This document shows positions 1-39,429 of a stretch of 39,429 nt of DNA, in pieces. The translations under genes were made by a program, and so were the position numbers. Positions within the stretch are counted from its first letter, which is position 1. Each line of letters starts with the position of its first letter. Below the pieces are notes generated by a model that saw only the letters and a list, made by a program, of their open reading frames with translations, was not told where the DNA came from and did no database searches. Source of the DNA: a virus; IMG/VR virus record IMGVR_UViG_3300009151_000156, positions 1 to 39,429 of that record; one strand, 5' to 3'.

Positions 1-111
1 GACCAGTTCACGCGGCTGGTTGAGATGGTTCATCACCATGGTGTGGGGATCGATGCCCATCGCGTGGTAAATGGTGGCCACGATCTGCGTCGGATGAACC
101 GCGTTCTCCGC
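1..111 (-). CDS. DUF1501-like host protein, C-terminal fragment
   Basis: Read on the minus strand, the first 111 bases are open for 37 codons and continue off the left edge. The peptide contains [17 protein letters not shown], followed by [10 protein letters not shown]. This matches the near-C-terminal pattern of DUF1501 proteins (HP-x-D-L-x-A-T-I-Y-H-x-x-G-I-D-P, then a 'RP' segment), which are abundant in Planctomycetes and Verrucomicrobia. The fragment abuts the phage end, so this is taken as host DNA cut by the insertion. The frame stays open across the proposed junction, so the exact junction cannot be set from translation alone. Confidence 0.55.
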
Positions 112-126
112 TGTAAAACCGCGAAC

Positions 127-161
127 GGTTTGAGCCAATTCGGAGGAGGTTTGAGCAACTC
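127..161. repeat. Left-end transposase binding sites
   Basis: Two same-orientation copies of GGTTTGAGC occur at 127-135 (followed by CAA) and 148-156 (followed by AA). The second lies in a 17-base block, GGAGGTTTGAGCAACTC (145-161), that recurs inverted at 39275-39291 near the other end. A weaker third copy, CCTTGAGCGAG, lies at 188-198. Arrays of transposase sites near both termini are the hallmark of Mu attL/attR. Binding by this phage's MuA is inferred. Confidence 0.7.
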
Positions 162-212
162 TTCGCCTTTTGGTGCTTTTTAGACAGCCTTGAGCGAGCC
201 GTGAATCGGTCT

Positions 213-3200
213 TTAAGGCGGGCTGATCACCGAGCTTTCCACGAAGTCGATCAGCCCGACCGTAATTGCCGGCGAATCAGTCGCCGCGACACTCAACGCG
301 ACGGATGACGACGGCCCGTCGTAGCATCGGTTCAGAGGGTTAGGATCCCCGACAGAATCGACCGCGGCCGCAATTCCCGGAGCGACGGGAGTTGGGGAGA
401 CAGACCCGCTCCTCAGAACCAAACACTCGACCGAATGAACGACGGCGATCGAGTCGAACACGTTCCCCATGCTCGAGCCGTCGCTCCAGGCGAAGTCCGC
501 GGGGTTTCCGGTCGGGTGACACTGCCGGCCCGAGAAGATTCCGGACGTTAGATAGCGCCGGACGACTGAGACGTCCCGGACGATTTGAGCAACGACAACC
601 GGGGCCCCTTCGAGCATGTCCGCGAATTGATCCGGGAGGGCGTATATCGCGTCCCCGATCGACTCCCACCGGTATTGGATCTGACCCGTGTTTCCGCTGA
701 GGATTGGAGTCGATCCGACGAGGTCGATCCCGCCGCCGGACGTTACGATCTCAAGGGCAGAGTCCGCCCACGCCGACCACGTCGTTATTCCCGGCGCGGG
801 AAAGGGCCCCTCGTAGAGGATGGCGAAGTCCGAACCGGAGCCTGCGCCCGCCTCCCAAGTTCCGGGCCCGGCGAAGACGTTCGCGCCGTTGCGGACGACA
901 ACGCCACCGATCTGTTGGAGCCCGCTTCCGGTCCTCATTTGAAGGCTCGCGGGAACCATGACCCGGAACTCCGTTAGGAGGTTGAGGGCCTTCGAGAACC
1001 CCGCCGCCACTTCGGCAAACGGCATCGTCCACTGGAGAGGTCCAAAACCCTGCGGCTTGTCTGCCCTGGTTTCCTCCTTCCCGACCTCGCTTGTGGGCCC
1101 GGTTCCAAGGGTCGAAAACCAGCGGCCTCCGGACGCCTGGAAACAAAGGTTTTCAAACGTGAAGGAATAAAGCCCGACCGACCCGTAGGCGCACGAGTTC
1201 GTGACGCTCGTTTGGCCGTCAATAAACCCCTCACAAGCGGCGCGAATGTAGAGGTCCAACATTGGGAAGATGTCGCTTCCCATCGGGGTGTCCGAATCGT
1301 CGCCGTCGTCGTTCCCATCGAGCCACGGTTCCGGGACAAGGCGGACGAAATTAAAATGGGGCCATGCGGCCCCCCAAGGGCGGTCTGGTTGGCTTTGAAT
1401 TGGAGAGTTCCACGACTCATCGCCGAGCTTGATCGAGGCGTTGGTTCCGGTCGTGTCCTTGACGATCTTTTCCCGGAGGCCGTTCTCCCATGTTCGATAG
1501 CTCTCCGCGCGCAACGCTGAGACATCCCAAGTCGATGGATCTCGGGCGATCGTTCCGGGGGCCCCTGAGTGGTGATGCACCCGACCCTGAAGCGTCACCT
1601 TCACGAGGTCGCCGTCCATGACCACGCTTTGAACTTCAGGCCACGGTTCGAACACCCTACACGAACGGTAGAAGTCGCGCCGGGCACCCTCGCAAACCGT
1701 GTCGCCAACCGTGCAAAGCGCGCGGTTCGCTCTGCCCCCCGCCGACAGGGCCAAAGGCGTTGGCATATATCGGAAGCTTTCCGGGATCTCAGGGGTGAGA
1801 ACCGCGGCGGGTGAGATCATCCGGTTCCCGAAGGCCACGTGCTTGACCACGACCTTATCCAACGCGATGGCCGGATCCCCGAAAACACAGCGGTCCATCA
1901 TGCCTAGGTAATCGCTAAACGCCTCGGGCTTGTAGATGCTCGCCGGGTTGTCCTTGTAGGGCAGGAGTTGAACCCCGAGAAGCCAGCGGTTGCTCCATCC
2001 TTGAGGCTCCGCAGTCGCCCGGATCCCGTCCGCTTCCCAGACTTGTCCGGCGCCGGTGAATTCCGCCGTGTCCGAACGCCCGACAAACGTCTGCCCGACC
2101 CCGAACATCCGCCCGGCATACGTGACCGCCTGCCCGGCTGTTCCCTGGACGATATACTTCCGGCCCCAAACGATCGCACCGGAGCCAACCTGGAAGCGGG
2201 ACGGGGCGATCCCCTCGAACAGATCGACCGGGGTCGCATGGCTCAACCCGTAGGAATAGCGGTTGAACCAAAGGACCGAGTTCCCGTTCTCGATCGCGTA
2301 GCCGGCGAGTTGAGGCGCCGCCATCATTCGGACCGACTGGGAAAGCCTTCGGGCGGCATCGAATACGGCGTTCGAATTGATCGGCCCGAGCGTCCCCGGC
2401 AATGCGACGTGCCCGAGTTGGGAGCGGATCACGCCCTCGCTTTGGTAGGCGTCTCCGATCTCTCGGGAGAACTCGCAAGAGTCCCCGGATCCGTCCACCC
2501 AATCGCCGCCGATCACCCCGCCGCAACGGAGGATCAAGTAGAGGTCCGCGAGGCTGGGTTGGTAGGCCATGAGTTCCGTGATTTCGCACCGGATCTCCCC
2601 CGCCGTGTCGAAGCCGGCGGAGGAAGCCAACCTGAACCCGAATTGTCCGCCCTCGCTTGGCCGGTCGAAGGTGAGGATCGCGGCGCCGCTCCCGTCCGCT
2701 GCAGGCGTGATCGTGATCACCCCGAGGACGTCCCCGCCCTTCAGCACCTCGACGTTGAGAACGCCGACAAGTTTTTTGACCCGAACGAAGGCTGAGGCGC
2801 AAACAAAACCCGGCGAGACGTTGTACCACGACCCGAGGCCGCCGACGGTGTTCTTGATCATCGTGCCTGCGGGGAGCCATCCCGCCGCGCCCGTGATCTC
2901 CCAACGTGGGTATCGGGGGGCCACATACGGGCCGACCTCGATCCCGCGTTGAGGGCTTAAATGGTATTGAGTCGTGAGGACCTCTTGGACACGGAACGCC
3001 GCGTCACCCCATCCGCCCGTCGCTCGCTGGGAATCGGTCCCGCGGAACTCACGGATGAACGCGTTGAGGGCGCGGTCATAAAATCCGCTGTCGGTTTTGC
3101 GGAGCGATGGGTTTGACGTGTACGGCCCTTCGAGCCAGAGCTTCTTCCGCAGGACGTCGACCGTTCCGTTGAACTTGAAAACGACGTTGGCGAATGGAGT

Positions 3201-3914
3201 CGAGACCACGCCGAGCGCATCGCCTGGATTGCTCGGGCATGTCCCGTAACTTCGGACCGTCAACGACCCGTCAAGTTTAGTGAACTGCACCGTGTAGGAA
3301 GCGGTGGTGTCGTAAGGGGCCCCGCACTGTCCGAGATACTCGGGGCCCGGAAGATAGTCTCCCCAACAAGCGGCCGCGGTTGCGGATGTCGGGTTTTGCC
3401 GGAGGTAGGAATGGGAGGCGGCCGCGGTGAGCGCTGGAGCCCCCATCCCGCCCGTCAACGGATCGATGGCGCCGCGTTGTCGTTTGGCGAGCGTCCAGAG
3501 TTCCTCGGGCGATCCTCCGCCCGCGTCCATGTCGATGCCGCCCGATCCGGGGTCCGAGATCCTCAGATCCTCAGAATCGACCCCCGCCGTCGCGTTCCCA
3601 TAAACGAACGCCGGCATAGCGCTTGCGAGGTTCGCGCCTTCCGGATCTCCGGGCCCCGTGGCCGGGTATTCGGCGGAGTTCTTTGCGAGCATCTGAAAGA
3701 CCTCGAAGAACTCGGCTTGCGTCGGGAATAAGAACCCCGAGGAGTCCGGATTCCGGATCTGCCGGAATGCCTGAAAGAGCGACCAAACGATCCGCCACGG
3801 GACCGACGGGCCAAGCTTGACGCGGTCGTTCATCGCGCGGGCTTGGCTCGCGTACACCCGAGAGGAAACCGGGTCGCCCGGAGCGGGCACGATCGCTCGG
3901 GTGTACGTGAACAT
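213..3914 (-). CDS. Very large tail protein, last gene of the late block
   Basis: This 1233-residue protein is the largest in the phage and the last late gene, ending about 100 bases from the left terminus. No domain is recognised with confidence. It has no signal peptide or membrane segment, is rich in Gly, Ser and Trp, and contains many scattered cysteines (for example [13 protein letters not shown] and [12 protein letters not shown]), unusual for a cytoplasmic phage protein. Its position after the tape measure and a 300-residue tail protein suggests a distal tail, baseplate hub or central fibre component. The N-terminus ([15 protein letters not shown]) sits 9 bases after the previous stop. 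The function is inferred from position only. Confidence 0.8.
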
Positions 3915-3923
3915 CGAAGGGGA

Positions 3924-4310
3924 TCAGGCGGCCGCGACGACAGCCTCGTATGGGACGGAGGCGATCGGGCTTTGAACGCTCGGGGCGTTGAACATCCGCC
4001 CAACGAACGCCTCGCCGGGGAGGATCTTCGCGATGCTCCGGGCCGCGGCGCTGATCGTTTCGCGGACGATGATATATTGCCCCGCCGTGGTCGAAGTGTT
4101 GTGGATCTCAACGAGCATCTCCGCATCCGGGACCGATCCGAGGGCGACCGCTGTGTCGGTGCTTGGGGTTCCGCTCGTGTATCCGTTCGAGTGGTTGTGG
4201 AGCTCGCTTGTCCGGGCGACGCTCACGCCGGAGACGCTACAAGTGATCGAGCCTCCGGCGGCATCCTGAGACACGAGAGAGGCGGTGAGTGTGGCTGTTC
4301 CTGCGGGCAT
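3924..4310 (-). CDS. Small tail-region protein, 128 aa
   Basis: The protein is rich in Ala, Ser, Thr and Val and is predicted to be mostly beta. It includes the segments AEMLVEIHNTSTTAGQYIIV and KILPGEAFVGRMFNAP. A pattern of 'mean value / amount of substance with error term' strands of this kind is common in small virion proteins that decorate capsids or tails. It resembles in style the cement-like protein at 16438-16839. It lies between two large tail genes, so a tail accessory or fibre-attachment role is more likely than a head role. There is no signal peptide. The family is not recognised. Confidence 0.75.
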   Translation of the reverse strand: MPAGTATLTASLVSQDAAGGSITCSVSGVSVARTSELHNHSNGYTSGTPSTDTAVALGSVPDAEMLVEIHNTSTTAGQYIIVRETISAAARSIAKILPGEAFVGRMFNAPSVQSPIASVPYEAVVAAA

Positions 4311-4353
4311 AAGATTGGATTAAGTGAGGGTTTACCGGCGGTTGAAACTGGGA

Positions 4354-4548
4354 TCAAACGAAGCGGGGAATGCTCGAAGCCTGTCGGCGCTGGACGCCAC
4401 TTGATCGCGCGGGCCTCGATTGAGATCCGAGCGGGTGAGAATCCACCTGAGACCACGCGGTCCGCTGGAGGGTGTTTTGCCGGGTGTTGTCCTGAATTTC
4501 ACGGATCGCTTGAGAGATGGGCCCGTTGCCCCTTAGTGGTCGGCTCAT
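4354..4548 (-). CDS. Possible 64-aa ORF in tail region
   Basis: The 242 bases between two tail genes (4311-4552) contain one short ORF whose ATG follows the upstream stop by 4 bases. The protein starts MSRPLRGNGPISQAIREIQ and then becomes very basic and low-complexity (QSRPARSSGVQRRQASS), which makes the second half doubtful. In the overlapping minus frame the stretch 4320-4456 also reads well (SIEARAIKWRPAPTGFEH), so a frameshifted longer gene is possible. Its location matches the compact late operon, but no family is recognised. Confidence 0.35.
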   Translation of the reverse strand: MSRPLRGNGPISQAIREIQDNTRQNTLQRTAWSQVDSHPLGSQSRPARSSGVQRRQASSIPRFV

Positions 4549-4552
4549 GTGG

Positions 4553-5455
4553 TTAGAGGATTGGTGCCCCGTAAATGAAGGCGTCGAACTCGTCGGCGAA
4601 GGTGTAGTTCGTCTCGACGCGGACGCGGTTCGCGTCCTCCTGGTTGAAGCTTGGCATTTCCTTGATCCAGAACCCTGCCATTAGGCGGTCGCTCGCCCTG
4701 ATTTTCGCCCGGATCAATGGGATCAGATCGCTCTCGATCCGGAGCAATGCCCCGGTCGTGTAGAGGCCGCCGAAATTGTCGAAATCGACACCCGCCGCAG
4801 TCACCGATGCGTTCGACGGGCAGACGTCAACCCTCGACAGCATCACGCCCGCAACCGGGAAACTATCCGACCCGAGACCATAAGATCCCAAGAGTAGCTC
4901 GAACGTCTTCATGTCGGCGGCCGCCGTCACTTTGTAGCGCCGCATGAGCTCCGTGAACGAGAGCTTCCACGAAGAGGTTGAGTCGACCGGCGTTGGGTTG
5001 TTGCTCGTTGTATCCCCTCGAACGAGCGCCTCGAAGTCTGTCCGGAACCTGTTCCTGGTTTGGGCATCCTTGAAGATCGCGATCATCGCGTTTCTCACGC
5101 GCGGGATCATCCAGAGCGGTTTCGTGAGCCGGGCCGGCTGAAGCTTCCAAACGGTGACGATCTGAGAATCCGGCGACGGCGGGTTCGATGGATCGAGCCC
5201 TTGGTAAATCGCGCGGAGGATGTAGAAGGCGTCGCTGTCCTTGTACGGCGTGATCGATTTGATTCCGCCGAGTGCGGTCGCAAGATTCCAGACGACAGCG
5301 CGCTTCCCGAGGAACGAACGGGTCGCCGCCCAAATGAGCGACTGCGGGTCCTGGTGCGCCTCGACCGGCAATTCCAGGACCATGCTTCGCGGGTCGAACT
5401 TCGACGTCTTGACGTAGCTTGGCGGCTGGGACTGAACGATGGTGGGAAGAATCAT
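4553..5455 (-). CDS. Putative distal tail protein, 300 aa
   Basis: The gene follows the tape measure with only a few bases between them, the usual place for distal tail or baseplate proteins in siphoviruses. It is a soluble 300-residue protein with no signal peptide. The C-terminal half contains SELIPLIRAKI-type mixed segments and ends with TNYTFADEFDAFIYGAPIL, which looks like the end of a beta-sandwich domain. No catalytic motif is visible, so there is no support for calling it an endolysin. The assignment is by position. Confidence 0.7.
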   Translation of the reverse strand: MILPTIVQSQPPSYVKTSKFDPRSMVLELPVEAHQDPQSLIWAATRSFLGKRAVVWNLATALGGIKSITPYKDSDAFYILRAIYQGLDPSNPPSPDSQIVTVWKLQPARLTKPLWMIPRVRNAMIAIFKDAQTRNRFRTDFEALVRGDTTSNNPTPVDSTSSWKLSFTELMRRYKVTAAADMKTFELLLGSYGLGSDSFPVAGVMLSRVDVCPSNASVTAAGVDFDNFGGLYTTGALLRIESDLIPLIRAKIRASDRLMAGFWIKEMPSFNQEDANRVRVETNYTFADEFDAFIYGAPIL

Positions 5456-5458
5456 GGC

Positions 5459-6709
5459 TCAGAATGCGCCCGAGATTTGAGACGGCAACGACCGCAAAAG
5501 AGCGGTGGCTTGTTTGAGCTCTGCCAACTGTTGTTTGCTCAACTCCGGCAGACTGTCTCCGGCGCCGCCCACGAAGAGCCCGATCTTTGAAAGCTCGTCC
5601 CCCGGCATCCTGTACCCGGTGTTGTTCCTGGACATTCGAGAGACTCGGTCGATCTCGATTTGCTCCTGTTGGCCCGTGAGCCGCGCGGCGATGAGTGAGC
5701 GCTGATCCGCGACCCCCGCCAGGGCGTTCCGTGTCTTCGCGGACTCCTCGACGTCATCCTTCGATCGGTCCAGATGCTCGTTGAGTTGCTTCTCTTGAAG
5801 ATCGAGGCCCGCCAATTGGTTTCGGGACTCCTCTTCGGCGATGCCGCGGAGCCGCGCCGCGTACCGCTCGTTCGTGATCAATCCGAGCTCGAGCTTCTGC
5901 CGGAGTTGCGCCTTCTCCGTGTCGAACTCCGTCTGGGCGATTTCGGCGAGCACGTGGGCATGGTTCCGGGCGGCCTCTTCCTCCGTTTTATAACTCGTGA
6001 GGACCGCCGCTTTGATTTGCTGGATGAGCTCCGGGATCTTCGCCTGGACTCCCGAGGAGATGATCCCGCCGGCAAACGAGCTCGACCGCGATGCGACCCC
6101 GTTTTGACGAAGGAGGGTGAGAATCGTCTGGTCGAGGTCCTCCGCGTTTCCGCCGCGGAAGGCTCCGCTCGTTCGCCCTTCCGACACGACGCCCCGGAGG
6201 CGGTTTAGAACCTCCGCGTTGTTTCCCGTTTGGGATCCCTGGATCGCGCCGTTGAGCCGGCGCGTTTCCTTCATCTGGTAAAACCCATAGGCGACCGCAC
6301 CGATCCCGGCTGCAGCACCCGCTCCCGCGGCGAGAGCTCCGCTCCCGATCGCGCCCAACTGGGAAACCACGCTCACGAGTTCGCGGAGCCGGAGGATCTC
6401 AATCCCGATGCCGTCGATCCCGAGAACTCGGGAGATGGCCCGGATCTTAAGCTGGGCGTTCGCGAGCTTCTCGTATTCCGCGGTCGTCTGGGAGACGATC
6501 TTCGGCCCGCTCGCCGAGCTCTCGCCGGAATAGGATTTTTTGTCCGCCAGGAATGAAGCGGGGTCCGATGCTAGGTTTGTTGAGGACCGGAAAAACCGCT
6601 GGGCCGACGCCGCCATGTTGTCGAGGCGCGCCGTCGTCGCGTCCGCTTCCTTCCGGACATCCGAGAAGTCGGCTTCGCCTTTGATCTTCAGCGTTCGTTG
6701 GTCGCCCAT
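5459..6709 (-). CDS. Tape measure-like tail protein, short
   Basis: The start MGDQRTLKIKGEADF at 6709 is chosen because it lies 1 base after the previous stop; the frame is open further upstream but there overlaps the preceding gene. The 416-residue protein has a helical N-terminus, a hydrophobic Gly/Ala-rich segment (GALAAGAGAAAGIGAVAYGF, about residues 125-150) and a long charged coiled coil (about 235-345). This architecture and its position after the tail assembly gene fit a tape measure protein, which sets tail length and helps DNA exit. At roughly 0.15 nm per residue the tail would be about 60 nm. It lacks any recognisable lytic domain. Confidence 0.65.
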   Translation of the reverse strand: MGDQRTLKIKGEADFSDVRKEADATTARLDNMAASAQRFFRSSTNLASDPASFLADKKSYSGESSASGPKIVSQTTAEYEKLANAQLKIRAISRVLGIDGIGIEILRLRELVSVVSQLGAIGSGALAAGAGAAAGIGAVAYGFYQMKETRRLNGAIQGSQTGNNAEVLNRLRGVVSEGRTSGAFRGGNAEDLDQTILTLLRQNGVASRSSSFAGGIISSGVQAKIPELIQQIKAAVLTSYKTEEEAARNHAHVLAEIAQTEFDTEKAQLRQKLELGLITNERYAARLRGIAEEESRNQLAGLDLQEKQLNEHLDRSKDDVEESAKTRNALAGVADQRSLIAARLTGQQEQIEIDRVSRMSRNNTGYRMPGDELSKIGLFVGGAGDSLPELSKQQLAELKQATALLRSLPSQISGAF

Positions 6710-6710
6710 A

Positions 6711-7361
6711 TCAGGATAAAGCGCGGAGCCGCGCCTCTTGTGTCGCCGCCCATTCGAGGCGGGCCTTGGTTTCCTGCGGATCGAATGCCCGGCGTCGAGC
6801 GTCCGCTTCGGCTTCCCCTCCGTTCCCGTCGATCGTGAGGACGTTGCGTTCCTCCCATCGGGCGAGCCAAAGCCAATTTGCTTGCGCGACTGGGATGTCG
6901 AGGACCGCCGGCCACGCCACGTTCCATTGAGATGCCAACGCTTGCGCCAAAAGGAGCTCGTGGGGGGTTCCCCTCTTCCCGTCGTCGCTTCCTCCTTCCG
7001 CCTTTTCAAACGGCGGAAGGCTCGCCTCGGAATCGATCCAGTCCTCGATGATGTCGGCGTCCAGGAGATGGCGCCCCGCGCGGCGAATCGTGAACCACGC
7101 GATTGTGAAGCGGCCCCGTCGGGTTCCGATTCCGGCGGCCGCTTCTTGCCATGTCCTCGTGATCACGTACCACGCCATCGCCACTTGGCCGGCGGACGGG
7201 TCCTCCTCCACCCTGGTTGTTAAAAGCGGATTGAATGGGGACCCCAATCGGCGGAGCAACGCGAGATGGCCAAGCGTGAGCGGCCCGAGGCGGAGCCCGG
7301 CGAGGCGCGCAATGGTTGGAACCACTGCGCGCGCAAAACGATCTGACGGGGAATCGATCAC
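6711..7361 (-). CDS. Tail assembly chaperone-like protein
   Basis: The gene sits between the tail tube candidate and the tape measure, the standard slot for tail assembly chaperones (lambda gpG/gpT, Mu gp41-type). The N-terminus contains LRLGPLTLGHLALLRRLGSP, a 'G-P-L-T-L-G-H-x-x-L-L-x-x-x-G-S-P-F' pattern I associate with tail assembly proteins of Verrucomicrobial phages. The C-terminus is Trp-, Arg- and Glu-rich (ANWLWLARWEERNV). I see no evident slippery frameshift into a longer product. Function is by position and pattern. Confidence 0.7.
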   Translation of the reverse strand: MIDSPSDRFARAVVPTIARLAGLRLGPLTLGHLALLRRLGSPFNPLLTTRVEEDPSAGQVAMAWYVITRTWQEAAAGIGTRRGRFTIAWFTIRRAGRHLLDADIIEDWIDSEASLPPFEKAEGGSDDGKRGTPHELLLAQALASQWNVAWPAVLDIPVAQANWLWLARWEERNVLTIDGNGGEAEADARRRAFDPQETKARLEWAATQEARLRALS

Positions 7362-7368
7362 CAGAGGA

Positions 7369-7818
7369 TCAAGAGACCGCCGCCAGGACGCTGGGAACGT
7401 TCGAGGTCGGGGGCCCGGTGCGAATCAGGGTGAGCTTCACTTTCCAAGCGTCTCCCTTGGACGGAGAGATCCCGCCTTTTCCGTCATACGTCCAATCTCC
7501 GTCGATAAATAGCGAGGCCCCAGTACCGGAGAGCGTAACGGTCGAGCCAGCGACCGGAAGCTTCAGGTTTGCTTGAGCTCCGGCAACCGTTCCGGGCACC
7601 GCTGAATCGACAATGATCGCCTCGATCTCGATCGTGTCCTGCGGGTTCGCGTAGGCTTTCGCCATCACGTTGTTGTTGCCGTCGAGGACCTCGACCGATG
7701 GGGTCGTTCGAGAGAACGACATGTTGGCGATTACGTTCTGCGCGGTCGAGAGCTCCGCCGTGAGCATTAAGCCGTTGATTCCGATGTAACAGGCTTTGCC
7801 TGAGATTTTCATGGACAT
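7369..7818 (-). CDS. Major tail (tube) protein candidate
   Basis: This 149-residue beta-rich protein begins MSMKISGKACYIGINGLMLTAELS and contains VAGSTVTLSGTGASLFIDGDWTYDGKG and WKVKLTLIRTGPP. Size, beta content and position between a tail terminator candidate and the tail assembly gene match tube proteins of siphophages. A contractile sheath gene (Mu gpL type) is absent beside it, which argues for a non-contractile tail. A small second Met (residue 3) could also be the start. Confidence 0.6.
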   Translation of the reverse strand: MSMKISGKACYIGINGLMLTAELSTAQNVIANMSFSRTTPSVEVLDGNNNVMAKAYANPQDTIEIEAIIVDSAVPGTVAGAQANLKLPVAGSTVTLSGTGASLFIDGDWTYDGKGGISPSKGDAWKVKLTLIRTGPPTSNVPSVLAAVS

Positions 7819-7830
7819 AAGTTTTCCTTG

Positions 7831-8340
7831 TTAGGGGGTTCCCGAGAGTGCGACCGGGGTTTCGTCTTCGACTCCGAAGACATACAACGACCGGAGGGCG
7901 ATTTCGTAGCTAACGACCGGTGCCCCTTCTTGGGGTGCCCCGATTAAACGAATGGGGGATACTTCAGGAATCGGAACAAGCGGAGACCACCCGCCGTCCG
8001 GGGCCCAATTCAGGAGCGCAATGTAAACCCGGAGCGCCGCGGCCGCGGCCGTGATTCGTGTTCCCTCTCCAAATTGGTTTTGAACGATGTTTTCGTTCAC
8101 GATCACCGACACCTTTGCGACAAGTTCCGAGGCGACCTCGCCGCCCTGGATCTCGGGAGTCGAGACGATGAGGCAAAGCCCGAGCTTCGATTGGAGGGCG
8201 ACCTTGAGCTTCTGCTCGAAGTCGCTCAAACGCTCCGTCAAGACTTCGACGGGTGGAGGCCCGGAGAATCCGCCCCGATCGAGGAGGCGTCCGCGGACGC
8301 TCTCGTTGAGTTGGTCAATGAGATCGAAGCCTTGCCACAT
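7831..8340 (-). CDS. Tail terminator / Mu gp37-like protein
   Basis: The start MWQGFDLIDQLNE at 8340 is chosen over an upstream in-frame Met because it lies 1 base after the gpG-like stop. The 169-residue protein has an N-terminal helix, then KVSVIVNENIVQNQFGEGT and YIALLNWAPDGGWSPLVP strands, and ends in a YEIALRSLYVFGVED strand. This resembles the alpha/beta fold of tail terminator or neck proteins (DUF1834/gp37 position in Mu-like phages). The order gpG-like, terminator, tube is the common one. The family assignment is tentative. Confidence 0.6.
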   Translation of the reverse strand: MWQGFDLIDQLNESVRGRLLDRGGFSGPPPVEVLTERLSDFEQKLKVALQSKLGLCLIVSTPEIQGGEVASELVAKVSVIVNENIVQNQFGEGTRITAAAAALRVYIALLNWAPDGGWSPLVPIPEVSPIRLIGAPQEGAPVVSYEIALRSLYVFGVEDETPVALSGTP

Positions 8341-8341
8341 A

Positions 8342-8923
8342 TCAATTGAGGAGCGCGTCGGCGCTCTCTTCGACGGCATCCATCGCCGCCTTCATTAAGG
8401 ATCCGGTGCTCGGGATTGCGTTCGGGTCCGCGGCTTGCGTCACCTGTCGCACAACAAGAAAGAGGACCTCCCCGACAACACCCTTCGCTTCAATCGACGT
8501 GATGATTCCAACGAGGTTCCCCCGATTCAGCGGGACGAACTTGGTCTCGCCGTCCGCCCTCATCTCGCGAGCCGTTTTCCCGTAAGAACGAGGAGACACG
8601 GGAAACGCTAGGGCCTTTGAGTTGACGGGCCGGATTGTCCCGCCATAGAGCTTTTGGAGGATTGGCGCGGGAATCGTCACGACCGCTTCGGTCTCGCTCG
8701 AAGTGACCGAGGTTCCCGCCGAAATCTTTGCCCAAAACCCCGTCTTGGGTGCTCCCATTTTGTTCGGTTCATGCTCGCGCCGGTCGAAGTGCTCCTGGAC
8801 CGCCGATAGCATGGCCGCCCCGATCGCCTGATGCAGGACGCGGCCGCCGAGACGCTCCCCGAGCTTCCGGATCGCCGGGGTCGCGCCGTTCGCCGTCAAG
8901 CGGATGTTGATCGAGGCGCTCAT
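8342..8923 (-). CDS. Virion morphogenesis protein, Mu gpG-like
   Basis: A 193-residue basic protein. The segments EHFDRREHEPNKMGAP, SSETEAVVTIPAPILQKLYGG and VNSKALAFPVSPRSYGKT match the phage virion morphogenesis family (Mu gpG / P2 gpS), where an early 'FDxxGxPxxWxPL'-like helix-loop precedes a 'hxxGGxIxPxxxKAL-x-FP' element. These proteins complete tails and help join heads and tails. It lies directly after the gpF-like gene, as in Mu. Its C-terminal helix (SLMKAAMDAVEESADALL) is typical. Confidence 0.75.
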   Translation of the reverse strand: MSASINIRLTANGATPAIRKLGERLGGRVLHQAIGAAMLSAVQEHFDRREHEPNKMGAPKTGFWAKISAGTSVTSSETEAVVTIPAPILQKLYGGTIRPVNSKALAFPVSPRSYGKTAREMRADGETKFVPLNRGNLVGIITSIEAKGVVGEVLFLVVRQVTQAADPNAIPSTGSLMKAAMDAVEESADALLN

Positions 8924-9834
8924 TCTGGGACGAGTTCATCGCCGGCGGCCTTGAAAAGCCCATGGACGACATCAAGCAACGCCCCGCGGAGCCCGAGGCT
9001 AAAGGCGGAGATAGAGGCCCTGAAATTGTCCTTCAATCGGCGTTTAATGGCCGGCGCCGTGTCCATCGCGGCGACTTGTTCCGCGGGCGTGGCGAGGCCG
9101 TCCGGAGCCGGCGCGACCCGTTCCCGCTTTTGAATAACGCCAAGCCTCACGGCCTCGGCGCGACCGACCGACCGCCGCCCGTACCCGGTGTTGAAGTCGA
9201 CGGGATCGTAAGGCAACCCGAACCGGCTAAGGTTCTCCCACACCGGGTCGTTGACGCGGGCGATCATTCGCCCGCCGTAAATCGTCCCGCCGGCACGCAC
9301 CCACCGGTCCTCCCAGTAGCGGGGGTTCTCCGCCACAAGGGCCCCGGCTTTGATTCGATAACCTCGGGGAACACGGCGCGGGGAGATGCGTCGGAATTCC
9401 GCGCACGGAAACAGGAGGAGCGCCCCTTCGGTTTGGGCCTGACGCCATTGCCCGAACCCGTGAGCCATTCGAAGCTGGGTGTCGATGATCAGGTTCAGCC
9501 GGCCATCCGTTCGGAGGTCCGAGATCGTTCCCTCGCGCCCCGCCGCCGGCTGATAGTCGAGCGAATCCAGGAGTTCTTTAAGCTCGGTCCGAACGCTCGC
9601 GCGGTTTGGGAGTTGGCCCGGCGCTTGGCTGAGGCCCGAAGCCATCGTGTCGATGCGGTCCTTAACCACTTGCAACACCTCGGTCTCCATCACGCCCGCC
9701 GAGAACACCGCGCCCTGTCGCACCTGGACCGGCAATTCGGACAACTCCGCCGACGACATATCGGTTGGCAAAAGCTTCCGCTCGCTCGCGAATCGGAGCG
9801 CCTCGGCGAATGGTATCTGGCCCGCTGAGATCAT
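8920..9834 (-). CDS. Head morphogenesis protein, Mu gpF-like
   Basis: The start at 9834 gives a 4-base ATGA overlap with the tailspike stop and a 304-residue product. The segment RFGLPYDPVDFNTGYGRRSV followed by RAEAVRLGVI is a pattern seen in phage minor head / head morphogenesis proteins (SPP1 gp7 / Mu gpF group) from this host group. The N-terminal half (LRFASERKLLPTDMSSAEL, then AVFSAGVMETEVL) also fits that group. Such proteins bind the portal or capsid interior. It is unusually far from the portal (9 kb), separated from it by fibre genes. Confidence 0.65.
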   Translation of the reverse strand: MISAGQIPFAEALRFASERKLLPTDMSSAELSELPVQVRQGAVFSAGVMETEVLQVVKDRIDTMASGLSQAPGQLPNRASVRTELKELLDSLDYQPAAGREGTISDLRTDGRLNLIIDTQLRMAHGFGQWRQAQTEGALLLFPCAEFRRISPRRVPRGYRIKAGALVAENPRYWEDRWVRAGGTIYGGRMIARVNDPVWENLSRFGLPYDPVDFNTGYGRRSVGRAEAVRLGVIQKRERVAPAPDGLATPAEQVAAMDTAPAIKRRLKDNFRASISAFSLGLRGALLDVVHGLFKAAGDELVPE

Positions 9835-12689
9835 CGCGCGGTCGTGGTTGAGATCCGGAGCGTTCCCGACGCTAGGTCGATTGCGCCCCCGGTCGGGTTG
9901 AAGAGTGTCACCCTGCAGAGGTCGTTGGCCGTCGCGGCGCCCGTTAGGATCATCCCTTGGGTGTCGAGAGAGAACGAGGCCTGGACGATGTCTCCAGGAA
10001 GAGCGCCTAGGACCGTGATTCCGCTGAGTTGGATTGATCCGCCAGCGGCGACCGATGCGGGATCCCACGTCAAGGTCCCGAACCCTTGCACCGTAAATCC
10101 AACCTCCTGCCCCGCCTGCATTAGGCCCGGCGTGAATCCGGTGAGGTTAAGCGGGTTTCCTGTCGCGGGATCAACAAGGCGCGCGACGACATAGGACGTC
10201 GGCGCGTCGAGATAGATGTCGGTGATCAGACCGTCCACCGGCGCGGGCGTTCCGAGAAGGTGAACAAGTTGTCCGGCTTGATGGTAGCCTCCCGCCAACC
10301 AGTTGTAGACCGCTGATCCAACAACGCCTCGGACCGCGTTCGTTGACGGTTGCGCGTTGCAATAGTCGCCCGGAACTGTTCGGGACCCCGAAGCGGTGAT
10401 GATGATCGGCCGCGGCGGTCGTTGGGATTGGTCCATGATCACGTCCCCGAGCGAGAACGTCTGCCCAAATGGGACACCGTTCGTTGACCAAAACACCGTC
10501 CCGGCGTTGTGCCCTTTCTGAGACGGCGAACTCACCGGGAAGTTGTTCCCGCTCGCCTGGATCGAGAGGTTCGATTCTGCCTGTAAATCCTCGAACTCGG
10601 AGAACGAGAACGAAGGCGTTCCGATGGGGTTCACCGCCGTGTTGTTTTTGATTACAACGGGGAAGCGGACGTCGGCCGTGTAGTTCGCGTTCCACGACCG
10701 CGTGAAGTTCATCACAAACGCGGTCTTTCCCCATGGCGCGCGCGCGTAATTGTCGAGGATGTTCCACTGCCCGCGCCCGCTTGGTCGAAGCGATCCGGCG
10801 TGGAGAACGTTCCCCTTGATCGTGCCGATCGGCATCGGTTGAAACACGGCGATCGCCGCGGCCCGAAGTTGGAGCTCGGCGTAGATGTCGCCGGTCTCGA
10901 AGACGTTGTTTGCGATCGTGTAGCGATCGACCGGAGCTTGCGGCCCGTCAAACCCGCCAGCGAAGAACGCCCCGACCCCGAGGATCTGCTGCGTCGACGA
11001 CATTTTCGCCCCGTAGTTTCCCGCAACCGTGAACCGTTGAACGCCGATCATCTCGACGCATGTCGTCGTGAGGGGTTCCGCAAGAACGAGGCCGCCACCG
11101 GTCGTCGTGACGTAGCTTTCGTCCATGTCCGCGAACCGGTTCCCCGAGACCACGACGTCGGTGTAGTACTCGGCGTGGATCCCGTAGCGGGCGCGGGTGA
11201 TCGTGTTGTCCTTGATCGTCGCGAGATGTATCTGGTTCGTCTCGTTTCCCCAATTGTCCGCCGACCAACCGGCGACTGAGAGAGCGAACCCTCCGAACCC
11301 ATTCGATCCGTTCCAAAGGAAGTGGATGTTGTCCAAACGGTTTCCGGTGAGCTCAACGGATCCGTCGGCGAGGTTTGGCTCCCATGCGACCCCCCCGATG
11401 AACATGTTGGTAAAGACTGATCCCGTGACTCGCCCGCGATGGCAGAAGATGTTCGTGTTCGGAGAGCTCATCGCGTTGTTCTCTCGGATCACTCCCGACC
11501 CCATGTTCTCGAATCGGCAACGATCGACATGGAAGGAATTCATCACCGCATCCTTGGAGATGTTAATTGCCCAACCTCCGCCGACGCCGACGAAGTTAAG
11601 GTCGCGAACGTAAACGTCGCCTCCGAAAAACTGCATTTTCCGAGGCTCCCAATCGTATCCCAGACTAACCAGTCCTCCGCCGTCAACGACGACGCTCCCG
11701 GCAAACACCCAATAGTTCGGACCGCTCACCGTTCCGCGGATGTGGATCAAGCGGTTGGCTGGGACATTCAACGCGGCGCCGTGGTAGGTCCCCATGTAGG
11801 TCGTCGTCCCCGCCGGGAAGGTGATCTCCTGCGTCGCGTTCATTGCGTCCTGGACTTGGATCTCGTCGTTCGTCGATCCGTCCGATTTCGCGCCGAAGTC
11901 CCGAACGTTGAGCGCTCGGCGATCGCGCCTTACCCAATAGACGGTCGGCGAATCCGTGGTCGCAAAACAGGTTCCCCGGTTCGTTCCAGTGATGTCCGCG
12001 GGAAGCGAGTTTGTCGGGACGAGATGAAACGTCCCGCCGCCGTCGCCCGCCGTCGCAAAGTATCCGCGGACGAACACCGTGATGTTCGTCGTCCCCGATA
12101 GGGAGTCGGTCCGGGTCGCGAGGAGGTCTGCAATCGAGTTTACCGATCGGCTCGCCGTTAGGCTGTTGAGCGTGTTTTGAGCGGAGGCGATCGCGGCGTT
12201 GTATGATGTCGCGATCGATGCCGGAAGTCCGGTCACCGACGCTGTGAGAAACGCGATCGAGGAGTTCGCAGAGGTTGTGAGCGACGAGATCAGGCCGCTC
12301 AAATAGTTCGAGCTCGTGGTGATGTCCCCAACCCTCGCCGTGTTCGTGGCCTGGATCGCCGACACCAGCGAGTTGGACGTCCCCGAGATTCCGGAGGAGA
12401 CGCCCAAGATTGCTCCGTTGAGGTAGTTCGACGTGGCGTTTATGTCGCCAATCCGCGCCGAATTCGTGGCGATGAGCGCGGCCACAAGGCTGTTTGACGT
12501 GCCATTTACCTGCCCGGCGGTTGCGCGGAACAGGAGGTTGGTGTTGATGGCGAAGAAGTTTGTCGAAGCCCCGGTCAAGATCCCGTTTGTCCCGGTGATC
12601 ACGCTGAACGTCTTTGTTGATGGCAGCGGGCTTTGCGCCATGCCAACGAAGGAGAGGAGGAACGACAGGAGGAACGGTAGGTGCTTCAT
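9831..12689 (-). CDS. Beta-helix tailspike/fibre with signal peptide, 952 aa
   Basis: Residues 1-20 (MKHLPFLLSFLLSFVGMAQS) form a clear Sec-type signal peptide with an AQS cleavage-like end. Residues 60-140 contain two copies of a GTSNSLV...ATNSARIGD...SNYL repeat. A pectate-lyase-3 type motif NVRDFGAKSDGSTND (261-275) begins a right-handed beta-helix (to about 720), with repeated 'N-x-F-x-N-x-x-x-G' turns. The C-terminal 230 residues look like separate beta domains. Such proteins usually bind or degrade surface polysaccharide as tailspikes. A signal peptide on a phage spike is odd: either it is exported to the periplasm or surface, or the peptide is a Verrucomicrobial-phage peculiarity. Confidence 0.85.
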   Translation of the reverse strand: MKHLPFLLSFLLSFVGMAQSPLPSTKTFSVITGTNGILTGASTNFFAINTNLLFRATAGQVNGTSNSLVAALIATNSARIGDINATSNYLNGAILGVSSGISGTSNSLVSAIQATNTARVGDITTSSNYLSGLISSLTTSANSSIAFLTASVTGLPASIATSYNAAIASAQNTLNSLTASRSVNSIADLLATRTDSLSGTTNITVFVRGYFATAGDGGGTFHLVPTNSLPADITGTNRGTCFATTDSPTVYWVRRDRRALNVRDFGAKSDGSTNDEIQVQDAMNATQEITFPAGTTTYMGTYHGAALNVPANRLIHIRGTVSGPNYWVFAGSVVVDGGGLVSLGYDWEPRKMQFFGGDVYVRDLNFVGVGGGWAINISKDAVMNSFHVDRCRFENMGSGVIRENNAMSSPNTNIFCHRGRVTGSVFTNMFIGGVAWEPNLADGSVELTGNRLDNIHFLWNGSNGFGGFALSVAGWSADNWGNETNQIHLATIKDNTITRARYGIHAEYYTDVVVSGNRFADMDESYVTTTGGGLVLAEPLTTTCVEMIGVQRFTVAGNYGAKMSSTQQILGVGAFFAGGFDGPQAPVDRYTIANNVFETGDIYAELQLRAAAIAVFQPMPIGTIKGNVLHAGSLRPSGRGQWNILDNYARAPWGKTAFVMNFTRSWNANYTADVRFPVVIKNNTAVNPIGTPSFSFSEFEDLQAESNLSIQASGNNFPVSSPSQKGHNAGTVFWSTNGVPFGQTFSLGDVIMDQSQRPPRPIIITASGSRTVPGDYCNAQPSTNAVRGVVGSAVYNWLAGGYHQAGQLVHLLGTPAPVDGLITDIYLDAPTSYVVARLVDPATGNPLNLTGFTPGLMQAGQEVGFTVQGFGTLTWDPASVAAGGSIQLSGITVLGALPGDIVQASFSLDTQGMILTGAATANDLCRVTLFNPTGGAIDLASGTLRISTTTAR

Positions 12690-12693
12690 GGGA

Positions 12694-13386
12694 TTAAGAG
12701 AGGTCGGGGCCGGAGAATGCGGCGGCTCCGCCGCTGACGAACATGGTGTGCCAAGTCGTCGTGGTTCCGTTGAGGAGTTGAAGCTTCCGGTTCAGAAGCC
12801 GCGCGTTGCCCGGAGCGGAGACGCCGGACGATCCGAATGACAACGAAGGAGAGCTCGAGCTTCCGGTGAGTTGTGGAGCGAACCACGCCTGGGCGTCGTC
12901 GTTCCAAAGCTCCCAACTTGTCGAATTCCATCGGGCATTCAAAGGGCCCGCCACGACGCCGGCGTCGTCCACCGAGAATGCCGGCGATGAGACATCCCCG
13001 GAGCATCGGACAACATGAAAAGTCCCGTCGCTCGCATCGAGGACGAGGGTGTAGTTCGTCTGCAGGAGGTAGTTCACGAACGTCACCCCGCCGAGCACCG
13101 CCACTCGCGCCGTGGCGATGAGGCTTTCCAAAAGGTTCACGCTGTCGTCGTCGGGGACGGTGATCGTGTCCGGTTTCTTCGAGTTGCCGATCCAGACTTG
13201 ATAGGTCCCGCCGAATAGCATCGTGCTGAAAAACCCGGCGCCGTTCGTCGTCACGAGGACGTCGTCGGTTGGGACAACGGCTCCCGTCCTGATCTTCGGG
13301 CTGTTCGTCGTGGGACGGAACAGGACGGTCGAGAGCGTGAGCGCTTGACCGTTCGATTTCCGAACGAATGAAAGGACGGTGGCCAT
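12694..13386 (-). CDS. Fibre/adhesin-like virion protein, 230 aa
   Basis: The N-terminal domain (MATVLSFVRKSNGQAL ... TNGAGFFSTMLFGGTYQVWIGN) resembles a carboxypeptidase-regulatory-like or fibre attachment beta-sandwich: a default-value/'G-x-Y-x-V' strand pattern. The middle has FHVVRCSGDVSSPAFSVDD and the end is Ser- and Gly-rich. It ends 4 bases before the tailspike start, so it may be a spike-attachment adaptor. No signal peptide is present. The family is not recognised. Confidence 0.7.
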   Translation of the reverse strand: MATVLSFVRKSNGQALTLSTVLFRPTTNSPKIRTGAVVPTDDVLVTTNGAGFFSTMLFGGTYQVWIGNSKKPDTITVPDDDSVNLLESLIATARVAVLGGVTFVNYLLQTNYTLVLDASDGTFHVVRCSGDVSSPAFSVDDAGVVAGPLNARWNSTSWELWNDDAQAWFAPQLTGSSSSPSLSFGSSGVSAPGNARLLNRKLQLLNGTTTTWHTMFVSGGAAAFSGPDLS

Positions 13387-13389
13387 GGG

Positions 13390-13755
13390 CTACTTTTTGC
13401 GACGGGATCCGGTCACTTTCGCGACGGCCTCGACGGCATCCTTTTTGATCTCGCCAACCTTCGCGGCCGCTCGTTGAGATTCGCGCCCCGCGATCAATCC
13501 GGCGGCGTGAGTCTCGATCTCCGCGTCGTGTTCCATTTGTGCGGTGATCTTGCGCCGAATGGCCCACGGGATTTCTCCGCCGTTATCCTGCCCGGCGCCG
13601 CGCCCGGCTTCGTCGAGCGCCTGCCGAAGCGGGACCAACTCGTCCCCCTTCAGCACGAGCACATAGTCTTTCTCCGGGATGAGCTTAAATGTCGCTGGGC
13701 GAGGCTGGATCTCGTCGGAAGGCTTCGCAGGCGGCGGGGTTGGTTTGGGGGGCAT
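13390..13755 (-). CDS. Hypothetical protein, 121 aa, Pro-rich start and basic end
   Basis: The first 20 residues are Pro-rich (MPPKPTPPPAKPSDEIQPRP), followed by a compact part (FKLIPEKDYVLVLKGDEL) and an Ala/Lys-rich helix ending VTGSRRKK. It sits 3 bases upstream of the 230-residue fibre-like gene. No enzyme motif is seen. It may be a small virion or fibre-assembly protein. The function is unknown. Confidence 0.7.
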   Translation of the reverse strand: MPPKPTPPPAKPSDEIQPRPATFKLIPEKDYVLVLKGDELVPLRQALDEAGRGAGQDNGGEIPWAIRRKITAQMEHDAEIETHAAGLIAGRESQRAAAKVGEIKKDAVEAVAKVTGSRRKK

Positions 13756-13760
13756 GGTCT

Positions 13761-14093
13761 TCAGGGTTGAATCTTGGGAAGTTCAGGCCATTCGGCGGCC
13801 GCGATCCCGTCTGCCAATCCGGAAAGATCGGCTCGGGCGGCGGGATACGATGGCAGGGCGCGCAATTGCTCACCCGTCACGGCTTTCGATTCGACGTCGA
13901 CTCGATTCGCGATTGTCTTCGTCACTTTTCCATTGCCGTCGGTCTCGGTGACGATCGTGAGATCGGCGTACGCAATGACGGCGGACTCCCCCGAGACAGG
14001 ATCGTAATTGATGTTCACCCCGACGGCTGTCCGCCTCGTTTTGGTGTTCTTCGTGATCCCGGATTCGGTCACGTCGGAAATGGTGATGGCCAT
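13761..14093 (-). CDS. Hypothetical small virion protein, 110 aa
   Basis: A beta-rich protein with alternating strands (RRTAVGVNINYDPVSGES, AYADLTIVTETDGNGKVTK) and a C-terminal AALPSYPAARADLSGLAD-like helix. It lies in the fibre cluster with short spacing on both sides. The strand composition suggests a structural protein. The family is not recognised. Confidence 0.7.
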   Translation of the reverse strand: MAITISDVTESGITKNTKTRRTAVGVNINYDPVSGESAVIAYADLTIVTETDGNGKVTKTIANRVDVESKAVTGEQLRALPSYPAARADLSGLADGIAAAEWPELPKIQP

Positions 14094-14104
14094 GGAATAG
14101 GGTG

Positions 14105-16372
14105 TTAGTTGCGGGCTACTTTTCGGGCCAGCTTCTCAAGCTTTTCGTCGAGCTCCTGGATTGCGGAGACGAAGACCGGGAAGAGCTTCCCGTATCCCGC
14201 CTCAAGCCGGTCCGGGTTCTCGTCATAAACGAGCCCCGGAACTTGGAAGTGTTTCTGTTGAACCCTCTGGAGTTGTTGGGCCATGAATCCGGAGTCCCGG
14301 ATTCCAACCTTGGATCCATCGCGGGATTTCCAGTCAAAGACCCACGGCTCAATGTCGCGCACGAATGCAAGTCCACCGATGAGTCTCCAGAGCTTTTGCT
14401 TGTCCCGCTCGTCCGACAGCGACGTGATCGTCGTGACTTGGCAGCGGAGCGTGGCGACCGAGGAATTCCCGAGCGTGATCTCGTTCGCGATCGTCGCGGT
14501 TGACGGCTGGGCGTTGTACCCGATGCACGTGACGTTTCCGGTTCCTCCGGTGAGACTGGATCCTGCGACGCTGCCAAGCGCAGTGCATTGGCTGAAGTTC
14601 CCGTTCCAAAGTGCGCGATGCCCCACCGCCGAGTTGTCCGTTCCGGCAACGATCGTCACCAGCGCCTGATTCCCGACCCCGGTGTTGTTGGCTCCCGTCA
14701 CGCCGCCGGAGAGGCAGGATTGACCGATTGCGGTGAGCTGCGATGCGGTTGACCCGGCACTTAGCCCCGCCGAGCTTCCCACGACACACGCTGCCGTCGT
14801 CACACCCCTTGTTCCAACAAAGATCCCGCTTATCGTCGAATCGAACGCTGCTGTGAGACTTCCGCAGGTCCAATCCGAATCCCCGGTGTCGTCACCGAGC
14901 CGGGCTGACATTTTCGCAGCACTGACTCTCTTGATTGCCGGATGTCCCGCACTGGCTGCCCCGAAACACAGCCGAGAAAACCCCGTGCCCGCGTTGTTCG
15001 ACAAGATCAGGATCCCGTCGCCGCTCGACTGAATGGTTCCTCGAAGCGTCGTGCTCGTTCCGCTCCAAAACGAATGAGTGCCGGTCTGGTGGACGTCCTT
15101 TGGACGACTTCCGGCCGCGGCCCCAATTGTGTACAGGTTGTCCGTGAACAGGAGATTCCCGGTCAACGTTCCGCCAGCGAGCGCAAGGTAGGTTGCTGCC
15201 GCGGTTGCGCTGGTGATTGAGTCGGTGATCCCGTAGCCCGCCAGAGTCGTTGCCTTGGCAGCGTAGCCGGACGCCACCGCTGCCGCCGTGATCCCGTCGG
15301 TGATCCCGTATCCGGCAAGAGTCGTCGCCTTGGCGGCGTATCCGGACGCTACCGCTGCGGCCGTGATTCCATCGGTGATCCCGTAGCCCGCCAGCGTCGT
15401 CGCCTTGGCGGCGTAGCCGGACGCCACCGCTGCCGCCGTGATCCCGTCGGTGATCCCGTAGCCCGCAAGCGTCGTCGCCTTGGCGGCGTATCCAGACGCT
15501 ACTGCTGCGGCCGTGATTCCATCGGTGATCCCGTAGCCCGCCAGAGTCGTTGCCTTGGCGGCGTAGCCGGACGCCACCGCTGCCGCCGTGATCCCGTCGG
15601 TGATCCCGTATCCGGCAAGCGTCGTCGCCTTGGCGGCGTAGATTGATGTCGCCGCCGTGATCGTGAGGAACGTCCCCAGCGAAGTCGCTAGTCCCGTGAT
15701 CTTGGCGATCGAAAGCGTGAGCCATCCCGGATCGGAATAGGTTCCCGTAGTCACGACCGCATCGGCGATTCCCGCCGCGGCCGCCGTGGTCGGCTTCGAG
15801 CTCAACCACTGCCAAGGGAACGACACAAGCCACGCGGGGTCCACGTAGCGCCCGTTGGTCGAGACGCCGTCGGTGATCCCTGCCCCGTTCAACGTGTTCA
15901 ACGTTGGGGAAGTCGTTGGCCCAATGAGATCACCGAAGAGGCGCGTCCGCGTCGATGCGATCTCCGCGCCTCCGCCGGATTGAATGCTCGGCGTAACCTC
16001 GGGGTTCTGCGGGATCGAAACCCGGAGTTGCCCCAGGGCGACTTGGTGGAGGTCCGCCTCGGCGCGGGTGAGGATTGTCTTCTGCGAATCAGAAAAGGGA
16101 ACGGCATCGCCGAGCCGGATCTTCAACGCCTGGATCACAAGCCAGACGGCATCCTGGAAAAGCTCGGGCGGAATCAGCGTCGCGTCCTGGTCGATCTTGT
16201 TCCCCGGATGGCTCGCGATGAATCCGCGAACCCGAGGAACGACGACCGCGATTGCGTCCAGGACGGGATCCCCTTGAGTGACGGCGAGCGCCGCGGTCCG
16301 GAGTGAGTCGAGCTCCGGCGCCTGCAGCGCGGAATAGACGTCGGCCGTCGTGATGGGAATCCAGTTTGGCAT
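14105..16372 (-). CDS. Fibre: connector-like N-terminus, repeats, S74 chaperone end
   Basis: The 755-residue protein has four parts. Residues 1-130 (starting MPNWIPITTADVYSAL, with VRGFIASHP and a 'IPPELFQDAVWLVIQALKIR' helix) resemble small Mu gp36/DUF1320-type head-tail connector proteins. Residues 250-390 hold six copies of a 25-residue AAKATTLAGYGITDG-based repeat. Then comes a trimeric beta-helix with 'N-T-x-V-G-x-x-A-L' turns (about 515-640). The end (from SDERDKQKL, about 653) is a peptidase S74 intramolecular chaperone domain, which trimerises and usually self-cleaves near the SD. It lies next to capsid genes rather than distal tail genes. Confidence 0.85.
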   Translation of the reverse strand: MPNWIPITTADVYSALQAPELDSLRTAALAVTQGDPVLDAIAVVVPRVRGFIASHPGNKIDQDATLIPPELFQDAVWLVIQALKIRLGDAVPFSDSQKTILTRAEADLHQVALGQLRVSIPQNPEVTPSIQSGGGAEIASTRTRLFGDLIGPTTSPTLNTLNGAGITDGVSTNGRYVDPAWLVSFPWQWLSSKPTTAAAAGIADAVVTTGTYSDPGWLTLSIAKITGLATSLGTFLTITAATSIYAAKATTLAGYGITDGITAAAVASGYAAKATTLAGYGITDGITAAAVASGYAAKATTLAGYGITDGITAAAVASGYAAKATTLAGYGITDGITAAAVASGYAAKATTLAGYGITDGITAAAVASGYAAKATTLAGYGITDSITSATAAATYLALAGGTLTGNLLFTDNLYTIGAAAGSRPKDVHQTGTHSFWSGTSTTLRGTIQSSGDGILILSNNAGTGFSRLCFGAASAGHPAIKRVSAAKMSARLGDDTGDSDWTCGSLTAAFDSTISGIFVGTRGVTTAACVVGSSAGLSAGSTASQLTAIGQSCLSGGVTGANNTGVGNQALVTIVAGTDNSAVGHRALWNGNFSQCTALGSVAGSSLTGGTGNVTCIGYNAQPSTATIANEITLGNSSVATLRCQVTTITSLSDERDKQKLWRLIGGLAFVRDIEPWVFDWKSRDGSKVGIRDSGFMAQQLQRVQQKHFQVPGLVYDENPDRLEAGYGKLFPVFVSAIQELDEKLEKLARKVARN
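15213..15644 (-). repeat. Six 75-bp tandem repeats in the fibre gene
   Basis: Six 75-base units encode near-identical 25-residue repeats. Synonymous differences alternate between odd and even copies: the odd units have GCCGCCGTGATCCCGTCGG, the even units have GCGGCCGTGATTCCATCGG. This makes a 150-base higher-order unit repeated three times and points to recent duplication of a dimer. The lowest-coordinate copy, which is the last in the protein, diverges (ITDS). Confidence 0.9.
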
Positions 16373-16383
16373 TTTTTTAAGTA

Positions 16384-16410
16384 GGGGCGGGCCCTTTCGC
16401 GGCCCGCCCC
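16384..16410 (-). terminator. GC hairpin between cement protein and fibre
   Basis: A perfect 10-base inverted repeat, GGGGCGGGCC and GGCCCGCCCC, with a 7-base loop fills the gap before the fibre ATG at 16372. On the minus strand it is followed by TACTTAAAAAAATG rather than a T-run, so it is not a textbook intrinsic terminator. It could attenuate readthrough from capsid to fibre genes, or protect capsid mRNA 3' ends. Confidence 0.5.
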
Positions 16411-16437
16411 TGTTTGGGGTTCAGATCGGGCGAGCGA

Positions 16438-16839
16438 TCAGAAGTAAGCGTTGAGCGTGAAGTTCAGGCCGGTCACGACACCGCCGGCCGCATCCTCCGC
16501 CACACTGACTCGCACGTACTGAGGCGCGGTACTCGCGAGGCGGAAGAGATACTCACCCGCCGGGGTTCCAATGCCGCCGGCGCCGGTGATCGTTTTGGTG
16601 ATACCGGCGTTGGTCCATGTGGAGTTGTCCGGCGAGGTTTGCACGTTGAAGATGAGGTTCTTCGTGTCGGCAAGCGGGGTGACCAAAGGCCACACAATGC
16701 CGAATTCGAGGCGCTCGCTCTGGAGATACTTTGGCCCGAGGTCGAGCGAGGCGGAGTTTGCGGTTGCGCCCGCCGCGGGAAACGCGGTGACGGCCGTGAG
16801 GTTGGCGTCGAGAATTCCACGCCCTAGTACGTTTGGCAT
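16438..16839 (-). CDS. Capsid decoration/cement-like protein, 133 aa
   Basis: A beta-rich protein with SERLEFGIVWPLVTPLADTK, FNVQTSPDNSTWTNAG and EYLFRLASTAPQYVRVSV. The 'V-Q-T-S-x-D-x-x-x-W' followed by 'Q-Y-V-R-V' layout resembles Bbp16-type capsid cement proteins. It directly follows the major capsid gene in transcription order, the usual place for a decoration protein that stabilises expanded capsids. The family match is tentative; the virion role is likely. Confidence 0.7.
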   Translation of the reverse strand: MPNVLGRGILDANLTAVTAFPAAGATANSASLDLGPKYLQSERLEFGIVWPLVTPLADTKNLIFNVQTSPDNSTWTNAGITKTITGAGGIGTPAGEYLFRLASTAPQYVRVSVAEDAAGGVVTGLNFTLNAYF

Positions 16840-16882
16840 AATCTATTGATTTGAAGGTTCGAGGTTGACCGTTTCCGATTGA

Positions 16883-17818
16883 TTAGCGGATCGCCTCAGT
16901 CTGGAGGAGCGAATCGGTAGCGATGATCGGCACGCCCTCGTAAGAGGACGGGGTCGGGGCGATGATCCCCTGCCCGGCGCCGGGAAGGCCCGCGCCTTGG
17001 CCGAAGATCGACACCGTTCGCGACGCCTGGAGCAGCTGTCGCTGAACGCGGTTGCAAAAGATGTGGGTCGGACGGATCCCGACCGGGAACTTCGCCATCG
17101 CTTGAGCGAGGAGGAGGTCGGTCAATCCTTTGCCGGTCTGAATCGTTAGATTCTTGATGACGACCAACGCATGGATATTGAGGAACTCGATCCCGACCCA
17201 ACCTTCGATTGAGTTGTTCCAGACCGTTTGTTTGGTCGTTCCATTCGTGACCGTCTGCTTTCGCCACTCGGCGACGCTTAAGGTCATGTTGTTTCCGTAG
17301 ATGAAGTTGAAGAACCGCGGGTCAACCACGGCGAGGTAACACGAGGACGCGGCGTTCGCGGTCGATCCGGTCGCGTCGATTGTGTGGGCCGCATCGGCGA
17401 AATCGATTCCGCCGGGGAAGCCCTTCGGGTCGTTTGCGCGCCCGTACCACATCTGGGATCCGAGGGCCAAGAGGGTGCCCTTCATGTGTCCGGATGCCTC
17501 GGCGGTCATCACATAGTCGGGGCCCTGTTCCGATGCGTTGACGATCGCGTTGTCGATCTCCATCTGGGAGTCGAGGTAGTACGTCTCGTGGATTCGGTTT
17601 GCGTAAACCGACTTCTGAGGAGTGCGACCTTCGTTGGCGTTGCGGAATCCGACGGTCGGGAAAGTCGATCGCACAAGCGACCGGAAGGAAGTGCCCTTGA
17701 TCGTGCGCGCGGGAATGATTTGAGCTTCCGGCGCAGCGGTTAGGTTTTCCTCGATCAGGCCAATGTCGGTGGCTGTTCCGTTGATCTTCGCGAGATCAAG
17801 AAGCGTGAGTACTGGCAT
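16883..17818 (-). CDS. Major capsid protein
   Basis: A 311-residue protein follows the protease/scaffold gene. Segments LIEENLTAAPEAQIIPARTI, GTSFRSLVRSTFPTVGFRNA and the C-terminal YEGVPIIATDSLLQTEAIR match a major capsid family seen in phages of Verrucomicrobia and Planctomycetes, with an HK97-type fold. It does not look like Mu gpT itself, so the capsid gene may come from a non-Mu lineage. It forms the icosahedral shell around the scaffold. Position and ending support the call strongly. Confidence 0.8.
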   Translation of the reverse strand: MPVLTLLDLAKINGTATDIGLIEENLTAAPEAQIIPARTIKGTSFRSLVRSTFPTVGFRNANEGRTPQKSVYANRIHETYYLDSQMEIDNAIVNASEQGPDYVMTAEASGHMKGTLLALGSQMWYGRANDPKGFPGGIDFADAAHTIDATGSTANAASSCYLAVVDPRFFNFIYGNNMTLSVAEWRKQTVTNGTTKQTVWNNSIEGWVGIEFLNIHALVVIKNLTIQTGKGLTDLLLAQAMAKFPVGIRPTHIFCNRVQRQLLQASRTVSIFGQGAGLPGAGQGIIAPTPSSYEGVPIIATDSLLQTEAIR

Positions 17819-17858
17819 AGTGTTTTTGGGCTAGTTGCTTGAGTTGTTCGACGTTCGA

Positions 17859-18977
17859 TTAGGCGGCCGCGGCGGCGGCGCGTTGCGCTTTCTGATGCGC
17901 CAGGGCCCGATCAAAGCCCGTGGCGGTTCCGGATCCTTCGTTCTTGGCGCTCGCTTCCGCGGCTTCGGCGGCGGCGTTTGCATCAGCGACGTTCTTTCCG
18001 TTGCCGGACGTCTTCACGGTCTTTGAAAGCCCGTTGAGAATCGCCAGCCCGTTGGAAGCGCTCGCGGTGAGAATGCCGTCCCACGTCGCACGCTGCGCTT
18101 CGGTGATGCGGCCGTCCTGGATGGCCGCATTGATCGCGGCCTCGCGGATTCCCTTTGCCTCGTTGGCGGCGGTTGCCTTGAGCGCGGCGAGTTCCGCCTG
18201 CAGGCTTGCGACCTCGGCCTTCGCCGTGTCGCGTTCGTTGGCCGCCGAGGCGCCGGTGTTGAGTCGCCCGGCAAGGGCGGTGATGGAGGAGGCGATCGCG
18301 TCGTCGGACGCATCCGCCGCCAGATTGATTCCGAGGCCGGCGAGAGTGCCGACCAAGAGGATTTTATTCATGGGGGGGGTTCTATTGGTTGCCGCATTCG
18401 ATGCGGCTTCGTTCACCGCGTCCGCGGCGAGATTGGGTTCAGGGGTGAGTCCAACGCTGACAAAACCGGTCGGCTCGAAAATGAGCTTCCCGTTCTCGAC
18501 TCCCGTCGGGGCAACATCGAAACGAGGGGAGAAGAAAAGCTTCTCGCGACCGTTGACGGCATCCGCGCCGAGATCGTTAAACACCGGCACGCCATAAAGT
18601 CCTTCCGGCCGCGCCTCCAATCCAACCACGCGGCCAAGCTCTCGCTTGTCCGTTTCTGTCGAGCCTGGGTGGTCGGGGTGACGGTAAAAGACGGGTGCGC
18701 CGCGAAACCAGCGACGAACCATTCCAGACGGAGAGGCGAAGCGGTCCGAAACTGCTTTCGCGTTCTCCGGCGTGATCCGCTGGATTGCGTCCACCTTCAC
18801 CACGCCGTCTTCCTCGTAATAGTTGGCGGTCGGGAAAGCGGCCCGGAATGCGTCGGGGTTCTTGAGCGCGAAAACGTTTGGCGCGTCGCCGAGCGGGGCA
18901 AAAAGCGCGGAGCCGTCGGCGCCGACCGCCGACTCGTTCGCCACGCTTGCCTCAAGCTGAATTGAAAGGTTCTTCAT
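17859..18977 (-). CDS. Prohead protease with C-terminal scaffold, Mu gpI-like
   Basis: Residues 1-195 match Mu I-type phage proteases: IQRITPENAKAVSDRFASP, FRGAPVFYRHPDHPG (catalytic His region), and later LFFSPRFDV and FEPTGFVSVGLTPEPN. Residues 200-372 are Ala/Glu-rich coiled coil (SLQAELAALKATAANEAKG) typical of a scaffold. In Mu the scaffold Z is also made from an internal start of I. An internal Met (MNKILLVG, 18371) exists here, preceded by a run of eight C's on the coding strand. The protease would mature the head and degrade scaffold. Confidence 0.8.
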   Translation of the reverse strand: MKNLSIQLEASVANESAVGADGSALFAPLGDAPNVFALKNPDAFRAAFPTANYYEEDGVVKVDAIQRITPENAKAVSDRFASPSGMVRRWFRGAPVFYRHPDHPGSTETDKRELGRVVGLEARPEGLYGVPVFNDLGADAVNGREKLFFSPRFDVAPTGVENGKLIFEPTGFVSVGLTPEPNLAADAVNEAASNAATNRTPPMNKILLVGTLAGLGINLAADASDDAIASSITALAGRLNTGASAANERDTAKAEVASLQAELAALKATAANEAKGIREAAINAAIQDGRITEAQRATWDGILTASASNGLAILNGLSKTVKTSGNGKNVADANAAAEAAEASAKNEGSGTATGFDRALAHQKAQRAAAAAA

Positions 18978-18984
18978 CGTCGTT

Positions 18985-20619
18985 TTAGTTTCCCCTCAAA
19001 CCGAGAAGGACTTGTTGGCCTAGTGCGGTTCCGAGGATCTCGACCGCCCTCTCGTCAATGCCTCGCCGCTTGAGATAGTCGGCAAGGCCCACATTGATTC
19101 GATCGAGCTCCGGCAACATCTCAACGTCCGGGAGGCTTCCGATCCGCTTGATCTCCCCCCGCAATGGGGCAAAGAAGTCACCCAACGCTTCGGCGACCTT
19201 ATCGGTCGTTGCCTCGACGAACGCGGCGCCCGGAGCCTCGTTCGCTCCCGTGGCCTCGGGTTTCTTGTCAATCGCCGGATCAGGATTGCCTTCTGGATCT
19301 TTCCCGTCGGGGATCGGATCGCCCTTCGGAGCCGGCGCCGCGGTTCGCGTGATCACGTCCGAACCCGGAGCCGGGGTGCTTCGGTTGTAACGCTCGAACG
19401 TCTCCGCCTTGTCCAGGGGTTGGCCCGAATCCAGGAGGAACTGGTCGACCTTGATCTCTTGGGCCGTGTCCACCGTGATTGGCGGGATGATCTGGATCTT
19501 CGCCAATGGTTCGACCCCTTCCCCGAAAAGGTAGGCGACCACTTGAGGGTCGATCCGCTTGTTCAGAATCTCGGAGAGTTCGCGGGCGTCGTCCTGTTCG
19601 AGCGCCTCGATCTCCCCCTGTTGAAGGCTCGCCCCTTGCCCCTGCCCGGAGCCCGCCGACATTGTCGCGAGATCCGCACCAAGCCAGAGCGCTGTGATCC
19701 ACCGGTCGCAGTATTCGACGAGCGCCGGATGGGGAAGGGTTCCCGCCCCTCCGGCTATAATGAGCTCCACGGCGGCGTCCAGATTGATCACCCCGGCGCC
19801 GTCACCCACGAGAGCGGCGACCATTGCCTTCATGTCGTCCCACTGCGTCGTCCCTTTCGTTGCGGGGGATTTCCCGAGGACAAACGGCAAGCCGAACTTC
19901 TCCGTGTAGTTTGCCCAATCGTTGAGGCTCATCTGCTGAATTGCGATGATCCCAACCGTCGCCCGCATGATCCCGTCGCTCACGCTCACCAACCATTCGT
20001 TTTCCGGCATGTCGTACCCGATGCCCAAGCCCGGCTGGGGAAGCCATCGGAGTTTACCGATCCGCGCCTCGAAGCTCCAAAGCGGCCAGAATCGGAACTC
20101 GGCGGTGAAGGGCCTTGATCCTTGGGCCGGCTTCCACGTGATCTCGTGGACGGCATATCGATTTCCGATTGCCCGCGACATCTGCCGGAGGAGTGTGCCA
20201 AGCCCTCCGCGGACGTCCGCTTCGAGGAGTTCCGTCGCGATCACGCCGCGGTAGAAATCCTGAAGGGCTTTCTTGTGCTTCTCCGCCTCCGCTTCTCGAC
20301 CCATGGAAGCGTCCGCATCGATGAGGATGTCCCATCGCATCCGCCCGAGCCTCTTCTCGCGTTTGCCGGCAACGTTCGAGACGACGTGGTTTCGGGTCCG
20401 AATAGCATCCCAAAGCTTGGCGATCGTGAACCACCCCCGCTCGAAGGCGTTGAGTTGTTCGAGGATGTTCGCCGGAACAAGCGAGGTCGCCGGGATCTTT
20501 TGAAGGATCATCCGGCGAATCGTTTCCGCCTCGCCCTTTATCGTCTGCTCGGGGGCGGGATTCCCGCCGGGATCAAGGACCGAGGCGGTCGCTGTGATAG
20601 ATGGGTTCGGATCAGACAT
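18985..20619 (-). CDS. Portal protein, DUF935 (Mu gp29-like)
   Basis: A 544-residue protein with the DUF935 pattern: LGRMRWDILIDADAS..., DFYRG helix, RAIGNRYAVHEITWK, FRFWPLWSFE, NDWANYTEKFGLPFVLGK and WLGADLATMSAGSGQ. The FGLPFVLGK and 'L-G-x-x-L-x-x' segments are diagnostic of this Mu gp29 portal family. The C-terminal 130 residues are Pro/Asp-rich then helical. The portal forms the dodecameric DNA gate and docks the terminase. It overlaps a short upstream ORF by 8 bases (ATGTCTGA). Confidence 0.9.
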   Translation of the reverse strand: MSDPNPSITATASVLDPGGNPAPEQTIKGEAETIRRMILQKIPATSLVPANILEQLNAFERGWFTIAKLWDAIRTRNHVVSNVAGKREKRLGRMRWDILIDADASMGREAEAEKHKKALQDFYRGVIATELLEADVRGGLGTLLRQMSRAIGNRYAVHEITWKPAQGSRPFTAEFRFWPLWSFEARIGKLRWLPQPGLGIGYDMPENEWLVSVSDGIMRATVGIIAIQQMSLNDWANYTEKFGLPFVLGKSPATKGTTQWDDMKAMVAALVGDGAGVINLDAAVELIIAGGAGTLPHPALVEYCDRWITALWLGADLATMSAGSGQGQGASLQQGEIEALEQDDARELSEILNKRIDPQVVAYLFGEGVEPLAKIQIIPPITVDTAQEIKVDQFLLDSGQPLDKAETFERYNRSTPAPGSDVITRTAAPAPKGDPIPDGKDPEGNPDPAIDKKPEATGANEAPGAAFVEATTDKVAEALGDFFAPLRGEIKRIGSLPDVEMLPELDRINVGLADYLKRRGIDERAVEILGTALGQQVLLGLRGN

Positions 20620-20869
20620 GGCGGGGCGGGGCCGAAAGTGGAGTTGGTTCGGGCAAGTGGGACCCCTTTAGCGGCCCTTCAGCCGTCGATATGAGCCCTC
20701 CGGGCAGTTCGGGAGGGTGAGGACAGCTCGCGCGGCGTCCTGGGGCATTTGCGGGCGTCCGCGGGGCGGTCTGGGAGGAGTCCGGCCGGGCCCCCCCTGG
20801 ACCCCTGAAGCGAGGGCCCATTGGCGAGGGGGAGGTTCCCGGACGGGGAAGCGTTAAAAAGTGCGTCAC
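20612..20869 (-). CDS. Pro-rich 85-aa ORF between terminase and portal
   Basis: A GTG start overlaps the terminase stop by 4 bases (GTGA at 20869) and the stop overlaps the portal start by 8 bases, as expected for coupled translation. Against it, the protein is Pro/Gly/Arg-rich low-complexity sequence (for example RFRGPGGARPDSSQTAP), typical of GC-rich DNA read by chance. Another minus frame contains a 26-codon ORF (MPQDAARAVLTLPNCPEGS). Small gpW-type head-joining proteins often sit in this slot, but neither frame resembles one. Confidence 0.3.
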   Translation of the reverse strand: MTHFLTLPRPGTSPSPMGPRFRGPGGARPDSSQTAPRTPANAPGRRASCPHPPELPGGLISTAEGPLKGSHLPEPTPLSAPPRHV

Positions 20870-23052
20870 GAGATCACCCTCATTCTCCGGTTCTCTCGGG
20901 TGTTCACCGGTTCATAGGCGAAGGGTTGAGCGCGGCCGCTCACCTGGACAATGAGGCTCGCAAGGCGGGCATAGCTTCGGGCCAGCCCTAAGTGGTTCTC
21001 GACTCCGTCCACCCAATCCTCCGCGCCGGTCTTCGTGTCGCGCTCTTTCCGGAGGTTCAGCAGATGGGTGTCTAGGGTCGCCATCGAAACGCCGGGACCG
21101 ATGGCCGTCTGCGGAAGCCGGGCCCGAGGAAGTCCGCGGATTGTCTTCGCGCCCTCTGGCCCGACGGATTCCAGGACTCCTTCCGCCGGGGTGAGGAAGT
21201 CGTTCACCGCCGCCTGGATCGACTCGCCCCGGTTGCATTTGATGAGCGGGTAAAGCTTCCCGTCTTGGGTCCAACCGATCGTTTGTTGGACTCCCTTTGC
21301 CTCGCCCGAAACGAAGAGGACAGCGGCGGCCTTGATCCCTTGCCACCGACCCTTGGCCCCGTCCCAAGTGATCCCGCACCCGATGCTCGAAAGGTGCGAC
21401 TTCTCAACATCGCTCCGCGGCATCGACGGAGGGGTGTAATCTTCGAGCCCGTTTAGCGCCAAGACGAGGCGCTTCGTTAGATCCGGTTCGCCGCCGGCGT
21501 CCAGGAACACGGTCTCGATCCCGAGTTGGTCGATCAGGACGGGGAGGCGCGACGCCATCGATCCGGAGGCGATGAGCTCTGACCACACAAGCCCGGAGAC
21601 CGACGGCCCGCGAACCTCATCGACCCACAACCAGCAACGGGGCCCCATGTCGCAACCCGCGAACCGACCCTGTCCGCCGTTCATGGACATTGAGTAGGGC
21701 TGCGCGGCTTCCTGACTCTCGGACATTCCGAGGGCGCGCGAACGATCGAGGACGGATTGGACGATGGGCTGGGCCGCGCCCGCGTTCGGGATCGCGAGGC
21801 GGTCGCAGTAAAACGCGACCATTGCTTCGCCCGTCGGATCGGAGAACGCCGAGTACCAGTCCCCGGTGATTTCCTCCATTGAGATGGCGGAGATCGTAAG
21901 CTGGGAAACCCGAATCCCGAACTTGGCCTCCTTCACCCGCTCGGGGTTTTGCGCCATGAACTCGACCGCGTCCCGGTCGATCGCTGTCCCACAAGAGATG
22001 CACGCCGCGTAATAAATCCCCGTCCGATTGAATCCGCCCTCGGCCGTGATCACCGGGTCCGAACGCTTCGGGGTCCGGTCGATCGCGAGGCGAACGCATC
22101 GCGGCCACGACTCTTCGAGGTTCTGCCGGAGCCCACAACCGGCGCACGTATATTGGCCGGTGTGATAGCTCGACGCTTTGACCCGCGAATTCTGCCCGGC
22201 GCCGGAGACTCTTTGCGTTCCAATGAACGCCGTGAGCGCCACGGGCGAGTTGGTCATACGACCCGATACATACCCGATGTTCCTCGTCGGGATGTCGTCC
22301 ACCTCGTCCAGGATCGCAACGTCGATCGTGATCGAGGTCGGCGGCTTATGCATTCCGCAGAAATTGCCGAACGCTTTTTTGGTCCCATCGGTGACGGTGT
22401 AGGACTCTTTCCGGTCGATCGTTTTCCCGGAGGCGTTCTCCGTCTTTCCCATCTGGATCATGTCCGCCATCCATGGGTACAGATCCAAAACGTTCGGGCG
22501 GAACTTTTGGCCGACGATCTCTTCGACCTTCGGCTTGTCGGGAAGATAGCAACCGACCGAACAAAACCGGATGGCGGAAAGGTACGCCATCGCGTTAAGT
22601 TCGAGAATCGTCTTTCCCCACTGCGCCCCGCCGCCGACCGCGATCGAGGAACCCTTGAGTTGTCCGGCGGCGAACTTAACGCCGTCGACCCACACCTCTT
22701 CGGCGTCGATCGTGTTCCGGAGAACCTTGTCGAACCAGTCGATCACCACTTCGAGAGGCTTCCGCCCCTTCGTTGAGAACGGGCCGGCGCTGCCGTCACG
22801 TTTGAGAACCTTCGCATGATCGCGGACGAACTCGGCAAACGTTCGGACGTTCGGGGAGTTGGCGGTCCGCTTGTTTCCGGCGATGCGTTGGTCCAGTGCG
22901 GAAAGGGCCCCTCGCCCGTGGTTGTCGCGAGAGATGGCGGAGGGGACGCCATTCCTGACGGTCGTTTGGCCGCTCGCTTTGCCGACACTGGCACGGGTTG
23001 TCGGGGTTTCTTTGTTCCCGTCTGCGGCGGGAAAAAACGGTTTTGCCTTCAT
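20866..23052 (-). CDS. Terminase large subunit, GpA-like
   Basis: The start MKAKPFFPAADGNKE at 23052 overlaps the small terminase stop by 4 bases (ATGA); the frame is open further upstream but there shadows the previous gene. The 728-residue protein has Walker A GGGAQWGKT (140-148), Walker B VAILDEVD (245-252), and two Cys pairs (YTCAGCGL and AACISCG). Walker A with Q-x-GKT plus a Cys cluster is the lambda GpA-type terminase layout rather than Mu gp28. A nuclease domain follows (RFAGCDMGPRCWLWVDE, FLDAGGEPD). It powers headful DNA packaging and cuts DNA. Confidence 0.75.
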   Translation of the reverse strand: MKAKPFFPAADGNKETPTTRASVGKASGQTTVRNGVPSAISRDNHGRGALSALDQRIAGNKRTANSPNVRTFAEFVRDHAKVLKRDGSAGPFSTKGRKPLEVVIDWFDKVLRNTIDAEEVWVDGVKFAAGQLKGSSIAVGGGAQWGKTILELNAMAYLSAIRFCSVGCYLPDKPKVEEIVGQKFRPNVLDLYPWMADMIQMGKTENASGKTIDRKESYTVTDGTKKAFGNFCGMHKPPTSITIDVAILDEVDDIPTRNIGYVSGRMTNSPVALTAFIGTQRVSGAGQNSRVKASSYHTGQYTCAGCGLRQNLEESWPRCVRLAIDRTPKRSDPVITAEGGFNRTGIYYAACISCGTAIDRDAVEFMAQNPERVKEAKFGIRVSQLTISAISMEEITGDWYSAFSDPTGEAMVAFYCDRLAIPNAGAAQPIVQSVLDRSRALGMSESQEAAQPYSMSMNGGQGRFAGCDMGPRCWLWVDEVRGPSVSGLVWSELIASGSMASRLPVLIDQLGIETVFLDAGGEPDLTKRLVLALNGLEDYTPPSMPRSDVEKSHLSSIGCGITWDGAKGRWQGIKAAAVLFVSGEAKGVQQTIGWTQDGKLYPLIKCNRGESIQAAVNDFLTPAEGVLESVGPEGAKTIRGLPRARLPQTAIGPGVSMATLDTHLLNLRKERDTKTGAEDWVDGVENHLGLARSYARLASLIVQVSGRAQPFAYEPVNTRENRRMRVIS

Positions 23053-23594
23053 GCTGTCGCCTTCGTCACGACAGCCCGGAAAGAATCGTACAGGGCGCGG
23101 GCCTCTGGATTGGATCCGATGCTCTTCGCCAACTCGTCCAGGCCCTCTTCGAGTTTGGTCCTCAACGAGGCCCGGAACTTGTCCGCGGAGAGTTCGAGCT
23201 TCTGCCTCTGGAGATCCTGATCCCGGAGCTTCAGCGCTTTCCCGGCGACGAGGCAGATCGCTTGCGGGTCGGGGTTCGGTGAACTCACGAGGTCCATCGC
23301 CACTTGGCGCAATAGATTGGTGAAGGAGGCGTCGAGCTCGGGGTTCTCCTCCGCGAACCGCGCGACCACTTCCCGAGATTGCCGGGCCTTGTTCGTGATC
23401 TGTTCCAGAAGTCGCTCCTCGTCGCGGCGTTGCTTCCAACGCCAAACAGACGACGGCGAACACATAAAGGAGTGATCGCGCGCCAATCGTTGCGAGACCT
23501 CTTGGAAAGAGGCGTTCTCGATATACAGCCAGTCGTCCAAGCGCTCCTGGAACTGGTTGAGCGGCGAGGCGTCGGATCGTGTTTTGGAAGACAT
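23049..23594 (-). CDS. Terminase small subunit, DUF3486 (Mu gp27-like)
   Basis: A 181-residue protein. The N-terminal helix-turn-helix (SFQEVSQRLARDHSFMCSPS then SSVWRWKQRR) is followed by AIRRESREVVARFAEEN-like and LVSSPNPDPQAICLVAGKAL segments, and an 'KLRDQDLQRQKLELSADKFR' helix. This matches DUF3486, the family of Mu gp27, which recognises phage DNA for packaging. It overlaps the large subunit by 4 bases. Confidence 0.75.
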   Translation of the reverse strand: MSSKTRSDASPLNQFQERLDDWLYIENASFQEVSQRLARDHSFMCSPSSVWRWKQRRDEERLLEQITNKARQSREVVARFAEENPELDASFTNLLRQVAMDLVSSPNPDPQAICLVAGKALKLRDQDLQRQKLELSADKFRASLRTKLEEGLDELAKSIGSNPEARALYDSFRAVVTKATA

Positions 23595-23597
23595 AGC

Positions 23598-23861
23598 TCA
23601 CCGGAGTTGCTTCGCGCGGATCGTTCCGAGATCGGACAGAATCCAGACCTTGTCGTCCCGTAGTTCGCTAAGTGTCCCGACGATGAGCCCGTCGAGTTCG
23701 AGGTCCCGGATAACGTCTCCCACGTCCAAGTCGCTGATCGAATTGGACAATCCCCGCAGGACGTGATCACGGAGCGCGCGATCGGTTAGGGGCGTCCCCT
23801 CCGCCGCGTGCAAAGCGAGCAGAGCGAATTGGCGGGCCTGGGACTTTTGGGAGCGTGCCAT
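23598..23861 (-). CDS. Mu gp26-like winged-helix protein, 87 aa
   Basis: The small protein contains a winged-helix pattern: LALHAAEGTPLTDRALRDHV, DVIRDLELDGLIVGTLSE, and DKVWILSDLGTIRA. It occupies the place of Mu gp26, between a gp25/DUF2730-like coiled-coil protein and the terminase small subunit, which is a stable gene order in Mu relatives. The role of gp26 is not well defined. Confidence 0.7.
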   Translation of the reverse strand: MARSQKSQARQFALLALHAAEGTPLTDRALRDHVLRGLSNSISDLDVGDVIRDLELDGLIVGTLSELRDDKVWILSDLGTIRAKQLR

Positions 23862-23865
23862 GGGA

Positions 23866-24219
23866 TTAGGTCTTTCGGTTGGCCGCGTTCATCTCTCCTC
23901 GAACTTCTGAAAGCCTTTCGAGAACGGTATTGAACCGCGTGTGGATCGCTTCGGCCCGGTGTTCTCCGGCGTCCGCCAGCCGGCGCTCGGCTTTGTGGAT
24001 TTCCTCCCGGATGACGGCGTTCTCTTCCTGGAGTGTTTTGAACTGCGTTTCGATTATCCCAAGCCGGCGGTCCACCTCTTCCTTGTGGGCGACGTGTTCG
24101 CGCCTCGTGAGGAACATCGTCAAAACCGCGCTCAATGCGGAGAGGAGCAACGACCCAACGACGACGGCCATCCCGATGGAACTCGTCGGCGCGGTTGGCA
24201 TGGATTCAGCGAAGAACAT
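23866..24219 (-). CDS. Membrane-anchored coiled-coil protein, DUF2730/gp25-like
   Basis: The start MFFAESMPTAPTSS at 24219 is chosen because it is the first Met after the methyltransferase stop; a second candidate Met lies at 24201. The frame continues far upstream but there shadows the methyltransferase. Residues 15-37 form one transmembrane helix (GMAVVVGSLLLSALSAVLT), followed by a charged coiled coil (RRLGIIETQFKTLQEENAVI). This layout matches Mu gp25 (DUF2730). An Rz-like spanin partner is the alternative. Confidence 0.65.
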   Translation of the reverse strand: MFFAESMPTAPTSSIGMAVVVGSLLLSALSAVLTMFLTRREHVAHKEEVDRRLGIIETQFKTLQEENAVIREEIHKAERRLADAGEHRAEAIHTRFNTVLERLSEVRGEMNAANRKT

Positions 24220-24242
24220 GGCGAGTGTGAAAAGGTACGTTC

Positions 24243-25010
24243 TCAACGACTCGACAAAGGCGAGATCCGCCCGACCGCTGTCTTGAAGATTTCCGGATCC
24301 GACTCGATCCCGGTTGCGCGCTTCCCGAGTGCCATCGCCGCCTCGATCGTTGTCCCGCTCCCCATGAACGGATCCAGGATCACCGCTTCCGGGCCATGGG
24401 CGACCCGGCAAAGCTCGGTCATGAGGTCGAGCGGTTTTTGGGTCATGTGGATGCGATCCCGAGGCGTCGCGAACTTGTACGCCCCCGGAAAGCACGGGCC
24501 GTCGAGTTTCCGCGGACCGTTCGTTCCCCACACGAGGTACTCGGCTTGGTTTCCCCACCGTCCTTTGCATGGCCGGAATCCGGTTTTGACCCATGGGATG
24601 AGCCCGCGCCAAACGAGGCCCGCAACCTGCATCGAATCCGTTGTCGCCGGCAATTGGCGCCAATCGGTAAAGCACGCGATGAGCCCACCCGGCTTCATCA
24701 CTCGGCGGGCCTCCCCCATCCAAATGGAGGACCACACAACAAAGGATCGCTGGTCCCGGTTGTCTCCACTGAACTCGGAGTAATGCGCGCCGCTTCCGGT
24801 TTGTTGGTATTTGACCCGGCATGTCGCGTTCGCCCGGTCGCCCCTCATCATTCCGCCGCTCGAATACGGCGGGTCCGTCATCACCATATCCACCGAATTG
24901 GACGGCATCCCGCGGAGCGTTTCGATCGCTTCGCCATGAATCAGAGACACCCTCCCGTCGGTGTAACTCTCCAATTGAAGGCGGCCGCTCGATTGAGGGG
25001 ATGCGTTCAT
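24243..25010 (-). CDS. DNA adenine/cytosine-N4 methyltransferase (orphan)
   Basis: The protein (255 residues) has the catalytic motif TDPPYSSGG (DPPY at 46-49) before the AdoMet-binding motif ILDPFMGSGTT (about 211-221), the order of beta-class amino-methyltransferases. The TRD lies between them (about 70-190), with RHMTQKPLDL-like IHMTQKP. DPPY favours N6-adenine; N4-cytosine cannot be excluded. No restriction enzyme lies beside it. It likely protects phage DNA from host restriction or marks packaging DNA, as Mu Mom does by a different chemistry. Confidence 0.85.
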   Translation of the reverse strand: MNASPQSSGRLQLESYTDGRVSLIHGEAIETLRGMPSNSVDMVMTDPPYSSGGMMRGDRANATCRVKYQQTGSGAHYSEFSGDNRDQRSFVVWSSIWMGEARRVMKPGGLIACFTDWRQLPATTDSMQVAGLVWRGLIPWVKTGFRPCKGRWGNQAEYLVWGTNGPRKLDGPCFPGAYKFATPRDRIHMTQKPLDLMTELCRVAHGPEAVILDPFMGSGTTIEAAMALGKRATGIESDPEIFKTAVGRISPLSSR

Positions 25011-25044
25011 GCGTTGGCGTTAAGGGAATCGGGACCGCTCGTTC

Positions 25045-25488
25045 CTACTTCGTCGGGGTGATGCCGTCGGGGATCGTGTTCGTCGTCGAAAGAGTCGTCG
25101 CGGCGTTCGTTCCCTTCGGGCCGTGAAGGCGATGAGCCGCGGAGATTTTCGCCGGGCTGTTTCCTCCCGCGAGGTCGCGAGTCGCTCCGCCCGTGGCGAA
25201 ATCTTCCTCGATCGCGTTCGCGTTCCACGAGGAGTCCAAGGCGATCGACGAGATCACCGCCGGCGCGAACACGTTGCTACCCGTGGGCACGACATGAAAC
25301 TGGGTCCTGATGAACCCGATCCGGATATGGGGGGCCGGTGCGGTCGGATCCTGGGAGAGGTCGAGACCGATGCACGAACTGGTGACGCTCGTGATGTTCC
25401 CGTTGTTGACTCGGGAGGCGCATCCCGAGGCAAGAGCGACCAGCGCAAACAGGGCGGCGAGAATCGCGAGAAGGTTTTTGAGGGGCAT
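25045..25488 (-). CDS. Lipoprotein, 147 aa
   Basis: A signal peptide with lipobox LASGC (residues about 19-23) marks export and lipid attachment. The mature part has ITSVTSSCIGLDLSQ and HIRIGFIRTQFHVVPTG strands. It lies directly downstream of the holin-like gene in the same direction. Similar lipoproteins accompany the holin-like gene in prophages of Verrucomicrobia, as far as I recall. It may help disrupt the outer membrane or act at the cell surface; neither is shown. It lacks the proline-rich composition of Rz1. Confidence 0.7.
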   Translation of the reverse strand: MPLKNLLAILAALFALVALASGCASRVNNGNITSVTSSCIGLDLSQDPTAPAPHIRIGFIRTQFHVVPTGSNVFAPAVISSIALDSSWNANAIEEDFATGGATRDLAGGNSPAKISAAHRLHGPKGTNAATTLSTTNTIPDGITPTK

Positions 25489-25520
25489 AGCTTGGTACGG
25501 TTGGGGATTGGGAAACGGGG

Positions 25521-25961
25521 TCAGACCTTGTTCGCCGGGGTTGTCGATTGATCCCCTTCGGCGGCGAGTCGCTGCTTCATCTGGTCAACAACCTCTCGGA
25601 CGCCAGTTCCCGCGAGACCGAGGAACGCGACCGCCTGCGGATTTCCGCCAAGGCACCCGGTGTAGTTGTCGAGGAGGGCGAGAGCTAACCCAAGGCTCGC
25701 CGCAATTACGGGGAGCCAGTGTTTCCCAATTCTCGGGACCGCGGATTTCAAGGCGGAGACGATCAAGGGGATCGCAAACGGGATCAGGGCCAACCACGGA
25801 TTCGATACCGGGGGCAAAGCGATTGCGACCGGGCCGCCGGAGTCCAAAGGGGACACCGCCCCGAGGAGAGGAACCGCGGCCAGGACGGGACCGGCAAAGG
25901 CGGCCGCGAGGACAAAGGCGCAAAGGCTGATGGCGACGGCGAGGAGGCGGGGGATTTTCAT
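25521..25961 (-). CDS. Holin-like membrane protein, 146 aa
   Basis: It has an N-terminal hydrophobic segment (LLAVAISLCAFVLAAAFAGP), then transmembrane helices near 57-75 (LALIPFAIPLIVSAL) and 82-98 (HWLPVIAASLGLALALL). The C-terminus contains FLGLAGTGVREVVDQMKQR, a 'G-x-x-G-V-R-E-x-x-D-Q' ending I associate with holin-like proteins of Verrucomicrobial phages. It would permeabilise the inner membrane during lysis. It starts a new minus-strand block after an intrinsic terminator at about 26.1 kb. Confidence 0.6.
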   Translation of the reverse strand: MKIPRLLAVAISLCAFVLAAAFAGPVLAAVPLLGAVSPLDSGGPVAIALPPVSNPWLALIPFAIPLIVSALKSAVPRIGKHWLPVIAASLGLALALLDNYTGCLGGNPQAVAFLGLAGTGVREVVDQMKQRLAAEGDQSTTPANKV

Positions 25962-26094
25962 TGGATGTTCAGGGCGGGTTTATCGGGTGTTGAAGTTCCC
26001 GTAACGCTCCGCCAGTGAAACCCAACCGCGGTTTGAATTCCGGGTCCTCGGAGCCGGGACGTTTTCCGCGCCCGAGGGGATCGGGTTCGGGAAA

Positions 26095-26127
26095 ACAAAA
26101 AGCCCCGAAGCAGGGCTGCTTCAGGGC
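26095..26127 (-). terminator. Intrinsic terminator after accessory gene block
   Basis: On the minus strand a stem GCCC/GGGC plus GAAGCAG/CTGCTTC (26102-26127, one mismatch) is followed by TTTTTGTTTT (26101 downward). This is a standard Rho-independent terminator reading leftward, separating the small accessory genes (26160 and above) from the lysis, packaging and structural genes. The latter would therefore need their own promoter near 25.97-26.09 kb. Confidence 0.75.
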
Positions 26128-26159
26128 CGGGGAAAAGAGATCAGGAATCGGTCGAGGCG

Positions 26160-26402
26160 TCAACTATCCGCCGCCCTGATAGTCTCGGAGCACGAGGCCT
26201 TCGGGGTGTTCAATCCGGCGCCGTATTCGTAGCCCTCGTTCTGTTGGGCGATAGATCGGGCGCCCCCTTCAGTGATCGCGCAAACAACCATGCCGTGAAC
26301 CCGTTCCCATGGGCTCGCCCAAGGATCGCGCCCGGCGGGCCTTTGTGGGACCGGGGCAAGCTTCCAGAGCTTGCGCGCTGTCTTGTTCTTCGCTGTCTTC
26401 AT
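26160..26402 (-). CDS. Small conserved-type phage protein, 80 aa
   Basis: The segment HGMVVCAITEGGARSIAQQN followed by ...NTPKASCSETI resembles a small phage family that pairs 'xxVVxAxxExxARxLAxxxxGDEG' with 'xxxxTSC' ends. The first 30 residues are basic and Trp-rich. Its start overlaps the YopX stop by 4 bases (ATGA), implying coupled translation. The role is unknown. Confidence 0.6.
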   Translation of the reverse strand: MKTAKNKTARKLWKLAPVPQRPAGRDPWASPWERVHGMVVCAITEGGARSIAQQNEGYEYGAGLNTPKASCSETIRAADS

Positions 26403-26701
26403 GTCTCAGTTCTTGGGGCCTCTTCGGTCCCGTTAAATTTCGCAGCGTCGTGGATGTTCCCGATCACCCGGCAGTGCTTCGCGTGTCGGTTTGCGAGCGA
26501 TCCAGTGTTCAAGTCCTCGTCCCAAAAGCAAGGAACACCCTCCACCAGTTTTACGGTATCAACCATTCGGGTTCCGCTTTCCGTGTCGTAACTCGGAGCT
26601 GGGTTTCGTCCGAAGCCATACTCGACGGTGAACTCCACAATGTCGCCCTCGCAGATCTCACGCCCGTCCCGGTCGCGTAGTCCAATCGGTTCCCGTTCCA
26701 T
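26399..26701 (-). CDS. YopX-family protein
   Basis: The N-terminus reads MEREPIGLRDRDGREICEGD, then IVEF, the signature of YopX proteins ('G-L-x-D-x-x-G-x-x-I-x-E-G-D-I-V'), and the end carries CRVIGNIHD as in 'E-V-I-G-N-I-y-E'. Phages of many groups carry YopX homologues, but their role is unknown. The protein is 100 residues, shorter than many family members. Confidence 0.75.
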   Translation of the reverse strand: MEREPIGLRDRDGREICEGDIVEFTVEYGFGRNPAPSYDTESGTRMVDTVKLVEGVPCFWDEDLNTGSLANRHAKHCRVIGNIHDAAKFNGTEEAPRTET

Positions 26702-26710
26702 GGGCTTGGT

Positions 26711-27007
26711 CTATTGTGAGGCCGCGTCGCACACTTCCTGGATCCACGCGGAAAGCGATTGCCCGTTTTTCTGCGCGGTCTTGACGTACCGGTTTTTCCG
26801 GTCGCGGGTGACTCTCAGGTTGATGTCGTGGTCTGCCGGATCCTTCGACGGTGGACGCCCTGGTGGGTTCGGCGCCGGCCTCGTCAAATGAAGGGTGATC
26901 TTGCTCCCGATTTCCGGAACGGGAAAGGGCGTGGACACTCCGGCGACGTCCCACGCTTGCTCAACCACTTCGAGGAGCGGCGCCTTTTTCTTGCGGGGGT
27001 TTTTCAT
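26711..27007 (-). CDS. Ribbon-helix-helix-like DNA-binding protein, 98 aa
   Basis: The start MKNPRKKKAPLLEVVE at 27007 is chosen; further upstream the frame shadows the zinc-ribbon gene. The C-terminal segment INLRVTRDRKNRYVKTAQK then SLSAWIQEVCDAA matches the RHH (CopG/Arc-like) pattern: a strand, helix, and 'S-L-S-x-W' second helix. It probably binds DNA as a dimer, perhaps regulating accessory genes. The N-terminal half is basic. Confidence 0.65.
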   Translation of the reverse strand: MKNPRKKKAPLLEVVEQAWDVAGVSTPFPVPEIGSKITLHLTRPAPNPPGRPPSKDPADHDINLRVTRDRKNRYVKTAQKNGQSLSAWIQEVCDAASQ

Positions 27008-27074
27008 TCTTGGGTTTGGTTTGATGATCGGCGACCACGCGGGCGGCCACGGGGGCCGCCCGCGGGATCGCTGG

Positions 27075-27332
27075 TCACTCTTCCATGTCGGCGGTCTGAC
27101 AGGGTTCGCACCATTGCCCGCCGCCGGCCAATTCCCGGAGCGGGAAGAGTTCGCCGCAACGGCGGCATTTGCATTTGATTTGAGAGATCCAGAAGTCCTT
27201 CCCAGCGCAGAGGCCGGCAATGTCCGCCGGGATGAGCTCCGAACCGATCAGGACGAACCGTTCGCCGGCGTCGTTCCGTCGGATCTTGTAGGGCTTAGGA
27301 GCGGAGGGTGAGGGGGAGGTTGTTGGGGTCAT
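27075..27332 (-). CDS. Zinc-ribbon protein, 85 aa
   Basis: The C-terminal part has a four-Cys cluster, CKCRRCGELFPLRELAGGG then WCEPC, typical of a zinc ribbon. The first 13 residues are Pro/Ser-rich. The middle (ERFVLIGSELIPADIAGLC) is compact. Small zinc-ribbon proteins of this type occur near phage accessory regions and may bind DNA, RNA or protein. The function is unknown. Confidence 0.65.
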   Translation of the reverse strand: MTPTTSPSPSAPKPYKIRRNDAGERFVLIGSELIPADIAGLCAGKDFWISQIKCKCRRCGELFPLRELAGGGQWCEPCQTADMEE

Positions 27333-27369
27333 TTTTTTCAGGGGTTCGTTGTTGGGGTTGGCGGTCGGA

Positions 27370-27645
27370 TCAATAGGAAGAGTCGCTGGTGATTCCGCGA
27401 CCGTGGCCGTCTGAGAGTTCGGAGATCCGGTAAATCGTTTCGACGCCTTTTTGGGTGAATGAGAGCGAATCGCCTTTGGCTTTCCATTTCCCTTGGAACG
27501 AGAAGATCCGGCCCGCCGGCCCGTAAACGTCCGCCTTGAAGACTAGCAACCGGGCGACGGCGCGCGCCTCGCGGCGTTGAGCGATGGAACGCTTGGCAAT
27601 TAGGCGCTCGACTTGGGCGGGGGTGTAATGGGAGATCGTTGTCAT
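27370..27645 (-). CDS. Hypothetical protein, 91 aa
   Basis: A basic protein with MTTISHYTPAQVERLIAKRS (helical), RLLVFKADVYGPAGRIFSFQ and KGVETIYRISEL. It looks like a helix followed by a small beta domain. It is in the minus-strand accessory block, 20 bases after the preceding gene. The family is not recognised. Confidence 0.6.
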   Translation of the reverse strand: MTTISHYTPAQVERLIAKRSIAQRREARAVARLLVFKADVYGPAGRIFSFQGKWKAKGDSLSFTQKGVETIYRISELSDGHGRGITSDSSY

Positions 27646-27665
27646 GGGGTGTTTTTTTGGGGGAG

Positions 27666-27926
27666 TTAGCGGGTGGCCGAATGGCGGAGAGCGTTCGTGG
27701 CCTTCAATGCGTCGGGGGCGACAATGTCCAGGATCGAGGCGAGCTCATCCTGCCAACCGTCCACCGAATCGATCATGGATCGAATCGAGGCGTACCCGTT
27801 TTGCTTGGCGAATTTGTGAACGTTGCCGGCCTCTTGGTCGATTAGCTCAAGCGGAAGCCGATAACAGGGTTCCTTGAAGTAGGGGAGGAGGGCGATCGGG
27901 ACGAGTTTGACGGACTTCGTTTTCAT
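27666..27926 (-). CDS. Hypothetical protein, 86 aa
   Basis: The protein contains PIALLPYFKEPCYRLPLELI and SIRSMIDSVDGWQDEL. A helix-rich soluble protein without known motifs. The 150-base gap upstream (27927-28076) contains no convincing gene, although a 59-codon minus ORF (from 28023) overlaps this gene. A short TTGT-CCAT-ACAA inverted repeat lies near 28014-28025. Confidence 0.55.
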   Translation of the reverse strand: MKTKSVKLVPIALLPYFKEPCYRLPLELIDQEAGNVHKFAKQNGYASIRSMIDSVDGWQDELASILDIVAPDALKATNALRHSATR

Positions 27927-28076
27927 TGGTGCTGCGTTTTGTCGCTTCCCGAAACCCTCGGGGGGGGTCGCTCGTAATTCGATCGACGGGGAGACAATCC
28001 CACGCGGGCGCGTTGTTGTCCATACAATAATTGCGGGACGGAAAACCTTCGCCTCCTGGTTGAGCCGCCCCTTGGC

Positions 28077-28490
28077 CTACCCGATACCGTCCCACACCGC
28101 CGCCTCCGCCGCGGCGCCGAGTGCCACGACCCCGGAGGGGATGATGATCATCGGGAAACTAAGAAACATTCCCCCAACGATTCCGAAGCACAGCGCCAAG
28201 AGGAAAAGGAATAGCGCCGGCGTCAACCTTCCTTGGCTCAATTGACCAAGCCCCGGAATGACGAACGACGCGATCGCGGCGCCGACGTTTCCTCCGCTCC
28301 CCCGACGAGATGGGCCCGCCGGCGCGCCACCCCTCATTCCGGATCCGTTCGAGAGTCTCACCCCGGACGGCGCGCGCGCCGACATCGGGGCGTCGTTGAA
28401 TTCCCCACAGGACGGACAGTTGAAAGGCTCCGCGGCCGCCGACTCCTCGACCTCAAGCCCGACCCGACAGTTCGCACAATTTAGATTCAT
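28077..28490 (-). CDS. Zinc-ribbon membrane protein (TM2-like), first minus-strand gene
   Basis: The start is set at 28490 (MNLNCANCRVGLEVEES), because AGGGAGG lies 5 bases upstream and would be inside the gene if an earlier Met (28508) were used. Residues 4-7 and 24-27 form CANC/CPSC, a zinc ribbon. The C-terminal half has FVIPGLGQLSQGRLTPAL, the TM2-like 'P-G-L-G-Q-L-x-x-G-R' element, and two further hydrophobic helices. It is the first gene downstream of the 26-base palindrome, so it may be directly controlled by it. A membrane sensor, superinfection or host-association role is possible but unproven. Confidence 0.75.
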   Translation of the reverse strand: MNLNCANCRVGLEVEESAAAEPFNCPSCGEFNDAPMSARAPSGVRLSNGSGMRGGAPAGPSRRGSGGNVGAAIASFVIPGLGQLSQGRLTPALFLFLLALCFGIVGGMFLSFPMIIIPSGVVALGAAAEAAVWDGIG

Positions 28491-28505
28491 TTTGACCTCC
28501 CTTTT

Positions 28506-28531
28506 CAAATGTCCACCTAGGTGGACATTTG
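28506..28531. promoter_or_regulatory. 26-base perfect palindrome (probable operator)
   Basis: The half-site CAAATGTCCACCT is followed directly by its complement, giving a perfect 26-base palindrome centred between 28518 and 28519. It lies 15 bases upstream of the ATG at 28490 and downstream of the minus-strand RHH gene. A zero-spacer site of this quality in the switch region most likely binds a dimeric regulator. It lacks a T-run on either strand, so it is not a typical intrinsic terminator. Confidence 0.7.
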
Positions 28532-28583
28532 CCCGGCTTCGCTATCGACTTTCTTCCCATTTTCTGACGACACTTGTGGATGT

Positions 28584-29048
28584 CTAAGGAGGGGAAGGTT
28601 TTGGTTTGCTCATCGCTGATTGTTTTGGAGCCGGCGCTTGAGCGATCGACCCGATCCCTTTCTCTTTGTGAATTGGATGCGGTCGCTCGGCTTTACTCAC
28701 GCTGGGCGACTCAACTTGAGGCGAAGATTCTCCTTTTGCGCGCGGCTGAATGCCTGCGGCAAGAACACCAAGCTTCGCCAGCGCTTCCCGCTTCCCCTCG
28801 GAATTGACCGGGGAACTCCCGAGCAACGATTCCGAACTAGGGATTTGCGCGGCCCCGGCGCTTCGGATCGGTCGCACCAAGTCCGCAAGCGACCCCACTT
28901 CCTTCCGCTCCTGGAAATCTTTCTCGATCAGGAGCGAGACGTACTTCGAGAAACTGATCCCCATACTCAAAGCCCTTGCCTTCCCACGAGCGAGGAGATC
29001 GTCGTCGGTGAAACTGAGGCTTGTGTTTGTGTACCGCGGCTTGGCCAC
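28584..29048 (-). CDS. Ribbon-helix-helix regulator, possible repressor
   Basis: The start is GTG at 29048, preceded by GAAAGGG. Residues 1-50 (YTNTSLSFTDDDLLARGK, then MGISFSKYVSLLIEKDFQER) match the RHH (CopG/Arc) fold: a strand followed by two helices, with 'S-F-S-K-Y-V-x-x-L-I-E-x-D'. Residues 55-154 are a low-complexity, Ser/Pro-rich tail. It is divergent from two plus-strand RHH genes, so it is the best candidate for the lysogeny repressor or an early-late switch protein. Confidence 0.7.
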   Translation of the reverse strand: MAKPRYTNTSLSFTDDDLLARGKARALSMGISFSKYVSLLIEKDFQERKEVGSLADLVRPIRSAGAAQIPSSESLLGSSPVNSEGKREALAKLGVLAAGIQPRAKGESSPQVESPSVSKAERPHPIHKEKGIGSIAQAPAPKQSAMSKPKPSPP

Positions 29049-29107
29049 AGGCCCTTTCTATCGCCCCCAAAAACGGATCCGCAAGTTTCGGTTGACTCTT
29101 ATCAAGA

Positions 29108-29126
29108 CTTATTAGAACTTAATAAG
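29108..29126. promoter_or_regulatory. CTTATTA-N5-TAATAAG operator in divergent promoter region
   Basis: An inverted repeat of 7-base arms (CTTATTA at 29108-29114, TAATAAG at 29120-29126) sits 3 bases before the ATG at 29130. It lies in an AT-rich island between divergent RHH genes, whereas the rest of the window is GC-rich. A TTGACT at 29092-29097 could be a -35 box for the plus direction, but no good -10 was found at the usual distance. An RHH-type operator is the natural reading. Confidence 0.6.
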
Positions 29127-29129
29127 ACG

Positions 29130-29318
29130 ATGGCGATCACAACAATCCACGTTCCGGACGAGGTTTTGGCGAAAGGGAAGACTGCTGCGAAGGAGGACGG
29201 TCGCAGTTTTTCAAAACACGTCTCCCGCCTCTTGGAGCGCGACCTGAAAACAAAACCCCATGCCGACGAACCGACTAGGAAGCGGGACCGCAAACGTTCC
29301 GATCAATTGGCTGAATGA
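29130..29318 (+). CDS. Ribbon-helix-helix protein, 62 aa, first plus-strand gene
   Basis: The start ATG at 29130 gives MAITTIHVPDEVLAKGKTAA, then EDGRSFSKHVSRLLERDLKT, an RHH pattern closely similar to that of the divergent minus-strand RHH protein (SFSKH-V versus SFSKY-V). The frame is open upstream but that shadows the minus gene. It heads the early block and overlaps a third RHH ORF by 59 bases. A Ner-like or antirepressor role is inferred. Confidence 0.7.
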   Translation: MAITTIHVPDEVLAKGKTAAKEDGRSFSKHVSRLLERDLKTKPHADEPTRKRDRKRSDQLAE

Positions 29319-29535
29319 GGAACGCGAAGTCATCGGACGCCTTGCGTCCGCGGCCGACCAAAGCTTCGGCTCATTCGTTCGGACTCTGGTTGTCGAGCGA
29401 CTCCAGCAAGTCCACCCCGACGCAGCACTCAAGATCGTTTCCGTTCGCTCGGAACGCAGACTGACCCGCCTTCGGATCACTCTTTCACTTTCCCAATGTC
29501 CTCCGCCCTCCAGCAATCCTTCCGGCTTCCCCTGA
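29260..29535 (+). CDS. Second plus-strand RHH-like protein, 91 aa
   Basis: Residues 12-50 (ANVPINWLNEEREVIGRLAS then SFGSFVRTLVVERLQ) look like an RHH fold, 'S-F-x-x-F-V-R-x-L'. The ATG at 29260 lies within the end of the 62-residue RHH gene in another frame (59-base overlap), and I see no better start nearer to the RHH core. The end overlaps the next ORF by 40 bases. The last 15 residues are low-complexity, so the true end of the fold is around residue 70. Confidence 0.5.
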   Translation: MPTNRLGSGTANVPINWLNEEREVIGRLASAADQSFGSFVRTLVVERLQQVHPDAALKIVSVRSERRLTRLRITLSLSQCPPPSSNPSGFP

Positions 29536-29927
29536 CTCACGAAGTTAGCCTCGTGAGCCTGGACACTGTCGGCGCGGAGATGGGTTGGCACATTGATCAC
29601 GTCAACGAATGGGCGGTCGAGCAATGGGCCTTCGACCTCTCCTATTCATCGCTCCGGAGAAAAGAGATCCGGGTGTGGATCCGATCGCTTCGCGATTCCG
29701 AAGCGGCCCGCAAGGCAACGCCGAACGAGGTCATCGAGTCCGTGATCGGAAGCCCGCTCATGGACACGGTCCGAGCGGCCAGCCTCGAATCTCGGTGGCG
29801 CCTCAGCGGCATCACCCTCTCACGTCTCCGCCGTGACGAGGAAATCTTCGGCGAGCAAGTCGGCCACTCCTGGTGGCTCACCCGCTCAAGCCTCCGCGCT
29901 TTCCTTGAGCGTCGTCTCATCCGTTAA
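29496..29927 (+). CDS. Putative DNA-binding early protein, 143 aa
   Basis: Segments LDTVGAEMGWHIDHVNEWAV and RLSGITLSRLRRDEEIFGEQ then VGHSWWLTRSSLRAFLERRL have a HTH-like 'x-x-S-x-L-x-x-L-R-R' followed by a 'W-W-L-T-R-S-S-L' pattern reminiscent of excisionase or MerR-like DNA binding folds. A later start (MGWHIDHVNEW, 29580) would avoid the overlap with the previous ORF. It precedes the DUF3102-like gene. The role is not established. Confidence 0.6.
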   Translation: MSSALQQSFRLPLTHEVSLVSLDTVGAEMGWHIDHVNEWAVEQWAFDLSYSSLRRKEIRVWIRSLRDSEAARKATPNEVIESVIGSPLMDTVRAASLESRWRLSGITLSRLRRDEEIFGEQVGHSWWLTRSSLRAFLERRLIR

Positions 29928-29941
29928 CCCCTTTTTGAATC

Positions 29942-30610
29942 ATGTCTCTCTCCCTCGTTAAATCCTCCGCCTCTATCGTCCCATCGCTCCCGAAGGGGAA
30001 CAACAAAGCGGTCGCCGAAAAGCTCAACGCCTTGATTGCGGGGGCCCACGAGAGCTTGGTTCTCATCGCGACCCTTGGCGCCTTCATCGACCACATCAAA
30101 GCCGAACTTCCGCACGGTCAATTCAACGCTTGGCTCGCCGAATACTGCCCGGAGGTTTCCCGCTCTGCGGTTTTCAATTGGCGGAAGATTTGCGCGGGCT
30201 TGTTGAACGATGCCGGGCTGTCAGGGCGAAAGCTTCGGGCGATGGAGCGACCGCTCCATGAGGTTCTCCAGCTGCGGTTCGAGGACCTCACGGAGCCCGA
30301 GCAGAGCGTGGTCGCTAAGATCCGGAACGCCGCGCAAAACACCACACACTCCGCGCTCAAGAAGCGGCCAACCGTGAAGCCGAAGTCCCTCTCCCCGGTT
30401 GAGAGCGTCAACGCCAAGAACGCGGCGGCGTTCAAACACTGGTCGCTCATGGTCGGGGAAATCGATCTGGCATTGAACGGGGACACCCTGAACCACGCGA
30501 TTCACCACGACCCCGCGTTCGCTTCCAGAATCGAGGAAGTCCGGCTCCGATTGGGTGACGTCCTCAAGGAGGTTGTTCGCTCCCACAAGCGGGAAACATC
30601 CGCCCGCTGA
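29942..30610 (+). CDS. DUF3102-like early protein, 222 aa
   Basis: Residues 20-90 contain AVAEKLNALIAGAHESLVLI, GAFIDHIKAELPHGQFNAWL and SRSAVFNWRKICAGLLNDA. This matches DUF3102 ('L-x-x-A-K-x-x-L-P-H-G-x-F-x-x-W-L, then S-x-R-T-A-x-x-Y'), a probable DNA-binding family found in phages. The rest is helical. It ends 5 bases before the transposase start, so it may be cotranscribed and modulate transposition or replication. Confidence 0.65.
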   Translation: MSLSLVKSSASIVPSLPKGNNKAVAEKLNALIAGAHESLVLIATLGAFIDHIKAELPHGQFNAWLAEYCPEVSRSAVFNWRKICAGLLNDAGLSGRKLRAMERPLHEVLQLRFEDLTEPEQSVVAKIRNAAQNTTHSALKKRPTVKPKSLSPVESVNAKNAAAFKHWSLMVGEIDLALNGDTLNHAIHHDPAFASRIEEVRLRLGDVLKEVVRSHKRETSAR

Positions 30611-30615
30611 ATCTT

Positions 30616-32766
30616 ATGGTCCTTTCCACCGACAATTCCACAGCCCCCGCTCGGGTCCTTTGTTTCGAGATCCCCGAGTCCGATCGCTCGGATTTTCACG
30701 CCCTCGCCGCCGAGGTTCAGCGGGACGTCTTGGCGCGCCTGGAAGCGATGCGGACGATCTCCGCGGCGCGGTCGGTTCGGGACGGAGCGATCCGCGTCTC
30801 TCAATCCATGGGTGGAATCCGCGGTTGGTCTCCGGCCCGGCTTCGGTCTCAGTGGTCGGAATTCTCAGTCGCGGGAACTTGGCGCGCGCTTCTCAATTGC
30901 GCGAAGGCGGGGCCCGCCCACTACCGATCCGCGGGACACGTCGAGGATCTCCCCGCCGCATCCAATCCCGCGTTCCGCGAATTCGTAAAGGCGGAGATCG
31001 AGCGATGCCAACGCAACGGCGGCCAAGCCTACCGATCGCTCCTTTCCCGATGGGCCCGTTGGAACGCCGGAGAATCAAAAGCGGCCATCCCCGGTTACTC
31101 GATCTGCCCGCCGCCCGCCGCTCACGGCCTTCACCCTGTCGGATGGGGCCGCGATAACATCATGCGGATGAGTCCCGACCGCGCCGACCTCACGCGCGCC
31201 CGGCAGGGCCAGCGGGCCGCCTCTCATTTCCGGCCCGCGGTTCTCACGACTCGCTTCGGTGTCTCCGTTGGGGAGTACCTTCAATTCGACGACGTCGAGT
31301 TCGATCTCCGCGTCAACTTTCCGGGCCAACCTCAAGCGATGCGGCCCCGCGGTTTTTTTGCGCTCGACGTCCTCTCCGCTTGTGACGTTGGGATGTTTTG
31401 GAAGCCGACCCTCTGGGATGAGGAGGCGAGCAAGAAGAAGACCTTAACCGAGCGGGACTTCCTCTGGTTCGTGATTCATACGATGATGAATTGCGGCTAC
31501 CGATCCGACCACTTGGGAACCCAGCTCATCTGGGAACACGGGACCGCCACTGTCCGCGATCGCTCGTTCCTCTCGACTCTCGAACAAGTGACAGGGGGCC
31601 GCGTGCGGCGCGCCGTGTCCGGGATCATGGGCGTTGAACAGATGGCCGGAATGTTTGAGGGGACCGGTCGGGGCAATTTCCGTTTCAAGTCTCACCGAGA
31701 ATCCCTTTTTGGTCTTCTCCACAATTACTTCCAGCAGCTTCCCGGACAGGTTGGGTTAAGCCGCGACCGTTCCCCGGAACAACTCGTCGGCCTCGAACGG
31801 TACAACAAGCAGATCCTCGCCCTCGTCCCGACCCTTTCCCCGGACCGCGCGCCGGATCTTCGTTTCCCCGTTTTGTCGTGGGATCAATTCAACGAGGCGG
31901 CCCTCCGCTTGTTGGATCAGATCTCCACCCGGACCGACCATGAGATGGAAGGCTGGGAGCGTTGCGGTTTCGTCCAAACGTTTTGGAGAATCGCCGACAA
32001 CCAGCAGTGGATTTCCGAGGACGAGTTCGCGGCATACACCGAAGTCCAGCGCGCGGCGATCACTACCCTTGTCTCTTCGGAGCCGAGCCGGTTTCGGCAA
32101 CTCCGGAAGATGTCCCCCCGGCAAGTGTTCGATCGGTCCCGTCACGAGTTGACCCGGATTCGACACGACCAACTGCCGGTCCTCCTCAGTCACCGGGCCG
32201 AAGAACTCGGGCGAGAGGTAACGGTTCGCCGCGGGATGATCACGATTGATTCCGAGGAGTTCGGTCCCGATCCGATCCATTTTCAAGCCCTGGACGCCCG
32301 CCGGGGATCCGGCCATCGGTTGGCGGAGGGTTCCAAGTTTTTGGCCTTCCTCAATCCCATCGCGCCGACCCATCTCGTCGCCTGCGATTCCGCGATGAAG
32401 ATTTCCGCGATCTGCCAATTCTGGGACCGCCCTTCTCGGAACAATCTCGACGCCGTCGGGGCCATGATGGGCCGCCAGCGGAAACACGAGAACGCGGCGC
32501 ATCGAGATCAGGACGCGCGACACTCCGGGTTCGCCGCCGAGCACGCCCGAATGCTCAAGCACAACGAAGACGTGGCCGCCGGACTTCCCACGACTCCGGA
32601 GGACCGGGCCCGCGCCCGAGACCTCGCTGAACAAGTCGAGGCCCACGGCGCCGAGGCGGTCGCCGACATTCTTTCCTCTCCGGAGGCTCCGATCGAATCC
32701 CCCGCAACGGGCGACGACATCTCCGGCGAGGACTTCCTCTCCGACATCTCGACGCCTCGGGAATGA
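30616..32766 (+). CDS. A: MuA-type DDE transposase
   Basis: The 716-residue protein has an RNase-H-like catalytic core. QFDDVEFDL (first acid D225 or D226) is followed by LIWEHGTATVRD (second acid, E307) and FKSHRESLFGLLHNYFQQLPGQVG (third acid, E362). The 55-residue gap between the second and third acids matches that of MuA (56). The second acid is Glu, not Asp; I recall 'EHGTA' in Verrucomicrobial Mu transposases, so it may be lineage-specific. The N-terminal 170 residues should bind the end repeats, and the acidic C-terminal tail (from about residue 660) probably contacts MuB. It catalyses replicative transposition. Confidence 0.9.
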   Translation: MVLSTDNSTAPARVLCFEIPESDRSDFHALAAEVQRDVLARLEAMRTISAARSVRDGAIRVSQSMGGIRGWSPARLRSQWSEFSVAGTWRALLNCAKAGPAHYRSAGHVEDLPAASNPAFREFVKAEIERCQRNGGQAYRSLLSRWARWNAGESKAAIPGYSICPPPAAHGLHPVGWGRDNIMRMSPDRADLTRARQGQRAASHFRPAVLTTRFGVSVGEYLQFDDVEFDLRVNFPGQPQAMRPRGFFALDVLSACDVGMFWKPTLWDEEASKKKTLTERDFLWFVIHTMMNCGYRSDHLGTQLIWEHGTATVRDRSFLSTLEQVTGGRVRRAVSGIMGVEQMAGMFEGTGRGNFRFKSHRESLFGLLHNYFQQLPGQVGLSRDRSPEQLVGLERYNKQILALVPTLSPDRAPDLRFPVLSWDQFNEAALRLLDQISTRTDHEMEGWERCGFVQTFWRIADNQQWISEDEFAAYTEVQRAAITTLVSSEPSRFRQLRKMSPRQVFDRSRHELTRIRHDQLPVLLSHRAEELGREVTVRRGMITIDSEEFGPDPIHFQALDARRGSGHRLAEGSKFLAFLNPIAPTHLVACDSAMKISAICQFWDRPSRNNLDAVGAMMGRQRKHENAAHRDQDARHSGFAAEHARMLKHNEDVAAGLPTTPEDRARARDLAEQVEAHGAEAVADILSSPEAPIESPATGDDISGEDFLSDISTPRE

Positions 32767-32795
32767 GTCACACAACAAACAACACCTGAAAACCG

Positions 32796-33854
32796 ATGAA
32801 CGAAGAACCCCAAGAAAGTCTGGTCCCGCAAGGATTCAGCCCCAAGACAATCACTCACGCCGCCGGAGACATGGTCAATAAAGCGACGGCGGACCTTCCA
32901 GAGGATCAAAGGAGCGCGATCCGATGGCTTCACAACCACGCCTGGGAACAGTCCCTTTCTCAGGAGGCGACCGCCAAGCTCATCGGATACAGCGGCGCCG
33001 CGGTTTCCCAGCTTTTCAGCGGGAAGTATTCCACGCTCGAACCGATCGTGGCCTCGATCGAATCCTACCGGAAGCTCTGGACCGATCGACAGGCGGGGAA
33101 GGGGATCCCGTTCATTGAGACGTCGATGTCCAAACAGATCTGGAACGTTTGCCATGGGGCCCGTAAGTTTCAGCGGGTCGGACTCATTTATGGGATTTCC
33201 CAGATCGGGAAAACGGCCGCCTTGAAGGAGTATGAGAAGGCTTTCAATCACGGGTCCACGATCCGTGTTGAGGTTCCCACCGGCGGATCGCTTGGGAGTT
33301 TCCTGATCGCCTTGGGATGCCGTCTCCGACTCTCGCCGTCCCTTAGCGACCGCGACTTGAAACGCCGGATCATTGAGGCCTTCGACGACAAAATGGTTTT
33401 GATCGTGGACGAGGCCCACCGAGCGATCAGCCCGACAGTGACCCGCGGCGGGATCCTCACCCTTGAGTTTATCCGCGAACTCTTCGACACCGCCCAATGC
33501 GGGTTGGTGATTTGCGCGACCAACGTTTTCCGGCGCGCTCTTGAGGAGGCCGGTCCAGCGCACGAGCTCTTGAAACAAACCCACCGGCGCCGGTTCTGTC
33601 AGCTTCAACTCCCGGACCAACCCAAGCGGAAAGACATCGACGCCATCTCCGCGGCCTTCGGTCTCGAACCAAGCGCCGGTGAGGCGCGGGTTCTTGAGGA
33701 GCGGATCATCGCCGAGGACGCCCTCGGAATGTGGATCATGCTTCTCAGAATGGCCTCCGAGATGGCCGCCAAGAACAAGCAGCCACTCTCTTGGAAACAC
33801 GTCCAGCGCGCCCATCTCGGCAGGCTCCGGATGGAGAGCGGTTCAGAGGAGTAA
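32796..33854 (+). CDS. B: MuB-like AAA+ ATPase
   Basis: The 352-residue protein has an N-terminal HTH (SQEATAKLIGYSGAAVSQLF, 55-74), Walker A GISQIGKT (133-140), Walker B VLIVDEAH (201-208) and a sensor-like GLVICATN segment. This layout (HTH plus AAA+) is that of Mu B / TniB-IstB proteins, which bind target DNA and stimulate the transposase. It follows the transposase by 29 bases. The C-terminal helical part (RMASEMAAKN) may contact MuA. Confidence 0.9.
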   Translation: MNEEPQESLVPQGFSPKTITHAAGDMVNKATADLPEDQRSAIRWLHNHAWEQSLSQEATAKLIGYSGAAVSQLFSGKYSTLEPIVASIESYRKLWTDRQAGKGIPFIETSMSKQIWNVCHGARKFQRVGLIYGISQIGKTAALKEYEKAFNHGSTIRVEVPTGGSLGSFLIALGCRLRLSPSLSDRDLKRRIIEAFDDKMVLIVDEAHRAISPTVTRGGILTLEFIRELFDTAQCGLVICATNVFRRALEEAGPAHELLKQTHRRRFCQLQLPDQPKRKDIDAISAAFGLEPSAGEARVLEERIIAEDALGMWIMLLRMASEMAAKNKQPLSWKHVQRAHLGRLRMESGSEE

Positions 33855-33872
33855 CCCCCAATTGAAACACCC

Positions 33873-34217
33873 ATGAAGACCCTTTTCGTTCCCCTAAGTC
33901 CCACCCCAACCTCGCCCGCGTTCAACTTCCGAACGGACGCCCAATCCTCCAATGAGGCAGTCCAGGGCGAGGTTTCCCCTTCCGACACCAACGCCCGAAT
34001 CGATCGCGACACCCGCCGATTGATCCACGCGGCGACGCTGGCCGCCGTTGCGGCGCTCTGGCTTGGCCTTCGGTATCCCCTCGTCCTCGCCATGATCGTC
34101 TGCATCAGCGGAAGCGCCGCGCTTCTCATCGCCGCAATCCTTTGGCAAGGACACCGCGGCGACGCCGAAATTGGCGTCGCCGACACCCAAGGACGGGACG
34201 GGGGGAACCATGGATGA
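33873..34217 (+). CDS. Membrane protein, 114 aa
   Basis: The N-terminal 50 residues are polar. Two hydrophobic helices follow (LIHAATLAAVAALWLGL and YPLVLAMIVCISGSAALLIAAIL, about 52-92), with a short polar tail. It lies between MuB and a tiny membrane gene and overlaps that gene's start. It could be a superinfection or membrane effector. The family is unknown. Confidence 0.65.
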   Translation: MKTLFVPLSPTPTSPAFNFRTDAQSSNEAVQGEVSPSDTNARIDRDTRRLIHAATLAAVAALWLGLRYPLVLAMIVCISGSAALLIAAILWQGHRGDAEIGVADTQGRDGGNHG

Positions 34218-34341
34218 CGCGGCCCTGTGCTTCGTGGCCGCCTATGCGGTCGTCGCTGTTATTCTCCCAATCTCTTTCCTTCTCTCCTCACTCATCTCTT
34301 CCCGAAAAAGGAATTCCAACCTCTTCCGCCTCCACAAATGA
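34210..34341 (+). CDS. Tiny membrane protein, 43 aa
   Basis: A short ORF starts within the previous gene's end (ATG at 34210) and stops in a 4-base ATGA overlap with the Gam-like gene start at 34338. The product, MDDAALCFVAAYAVVAVILP then ISFLLSSLISSRKRNSNLFR, has one strong transmembrane helix and a basic tail. Both overlaps support it being real. The function is unknown. Confidence 0.65.
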   Translation: MDDAALCFVAAYAVVAVILPISFLLSSLISSRKRNSNLFRLHK

Positions 34342-34883
34342 ACCCCACTCCCGTATTGATCCAAATTGAGAAATCCGCCTTCAACCTTTCGGCGGTCCGC
34401 AACGAACTGAAAGGTGTTCTCGCCGCTCGACAGATTCAGATCGAGGACGCCGACGCCAAGTTCCTCCCCCGCATCCGGGCGTTGGCTCGAATGCTCACGG
34501 GTCGGATCGATGAGTTGACGACGCTTGTTGACGAAAACCGCGCCGAGTTCGCGAGTCCACGCACCCGCGTTTTCCACGAGATCAAGGTCGGGTTGACCAA
34601 GCAACGCGGGTCCCTGGAAATCCCAAACGAGGAGGCCACGATCGCGAAGATCCGGAAAAGCTATTCCCCGGAGTTCGCCGAGGCGCTCCTCAACGTCACC
34701 ACGACGCCCAACAAGAAAGCCCTCGAATCCCTTTCTCCCGCGGAGCTCAAGAAGCTAGGCGTTGAGATCGCGGGGGCGACCGACGCTGTGATCGTGAAGC
34801 CCATGAACGGCGAGGTCGACAAGCTCGTGGACTCGATCCTCAAGAAGGCCGTGAGCGAGGCGCTCGGAGAGGGGGCAGAATGA
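34338..34883 (+). CDS. gam: Host-nuclease inhibitor Gam-like protein
   Basis: The ATG at 34338 lies in a 4-base overlap with the upstream tiny gene; an upstream in-frame Met would overlap it. The 181-residue protein has an N-terminal coiled coil and TTLVDENRAEFASPRTRVF, KVGLTKQRGSLEIPNEEAT and AVIVKPMNGEVDKLVDS. The order coiled coil, 'N-R-x-E', 'K-V-G-L-x-K-x-R-G' and 'I-K-P' fits Mu Gam family proteins, which bind DNA ends and block exonucleases such as RecBCD. It follows the A and B genes as in Mu. Confidence 0.7.
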   Translation: MNPTPVLIQIEKSAFNLSAVRNELKGVLAARQIQIEDADAKFLPRIRALARMLTGRIDELTTLVDENRAEFASPRTRVFHEIKVGLTKQRGSLEIPNEEATIAKIRKSYSPEFAEALLNVTTTPNKKALESLSPAELKKLGVEIAGATDAVIVKPMNGEVDKLVDSILKKAVSEALGEGAE

Positions 34884-35110
34884 TCCCCGGCGTCGTTCTT
34901 CAATTCTCGTGGCCGGAGCATCTGGCGGCCCCTTCTAGCGACGGCATCGCCCTCCGTGGCGTTGCTGTTGGCCGGATCCTGGACGGCCACCCCGTCCTGA
35001 TGATCGCCGCGGACTCCGCGGGCCTGGATGCAATCCAGCGCTCTCTTGGTGTCCGGTTCGATAACTCCCACGTCCGCCATACAACTGTCGAGATCCACGC
35101 CAAGCCATGA
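34880..35110 (+). CDS. Hypothetical protein, 76 aa
   Basis: The ATG overlaps the Gam stop by 4 bases. The product (MIPGVVLQFSWPEHLAAPSS, RGVAVGRILDGHPVLMIAAD, VRHTTVEIHAKP) looks like a small beta domain. It ends in a 4-base overlap with the next gene. No family is recognised. Confidence 0.65.
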   Translation: MIPGVVLQFSWPEHLAAPSSDGIALRGVAVGRILDGHPVLMIAADSAGLDAIQRSLGVRFDNSHVRHTTVEIHAKP

Positions 35111-35478
35111 ACGCCCAACCTAGAAGGAGATCGCCACGGCGGGTTCCCGCTGGTCGCTTTTGCGTTTTTTGTGAGCCGGATCCGGTTGTCGTGACTGATT
35201 CGTTGGGGGCCGTTTCCGCTCTTGTTTACGACCTCTCGTGCGTGCGAGTCGTCGCAAACGAGAAGGCGGGGGTTCAGGCTGTGATCATTCCCGACCGTTT
35301 GCCTCGCCTGCACCGGCTTATCGCCATGTCGATGGGCCCCACGACCAACAAGTGCTCGAAGCTACTCACCGAGCTTTGGAAGCTCGGCGAGGTTTGGGGT
35401 TCTCCGGAATATATCGAGACTCTCGAACGGTTCGTGAATCCCCCGGTTCCGCGCCATTGCGTCCTCCGATTCGCCTAA
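35107..35478 (+). CDS. Hypothetical protein, 123 aa
   Basis: A basic N-terminus (NAQPRRRSPRRVPAGRFC) is followed by a compact domain (LVYDLSCVRVVANEKAGVQA, DRLPRLHRLIAMSMGPTTN) with a C-terminal helix (YIETLERFVN). It ends 3 bases before the DnaA-like gene. It could bind nucleic acids, given the Arg-rich start. The family is not recognised. Confidence 0.6.
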   Translation: MNAQPRRRSPRRVPAGRFCVFCEPDPVVVTDSLGAVSALVYDLSCVRVVANEKAGVQAVIIPDRLPRLHRLIAMSMGPTTNKCSKLLTELWKLGEVWGSPEYIETLERFVNPPVPRHCVLRFA

Positions 35479-35481
35479 CCC

Positions 35482-36036
35482 ATGAGCGCCACCATGATTT
35501 CCGACGAAGAGGTTGTTCGCTCCCTGGAGCGCCAACGCGTTTTCTCTCCATTCGATGAGCTCAGAAAAGCCTCGATCGAACTTCAGCGCCTCGCCGATTC
35601 GATCCTGTTTCAACTGGACGGAACTCTCAATTTAACGACCCCGGAAAAGCGTCCTCGGATCATTAGCAAACGGCCGGAGCCCCGATCCGTCGCCCTTGAG
35701 GTCGCGCGCCTGTTTGATCTGCCGGTCGAGGCCCTCCTCGTGAAGACTCGGCGCCGCCGATTCTTTGACGCTCGGATCACCGCCTATTGGTTCTCATGGC
35801 GTCTTTCGGAATGCTCCCAAGAGGAGGTCGGGGTTTCCTTCGGCGGGTTGGACCATTCAACGATCGTCAAGGGAACCCAAAAGCTCCGCCAACTCTTCGA
35901 GGCGGACGTTCATTTCAGGGTCCGCCATCGGGAGGTCGAGGCGCGCCTTTGCGCTCTCTTCGGATTGCGCCCCGTCCTCCCTCCTGAAGATCAGCGGAAC
36001 CCGCTCGTTGCCAACAAGACCTTCACGTTCCTATGA
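35482..36036 (+). CDS. DnaA domain IV-like protein, 184 aa
   Basis: Residues 70-140 match the DnaA C-terminal DNA-binding domain: VARLFDLPVEALLVKTRRRR, FFDARITAYWFSWRL, then VSFGGLDHSTIVKGTQKLRQ. The signature is F-G-G-x-D-H-S-T (residues 120-127). DnaA domains I-III, including the ATPase, are missing. In DnaA this domain binds DnaA boxes, so the protein may bind oriC-like sites to recruit or inhibit host replication, or bind the phage itself. It is an early gene. Confidence 0.8.
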   Translation: MSATMISDEEVVRSLERQRVFSPFDELRKASIELQRLADSILFQLDGTLNLTTPEKRPRIISKRPEPRSVALEVARLFDLPVEALLVKTRRRRFFDARITAYWFSWRLSECSQEEVGVSFGGLDHSTIVKGTQKLRQLFEADVHFRVRHREVEARLCALFGLRPVLPPEDQRNPLVANKTFTFL

Positions 36037-36614
36037 CCCCTCCTCAGACCCTTCTTTATTGGCGGGAATGGGCCGCCGTCCGGCGAGCGAAGCCGGACGC
36101 CGACCGGGACCATCTCACGATCACCGCCCTAGGTTCTCGGAAGTCGTCAAAGGCTTTCAACAACTCGGATCTCGACCGGGTGCTCGCCGTGTTCCGGTCG
36201 ATCTCTCAACCGGGAAACCTCAATTCTCAGATGAGGCAGATCGCCCAACCTCGGGAACGGCTGCTCTACACGATCGCCGAGCATTCCAAATGCCTCCGCC
36301 TTTACGTTGAGGACGTCGAAGGCTACACGGGGTTGATTCTCTCCGAACGGTTCGGGGTTCGCTCCGTTGACGATCTTTCCGATCACCCGGACATGCGGCG
36401 AACCCCGTCGGGAATGGTCGAGCAGAATTCCCCGCTCCTCCGCTATTGCATGACCCTGAATGCACGCCTGCAGGTCTGGCGGAAGAAAGCCGCCCACACT
36501 CTTCACCAAATGCGGACGCTTGCGGACGTATCCTGCGATTGCGCCGTCTGCAGGCGCGCCTCCGATCCTGTTCCCTCCCTTCAACCCGCGGGCGACGATT
36601 CCGACCCGTATTGA
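36033..36614 (+). CDS. GemA-like (Mu gp16) regulatory protein
   Basis: The 193-residue protein starts in a 4-base overlap. It contains YWREWAAVRRAKPDADRD, LGSRKSSKAFNNSDLDRVLA and ADLSDHPD-type segments. The 'S-S-K-x-F-x-N-x-D-L-D-x-V-L' pattern and size resemble GemA/DUF1018 (Mu gp16), which modulates early host functions. The C-terminus has a Cys pair (SCDCAVCRR). Confidence 0.5.
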   Translation: MTPPQTLLYWREWAAVRRAKPDADRDHLTITALGSRKSSKAFNNSDLDRVLAVFRSISQPGNLNSQMRQIAQPRERLLYTIAEHSKCLRLYVEDVEGYTGLILSERFGVRSVDDLSDHPDMRRTPSGMVEQNSPLLRYCMTLNARLQVWRKKAAHTLHQMRTLADVSCDCAVCRRASDPVPSLQPAGDDSDPY

Positions 36615-36618
36615 TCCC

Positions 36619-36948
36619 ATGAACCTGCCACCCCCTGATCAATTGGAGCTCGTCCCCGAGGACTCAATCGAGGCCGATGTGGGACGTCTGATCCGCACCC
36701 TCACGAGCGCCGGCTGGCTCACCCGGAAACAACTCGCGCCCTATGTCGGGTGGGATGAGCGCCGGATCCGCGCCGTCGCTGAGGCCGCCGGGGATCGGAT
36801 CGTGAGGGGGCAAAAAGGGTTTTGCCTTTTCGATGCCGCGACCGCGGAGGAGATCACCGCCGCCTGCGGGGCCCTCGAATCTCAAGCGGCCAAGAACACC
36901 TCCTACTGCATCGCCATGAGGTCGAAGCTTCACCGGAGGATCGGGTGA
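36619..36948 (+). CDS. Putative winged-helix protein, 109 aa
   Basis: The start MNLPPPDQLELVPEDS at 36619 is chosen; the frame is open upstream but overlaps the GemA-like gene. Residues 20-80 (IRTLTSAGWLTRKQLAPYVG, WDERRIRAVAEAAGDRIVRG) look like a winged helix that reads 'G-W-L-x-R-x-x-L'. The end (SKLHRRIG) overlaps the next gene by 4 bases. It may bind DNA. Confidence 0.6.
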   Translation: MNLPPPDQLELVPEDSIEADVGRLIRTLTSAGWLTRKQLAPYVGWDERRIRAVAEAAGDRIVRGQKGFCLFDAATAEEITAACGALESQAAKNTSYCIAMRSKLHRRIG

Positions 36949-37217
36949 GCTCTCCCACTCTCTCAACCCTTCCGGATGGCTACCCACGCTTCGCCGTTCG
37001 CCGAATTGTCTCCCCGAAGATCGCGCGGAGGTTCGGGGTTTTCCGACAACCCTCCCCGAGGGCCCGCTGGCAAACCGTAACGGTCAACGACGCCGGCGGC
37101 GTCCCTCTTCCTCTGTTCTTTCGGGATCTCGACCACGCGCGACGAATTGTTCGCTGGATTTGCGACCCGCAAGGAACGGAAACCGAATGGAAAACCGAAA
37201 GCCCACCCCATGCTTAA
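36945..37217 (+). CDS. Hypothetical protein, 90 aa, GTG start
   Basis: A GTG at 36945 overlaps the upstream stop (GTGA), giving a 90-residue basic protein: RFAVRRIVSPKIARRFGVFR, then VPLPLFFRDLDHARRIVRWI. It has a strand-helix pattern but no known motif. Its stop overlaps the next start by 8 bases (ATGCTTAA). Confidence 0.6.
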   Translation: MSSPTLSTLPDGYPRFAVRRIVSPKIARRFGVFRQPSPRARWQTVTVNDAGGVPLPLFFRDLDHARRIVRWICDPQGTETEWKTESPPHA

Positions 37218-37401
37218 GCCCTACTTCGTGATGCTGAGGAATCAAAACGGCGATCGCTTGGTTCCGCTGCTAGATGAATCCGGAGAGTTGTGCCAATTCG
37301 ACACCCGAGCGGAGTCGATCAAGGCCGCGATGTCCTCGACCTTTGGTGCCGCGTTTGGATTTGTCGTTTTTGACGTGGATCACGACGGGGAATCGCTCTG
37401 A
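37210..37401 (+). CDS. Hypothetical protein, 63 aa
   Basis: The start is set at 37210 (MLKPYFVMLRNQNGDRLVPL); further upstream the frame shadows the previous gene. The protein is a small alpha/beta domain (ESIKAAMSSTFGAAFGFVVF). No family is recognised. Confidence 0.6.
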   Translation: MLKPYFVMLRNQNGDRLVPLLDESGELCQFDTRAESIKAAMSSTFGAAFGFVVFDVDHDGESL

Positions 37402-37403
37402 TC

Positions 37404-37652
37404 ATGCAATTCAAGATCACCGCCCGGCTTCCGATGGGGATCGACAAGGAAGGGAAACCCCTGCCCGCCATTGACGCAAACGGGCTGGCCCGCCGGAGGC
37501 TTGAGGATGCCCGCCGGAACGTCTGCCAAGGATGCGGGCACCTCCACATTGAGCGCTGCTGCAAACCCTGCCCGATCTGCCCCGTCGATGAGCGTCGGAA
37601 CCAGCCCTGGGCCAAGCTCCCCAAATGCCCCGACAATCGGTGGGCCTTATGA
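37404..37652 (+). CDS. Cys-rich zinc-ribbon-like protein, 82 aa
   Basis: Seven cysteines cluster in the C-terminal half (VCQGCGHLHIERCCKPCPIC, then C near the end), likely binding zinc. The N-terminus (FKITARLPMGIDKEGKP) forms a small beta element. It overlaps the next gene by 4 bases (ATGA). The function is unknown. Confidence 0.6.
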   Translation: MQFKITARLPMGIDKEGKPLPAIDANGLARRRLEDARRNVCQGCGHLHIERCCKPCPICPVDERRNQPWAKLPKCPDNRWAL

Positions 37653-37828
37653 TAACCGCGGCGCGCCATCTCAAGACATTCGCCGCGACGGCCGTGTTCT
37701 TCCTGATCCTTGGGCCCCCTCTTCTCTTTTGGTCTCTCTCAATGCTGGTCCTTGCGGGTCCGGGAATGCTCTGTGTCGTCGTTTCCGAAGGCTCGAACGG
37801 AAGGACCGGTCGGACGTCTCTTTTATGA
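37649..37828 (+). CDS. Small membrane protein, 59 aa
   Basis: Start ATG at 37649 overlaps the preceding stop. The protein has a TM helix or two (KTFAATAVFFLILGPPLLFW and LSMLVLAGPGMLCVVV) and a short basic tail. It overlaps the next gene by 4 bases. A holin-like or superinfection role is possible but not shown. Confidence 0.6.
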   Translation: MITAARHLKTFAATAVFFLILGPPLLFWSLSMLVLAGPGMLCVVVSEGSNGRTGRTSLL

Positions 37829-38286
37829 TCTCAGGAACTACCATTTCCCGCGCCGCCCTCGCCCGCAAATTGATCGCCGCCGGGGTGGACCTATCGCGGG
37901 TTCATTTCACGGGTGAGACCTACCACTGCCCGCCGCTCTCTTGGCTTGGTGAATTCGCCGCCCAGATTGCGTTCGATCGGCCCCCATATACCGACGGGGT
38001 TTTTGTCTGTGAGAACTTCTCGCGGCTGGCCGCCCACGAGGCGGATCTGGCCGCCCTCAAGGCGGGCCTGAAAATGCATCCCGCTTTCGGCGAGTTCGAC
38101 GGTTCACTCTGGCCCGATCCTCTCCCCGGAATCGTCTCGATCCCTTCCTCCCATAGCGTCTGCCTTTGCTGCGTCGCTGAGGGCCCCCTAATAACCTTCG
38201 ACGCCCAATGCTGTGATGACCCTTCGACGCTGCTTTCTCTTGATGACCCTCGTTGCCGGTTTCGCCCTTCTTGGGGCCGGATGTAA
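37825..38286 (+). CDS. Putative Cys/His/Asp hydrolase-like protein, 153 aa
   Basis: The start ATG at 37825 overlaps the previous stop by 4 bases; the frame is open upstream but shadows that gene. The order of DGVFVCENFSRLAAHEADLA (Cys), IPSSHSVCLCCV (His) and ITFDAQCCDD (Asp) resembles the Cys-His-Asp layout of transglutaminase-/papain-like enzymes. It lacks a signal peptide and a known family match. As no endolysin is recognised elsewhere, it is a candidate, but that is inference. It overlaps a tiny lipoprotein gene. Confidence 0.5.
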   Translation: MISGTTISRAALARKLIAAGVDLSRVHFTGETYHCPPLSWLGEFAAQIAFDRPPYTDGVFVCENFSRLAAHEADLAALKAGLKMHPAFGEFDGSLWPDPLPGIVSIPSSHSVCLCCVAEGPLITFDAQCCDDPSTLLSLDDPRCRFRPSWGRM

Positions 38287-38329
38287 GACACCCTCCGGGG
38301 GGCGTTACAACCCCCCAGCTATGCGATGA
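38216..38329 (+). CDS. Tiny lipoprotein, 37 aa, overlapping
   Basis: A 37-codon ORF overlaps the previous gene by 71 bases in another frame and its stop overlaps the next start by 4 bases (ATGA at 38326). The product, MTLRRCFLLMTLVAGFALLG then AGCKTPSGGRYNPPAMR, has a basic start, a hydrophobic core and a lipobox-like LLGAGC, leaving a 15-residue mature lipopeptide with Pro. This is the style of small lysis lipoproteins or Rz1-type spanins encoded within another frame. A GGGGGG/CCCCCC hairpin (38297-38316) sits inside it. Confidence 0.6.
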   Translation: MTLRRCFLLMTLVAGFALLGAGCKTPSGGRYNPPAMR

Positions 38330-38700
38330 GAACTCCCCGCCAGTTCGTGCGCCTTTTCCAGCCCCGGTTTTCGGCCATGGTTGAAGACGGGACCAAGCGC
38401 CAAACGATCCGACCGACCCCCTCTCGACTCCCCTCCGCCGGGGACCTAATTTCCTGCCGGGCCTGGACGGGGAAGCCCTACCGGTCGCCGCAGCGGGTTC
38501 TTCGAGTTTCTCCGATCCTCAACGTGTATCCGATCAAGATCGGGACCGTCGGGGTCGAGTGCTCCGGCCATCCTGTTTTCGACCTCGATTTGTTCGCCAA
38601 AAAGGACGGGTTTCGAGACTGGTCGGATATGCGGTCGTGGTTCATCGTGAACCACGACTTGGTCGGGAGTTTGTTCCTCGGGATTCTGATCATCTGGTGA
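38326..38700 (+). CDS. ASCH-domain protein, 124 aa
   Basis: The protein has RLFQPRFSAMVEDGTKRQTI then RPTPSRLPSAGDLISCRAWT, followed by DGFRDWSDMRSWFI. This is the ASCH pattern ('F-x-x-x-x-x-x-I-x-x-G-x-K-x-x-T-x-R-x-x-x-x-x-x-x-G-D-x-L'), a PUA-related fold that binds RNA. In phages such proteins may act in RNA processing or nucleotide metabolism. It overlaps the next gene at GTGA. Confidence 0.75.
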   Translation: MRTPRQFVRLFQPRFSAMVEDGTKRQTIRPTPSRLPSAGDLISCRAWTGKPYRSPQRVLRVSPILNVYPIKIGTVGVECSGHPVFDLDLFAKKDGFRDWSDMRSWFIVNHDLVGSLFLGILIIW

Positions 38701-39230
38701 GGATCAAGCGGCCATCCCTTCCGCGCCAAAAGCAACCGACCCCGGAGGATGTCCGGGACGCGGTTCTCGTGGTTATCGAGCGCCAATTCTACGCGGGCCA
38801 GCGGGTTCCGTTTTTGAAGGACCGCTCGCGCCTTCTTCAGTGGGTGGTTTTGTGGCCGGCAACGTGGCTGGATGAGCGGGGGGTGACCATTTCCCCGGCG
38901 CGATACCAGGACCTCCTGATCGGCTCGAATGGGATCCTGATCGAAGCCCTTCGACATGGGGCAACCGGAGAGATTGGCTACCTGCCCGGATGGCTTAGGA
39001 AGTGTGTCCAGAGTCACTTCGAGGTCCACGGAGAGCGGATTTACGAGGACGCGAAATCGGTCCGCTCGATCGCCGACCACGTCCTCCTCCAGGTAGGCCG
39101 CACGGGCCCCGCCCTGGTCGATCCCGTCCGCCAGATGGCCCAAGCCGCCCGGCTTCTATCCGTCCCCCGCCCGAAGGCCCGTCGGGGACCCTCATCCGGC
39201 CCCGTCCAGGGCGATCTGTTCGGGGGTTGA
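38697..39230 (+). CDS. Terminal early protein, 177 aa, GTG start
   Basis: A GTG at 38697 overlaps the ASCH stop. The protein has WPATWLDERGVTISPARYQD, EALRHGATGEIGYLPGWLRK and CVQSHFEVHGERIYEDAKSV. I associate this combination with a conserved hypothetical family at the early end of Verrucomicrobial Mu-like phages. It ends about 50 bases before the right-end sites. The function is unknown, but placement next to attR suggests a role in early replication or regulation. Confidence 0.7.
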   Translation: MRIKRPSLPRQKQPTPEDVRDAVLVVIERQFYAGQRVPFLKDRSRLLQWVVLWPATWLDERGVTISPARYQDLLIGSNGILIEALRHGATGEIGYLPGWLRKCVQSHFEVHGERIYEDAKSVRSIADHVLLQVGRTGPALVDPVRQMAQAARLLSVPRPKARRGPSSGPVQGDLFGG

Positions 39231-39246
39231 AACGGGTTTCAAGGTC

Positions 39247-39328
39247 GGTTTAAGCCGCCTTGATCGACCACCCGGAGTTGCTCAAACCTCCGCGTATCAG
39301 GGCGAAACGGGGGAAAATTGCTCAAACC
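39247..39328. repeat. Right-end transposase binding sites
   Basis: Two TTGCTCAAACC copies lie at 39278-39288 and 39318-39328, inverted relative to those at the left end. The first is inside the 17-base block (39275-39291) shared with the left end. A weaker palindromic GGTTTAAGCC lies at 39247-39256. The two right sites are 40 bases apart, versus 21 at the left, an asymmetry typical of Mu-like ends. Confidence 0.7.
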
Positions 39329-39338
39329 GGTCTCCGCA

Positions 39339-39429
39339 TCGGTATGATCCGCGCAAGTCGTTGTGATTCCGCATCCTACCGCAAGACTCCGCCTGATTCC
39401 GGCTGGCTTGAACCGCGCGCGGAGACTCA
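39339..39429. other. Right host flank, unrecognised
   Basis: The last 91 bases lie outside the right-end sites. They are open in one plus frame for 30 codons (IGMIRASRCDSASYRKTPPD) and in one minus frame, but neither continues the DUF1501 fragment seen on the left in an obvious way. They may be a different part of the host, or the two flanks may come from different insertions. Confidence 0.5.

Follow-up and report, generated by a model that had tools for sequence, protein, structure and literature searches.

The window (the whole stretch of viral DNA that we analysed, 39,429 nucleotides) encodes a 952-residue protein of the tailspike/fibre type that starts with a predicted Sec signal peptide, and predicted signals recur in related fibres, in some of them directly ahead of an anchor-type module, so the signal of the tailspike is not a one-off. 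We propose, with a probability that we put at slightly below one half (about 0.48), that the protein is a genuine phage tailspike whose precursor would carry a cleavable Sec signal, and that it would be exported in the lytic phase, mature in the periplasm, and attach to virions at lysis. Spikes and fibres of tailed phages are held to be built and docked in the cytoplasm. Our literature search, which was sparse in subscription journals, found no tailed phage with a signal peptide on its tail fibres or spikes, and no such assembly route.

A tailspike-like gene among the late genes of a Mu-like phage

By its genes, the window is an ordinary-looking Mu-like phage with a portal and a protease of the Mu type above cut-off, and the tailspike gene shares one same-strand run with these two genes and with a GP7-type major capsid protein. 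The features are as follows.

9831..12689, minus strand: gene of the 952-residue tailspike/fibre-type protein (PHROG tail fibre, 2.7e-7; PF12708, 3.3e-4, below cut-off)
12636..12689, minus strand: predicted Sec signal peptide, residues 1–18, cut GMA↓QS (home-made n/h/c rule, 5.34)
12522..12632, minus strand: N-terminal module, residues 20–56, motif VITGTNGILTGASTNFFAINT, common to the fibre of a Pedosphaera MAG (BLASTP)
11919..12146, minus strand: domain ahead of the beta-helix, residues 182–257, with tail-fibre PHROG matches (phrog_17640, residues 182–289)
11805..11912, minus strand: candidate start of a pectate-lyase-like beta-helix, residues 260–295, NVRDFGAKSDGSTND (PF12708, sub-threshold)
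9846..10079, minus strand: C-terminal domain, residues 871–948, present in other phages too (tblastn)
12690..12693, minus strand: gap of 4 nt from the upstream stop codon to the tailspike ATG
12694..13386, minus strand: upstream gene, 230 aa, no family above cut-off
14105..16372, minus strand: second fibre with an S74 chaperone domain, without signal peptide (PF13884, 6e-7; signal rule negative)
16883..17818, minus strand: major capsid protein (PF20911, 2.3e-16)
17859..18977, minus strand: Mu-like protease/scaffold (PF10123, 1.7e-10)
18985..20619, minus strand: Mu-like portal (PF06074, 4.3e-49)
20866..23052, minus strand: terminase large subunit (PF05876, 1.6e-4, below cut-off; 67% to a Pedosphaera MAG contig)
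32796..33854, plus strand: MuB-like AAA protein (AAA_22, 4.2e-13; Phage-MuB_C, 0.003, below cut-off)

Before the MuB-like gene, where a MuA-type DDE transposase might be expected, lies a 716-aa ORF (30616–32766) that gave no Pfam match at 0.01 and no tblastn match in phages. The host is probably a verrucomicrobial, soil-type bacterium, since the nearest host-linked relative of the phage is a Pedosphaera sp. MAG (Verrucomicrobiota), whose terminase shows 67% identity to that of the window along most of the protein.

The earlier note had described a strong Sec signal at the start of the 952-residue protein, and this description was borne out. The open reading frame runs from an ATG at 12689 to 9831 and lies on the minus strand, which the note had left unstated; its N-terminus is, as quoted, MKHLPFLLSFLLSFVGMAQS. 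Signal prediction relied on a home-made rule for n-, h- and c-regions, the stricter form of which asks for a score of 5 or more; the tailspike has the positive n-region, the uncharged hydrophobic h-region and the small residues at −3 and −1, and scores 5.34 with its best cut at GMA↓QS. An N-terminus of the Sec/signal-peptidase-I type, as predicted by this rule, is thus confirmed as an observation, and from it we infer export and cleavage. Among the 32 window genes tested, five pass the loose rule and three score at least 5, namely the tailspike and two ORFs, one lipoprotein-like and one holin-like. As a background, the rule at any score is passed by 1 of 129 internal Met positions in fibres, by 44 of 2000 shuffles of the entire protein, and by 468 of 2000 shuffles confined to residues 2–30, and most of the signal score therefore reflects the hydrophobic make-up of that stretch.

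This hydrophobicity would also suit an N-terminus that is no Sec signal, either because translation starts at Met17, an in-frame ATG (MAQSPLP...), or because the stretch is retained and plugs a hydrophobic tail pocket. Met17, however, lies 52 nt from the upstream stop, whereas Met1 lies 4 nt from it, and Met1 is preferred because this spacing resembles the neighbouring gene junctions with gaps of 3, 5 and 11 nt. Moreover, the fibres of the Pedosphaera MAG and of locus L075 have no in-frame ATG after the signal within their first 60 codons, and the letters of the signal diverge while its pattern and cut site persist. We thus regard a non-signal N-terminus as quite improbable.

The gene position also bears on the suggestion of the earlier note that the protein modifies host polysaccharide during lysogeny. 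A lysogen that secretes the protein and remodels its own surface would be compatible with a signal peptide on a lyase-like body, and in the available text on lambda Lom (PMC12309495), a signal-bearing membrane protein is encoded between tail genes and expressed in lysogens; Lom is, however, an outer-membrane beta-barrel and no fibre. The tailspike gene is embedded in the late operon: it is read from the same strand as the genes for head and tail, starts 4 nt after the preceding gene, and has gaps of 3–11 nt around it. The gene is therefore likely to be expressed late in the lytic cycle and unlikely to serve in lysogeny. The protein also has a fibre-type architecture at both ends. The late timing draws on the analogy to Mu. 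Lysogenic conversion is therefore not favoured, and we consider it very improbable.

Within the tailspike, the N-terminal module is followed by repeats rich in serine, threonine and asparagine (residues ~60–180) and then by the domain that matches tail-fibre PHROGs (phrog_17640, 2.7e-7; phrog_18162, 6.5e-5). The pectate-lyase-like beta-helix named in the earlier note is weakly supported by these matches and by the PF12708 match to residues 260–295 (E 3.3e-4, 21 bits against a Pfam cut-off of 27), and both the fold and an enzyme activity are putative; an AlphaFold2 model of the single sequence reached a pLDDT of 32.7 and was discarded, and a PDB sequence search with the tailspike gave no match at E 1. 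Near the C-terminus, 8 of 17 phage records matched by tblastn align to the C-terminal domain, several times at fibre ends, and this domain shares 29 of 77 residues with the L075 fibre. Relatives of the whole protein were limited to two copies among viral contigs, both 100% identical, and none was encoded by the 33 stretches of genome contigs that fit the search pattern. Across 384 genomes of the class, the tailspike matched in 16, with short domain matches only, and one of these, the C-terminal-domain match in genome G235, is the signal-bearing fibre of L075. The DNA pattern of the N-terminus found only the two identical copies among viruses and 1 of the 384 genomes, the Pedosphaera MAG.

The protein resembles the pectate-lyase-like phage tailspikes in a candidate beta-helix start motif, the tailspike-type domain before it, the phage C-terminal domain and the late operon. 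Examples of such tailspikes are that of P22 and the one annotated in Acinetobacter phage vB_AbaM_B9, where its gene adjoins match H1. The protein differs from those checked in its signal: none was found when 11 genes, fibre genes and genes next to them, were scanned in seven phages that do not belong to the group (six infecting Proteobacteria and one labelled Dunaliella virus). The lack of signal peptides has even been taken as support for a phage origin, in the available part of one source (PMC6199706).

Predicted signals and anchor-type modules in related fibres

The closest case is the Pedosphaera MAG fibre (575 aa, L035 9597–11324, minus strand), which carries the N-terminal module behind a signal of its own. 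In a single BLASTP comparison, 26 of 50 positions over residues 8–56 of the tailspike were identical (E 1e-6), and a search of the MAG with the tailspike gave a weak match (E 0.016) that corresponds to the module. Identity is 18/28 in the module and 9/22 in the signal, where the signal-like pattern is kept. Signal peptides drift in their letters while the pattern stays, and the MAG signal, with diverged letters and a persistent pattern, behaves as signals do; pS (0.44) and pN (0.47) of the signal are about equal in this pair, so that constraint at the level of residues is not visible. We assumed that the tail contig and the terminase contig of the MAG stem from one prophage. Behind the MAG fibre gene lies, by our reading of the sequence, a large ORF that resembles a tape-measure gene.

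A terminase profile matched in 14 of the 384 genomes, and 13 prophage-like regions were taken together with the MAG tail contig. Three of them (L067, L072, L073) end before the fibre, and in the 11 readable regions, as judged by eye, a signal-bearing fibre-type gene was seen in six (L035, L070, L071, L074, L075, L076) and not in five (L064, L065, L066, L068, L069). Under the stricter rule and with ORFs of at least 300 aa, four of the 14 loci remain; L076 drops out with a score of 4.2 and L071 with a protein of 214 aa. The L074 fibre has a signal, immediately followed by the anchor domain BppL_N at residues 25–44 (E 2.4e-4, under cut-off), and then GH43 (1.1e-8); a GH43 match slightly under cut-off was found in the L076 fibre, and the L070 fibre has a K1-lyase C-terminal domain (2e-27).

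Viral contigs were surveyed with the profile of the neighbouring ~600-aa tail gene as bait (no PHROG match at 0.01; in Pfam a sub-threshold Lsr2 match only), which gave 46 IMG/VR loci, some of them near-duplicates. Of 172 same-strand ORFs of at least 300 aa, 13 scored at least 5, spread over 12 of the 46 loci; the other 34 contigs, many of which are incomplete, showed no signal-bearing fibre. Internal ATGs reached this score in 7 of 1105 cases and opposite-strand ORFs in 0 of 30, and since several ATGs were allowed per ORF, we estimate a fair background at perhaps 1–2%. One high-scoring ORF is a carboxypeptidase (L104 410–1825) and the other 12 read as fibres. Family matches among them are GDSL and tail fibre (1.3e-22) in L080, Kelch and virion structural (8.9e-9) in L085, weak GH28 and LamG in L095, tail protein (0.0044) in the 405-aa ORF of L098, and S74 (7.6e-9) in L110, of which L111 is a near-copy; L091, L092, L096, L097, L098 (602 aa) and L105 had no family match at 0.01. 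Two phages speak against a general rule: in Akkermansia phage DTMo-2021a, where the bait gene has a distant relative, the same home-made scan found no signal-bearing ORF on the coding strand, and the available part of the paper on verrucophage P8625 reports no signal peptides.

In four of the fibres (L070, L071, L079, L080), the signal and the following ~25 residues are conserved on bodies that differ (698, 214, 222 and 803 aa), and pS exceeds pN in the signal segment in all six pairs (0.25–0.51 versus 0.11–0.23). A search for this module in viral contigs found only two members, both already in the set. Of the six genome examples, all but L035 (thus L070, L071 and L074–L076) lie in compact clusters of phage genes at fixed host sites, which are, with host gene names assigned by sequence reading, between a fabI-side flank and gatCAB for L074–L076 and ahead of miaA-hflX for L070 and L071. 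Between L074 and L076, capsid, bait gene and gatB have similar values (pS 0.14, 0.15 and 0.16; pN 0.008, 0.008 and 0.006), the terminase is somewhat faster (pS 0.18, pN 0.067), and the divergent gene is the signal-bearing fibre with 41% identity. By these patterns, the five clusters look vertically kept and domesticated rather than like plain phages, and they are perhaps gene-transfer-agent-like.

Proposed export, maturation and meeting of spike and tail

The earlier note had also raised export and an unusual way of assembly, and this reading gains support from the finding that the signal is common to related fibres and directly precedes anchor-type modules. In the precursor model, the tailspike would be translated in the late lytic phase alongside the proteins of head and tail, pass through Sec and be cut after Ala18, which would place the mature N-terminus just ahead of the conserved N-terminal module. 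The mature spike would then fold and trimerise in the periplasm of its presumed host, a Gram-negative verrucomicrobium. The position of an anchor-type module immediately after a signal is best understood if the cleaved spike becomes part of a tail, and as tails assemble in the cytoplasm, spike and tail would meet at or after lysis. On cell lysis, the mature spike would join the tails of released virions as a receptor-binding depolymerase, and surplus spikes may strip receptor polysaccharide off debris. We know of no precedent for the attachment of fibres after lysis.

The spike might instead be exported and never enter the virion. Late in infection it could then work unattached, whether in the periplasm, on the cell surface or beyond the cell, as a depolymerase or adhesin that strips receptor polysaccharide so that progeny avoid debris, or that opens biofilm. 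This reading is the main rival and a serious one, as the window phage has the signal-less S74 fibre, which could be its receptor-binding protein, and domains of the sugar-active or esterase type occur in signal-bearing relatives (GH43, GDSL and, weakly, GH28). Yet the anchor-type modules are conserved immediately behind the signal, and in L074–L076 the signal-bearing ORF is the only fibre-like one that we noticed, so that we hold a free enzyme to be rather unlikely.

That fibres of this fold class can be exported is shown in bacteria by the MAT fibres of Bdellovibrio, which the available text (PMC10769870) describes as phage-like and trimeric behind a signal peptide, with a conserved beta-rich domain of ~130 aa following it; their genes are bacterial and stand outside any phage late operon, and the products serve the predator on its surface and in vesicles. 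Secreted and SAR endolysins, such as Lys44 of fOg44 (PMC6116005, as far as its available text goes), are likewise late phage enzymes that pass through Sec, but they are lysis proteins and not virion fibres.

Returning to the precursor model, we tentatively extend it, at odds that fall short of even, to a lineage of verrucomicrobial phages and phage-derived clusters that would route receptor-binding fibres through Sec, with maturation in the periplasm and the tail met at or after lysis. If the recurrent signals on fibres are what they seem, some phages would finish their host-recognition parts outside the cytoplasm, and the window tailspike and its kin would point to exported, foldable depolymerases. 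Such genes may at present be discarded in annotation as secreted enzymes of the host. Unlike in textbook phages, spikes would then perhaps be finished outside the cell interior, a habit that related viruses would share.

Late genes and other reading frames of the window

Several late genes of the window start only a few nucleotides after the preceding stop codon and show no obvious Shine-Dalgarno sequence, as if their translation relied on coupling. Besides its S74 domain, the second fibre (14105-16372) has a GYGITDG-type repeat in about six near-identical copies. Its N-terminal part resembles a connector-type protein joined to a fibre, and our signal rule detected no signal peptide in this second fibre. 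At 25045-25961, a lipoprotein-like ORF (MPLKNLLAILAALFALVALASGC) adjoins a holin-like ORF (phrog_1299, E 0.0065). The MuA position, ahead of the MuB-like gene, is occupied by a 716-aa ORF (30616-32766) for which neither Pfam at 0.01 nor a tblastn search of 50,697 phage records gave a match.

Fibres with signal peptides on viral contigs

On the IMG/VR contig locus L091, signal peptides are predicted on a fibre-type ORF (858-3452) and on the adjoining 182-aa protein (3975-4523), as if adaptor and fibre were exported jointly. In the L110 fibre (1311-3377), of which L111 carries a near-copy, the signal peptide is accompanied by an S74 chaperone/protease domain (7.6e-9), which a transmembrane-like helix follows at the C-terminus. 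From this domain order, it could be a trimer that is exported, membrane-held and released through self-cleavage.

Phage-gene clusters at fixed host sites

Compact terminase-portal-protease-capsid-tail clusters occupy two host sites:

L074 (G136), L075 (G235), L076 (G094): common site, fabI side / gatCAB
L070 (G225), L071 (G250): miaA-hflX, two genomes

The span from terminase to host gene is 14-19 kb in the three clusters measured, and no integrase or tape-measure-type ORF was noticed in any of the five. Between L074 and L076, the capsid and the bait tail gene (a ~600-aa gene near the fibre) diverge about as the host gene gatB does (pS 0.14-0.16, pN 0.006-0.008), and the predicted exported fibre of the clusters diverges much faster than these three genes. 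The clusters are a candidate for a domesticated or gene-transfer-agent-like element of Verrucomicrobiota.

Follow-up and report, generated by a model that had tools for sequence, protein, structure and literature searches.

A long fibre gene that lies beside the capsid genes of a phage raises the question of what its N-terminal domain is, and of where in the virion a fibre built on that domain would sit. The gene belongs to a 39.4-kb virus record (the window, that is, the whole stretch of 39,429 nucleotides that was analysed) of a Mu-like transposable phage, with transposase-like and MuB-like genes at the right end (PHROG 310 and 296). The record is possibly an incomplete genome, and results on the absence of genes cover this window. 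Judged from its relatives rather than from an attached host genome, the phage probably infects Verrucomicrobiota bacteria. Its structural cluster lies on the minus strand, where a portal gene is followed by the genes for a Mu-type head protease, the capsid protein and a cement-like protein, and then by the gene in question:

18985..20619, minus strand: portal protein of Mu type, predicted to pair with the adaptor ring (Pfam Portal_Mu, 4.3e-49)
16883..17818, minus strand: major capsid protein, GP7 family (Pfam PF20911, 2.3e-16)
16438..16839, minus strand: cement-like gene, for head decoration, that separates the capsid gene from the adaptor (same position, 35% identity in L111)
14105..16372, minus strand: fused adaptor-fibre gene (P0001), 755 aa, a single open frame of 755 codons
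9831..14093, minus strand: insert of 4 genes (13761, 13390, 12694, 9831) between adaptor-fibre and MuF
8920..9690, minus strand: MuF-like minor head protein (adjoins the adaptor directly in L008, L009 and L011)
7831..8379, minus strand: tail-terminator-like gene in gp37 position, for the other side of the neck (in L006 and L010, homologues come right after a stand-alone adaptor)

Homologues of the capsid protein were present in 11 of 289 Verrucomicrobiota genomes, and the cement-like gene gave weak PHROG matches only. A sequence-only reading of this locus had placed the fibre gene between cement and minor head genes. This placement stood, as capsid gene, cement-like gene and fusion gene follow one another; four genes separate the fusion from MuF, which is thus not its immediate neighbour. 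Three of these (13761, 13390, 12694) were assigned no function from sequence. The fourth (9831-12689) encodes a 952-aa spike that resembles tail fibres and pectate lyases and has a signal-peptide-like N-terminus. The whole cassette is missing from the three relatives in which MuF adjoins the adaptor. Gene 13761 was also considered as the counterpart of the small gene that comes after the S74 fibre in L063 and L064, an idea that did not survive testing.

Profile scans of the window protein gave no direct Pfam or PHROG match for the N-terminal domain. Stand-alone homologues of this domain, 149-153 aa long, are encoded in L005 (41% identity) and L006 (36%), and viral contigs and genomes yielded further ones, with lengths of 140-157 aa. 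An adaptor profile built from ten sequences (A3) was positive in 58 of 388 Verrucomicrobiota genomes. Ten of 14 representative homologues matched PF07030 (Phage_Mu_Gp36) at E<=0.1, the best at 1.7e-10, and six of the 14 matched the head-tail adaptor family PHROG_195 (best 1.4e-12). The window protein itself is below detection by PF07030; the fused homologue in L049 passes the cut-off of 24.7 bits with 32.4. For a broad adaptor profile (A5), the top match among PDB sequences was Mu gene product J (gp36; E 0.0016). The narrow alignment A3 had matched only MCM4, by chance.

The predicted structure pointed in the same direction. An AF2 model of residues 1-152 (pLDDT 73) contained five helices (9-15, 18-31, 36-53, 69-87 and 95-112), followed by a C-terminal arm (C-arm, 121-150) that was unstructured in the monomer model. 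In a Foldseek comparison with 350,542 PDB chains, the first three places went to chains of the Mu neck, 9knu, 5ydn and 9khx (prob 1.00, 1.00 and 0.96), ahead of the JBD30 connector (prob 0.57) and then Sf6 gp7; E-values were weak (0.07-0.16, and up to 0.94 among the first four), and the rank order over all chains is the informative part. The TM score of the model to 5ydn was 0.71. Judged by homologous profiles and model, residues 1 to about 150 are thus predicted to be a complete head-tail adaptor of the Mu gp36 type, as the sequence-only reading had proposed when it described a gp36-type connector with a fibre behind it. A structure comparison was the check that this reading had called for, and its proposal withstood both that check and the search for a separate connector gene.

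The same reading had noted no separate connector gene, and in the window this held: hmmsearch --max over all ORFs of at least 40 aa recovered the fusion gene at 5e-58 and gave no second adaptor, the next E-value being 1.2. In related phages, stand-alone adaptors adjoin a capsid (or cement-like) gene upstream and MuF or a tail terminator downstream. The Verrucomicrobiota prophages L108, L109 and L110, which have a capsid protein of the same family, show the order capsid, cement, adaptor of 142-147 aa, and a terminator-like gene follows the adaptor in L108 and L110, the two that were checked. In the window this very place is taken by the fusion. The neck of Mu consists of portal, adaptor and terminator only (PMC11915804). 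The corresponding set in the window comprises the portal, one adaptor, which is the fusion, and the terminator-like gene at 7831-8379. From this set and from the locus, it is most likely the fusion that works as the adaptor.

The remainder of the protein is a fibre, and the gene can be divided as follows:

16013..16372, minus strand: residues 1-120, five-helix head-tail adaptor core of predicted Mu gp36 type (AF2, Foldseek, dN/dS)
15923..16012, minus strand: residues 121-150, adaptor C-arm with conserved C-terminal TR..L..L motif (alignment with 8 stand-alone homologues)
15653..15922, minus strand: residues 151-240, linker and start of the fibre shaft, motifs of the DPAWL..W.WLSSKPTT type
15221..15641, minus strand: shaft of tandem 25-aa repeats (AKATTLAGYGITDGITAAAVASGYA), 5.6 copies (TRF, 75-bp DNA unit)
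14417..15190, minus strand: distal fibre part with NNTGVG-type motifs (tblastn and PHROG_23837, 2.5e-42)
14249..14416, minus strand: residues 653-708, Peptidase_S74 intramolecular chaperone (Pfam PF13884)

Repeats and an S74 chaperone had both been named in the sequence-only reading, and both were recovered by the programs. The S74 domain has the expected C-terminal position and matched PF13884 at 6e-7 (30.1 bits, cut-off 22). It starts with an SDERDK motif that aligns with L063 and L064, and in S74 domains the SDxRxK pattern holds the catalytic serine. For the fibre tip, AF2 gave a model too poor to use (pLDDT about 36.5). In the shaft, the 75-bp unit is accompanied by a stronger higher-order period of 150 bp (95% matches). 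Number and type of the shaft repeats differ between the window and its sister phage L004, which suggests, as far as the sequences go, variation in fibre length or shaft.

The distal fibre part is related to the fibres of the Methylophilales phage Venkman (gp55), of vir515, and of L063 and L064. These have the same NNTGVG-type motifs and S74, but are stand-alone genes that sit in fibre clusters and have other N-terminal parts; the adaptor profile had no match in L063 or L064. The attachment site of a fibre is set by its N-terminal domain. By these relationships, the fibre half stems from a tail-fibre pool, with its N-terminal part swapped for an adaptor. The tail genes at 213-7361, including one for a 1233-aa tail-tip-like protein, had no Pfam or PHROG family match at the thresholds used, so a fibre at the tail tip, if there is any, would be unrecognisable by family search.

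We compared the window with related contigs. The fusion gene is identical in L003 and L007. L004 is a distinct phage (portal 90% and capsid protein 89% identical) that retains the fusion with a rearranged shaft. Between the window and L004 (dS 0.4-0.9), dN/dS was 0.017 for the adaptor core, 0 for the C-arm, in which there were no nonsynonymous changes at all, 0.116 for residues 153-240, and 0.067 for the fibre. The adaptor half was the most constrained part among all genes compared. Alignment placed the joint exactly at the C-terminus of the stand-alone homologues. The fusion is real, and both halves are under purifying selection.

The adaptor-fibre fusion is also not unique to the window, and the view of it as a one-off has to be given up, as it recurs in Verrucomicrobiota phages. 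Further fusions of an adaptor to a fibre or adhesin were found in L049 (740 aa), L052 (560 aa), L054 (363 aa), L098 (431 aa) and L099 (346 aa). Homologue lengths set the stand-alone adaptors (140-157 aa) apart from the fusions then known (363-755 aa); two of the fusions listed above were found later. In L099 (2657-3694), from a Verrucomicrobiota genome, the adaptor is fused to a CHB_HEX_C_1 (chitobiase/beta-hexosaminidase C-terminal) domain (PF13290, 3.8e-10). Mapping fused and separate forms onto a tree built from 75 adaptors takes five changes, at least four of which are forced by well-supported branches. A scan of viral contigs with the L052/L054 adaptor gave no match. Eleven other candidates (L025, L028, L046, L050, L051, L053, L056, L057, L066, L071 and L081) only looked like fusions because an upstream frame had been read back; their adaptors end normally.

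The nearest relatives of L049 have the two halves as separate genes. The adaptors of L068, L069 and L070 have the C-terminus ..RLLD* and are directly followed by a fibre gene, which in L068 and L069 begins before the adaptor stop has been passed. The C-terminal half of L049 is 54% identical to the separate L068 fibre gene over 291 aa (2e-91), and the L049 frame reads through the joint (..RLLDSILAALAIFAG..). A separate adaptor/fibre pair in L103 is the counterpart for the group of L052, L054 and L098. This Rosetta-stone pattern, as read from the genes, speaks for a link in function between the two proteins. That related viruses have come to the merger several times suggests that they have neck fibres besides those of the tail tip.

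Sec-signal-like N-termini are common on fibre- and spike-like genes in the structural clusters of Verrucomicrobiota phages. Examples are the window gene 9831-12689, L006:13359-14585, L005:14326-15342, L052:3366-4250, and the genes after the adaptor in L068, L069, L070 and L103. These starts occur although export is not expected for virion proteins.

The explanation that we favor, and consider probable, is that the sole adaptor of this phage carries on its C-terminus a trimeric fibre of receptor-binding type, displayed at the neck. After DNA packaging, 12 copies would assemble as the adaptor ring beneath the portal, with the C-arm (121-150) wedged between the portal clip domains, a binding mode with which the conservation of the arm is consistent. 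In Mu, JBD30 and Douge the arm passes between these clips and continues in the direction of the capsid vertex. The flexible linker, from 151 to about 175, would let the chain leave the neck. The C-terminal halves would form trimers, folded by the S74 chaperone, which would cleave itself off afterwards, and 12 chains could thus yield up to four collar fibres. A fibre covalently held at the neck, in place of a separately docked whisker, might aid adsorption or hold other parts. What the sequences show is the homology to adaptors, the one frame, selection in both halves, orthology by position and recurrence in independent lines. The 12-mer assembly, the exit of the chain, the trimer count, the neck display and the host-binding role are what we infer; neck display would be the most economical consequence, backed by the recurrent independent fusions and the Rosetta-stone pairs.

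The steric exit path is the weak point of this mechanism. The C-terminus of the JBD30 adaptor lies beside the portal wing, and the C-arm of Douge nears the capsid vertex (PMC11445458, PMC11915804, PMC13033339), so that a fibre there must leave a crowded site. Further observations count against the favored explanation. The Foldseek E-values are weak and PF07030 does not reach the window protein, stand-alone relatives indicate that adaptor function needs no fibre, and a signal-peptide-like hydrophobic segment between adaptor and fibre in L049, L052, L054 and L098 hints at export or cleavage there.

That segment is also an argument for the main rival explanation, which we regard as unlikely, but as the most serious of the alternatives. 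The fusion could be a polyprotein, translated jointly and then cut by a protease, so that the ring would consist of adaptor only and the fibre would go to the tail or elsewhere. The cut would be made by the head protease of the phage or, where the hydrophobic segment is present, by signal peptidase, and the fusion would serve co-expression only. A Mu-type head protease is indeed encoded by the phage, and the closest relatives with separate overlapping genes are already co-translated. However, the linker in the window (151-240) has no hydrophobic segment. S74 self-cleavage takes off only the C-terminal chaperone, and the C-arm and residues 153-240 are conserved in two distinct phages.

Less probable still is that the adaptor domain is a duplicate that anchors a fibre of the baseplate or tail, while the real one escaped the search or is encoded beyond the ends of the contig. 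The possible incompleteness of the contig and the several tail genes without recognisable family would allow for this. The search of the window ORFs for a second adaptor speaks against it, as do the exact position of the fused gene in the stand-alone adaptor locus and the constraint on the adaptor half, the strongest among the genes compared.

The phage might also make both products, a free adaptor by slippage or internal initiation and the fusion, so that few ring subunits would carry a fibre and crowding would be relieved. Two forms of one structural protein are made by frameshifting in some phages, and a stop in the +1 frame lies 7 codons beyond codon 150. Nevertheless, we found neither an in-frame -1 slippery heptamer in codons 120-180 nor a Shine-Dalgarno sequence before in-frame starts near the joint, and L049 lacks a start codon from codon 111 to about 206, which makes this proposal very improbable. 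An assembly artefact or chance frame is practically refuted: the lineage is seen only in metagenomic contigs and its shaft is repetitive, but the fusion is present in several contigs and in a diverged homologue under purifying selection across the joint, the repeats are about 90 residues away from the joint, and other fusions occur in genome assemblies.

A wider version of the favored explanation of display at the neck is more tentative, and we rate it as somewhat less likely than its opposite. The neck of Verrucomicrobiota phages could be a general attachment site, with fibres, adhesins and domains of carbohydrate-binding type captured by the adaptor gene time and again, so that the 12-subunit ring that seals the head becomes a receptor-binding platform too. 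That capture takes the form either of a neighbouring gene with overlap or of a fusion in frame is a suggestion that we hold with the same reserve.

The usual picture of an adaptor is a small ring that seals from within, and that of a fibre a part of the tail tip or a separately docked part of the neck. A covalent adaptor-fibre fusion would be a simple route to neck fibres that bind receptors. Because such fusions recur independently, once with a chitobiase-type domain, display at the neck may well bring an advantage to these phages, which have been little studied. No one-chain adaptor-fibre was found in the literature searched, in which subscription journals were thinly covered, so that this is weak evidence of novelty. 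The closest relatives among known systems are Mu gp36 (gene J), PF07030 and JBD30 gp41, with the same locus, predicted five-helix fold, C-arm and Portal_Mu portal family. As in Mu, the adaptor is used with a terminator and no recognised stopper. Mu gp36, however, ends at 141 aa with nothing C-terminal to it, whereas the window protein continues with 605 further fibre residues. T4 fibritin forms neck whiskers that are separate proteins. Anabaena phage A-1(L) has neck fibres made of gp82-gp81-gp80 (PMC10966104). In both, separate fibre proteins are docked on a neck ring, whereas in the window fibre and ring are one chain, with a neck site deduced from the genes. The closest published precedent that we found is the adaptor of roseophage R4C, which has a peripheral Ig-like attachment domain of about 106 aa at its N-terminus, thought to stabilise the contact with the capsid (PMC10276861). 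Like R4C, the window phage would have an adaptor with an extra domain around the neck, but here this would be a long C-terminal fibre of host-binding type, and its attachment point, fixed covalently, is directly testable.

Follow-up and report, generated by a model that had tools for sequence, protein, structure and literature searches.

A divergent pair of ribbon-helix-helix genes as a putative stand-in for the c/Ner switch of a Mu-like phage

In the textbook case, the lysogeny switch of a phage is a circuit of HTH proteins. The question raised by the locus considered here is whether a Mu-like phage can have ribbon-helix-helix (RHH) proteins in the place of the HTH regulators c and Ner. The DNA analysed (the window, below) is the whole IMG/VR virus record IMGVR_UViG_3300009151_000156 of 39,429 bases. 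The first-pass annotation had described a minus-strand RHH gene divergent from two overlapping plus-strand RHH genes, and had proposed that the three could form a new lysis-lysogeny switch replacing the standard HTH one.

The plus strand of the window encodes a MuA-like transposase, the main product of the early run (30616..32766; phrog_310, E 2e-11), a MuB-like ATPase (32796..33854; phrog_296, E 9e-28, with AAA_22 and a weak match to Phage-MuB_C) and a Mu Gam-like end protection protein (34227..34883; phrog_491). The minus strand carries the portal, terminase, head and tail genes. Considering this arrangement, we assign the window to a transposable (Mu-like) phage. A tblastn search of 50,697 phage records gave no match to the MuA-like protein, the named phages being without a relative of it, and the MuB-like protein has remote matches only (about 25%) in known Mu-like phages. 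By these comparisons, the phage of the window is a divergent member of the Mu-like group, distant from all named ones. Since relatives occur in Verrucomicrobiota (an Akkermansiaceae bin and Akkermansia muciniphila), the host probably belongs to this phylum. The source is a metagenomic contig, and the phage is presumed to be temperate. The closest relative used is L003 (MuA 77% identical); the near-identical record IMGVR 3300010158_000214 was left out of the independent evidence. Compared with that record, the window has repeats of about 150 bp at 15222-15640, inside a tail-spike-like gene (14105-16372), which appear as shifted self-matches.

The absence of a Mu c or Ner-like protein, on which the original proposal relied, is confirmed: among all window ORFs of at least 40 aa none is c- or Ner-like, the best E-value being 0.61. 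Putative divergent regulators stand at the head of an early run of the ner-A-B-gam type, and it is RHH genes, rather than HTH c and HTH Ner, that fill the slot. The minus-strand gene, RHH1 (28584..29048, 154 aa), begins with GTG at 29048; this start is credible because the Shine-Dalgarno-like AGAAAGG upstream of it (29053..29059, minus strand) is kept in L003. On the plus strand, RHH2 (29130..29318, 62 aa) is Arc/CopG-like and is the first early gene; it has no evident Shine-Dalgarno sequence, and its transcript is possibly leaderless. It is overlapped by a third gene (29260..29535, plus strand, 91 aa), which also overlaps the gene that follows. All three are real genes since they are conserved in L003, where their order and strands are unchanged, with 58% identity and dN/dS 0.28 for RHH1, 73% and 0.17 for RHH2, and 69% and 0.07 for the third gene (where dS is near saturation). 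Thus the gene layout was described correctly at the outset, including the GTG start and the two overlapping plus-strand ORFs at 29130 and 29260, and all three genes are kept in L003.

Whether these are RHH proteins is a separate matter. The fold is assigned from sub-threshold profile matches, those of RHH2 being DUF6364 (2e-4), RHH_5 (0.0066) and Arc-like PHROGs (0.001), all under the curated cut-offs where such are given; sequence searches against solved structures gave nothing usable. RHH1 alone has no match in the RHH family profile searches and is counted as RHH-like because it is similar to RHH2. The similarity covers both helices (16 of 31 residues identical, 52%; pairwise E 9e-9), and the profile comparison of the two gives 93%. 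By these measures RHH1 and RHH2 are sister proteins (paralogues). The RHH-like domain of RHH1 is N-terminal (aa ~6-48) and is followed by a Pro/Ser-rich tail; the domain is under stronger constraint than the tail (dN/dS 0.15 vs 0.35).

Two observations concern the minus strand beyond RHH1. A perfect 26-nt palindrome, CAAATGTCCACCTAGGTGGACATTTG, lies at 28506-28531, in the gap that separates RHH1 from the following gene on the minus strand; its L003 equivalent (~7360-7386) is CAAATGTTGCCC-TG-GGGCAACATTTG, with the same outer arms and compensatorily changed inner pairs, and an RNA hairpin or a second regulatory site is possible there. In addition, the last 40 residues of a minus-strand ORF at 26711-27220 are RHH/NikA-like (E 0.06).

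Judging by its dN/dS, purifying selection acts on the third gene, which belongs to the window clade only (the window and L003). The sub-threshold RHH-family matches are DUF6290 (E 0.18) for the window protein and MobA (0.008) and the RelB antitoxin (0.06) for the L003 copy. The profile comparison with RHH2 is negative, and the AlphaFold2 model is unusable (mean pLDDT 54), as is that of the protein encoded from 29496 (45). In view of the weak profiles, the failed alignment with RHH2 and the poor model, we regard the third as a genuine early gene whose product is at most weakly RHH-like. The claim of three RHH genes therefore holds for three genes, two of which can be called RHH-like.

One could read RHH2 and the third gene as a type II toxin-antitoxin operon, an RHH antitoxin followed by its toxin, with RHH1 as a separate regulator. 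The overlapping gene order is typical of such pairs, and RHH2 has weak matches to antitoxin families (VAPB_antitox 0.011, FitA-like 0.073), its nearest solved chain by sequence being VapB26 (E 1.3). However, the toxin families gave no match to the third protein, which leans weakly to RHH families instead, the gene occurs in the window and L003 only, and the RHH1/RHH2 pair is divergent, shares a putative operator and stands in the c/Ner slot. We consider the toxin-antitoxin explanation highly improbable.

One can also suppose that repression is in fact the task of an HTH protein encoded elsewhere in the window and that the RHH proteins have a different early function. Two genes come into question, both with HTH-type matches. 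The first (29496..29927, plus strand) has a weak excisionase/HTH_17-like match and, with 85% identity to L003, is the most conserved small early gene. The second (35482-36036, in the early arm) encodes a product matching the DnaA C-terminal DNA-binding domain (PF08299, E 2e-10), which could be a replication or late-transcription regulator. Against this stands their position, since both lie on the plus strand inside the early run, away from the boundary. HTH_17-like genes in a similar position are found in the relatives L074 and L090, which have an HTH switch and no RHH pair, and also in L093, which has an RHH pair; being present with and without the pair, they look independent of the switch type. 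For this reason, the gene at 29496-29927 is probably not the switch, and a repressor of this kind elsewhere in the window seems quite unlikely to us.

We return to the reading in which RHH1 and RHH2 are the regulators, and to the DNA between them. The first-pass annotation had pointed to the palindrome CTTATTA-N5-TAATAAG abutting the early gene. It is indeed present at 29108-29126, 3 bp before the RHH2 ATG, in a single copy in the window (zero expected). The repeat and palindrome signal of the window is suggestive when compared with shuffles of the AT-rich intergenic region (p~0.08). The palindrome lies inside three tandem 10-bp units, CTTATCAAGA CTTATTAGAA CTTAATAAGA (29098..29127, plus strand), which we regard as the putative operator. 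The corresponding units of L003 are CTTATTAAGA CTTATTAGAA CTTAATAGCA, with a period-10 repeat significant against intergenic shuffles (p=0.002), whereas the right arm of the palindrome is broken there (TAATAGC). The exact palindrome was therefore dropped as the binding unit. Because L003 keeps the units and loses the exact palindrome, the putative operator is better read as a 10-bp-periodic array across the probable early promoter; what does not survive of the original description is the single palindrome as the operator. Conservation is stronger evidence for this element than the palindrome statistics: between the window and L003, 36 of 40 positions are identical at 29090-29129 vs 11 of 27 at 29062-29088 (p=2.4e-5).

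In arrays of RHH dimers such as the Arc and MetJ-type operators, a 10-bp period often sets successive sites on one helix face. By analogy, the period found in the window would align its successive sites in the same way. TTGACT at 29092..29097 (plus strand) is a candidate -35 element of the early promoter; it was chosen post hoc and is suggestive. Of 8 distinct RHH loci, 7 have a TTG 26-42 nt upstream of the start of the plus-strand RHH gene (also a post hoc count), and a sigma-70 consensus scan gave no promoter on the early (plus) strand.

The evidence that bears most directly on the question comes from 43 related MuA loci, taken from viral contigs and Verrucomicrobiota prophages. MuA relatives occur in 41 of 387 Verrucomicrobiota genomes; the genome scan with a three-row MuA alignment gave none of them, and they were retrieved with an L004-type alignment. 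Up to 9 kb upstream of MuA was taken from each locus, and all ORFs were searched with RHH, c-like and Ner-like models. A divergent pair of RHH genes, one on each strand, lies at the early/late boundary in nine loci (the window, L003, L018, L019, L020, L026, L028, L082 and L093), or eight if the window and L003 are counted as one. In the relatives, the RHH proteins have matches to PF01402 (RHH_1), several of which exceed its cut-off. In 28 of the 43 loci (for example, L024, L061, L065, L069 and L080), the slot is held by a c-like HTH gene on the minus strand and/or a Ner-like one on the plus strand, as judged by HTH models seeded from the same surveyed loci, which form a phylogenetically non-independent sample. 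A Pfam check of 10 sampled slot HTH proteins gave HTH matches for nine. The two types of pair are never found together (0 of 43; Fisher p=8.9e-6, in which independence is overstated since the rows are related).

On the 43-row MuA tree, the type of switch needs six changes, at least five of them forced by well-supported branches. Sister phages can differ in type: L025 (HTH) and L026 (RHH), and L083 (HTH) and L082 (RHH), both with 100% SH-aLRT. In the former case, the genes flanking the exchanged block are homologous on both sides. Three loci, L076, L078 and L079, have a Ner-like HTH gene and then a CopG-like RHH gene in the same direction upstream of MuA; this mixed order is possibly an intermediate between the two types.

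Operator-like sequences in the relatives vary. Near-perfect palindromes lie just upstream of the plus-strand RHH gene in L018 (CTCAATCATATT-C-AATATGATTGAG), L019 (CAATATATACC-C-GGTATATATTG) and L093 (GGTGTAATAAA-G-TTTATTACACC), with none of 1000 shuffles as good. A weaker 7-5-7 palindrome precedes the plus-strand gene of L082 (p=0.011), and L028 has a 10-bp tandem repeat (p=0.006) and no significant palindrome. By the shuffle test, the upstream regions of L020 and L026 contain no significant operator-like repeats.

Since the two types occupy the same slot, never occur together and have replaced each other at least five times, even in sister phages, we believe that the RHH pair most likely replaces c/Ner. 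The exclusion in the slot and the swaps are the strongest evidence, among these comparisons, for the RHH pair doing the job of c/Ner. The proposal that RHH proteins take the place of the HTH switch thus gains strong comparative support (28 HTH loci vs 9 RHH loci, never both), for two genes and not for three. In our opinion it is fairly probable that the regulatory switch of this Mu-like phage consists of RHH1 and RHH2, standing where the HTH regulators c and Ner would be.

The pair could instead be an accessory module of the immI type, running its own small operon only, while some other repressor, so far unrecognised, silences the transposition genes. Precedent is found in P22, where immI has the layout mnt / arc-ant, with Mnt and Arc controlling ant (PMC2629481, PMC8022706), and among the loci surveyed here, as in L018 an Ant-type anti-repressor gene (phrog_130, E 4e-20) comes next after the plus-strand RHH gene. 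In the window, however, no Ant follows RHH2, which is the first gene of the run leading to MuA, MuB and Gam. No c/Ner-type repressor that could do the silencing was found in the window, and the L018 record yields a single, weak match to the Ner model, by the protein in the MuB position. The mutual exclusion of RHH and HTH pairs in one slot also counts against an accessory role, and we hold this explanation to be unlikely.

Under the preferred reading, with RHH1 and RHH2 as the switch, the following mechanism can be proposed. At the 10-bp units (29098-29127), RHH dimers would sit side by side along one helix face, each reaching into the major groove with its two-stranded beta sheet. Since these units separate the candidate -35 (TTGACT, 29092) from the RHH2 start, their occupancy would shut the early promoter, which is presumed to drive the run from RHH2 and the small early genes to MuA, MuB and Gam. 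By their strand and position, RHH1 would be the protein that keeps lysogeny and RHH2 the one that acts on the lytic programme, promoting or limiting it. RHH1, transcribed leftward from the shared region, would be the maintenance repressor, a putative equivalent of c. RHH2, the putative Ner/Cro equivalent, would act in the manner of those proteins, binding the RHH1 site or one overlapping it and turning down its own operon, RHH1 or both. It is tempting to go further and to regard the locally duplicated pair, competing for one 10-bp array, as an all-RHH bistable circuit of the CI/Cro type that would be the only lysis-lysogeny switch in these transposable phages and could be exchanged freely with HTH c/Ner; this fuller version is offered tentatively, as a possibility that we rate below even.

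As to the origin of the pairs, the RHH proteins of one locus can resemble each other far more than those of other loci. The Smith-Waterman score of the window RHH1 is 79 with its own RHH2 vs at most 34 with RHH proteins of other loci, and for the L082 pair the values are 101 vs at most 45. Local duplication would give such likeness, and so would a constraint on both proteins to recognise the same DNA. The plus-strand proteins of L018, L019, L020, L028 and L093 can be recognised as one family although their loci sit on distant MuA branches, so that the module may travel between phages. That all RHH pairs are one homologous module is not supported for the window pair, which is missed by a model built from the RHH proteins of other loci; RHH pairs may therefore have entered the slot more than once.

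If the preferred reading is correct, one phage family has swapped the whole DNA-binding class of its putative switch at least five times, retaining its place and the operon. The pairs L025/L026 and L082/L083 are natural matched pairs in which one can ask what a switch needs besides a fold. The c/Ner slot is also a concrete place to search for immunity genes in temperate phages where no HTH repressor has been found.

In P22, mnt and arc-ant point in opposite directions. A shared control region flanked by two small divergent genes for RHH repressors is common to P22 immI and, with RHH judged by sequence and repression putative, to the window, L003 and the seven other loci; operators lie in this region in P22 and, putatively, in the window. 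Divergent phage RHH repressor pairs are already known, and the kind of system is not the new one first suggested as possible; in the open-licence papers searched, no account was found of such pairs replacing c/Ner in transposable phages. Unlike the window pair, which stands at the head of the transposition operon, where the primary switch would be, the P22 pair is secondary and controls ant beside a lambda-like primary switch. An Ant gene at the RHH locus is absent from the window and present in L018. In the Mu-like phage record L004, an Ant-type anti-repressor gene (5648-6310) comes right after the plus-strand RHH gene, in the P22 order. In the published accounts, the P22 immI region, which comprises the RHH repressor genes mnt and arc together with ant, lies in the late operon and provides secondary immunity (PMC2629481, PMC8022706). 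The RHH protein F55 of SSV1 keeps lysogeny via tandem repeats at early promoters (PMC5569661); unlike the window, this is an archaeal virus with one RHH protein and no divergent paralogous partner. The predicted Arc-type RHH protein YosL of SPbeta is implicated in the lysis-lysogeny system (PMC10516654); in contrast to the window pair, it has no divergent partner and promotes the lytic cycle beside the master repressor MrpR. With Mu c/Ner and the c-like/Ner-like pairs of Verrucomicrobiota, the window shares the slot, the divergence, the control region between the genes and the A/B/gam run downstream, and differs in having proteins of the RHH rather than the HTH class and operator units of 10 bp.
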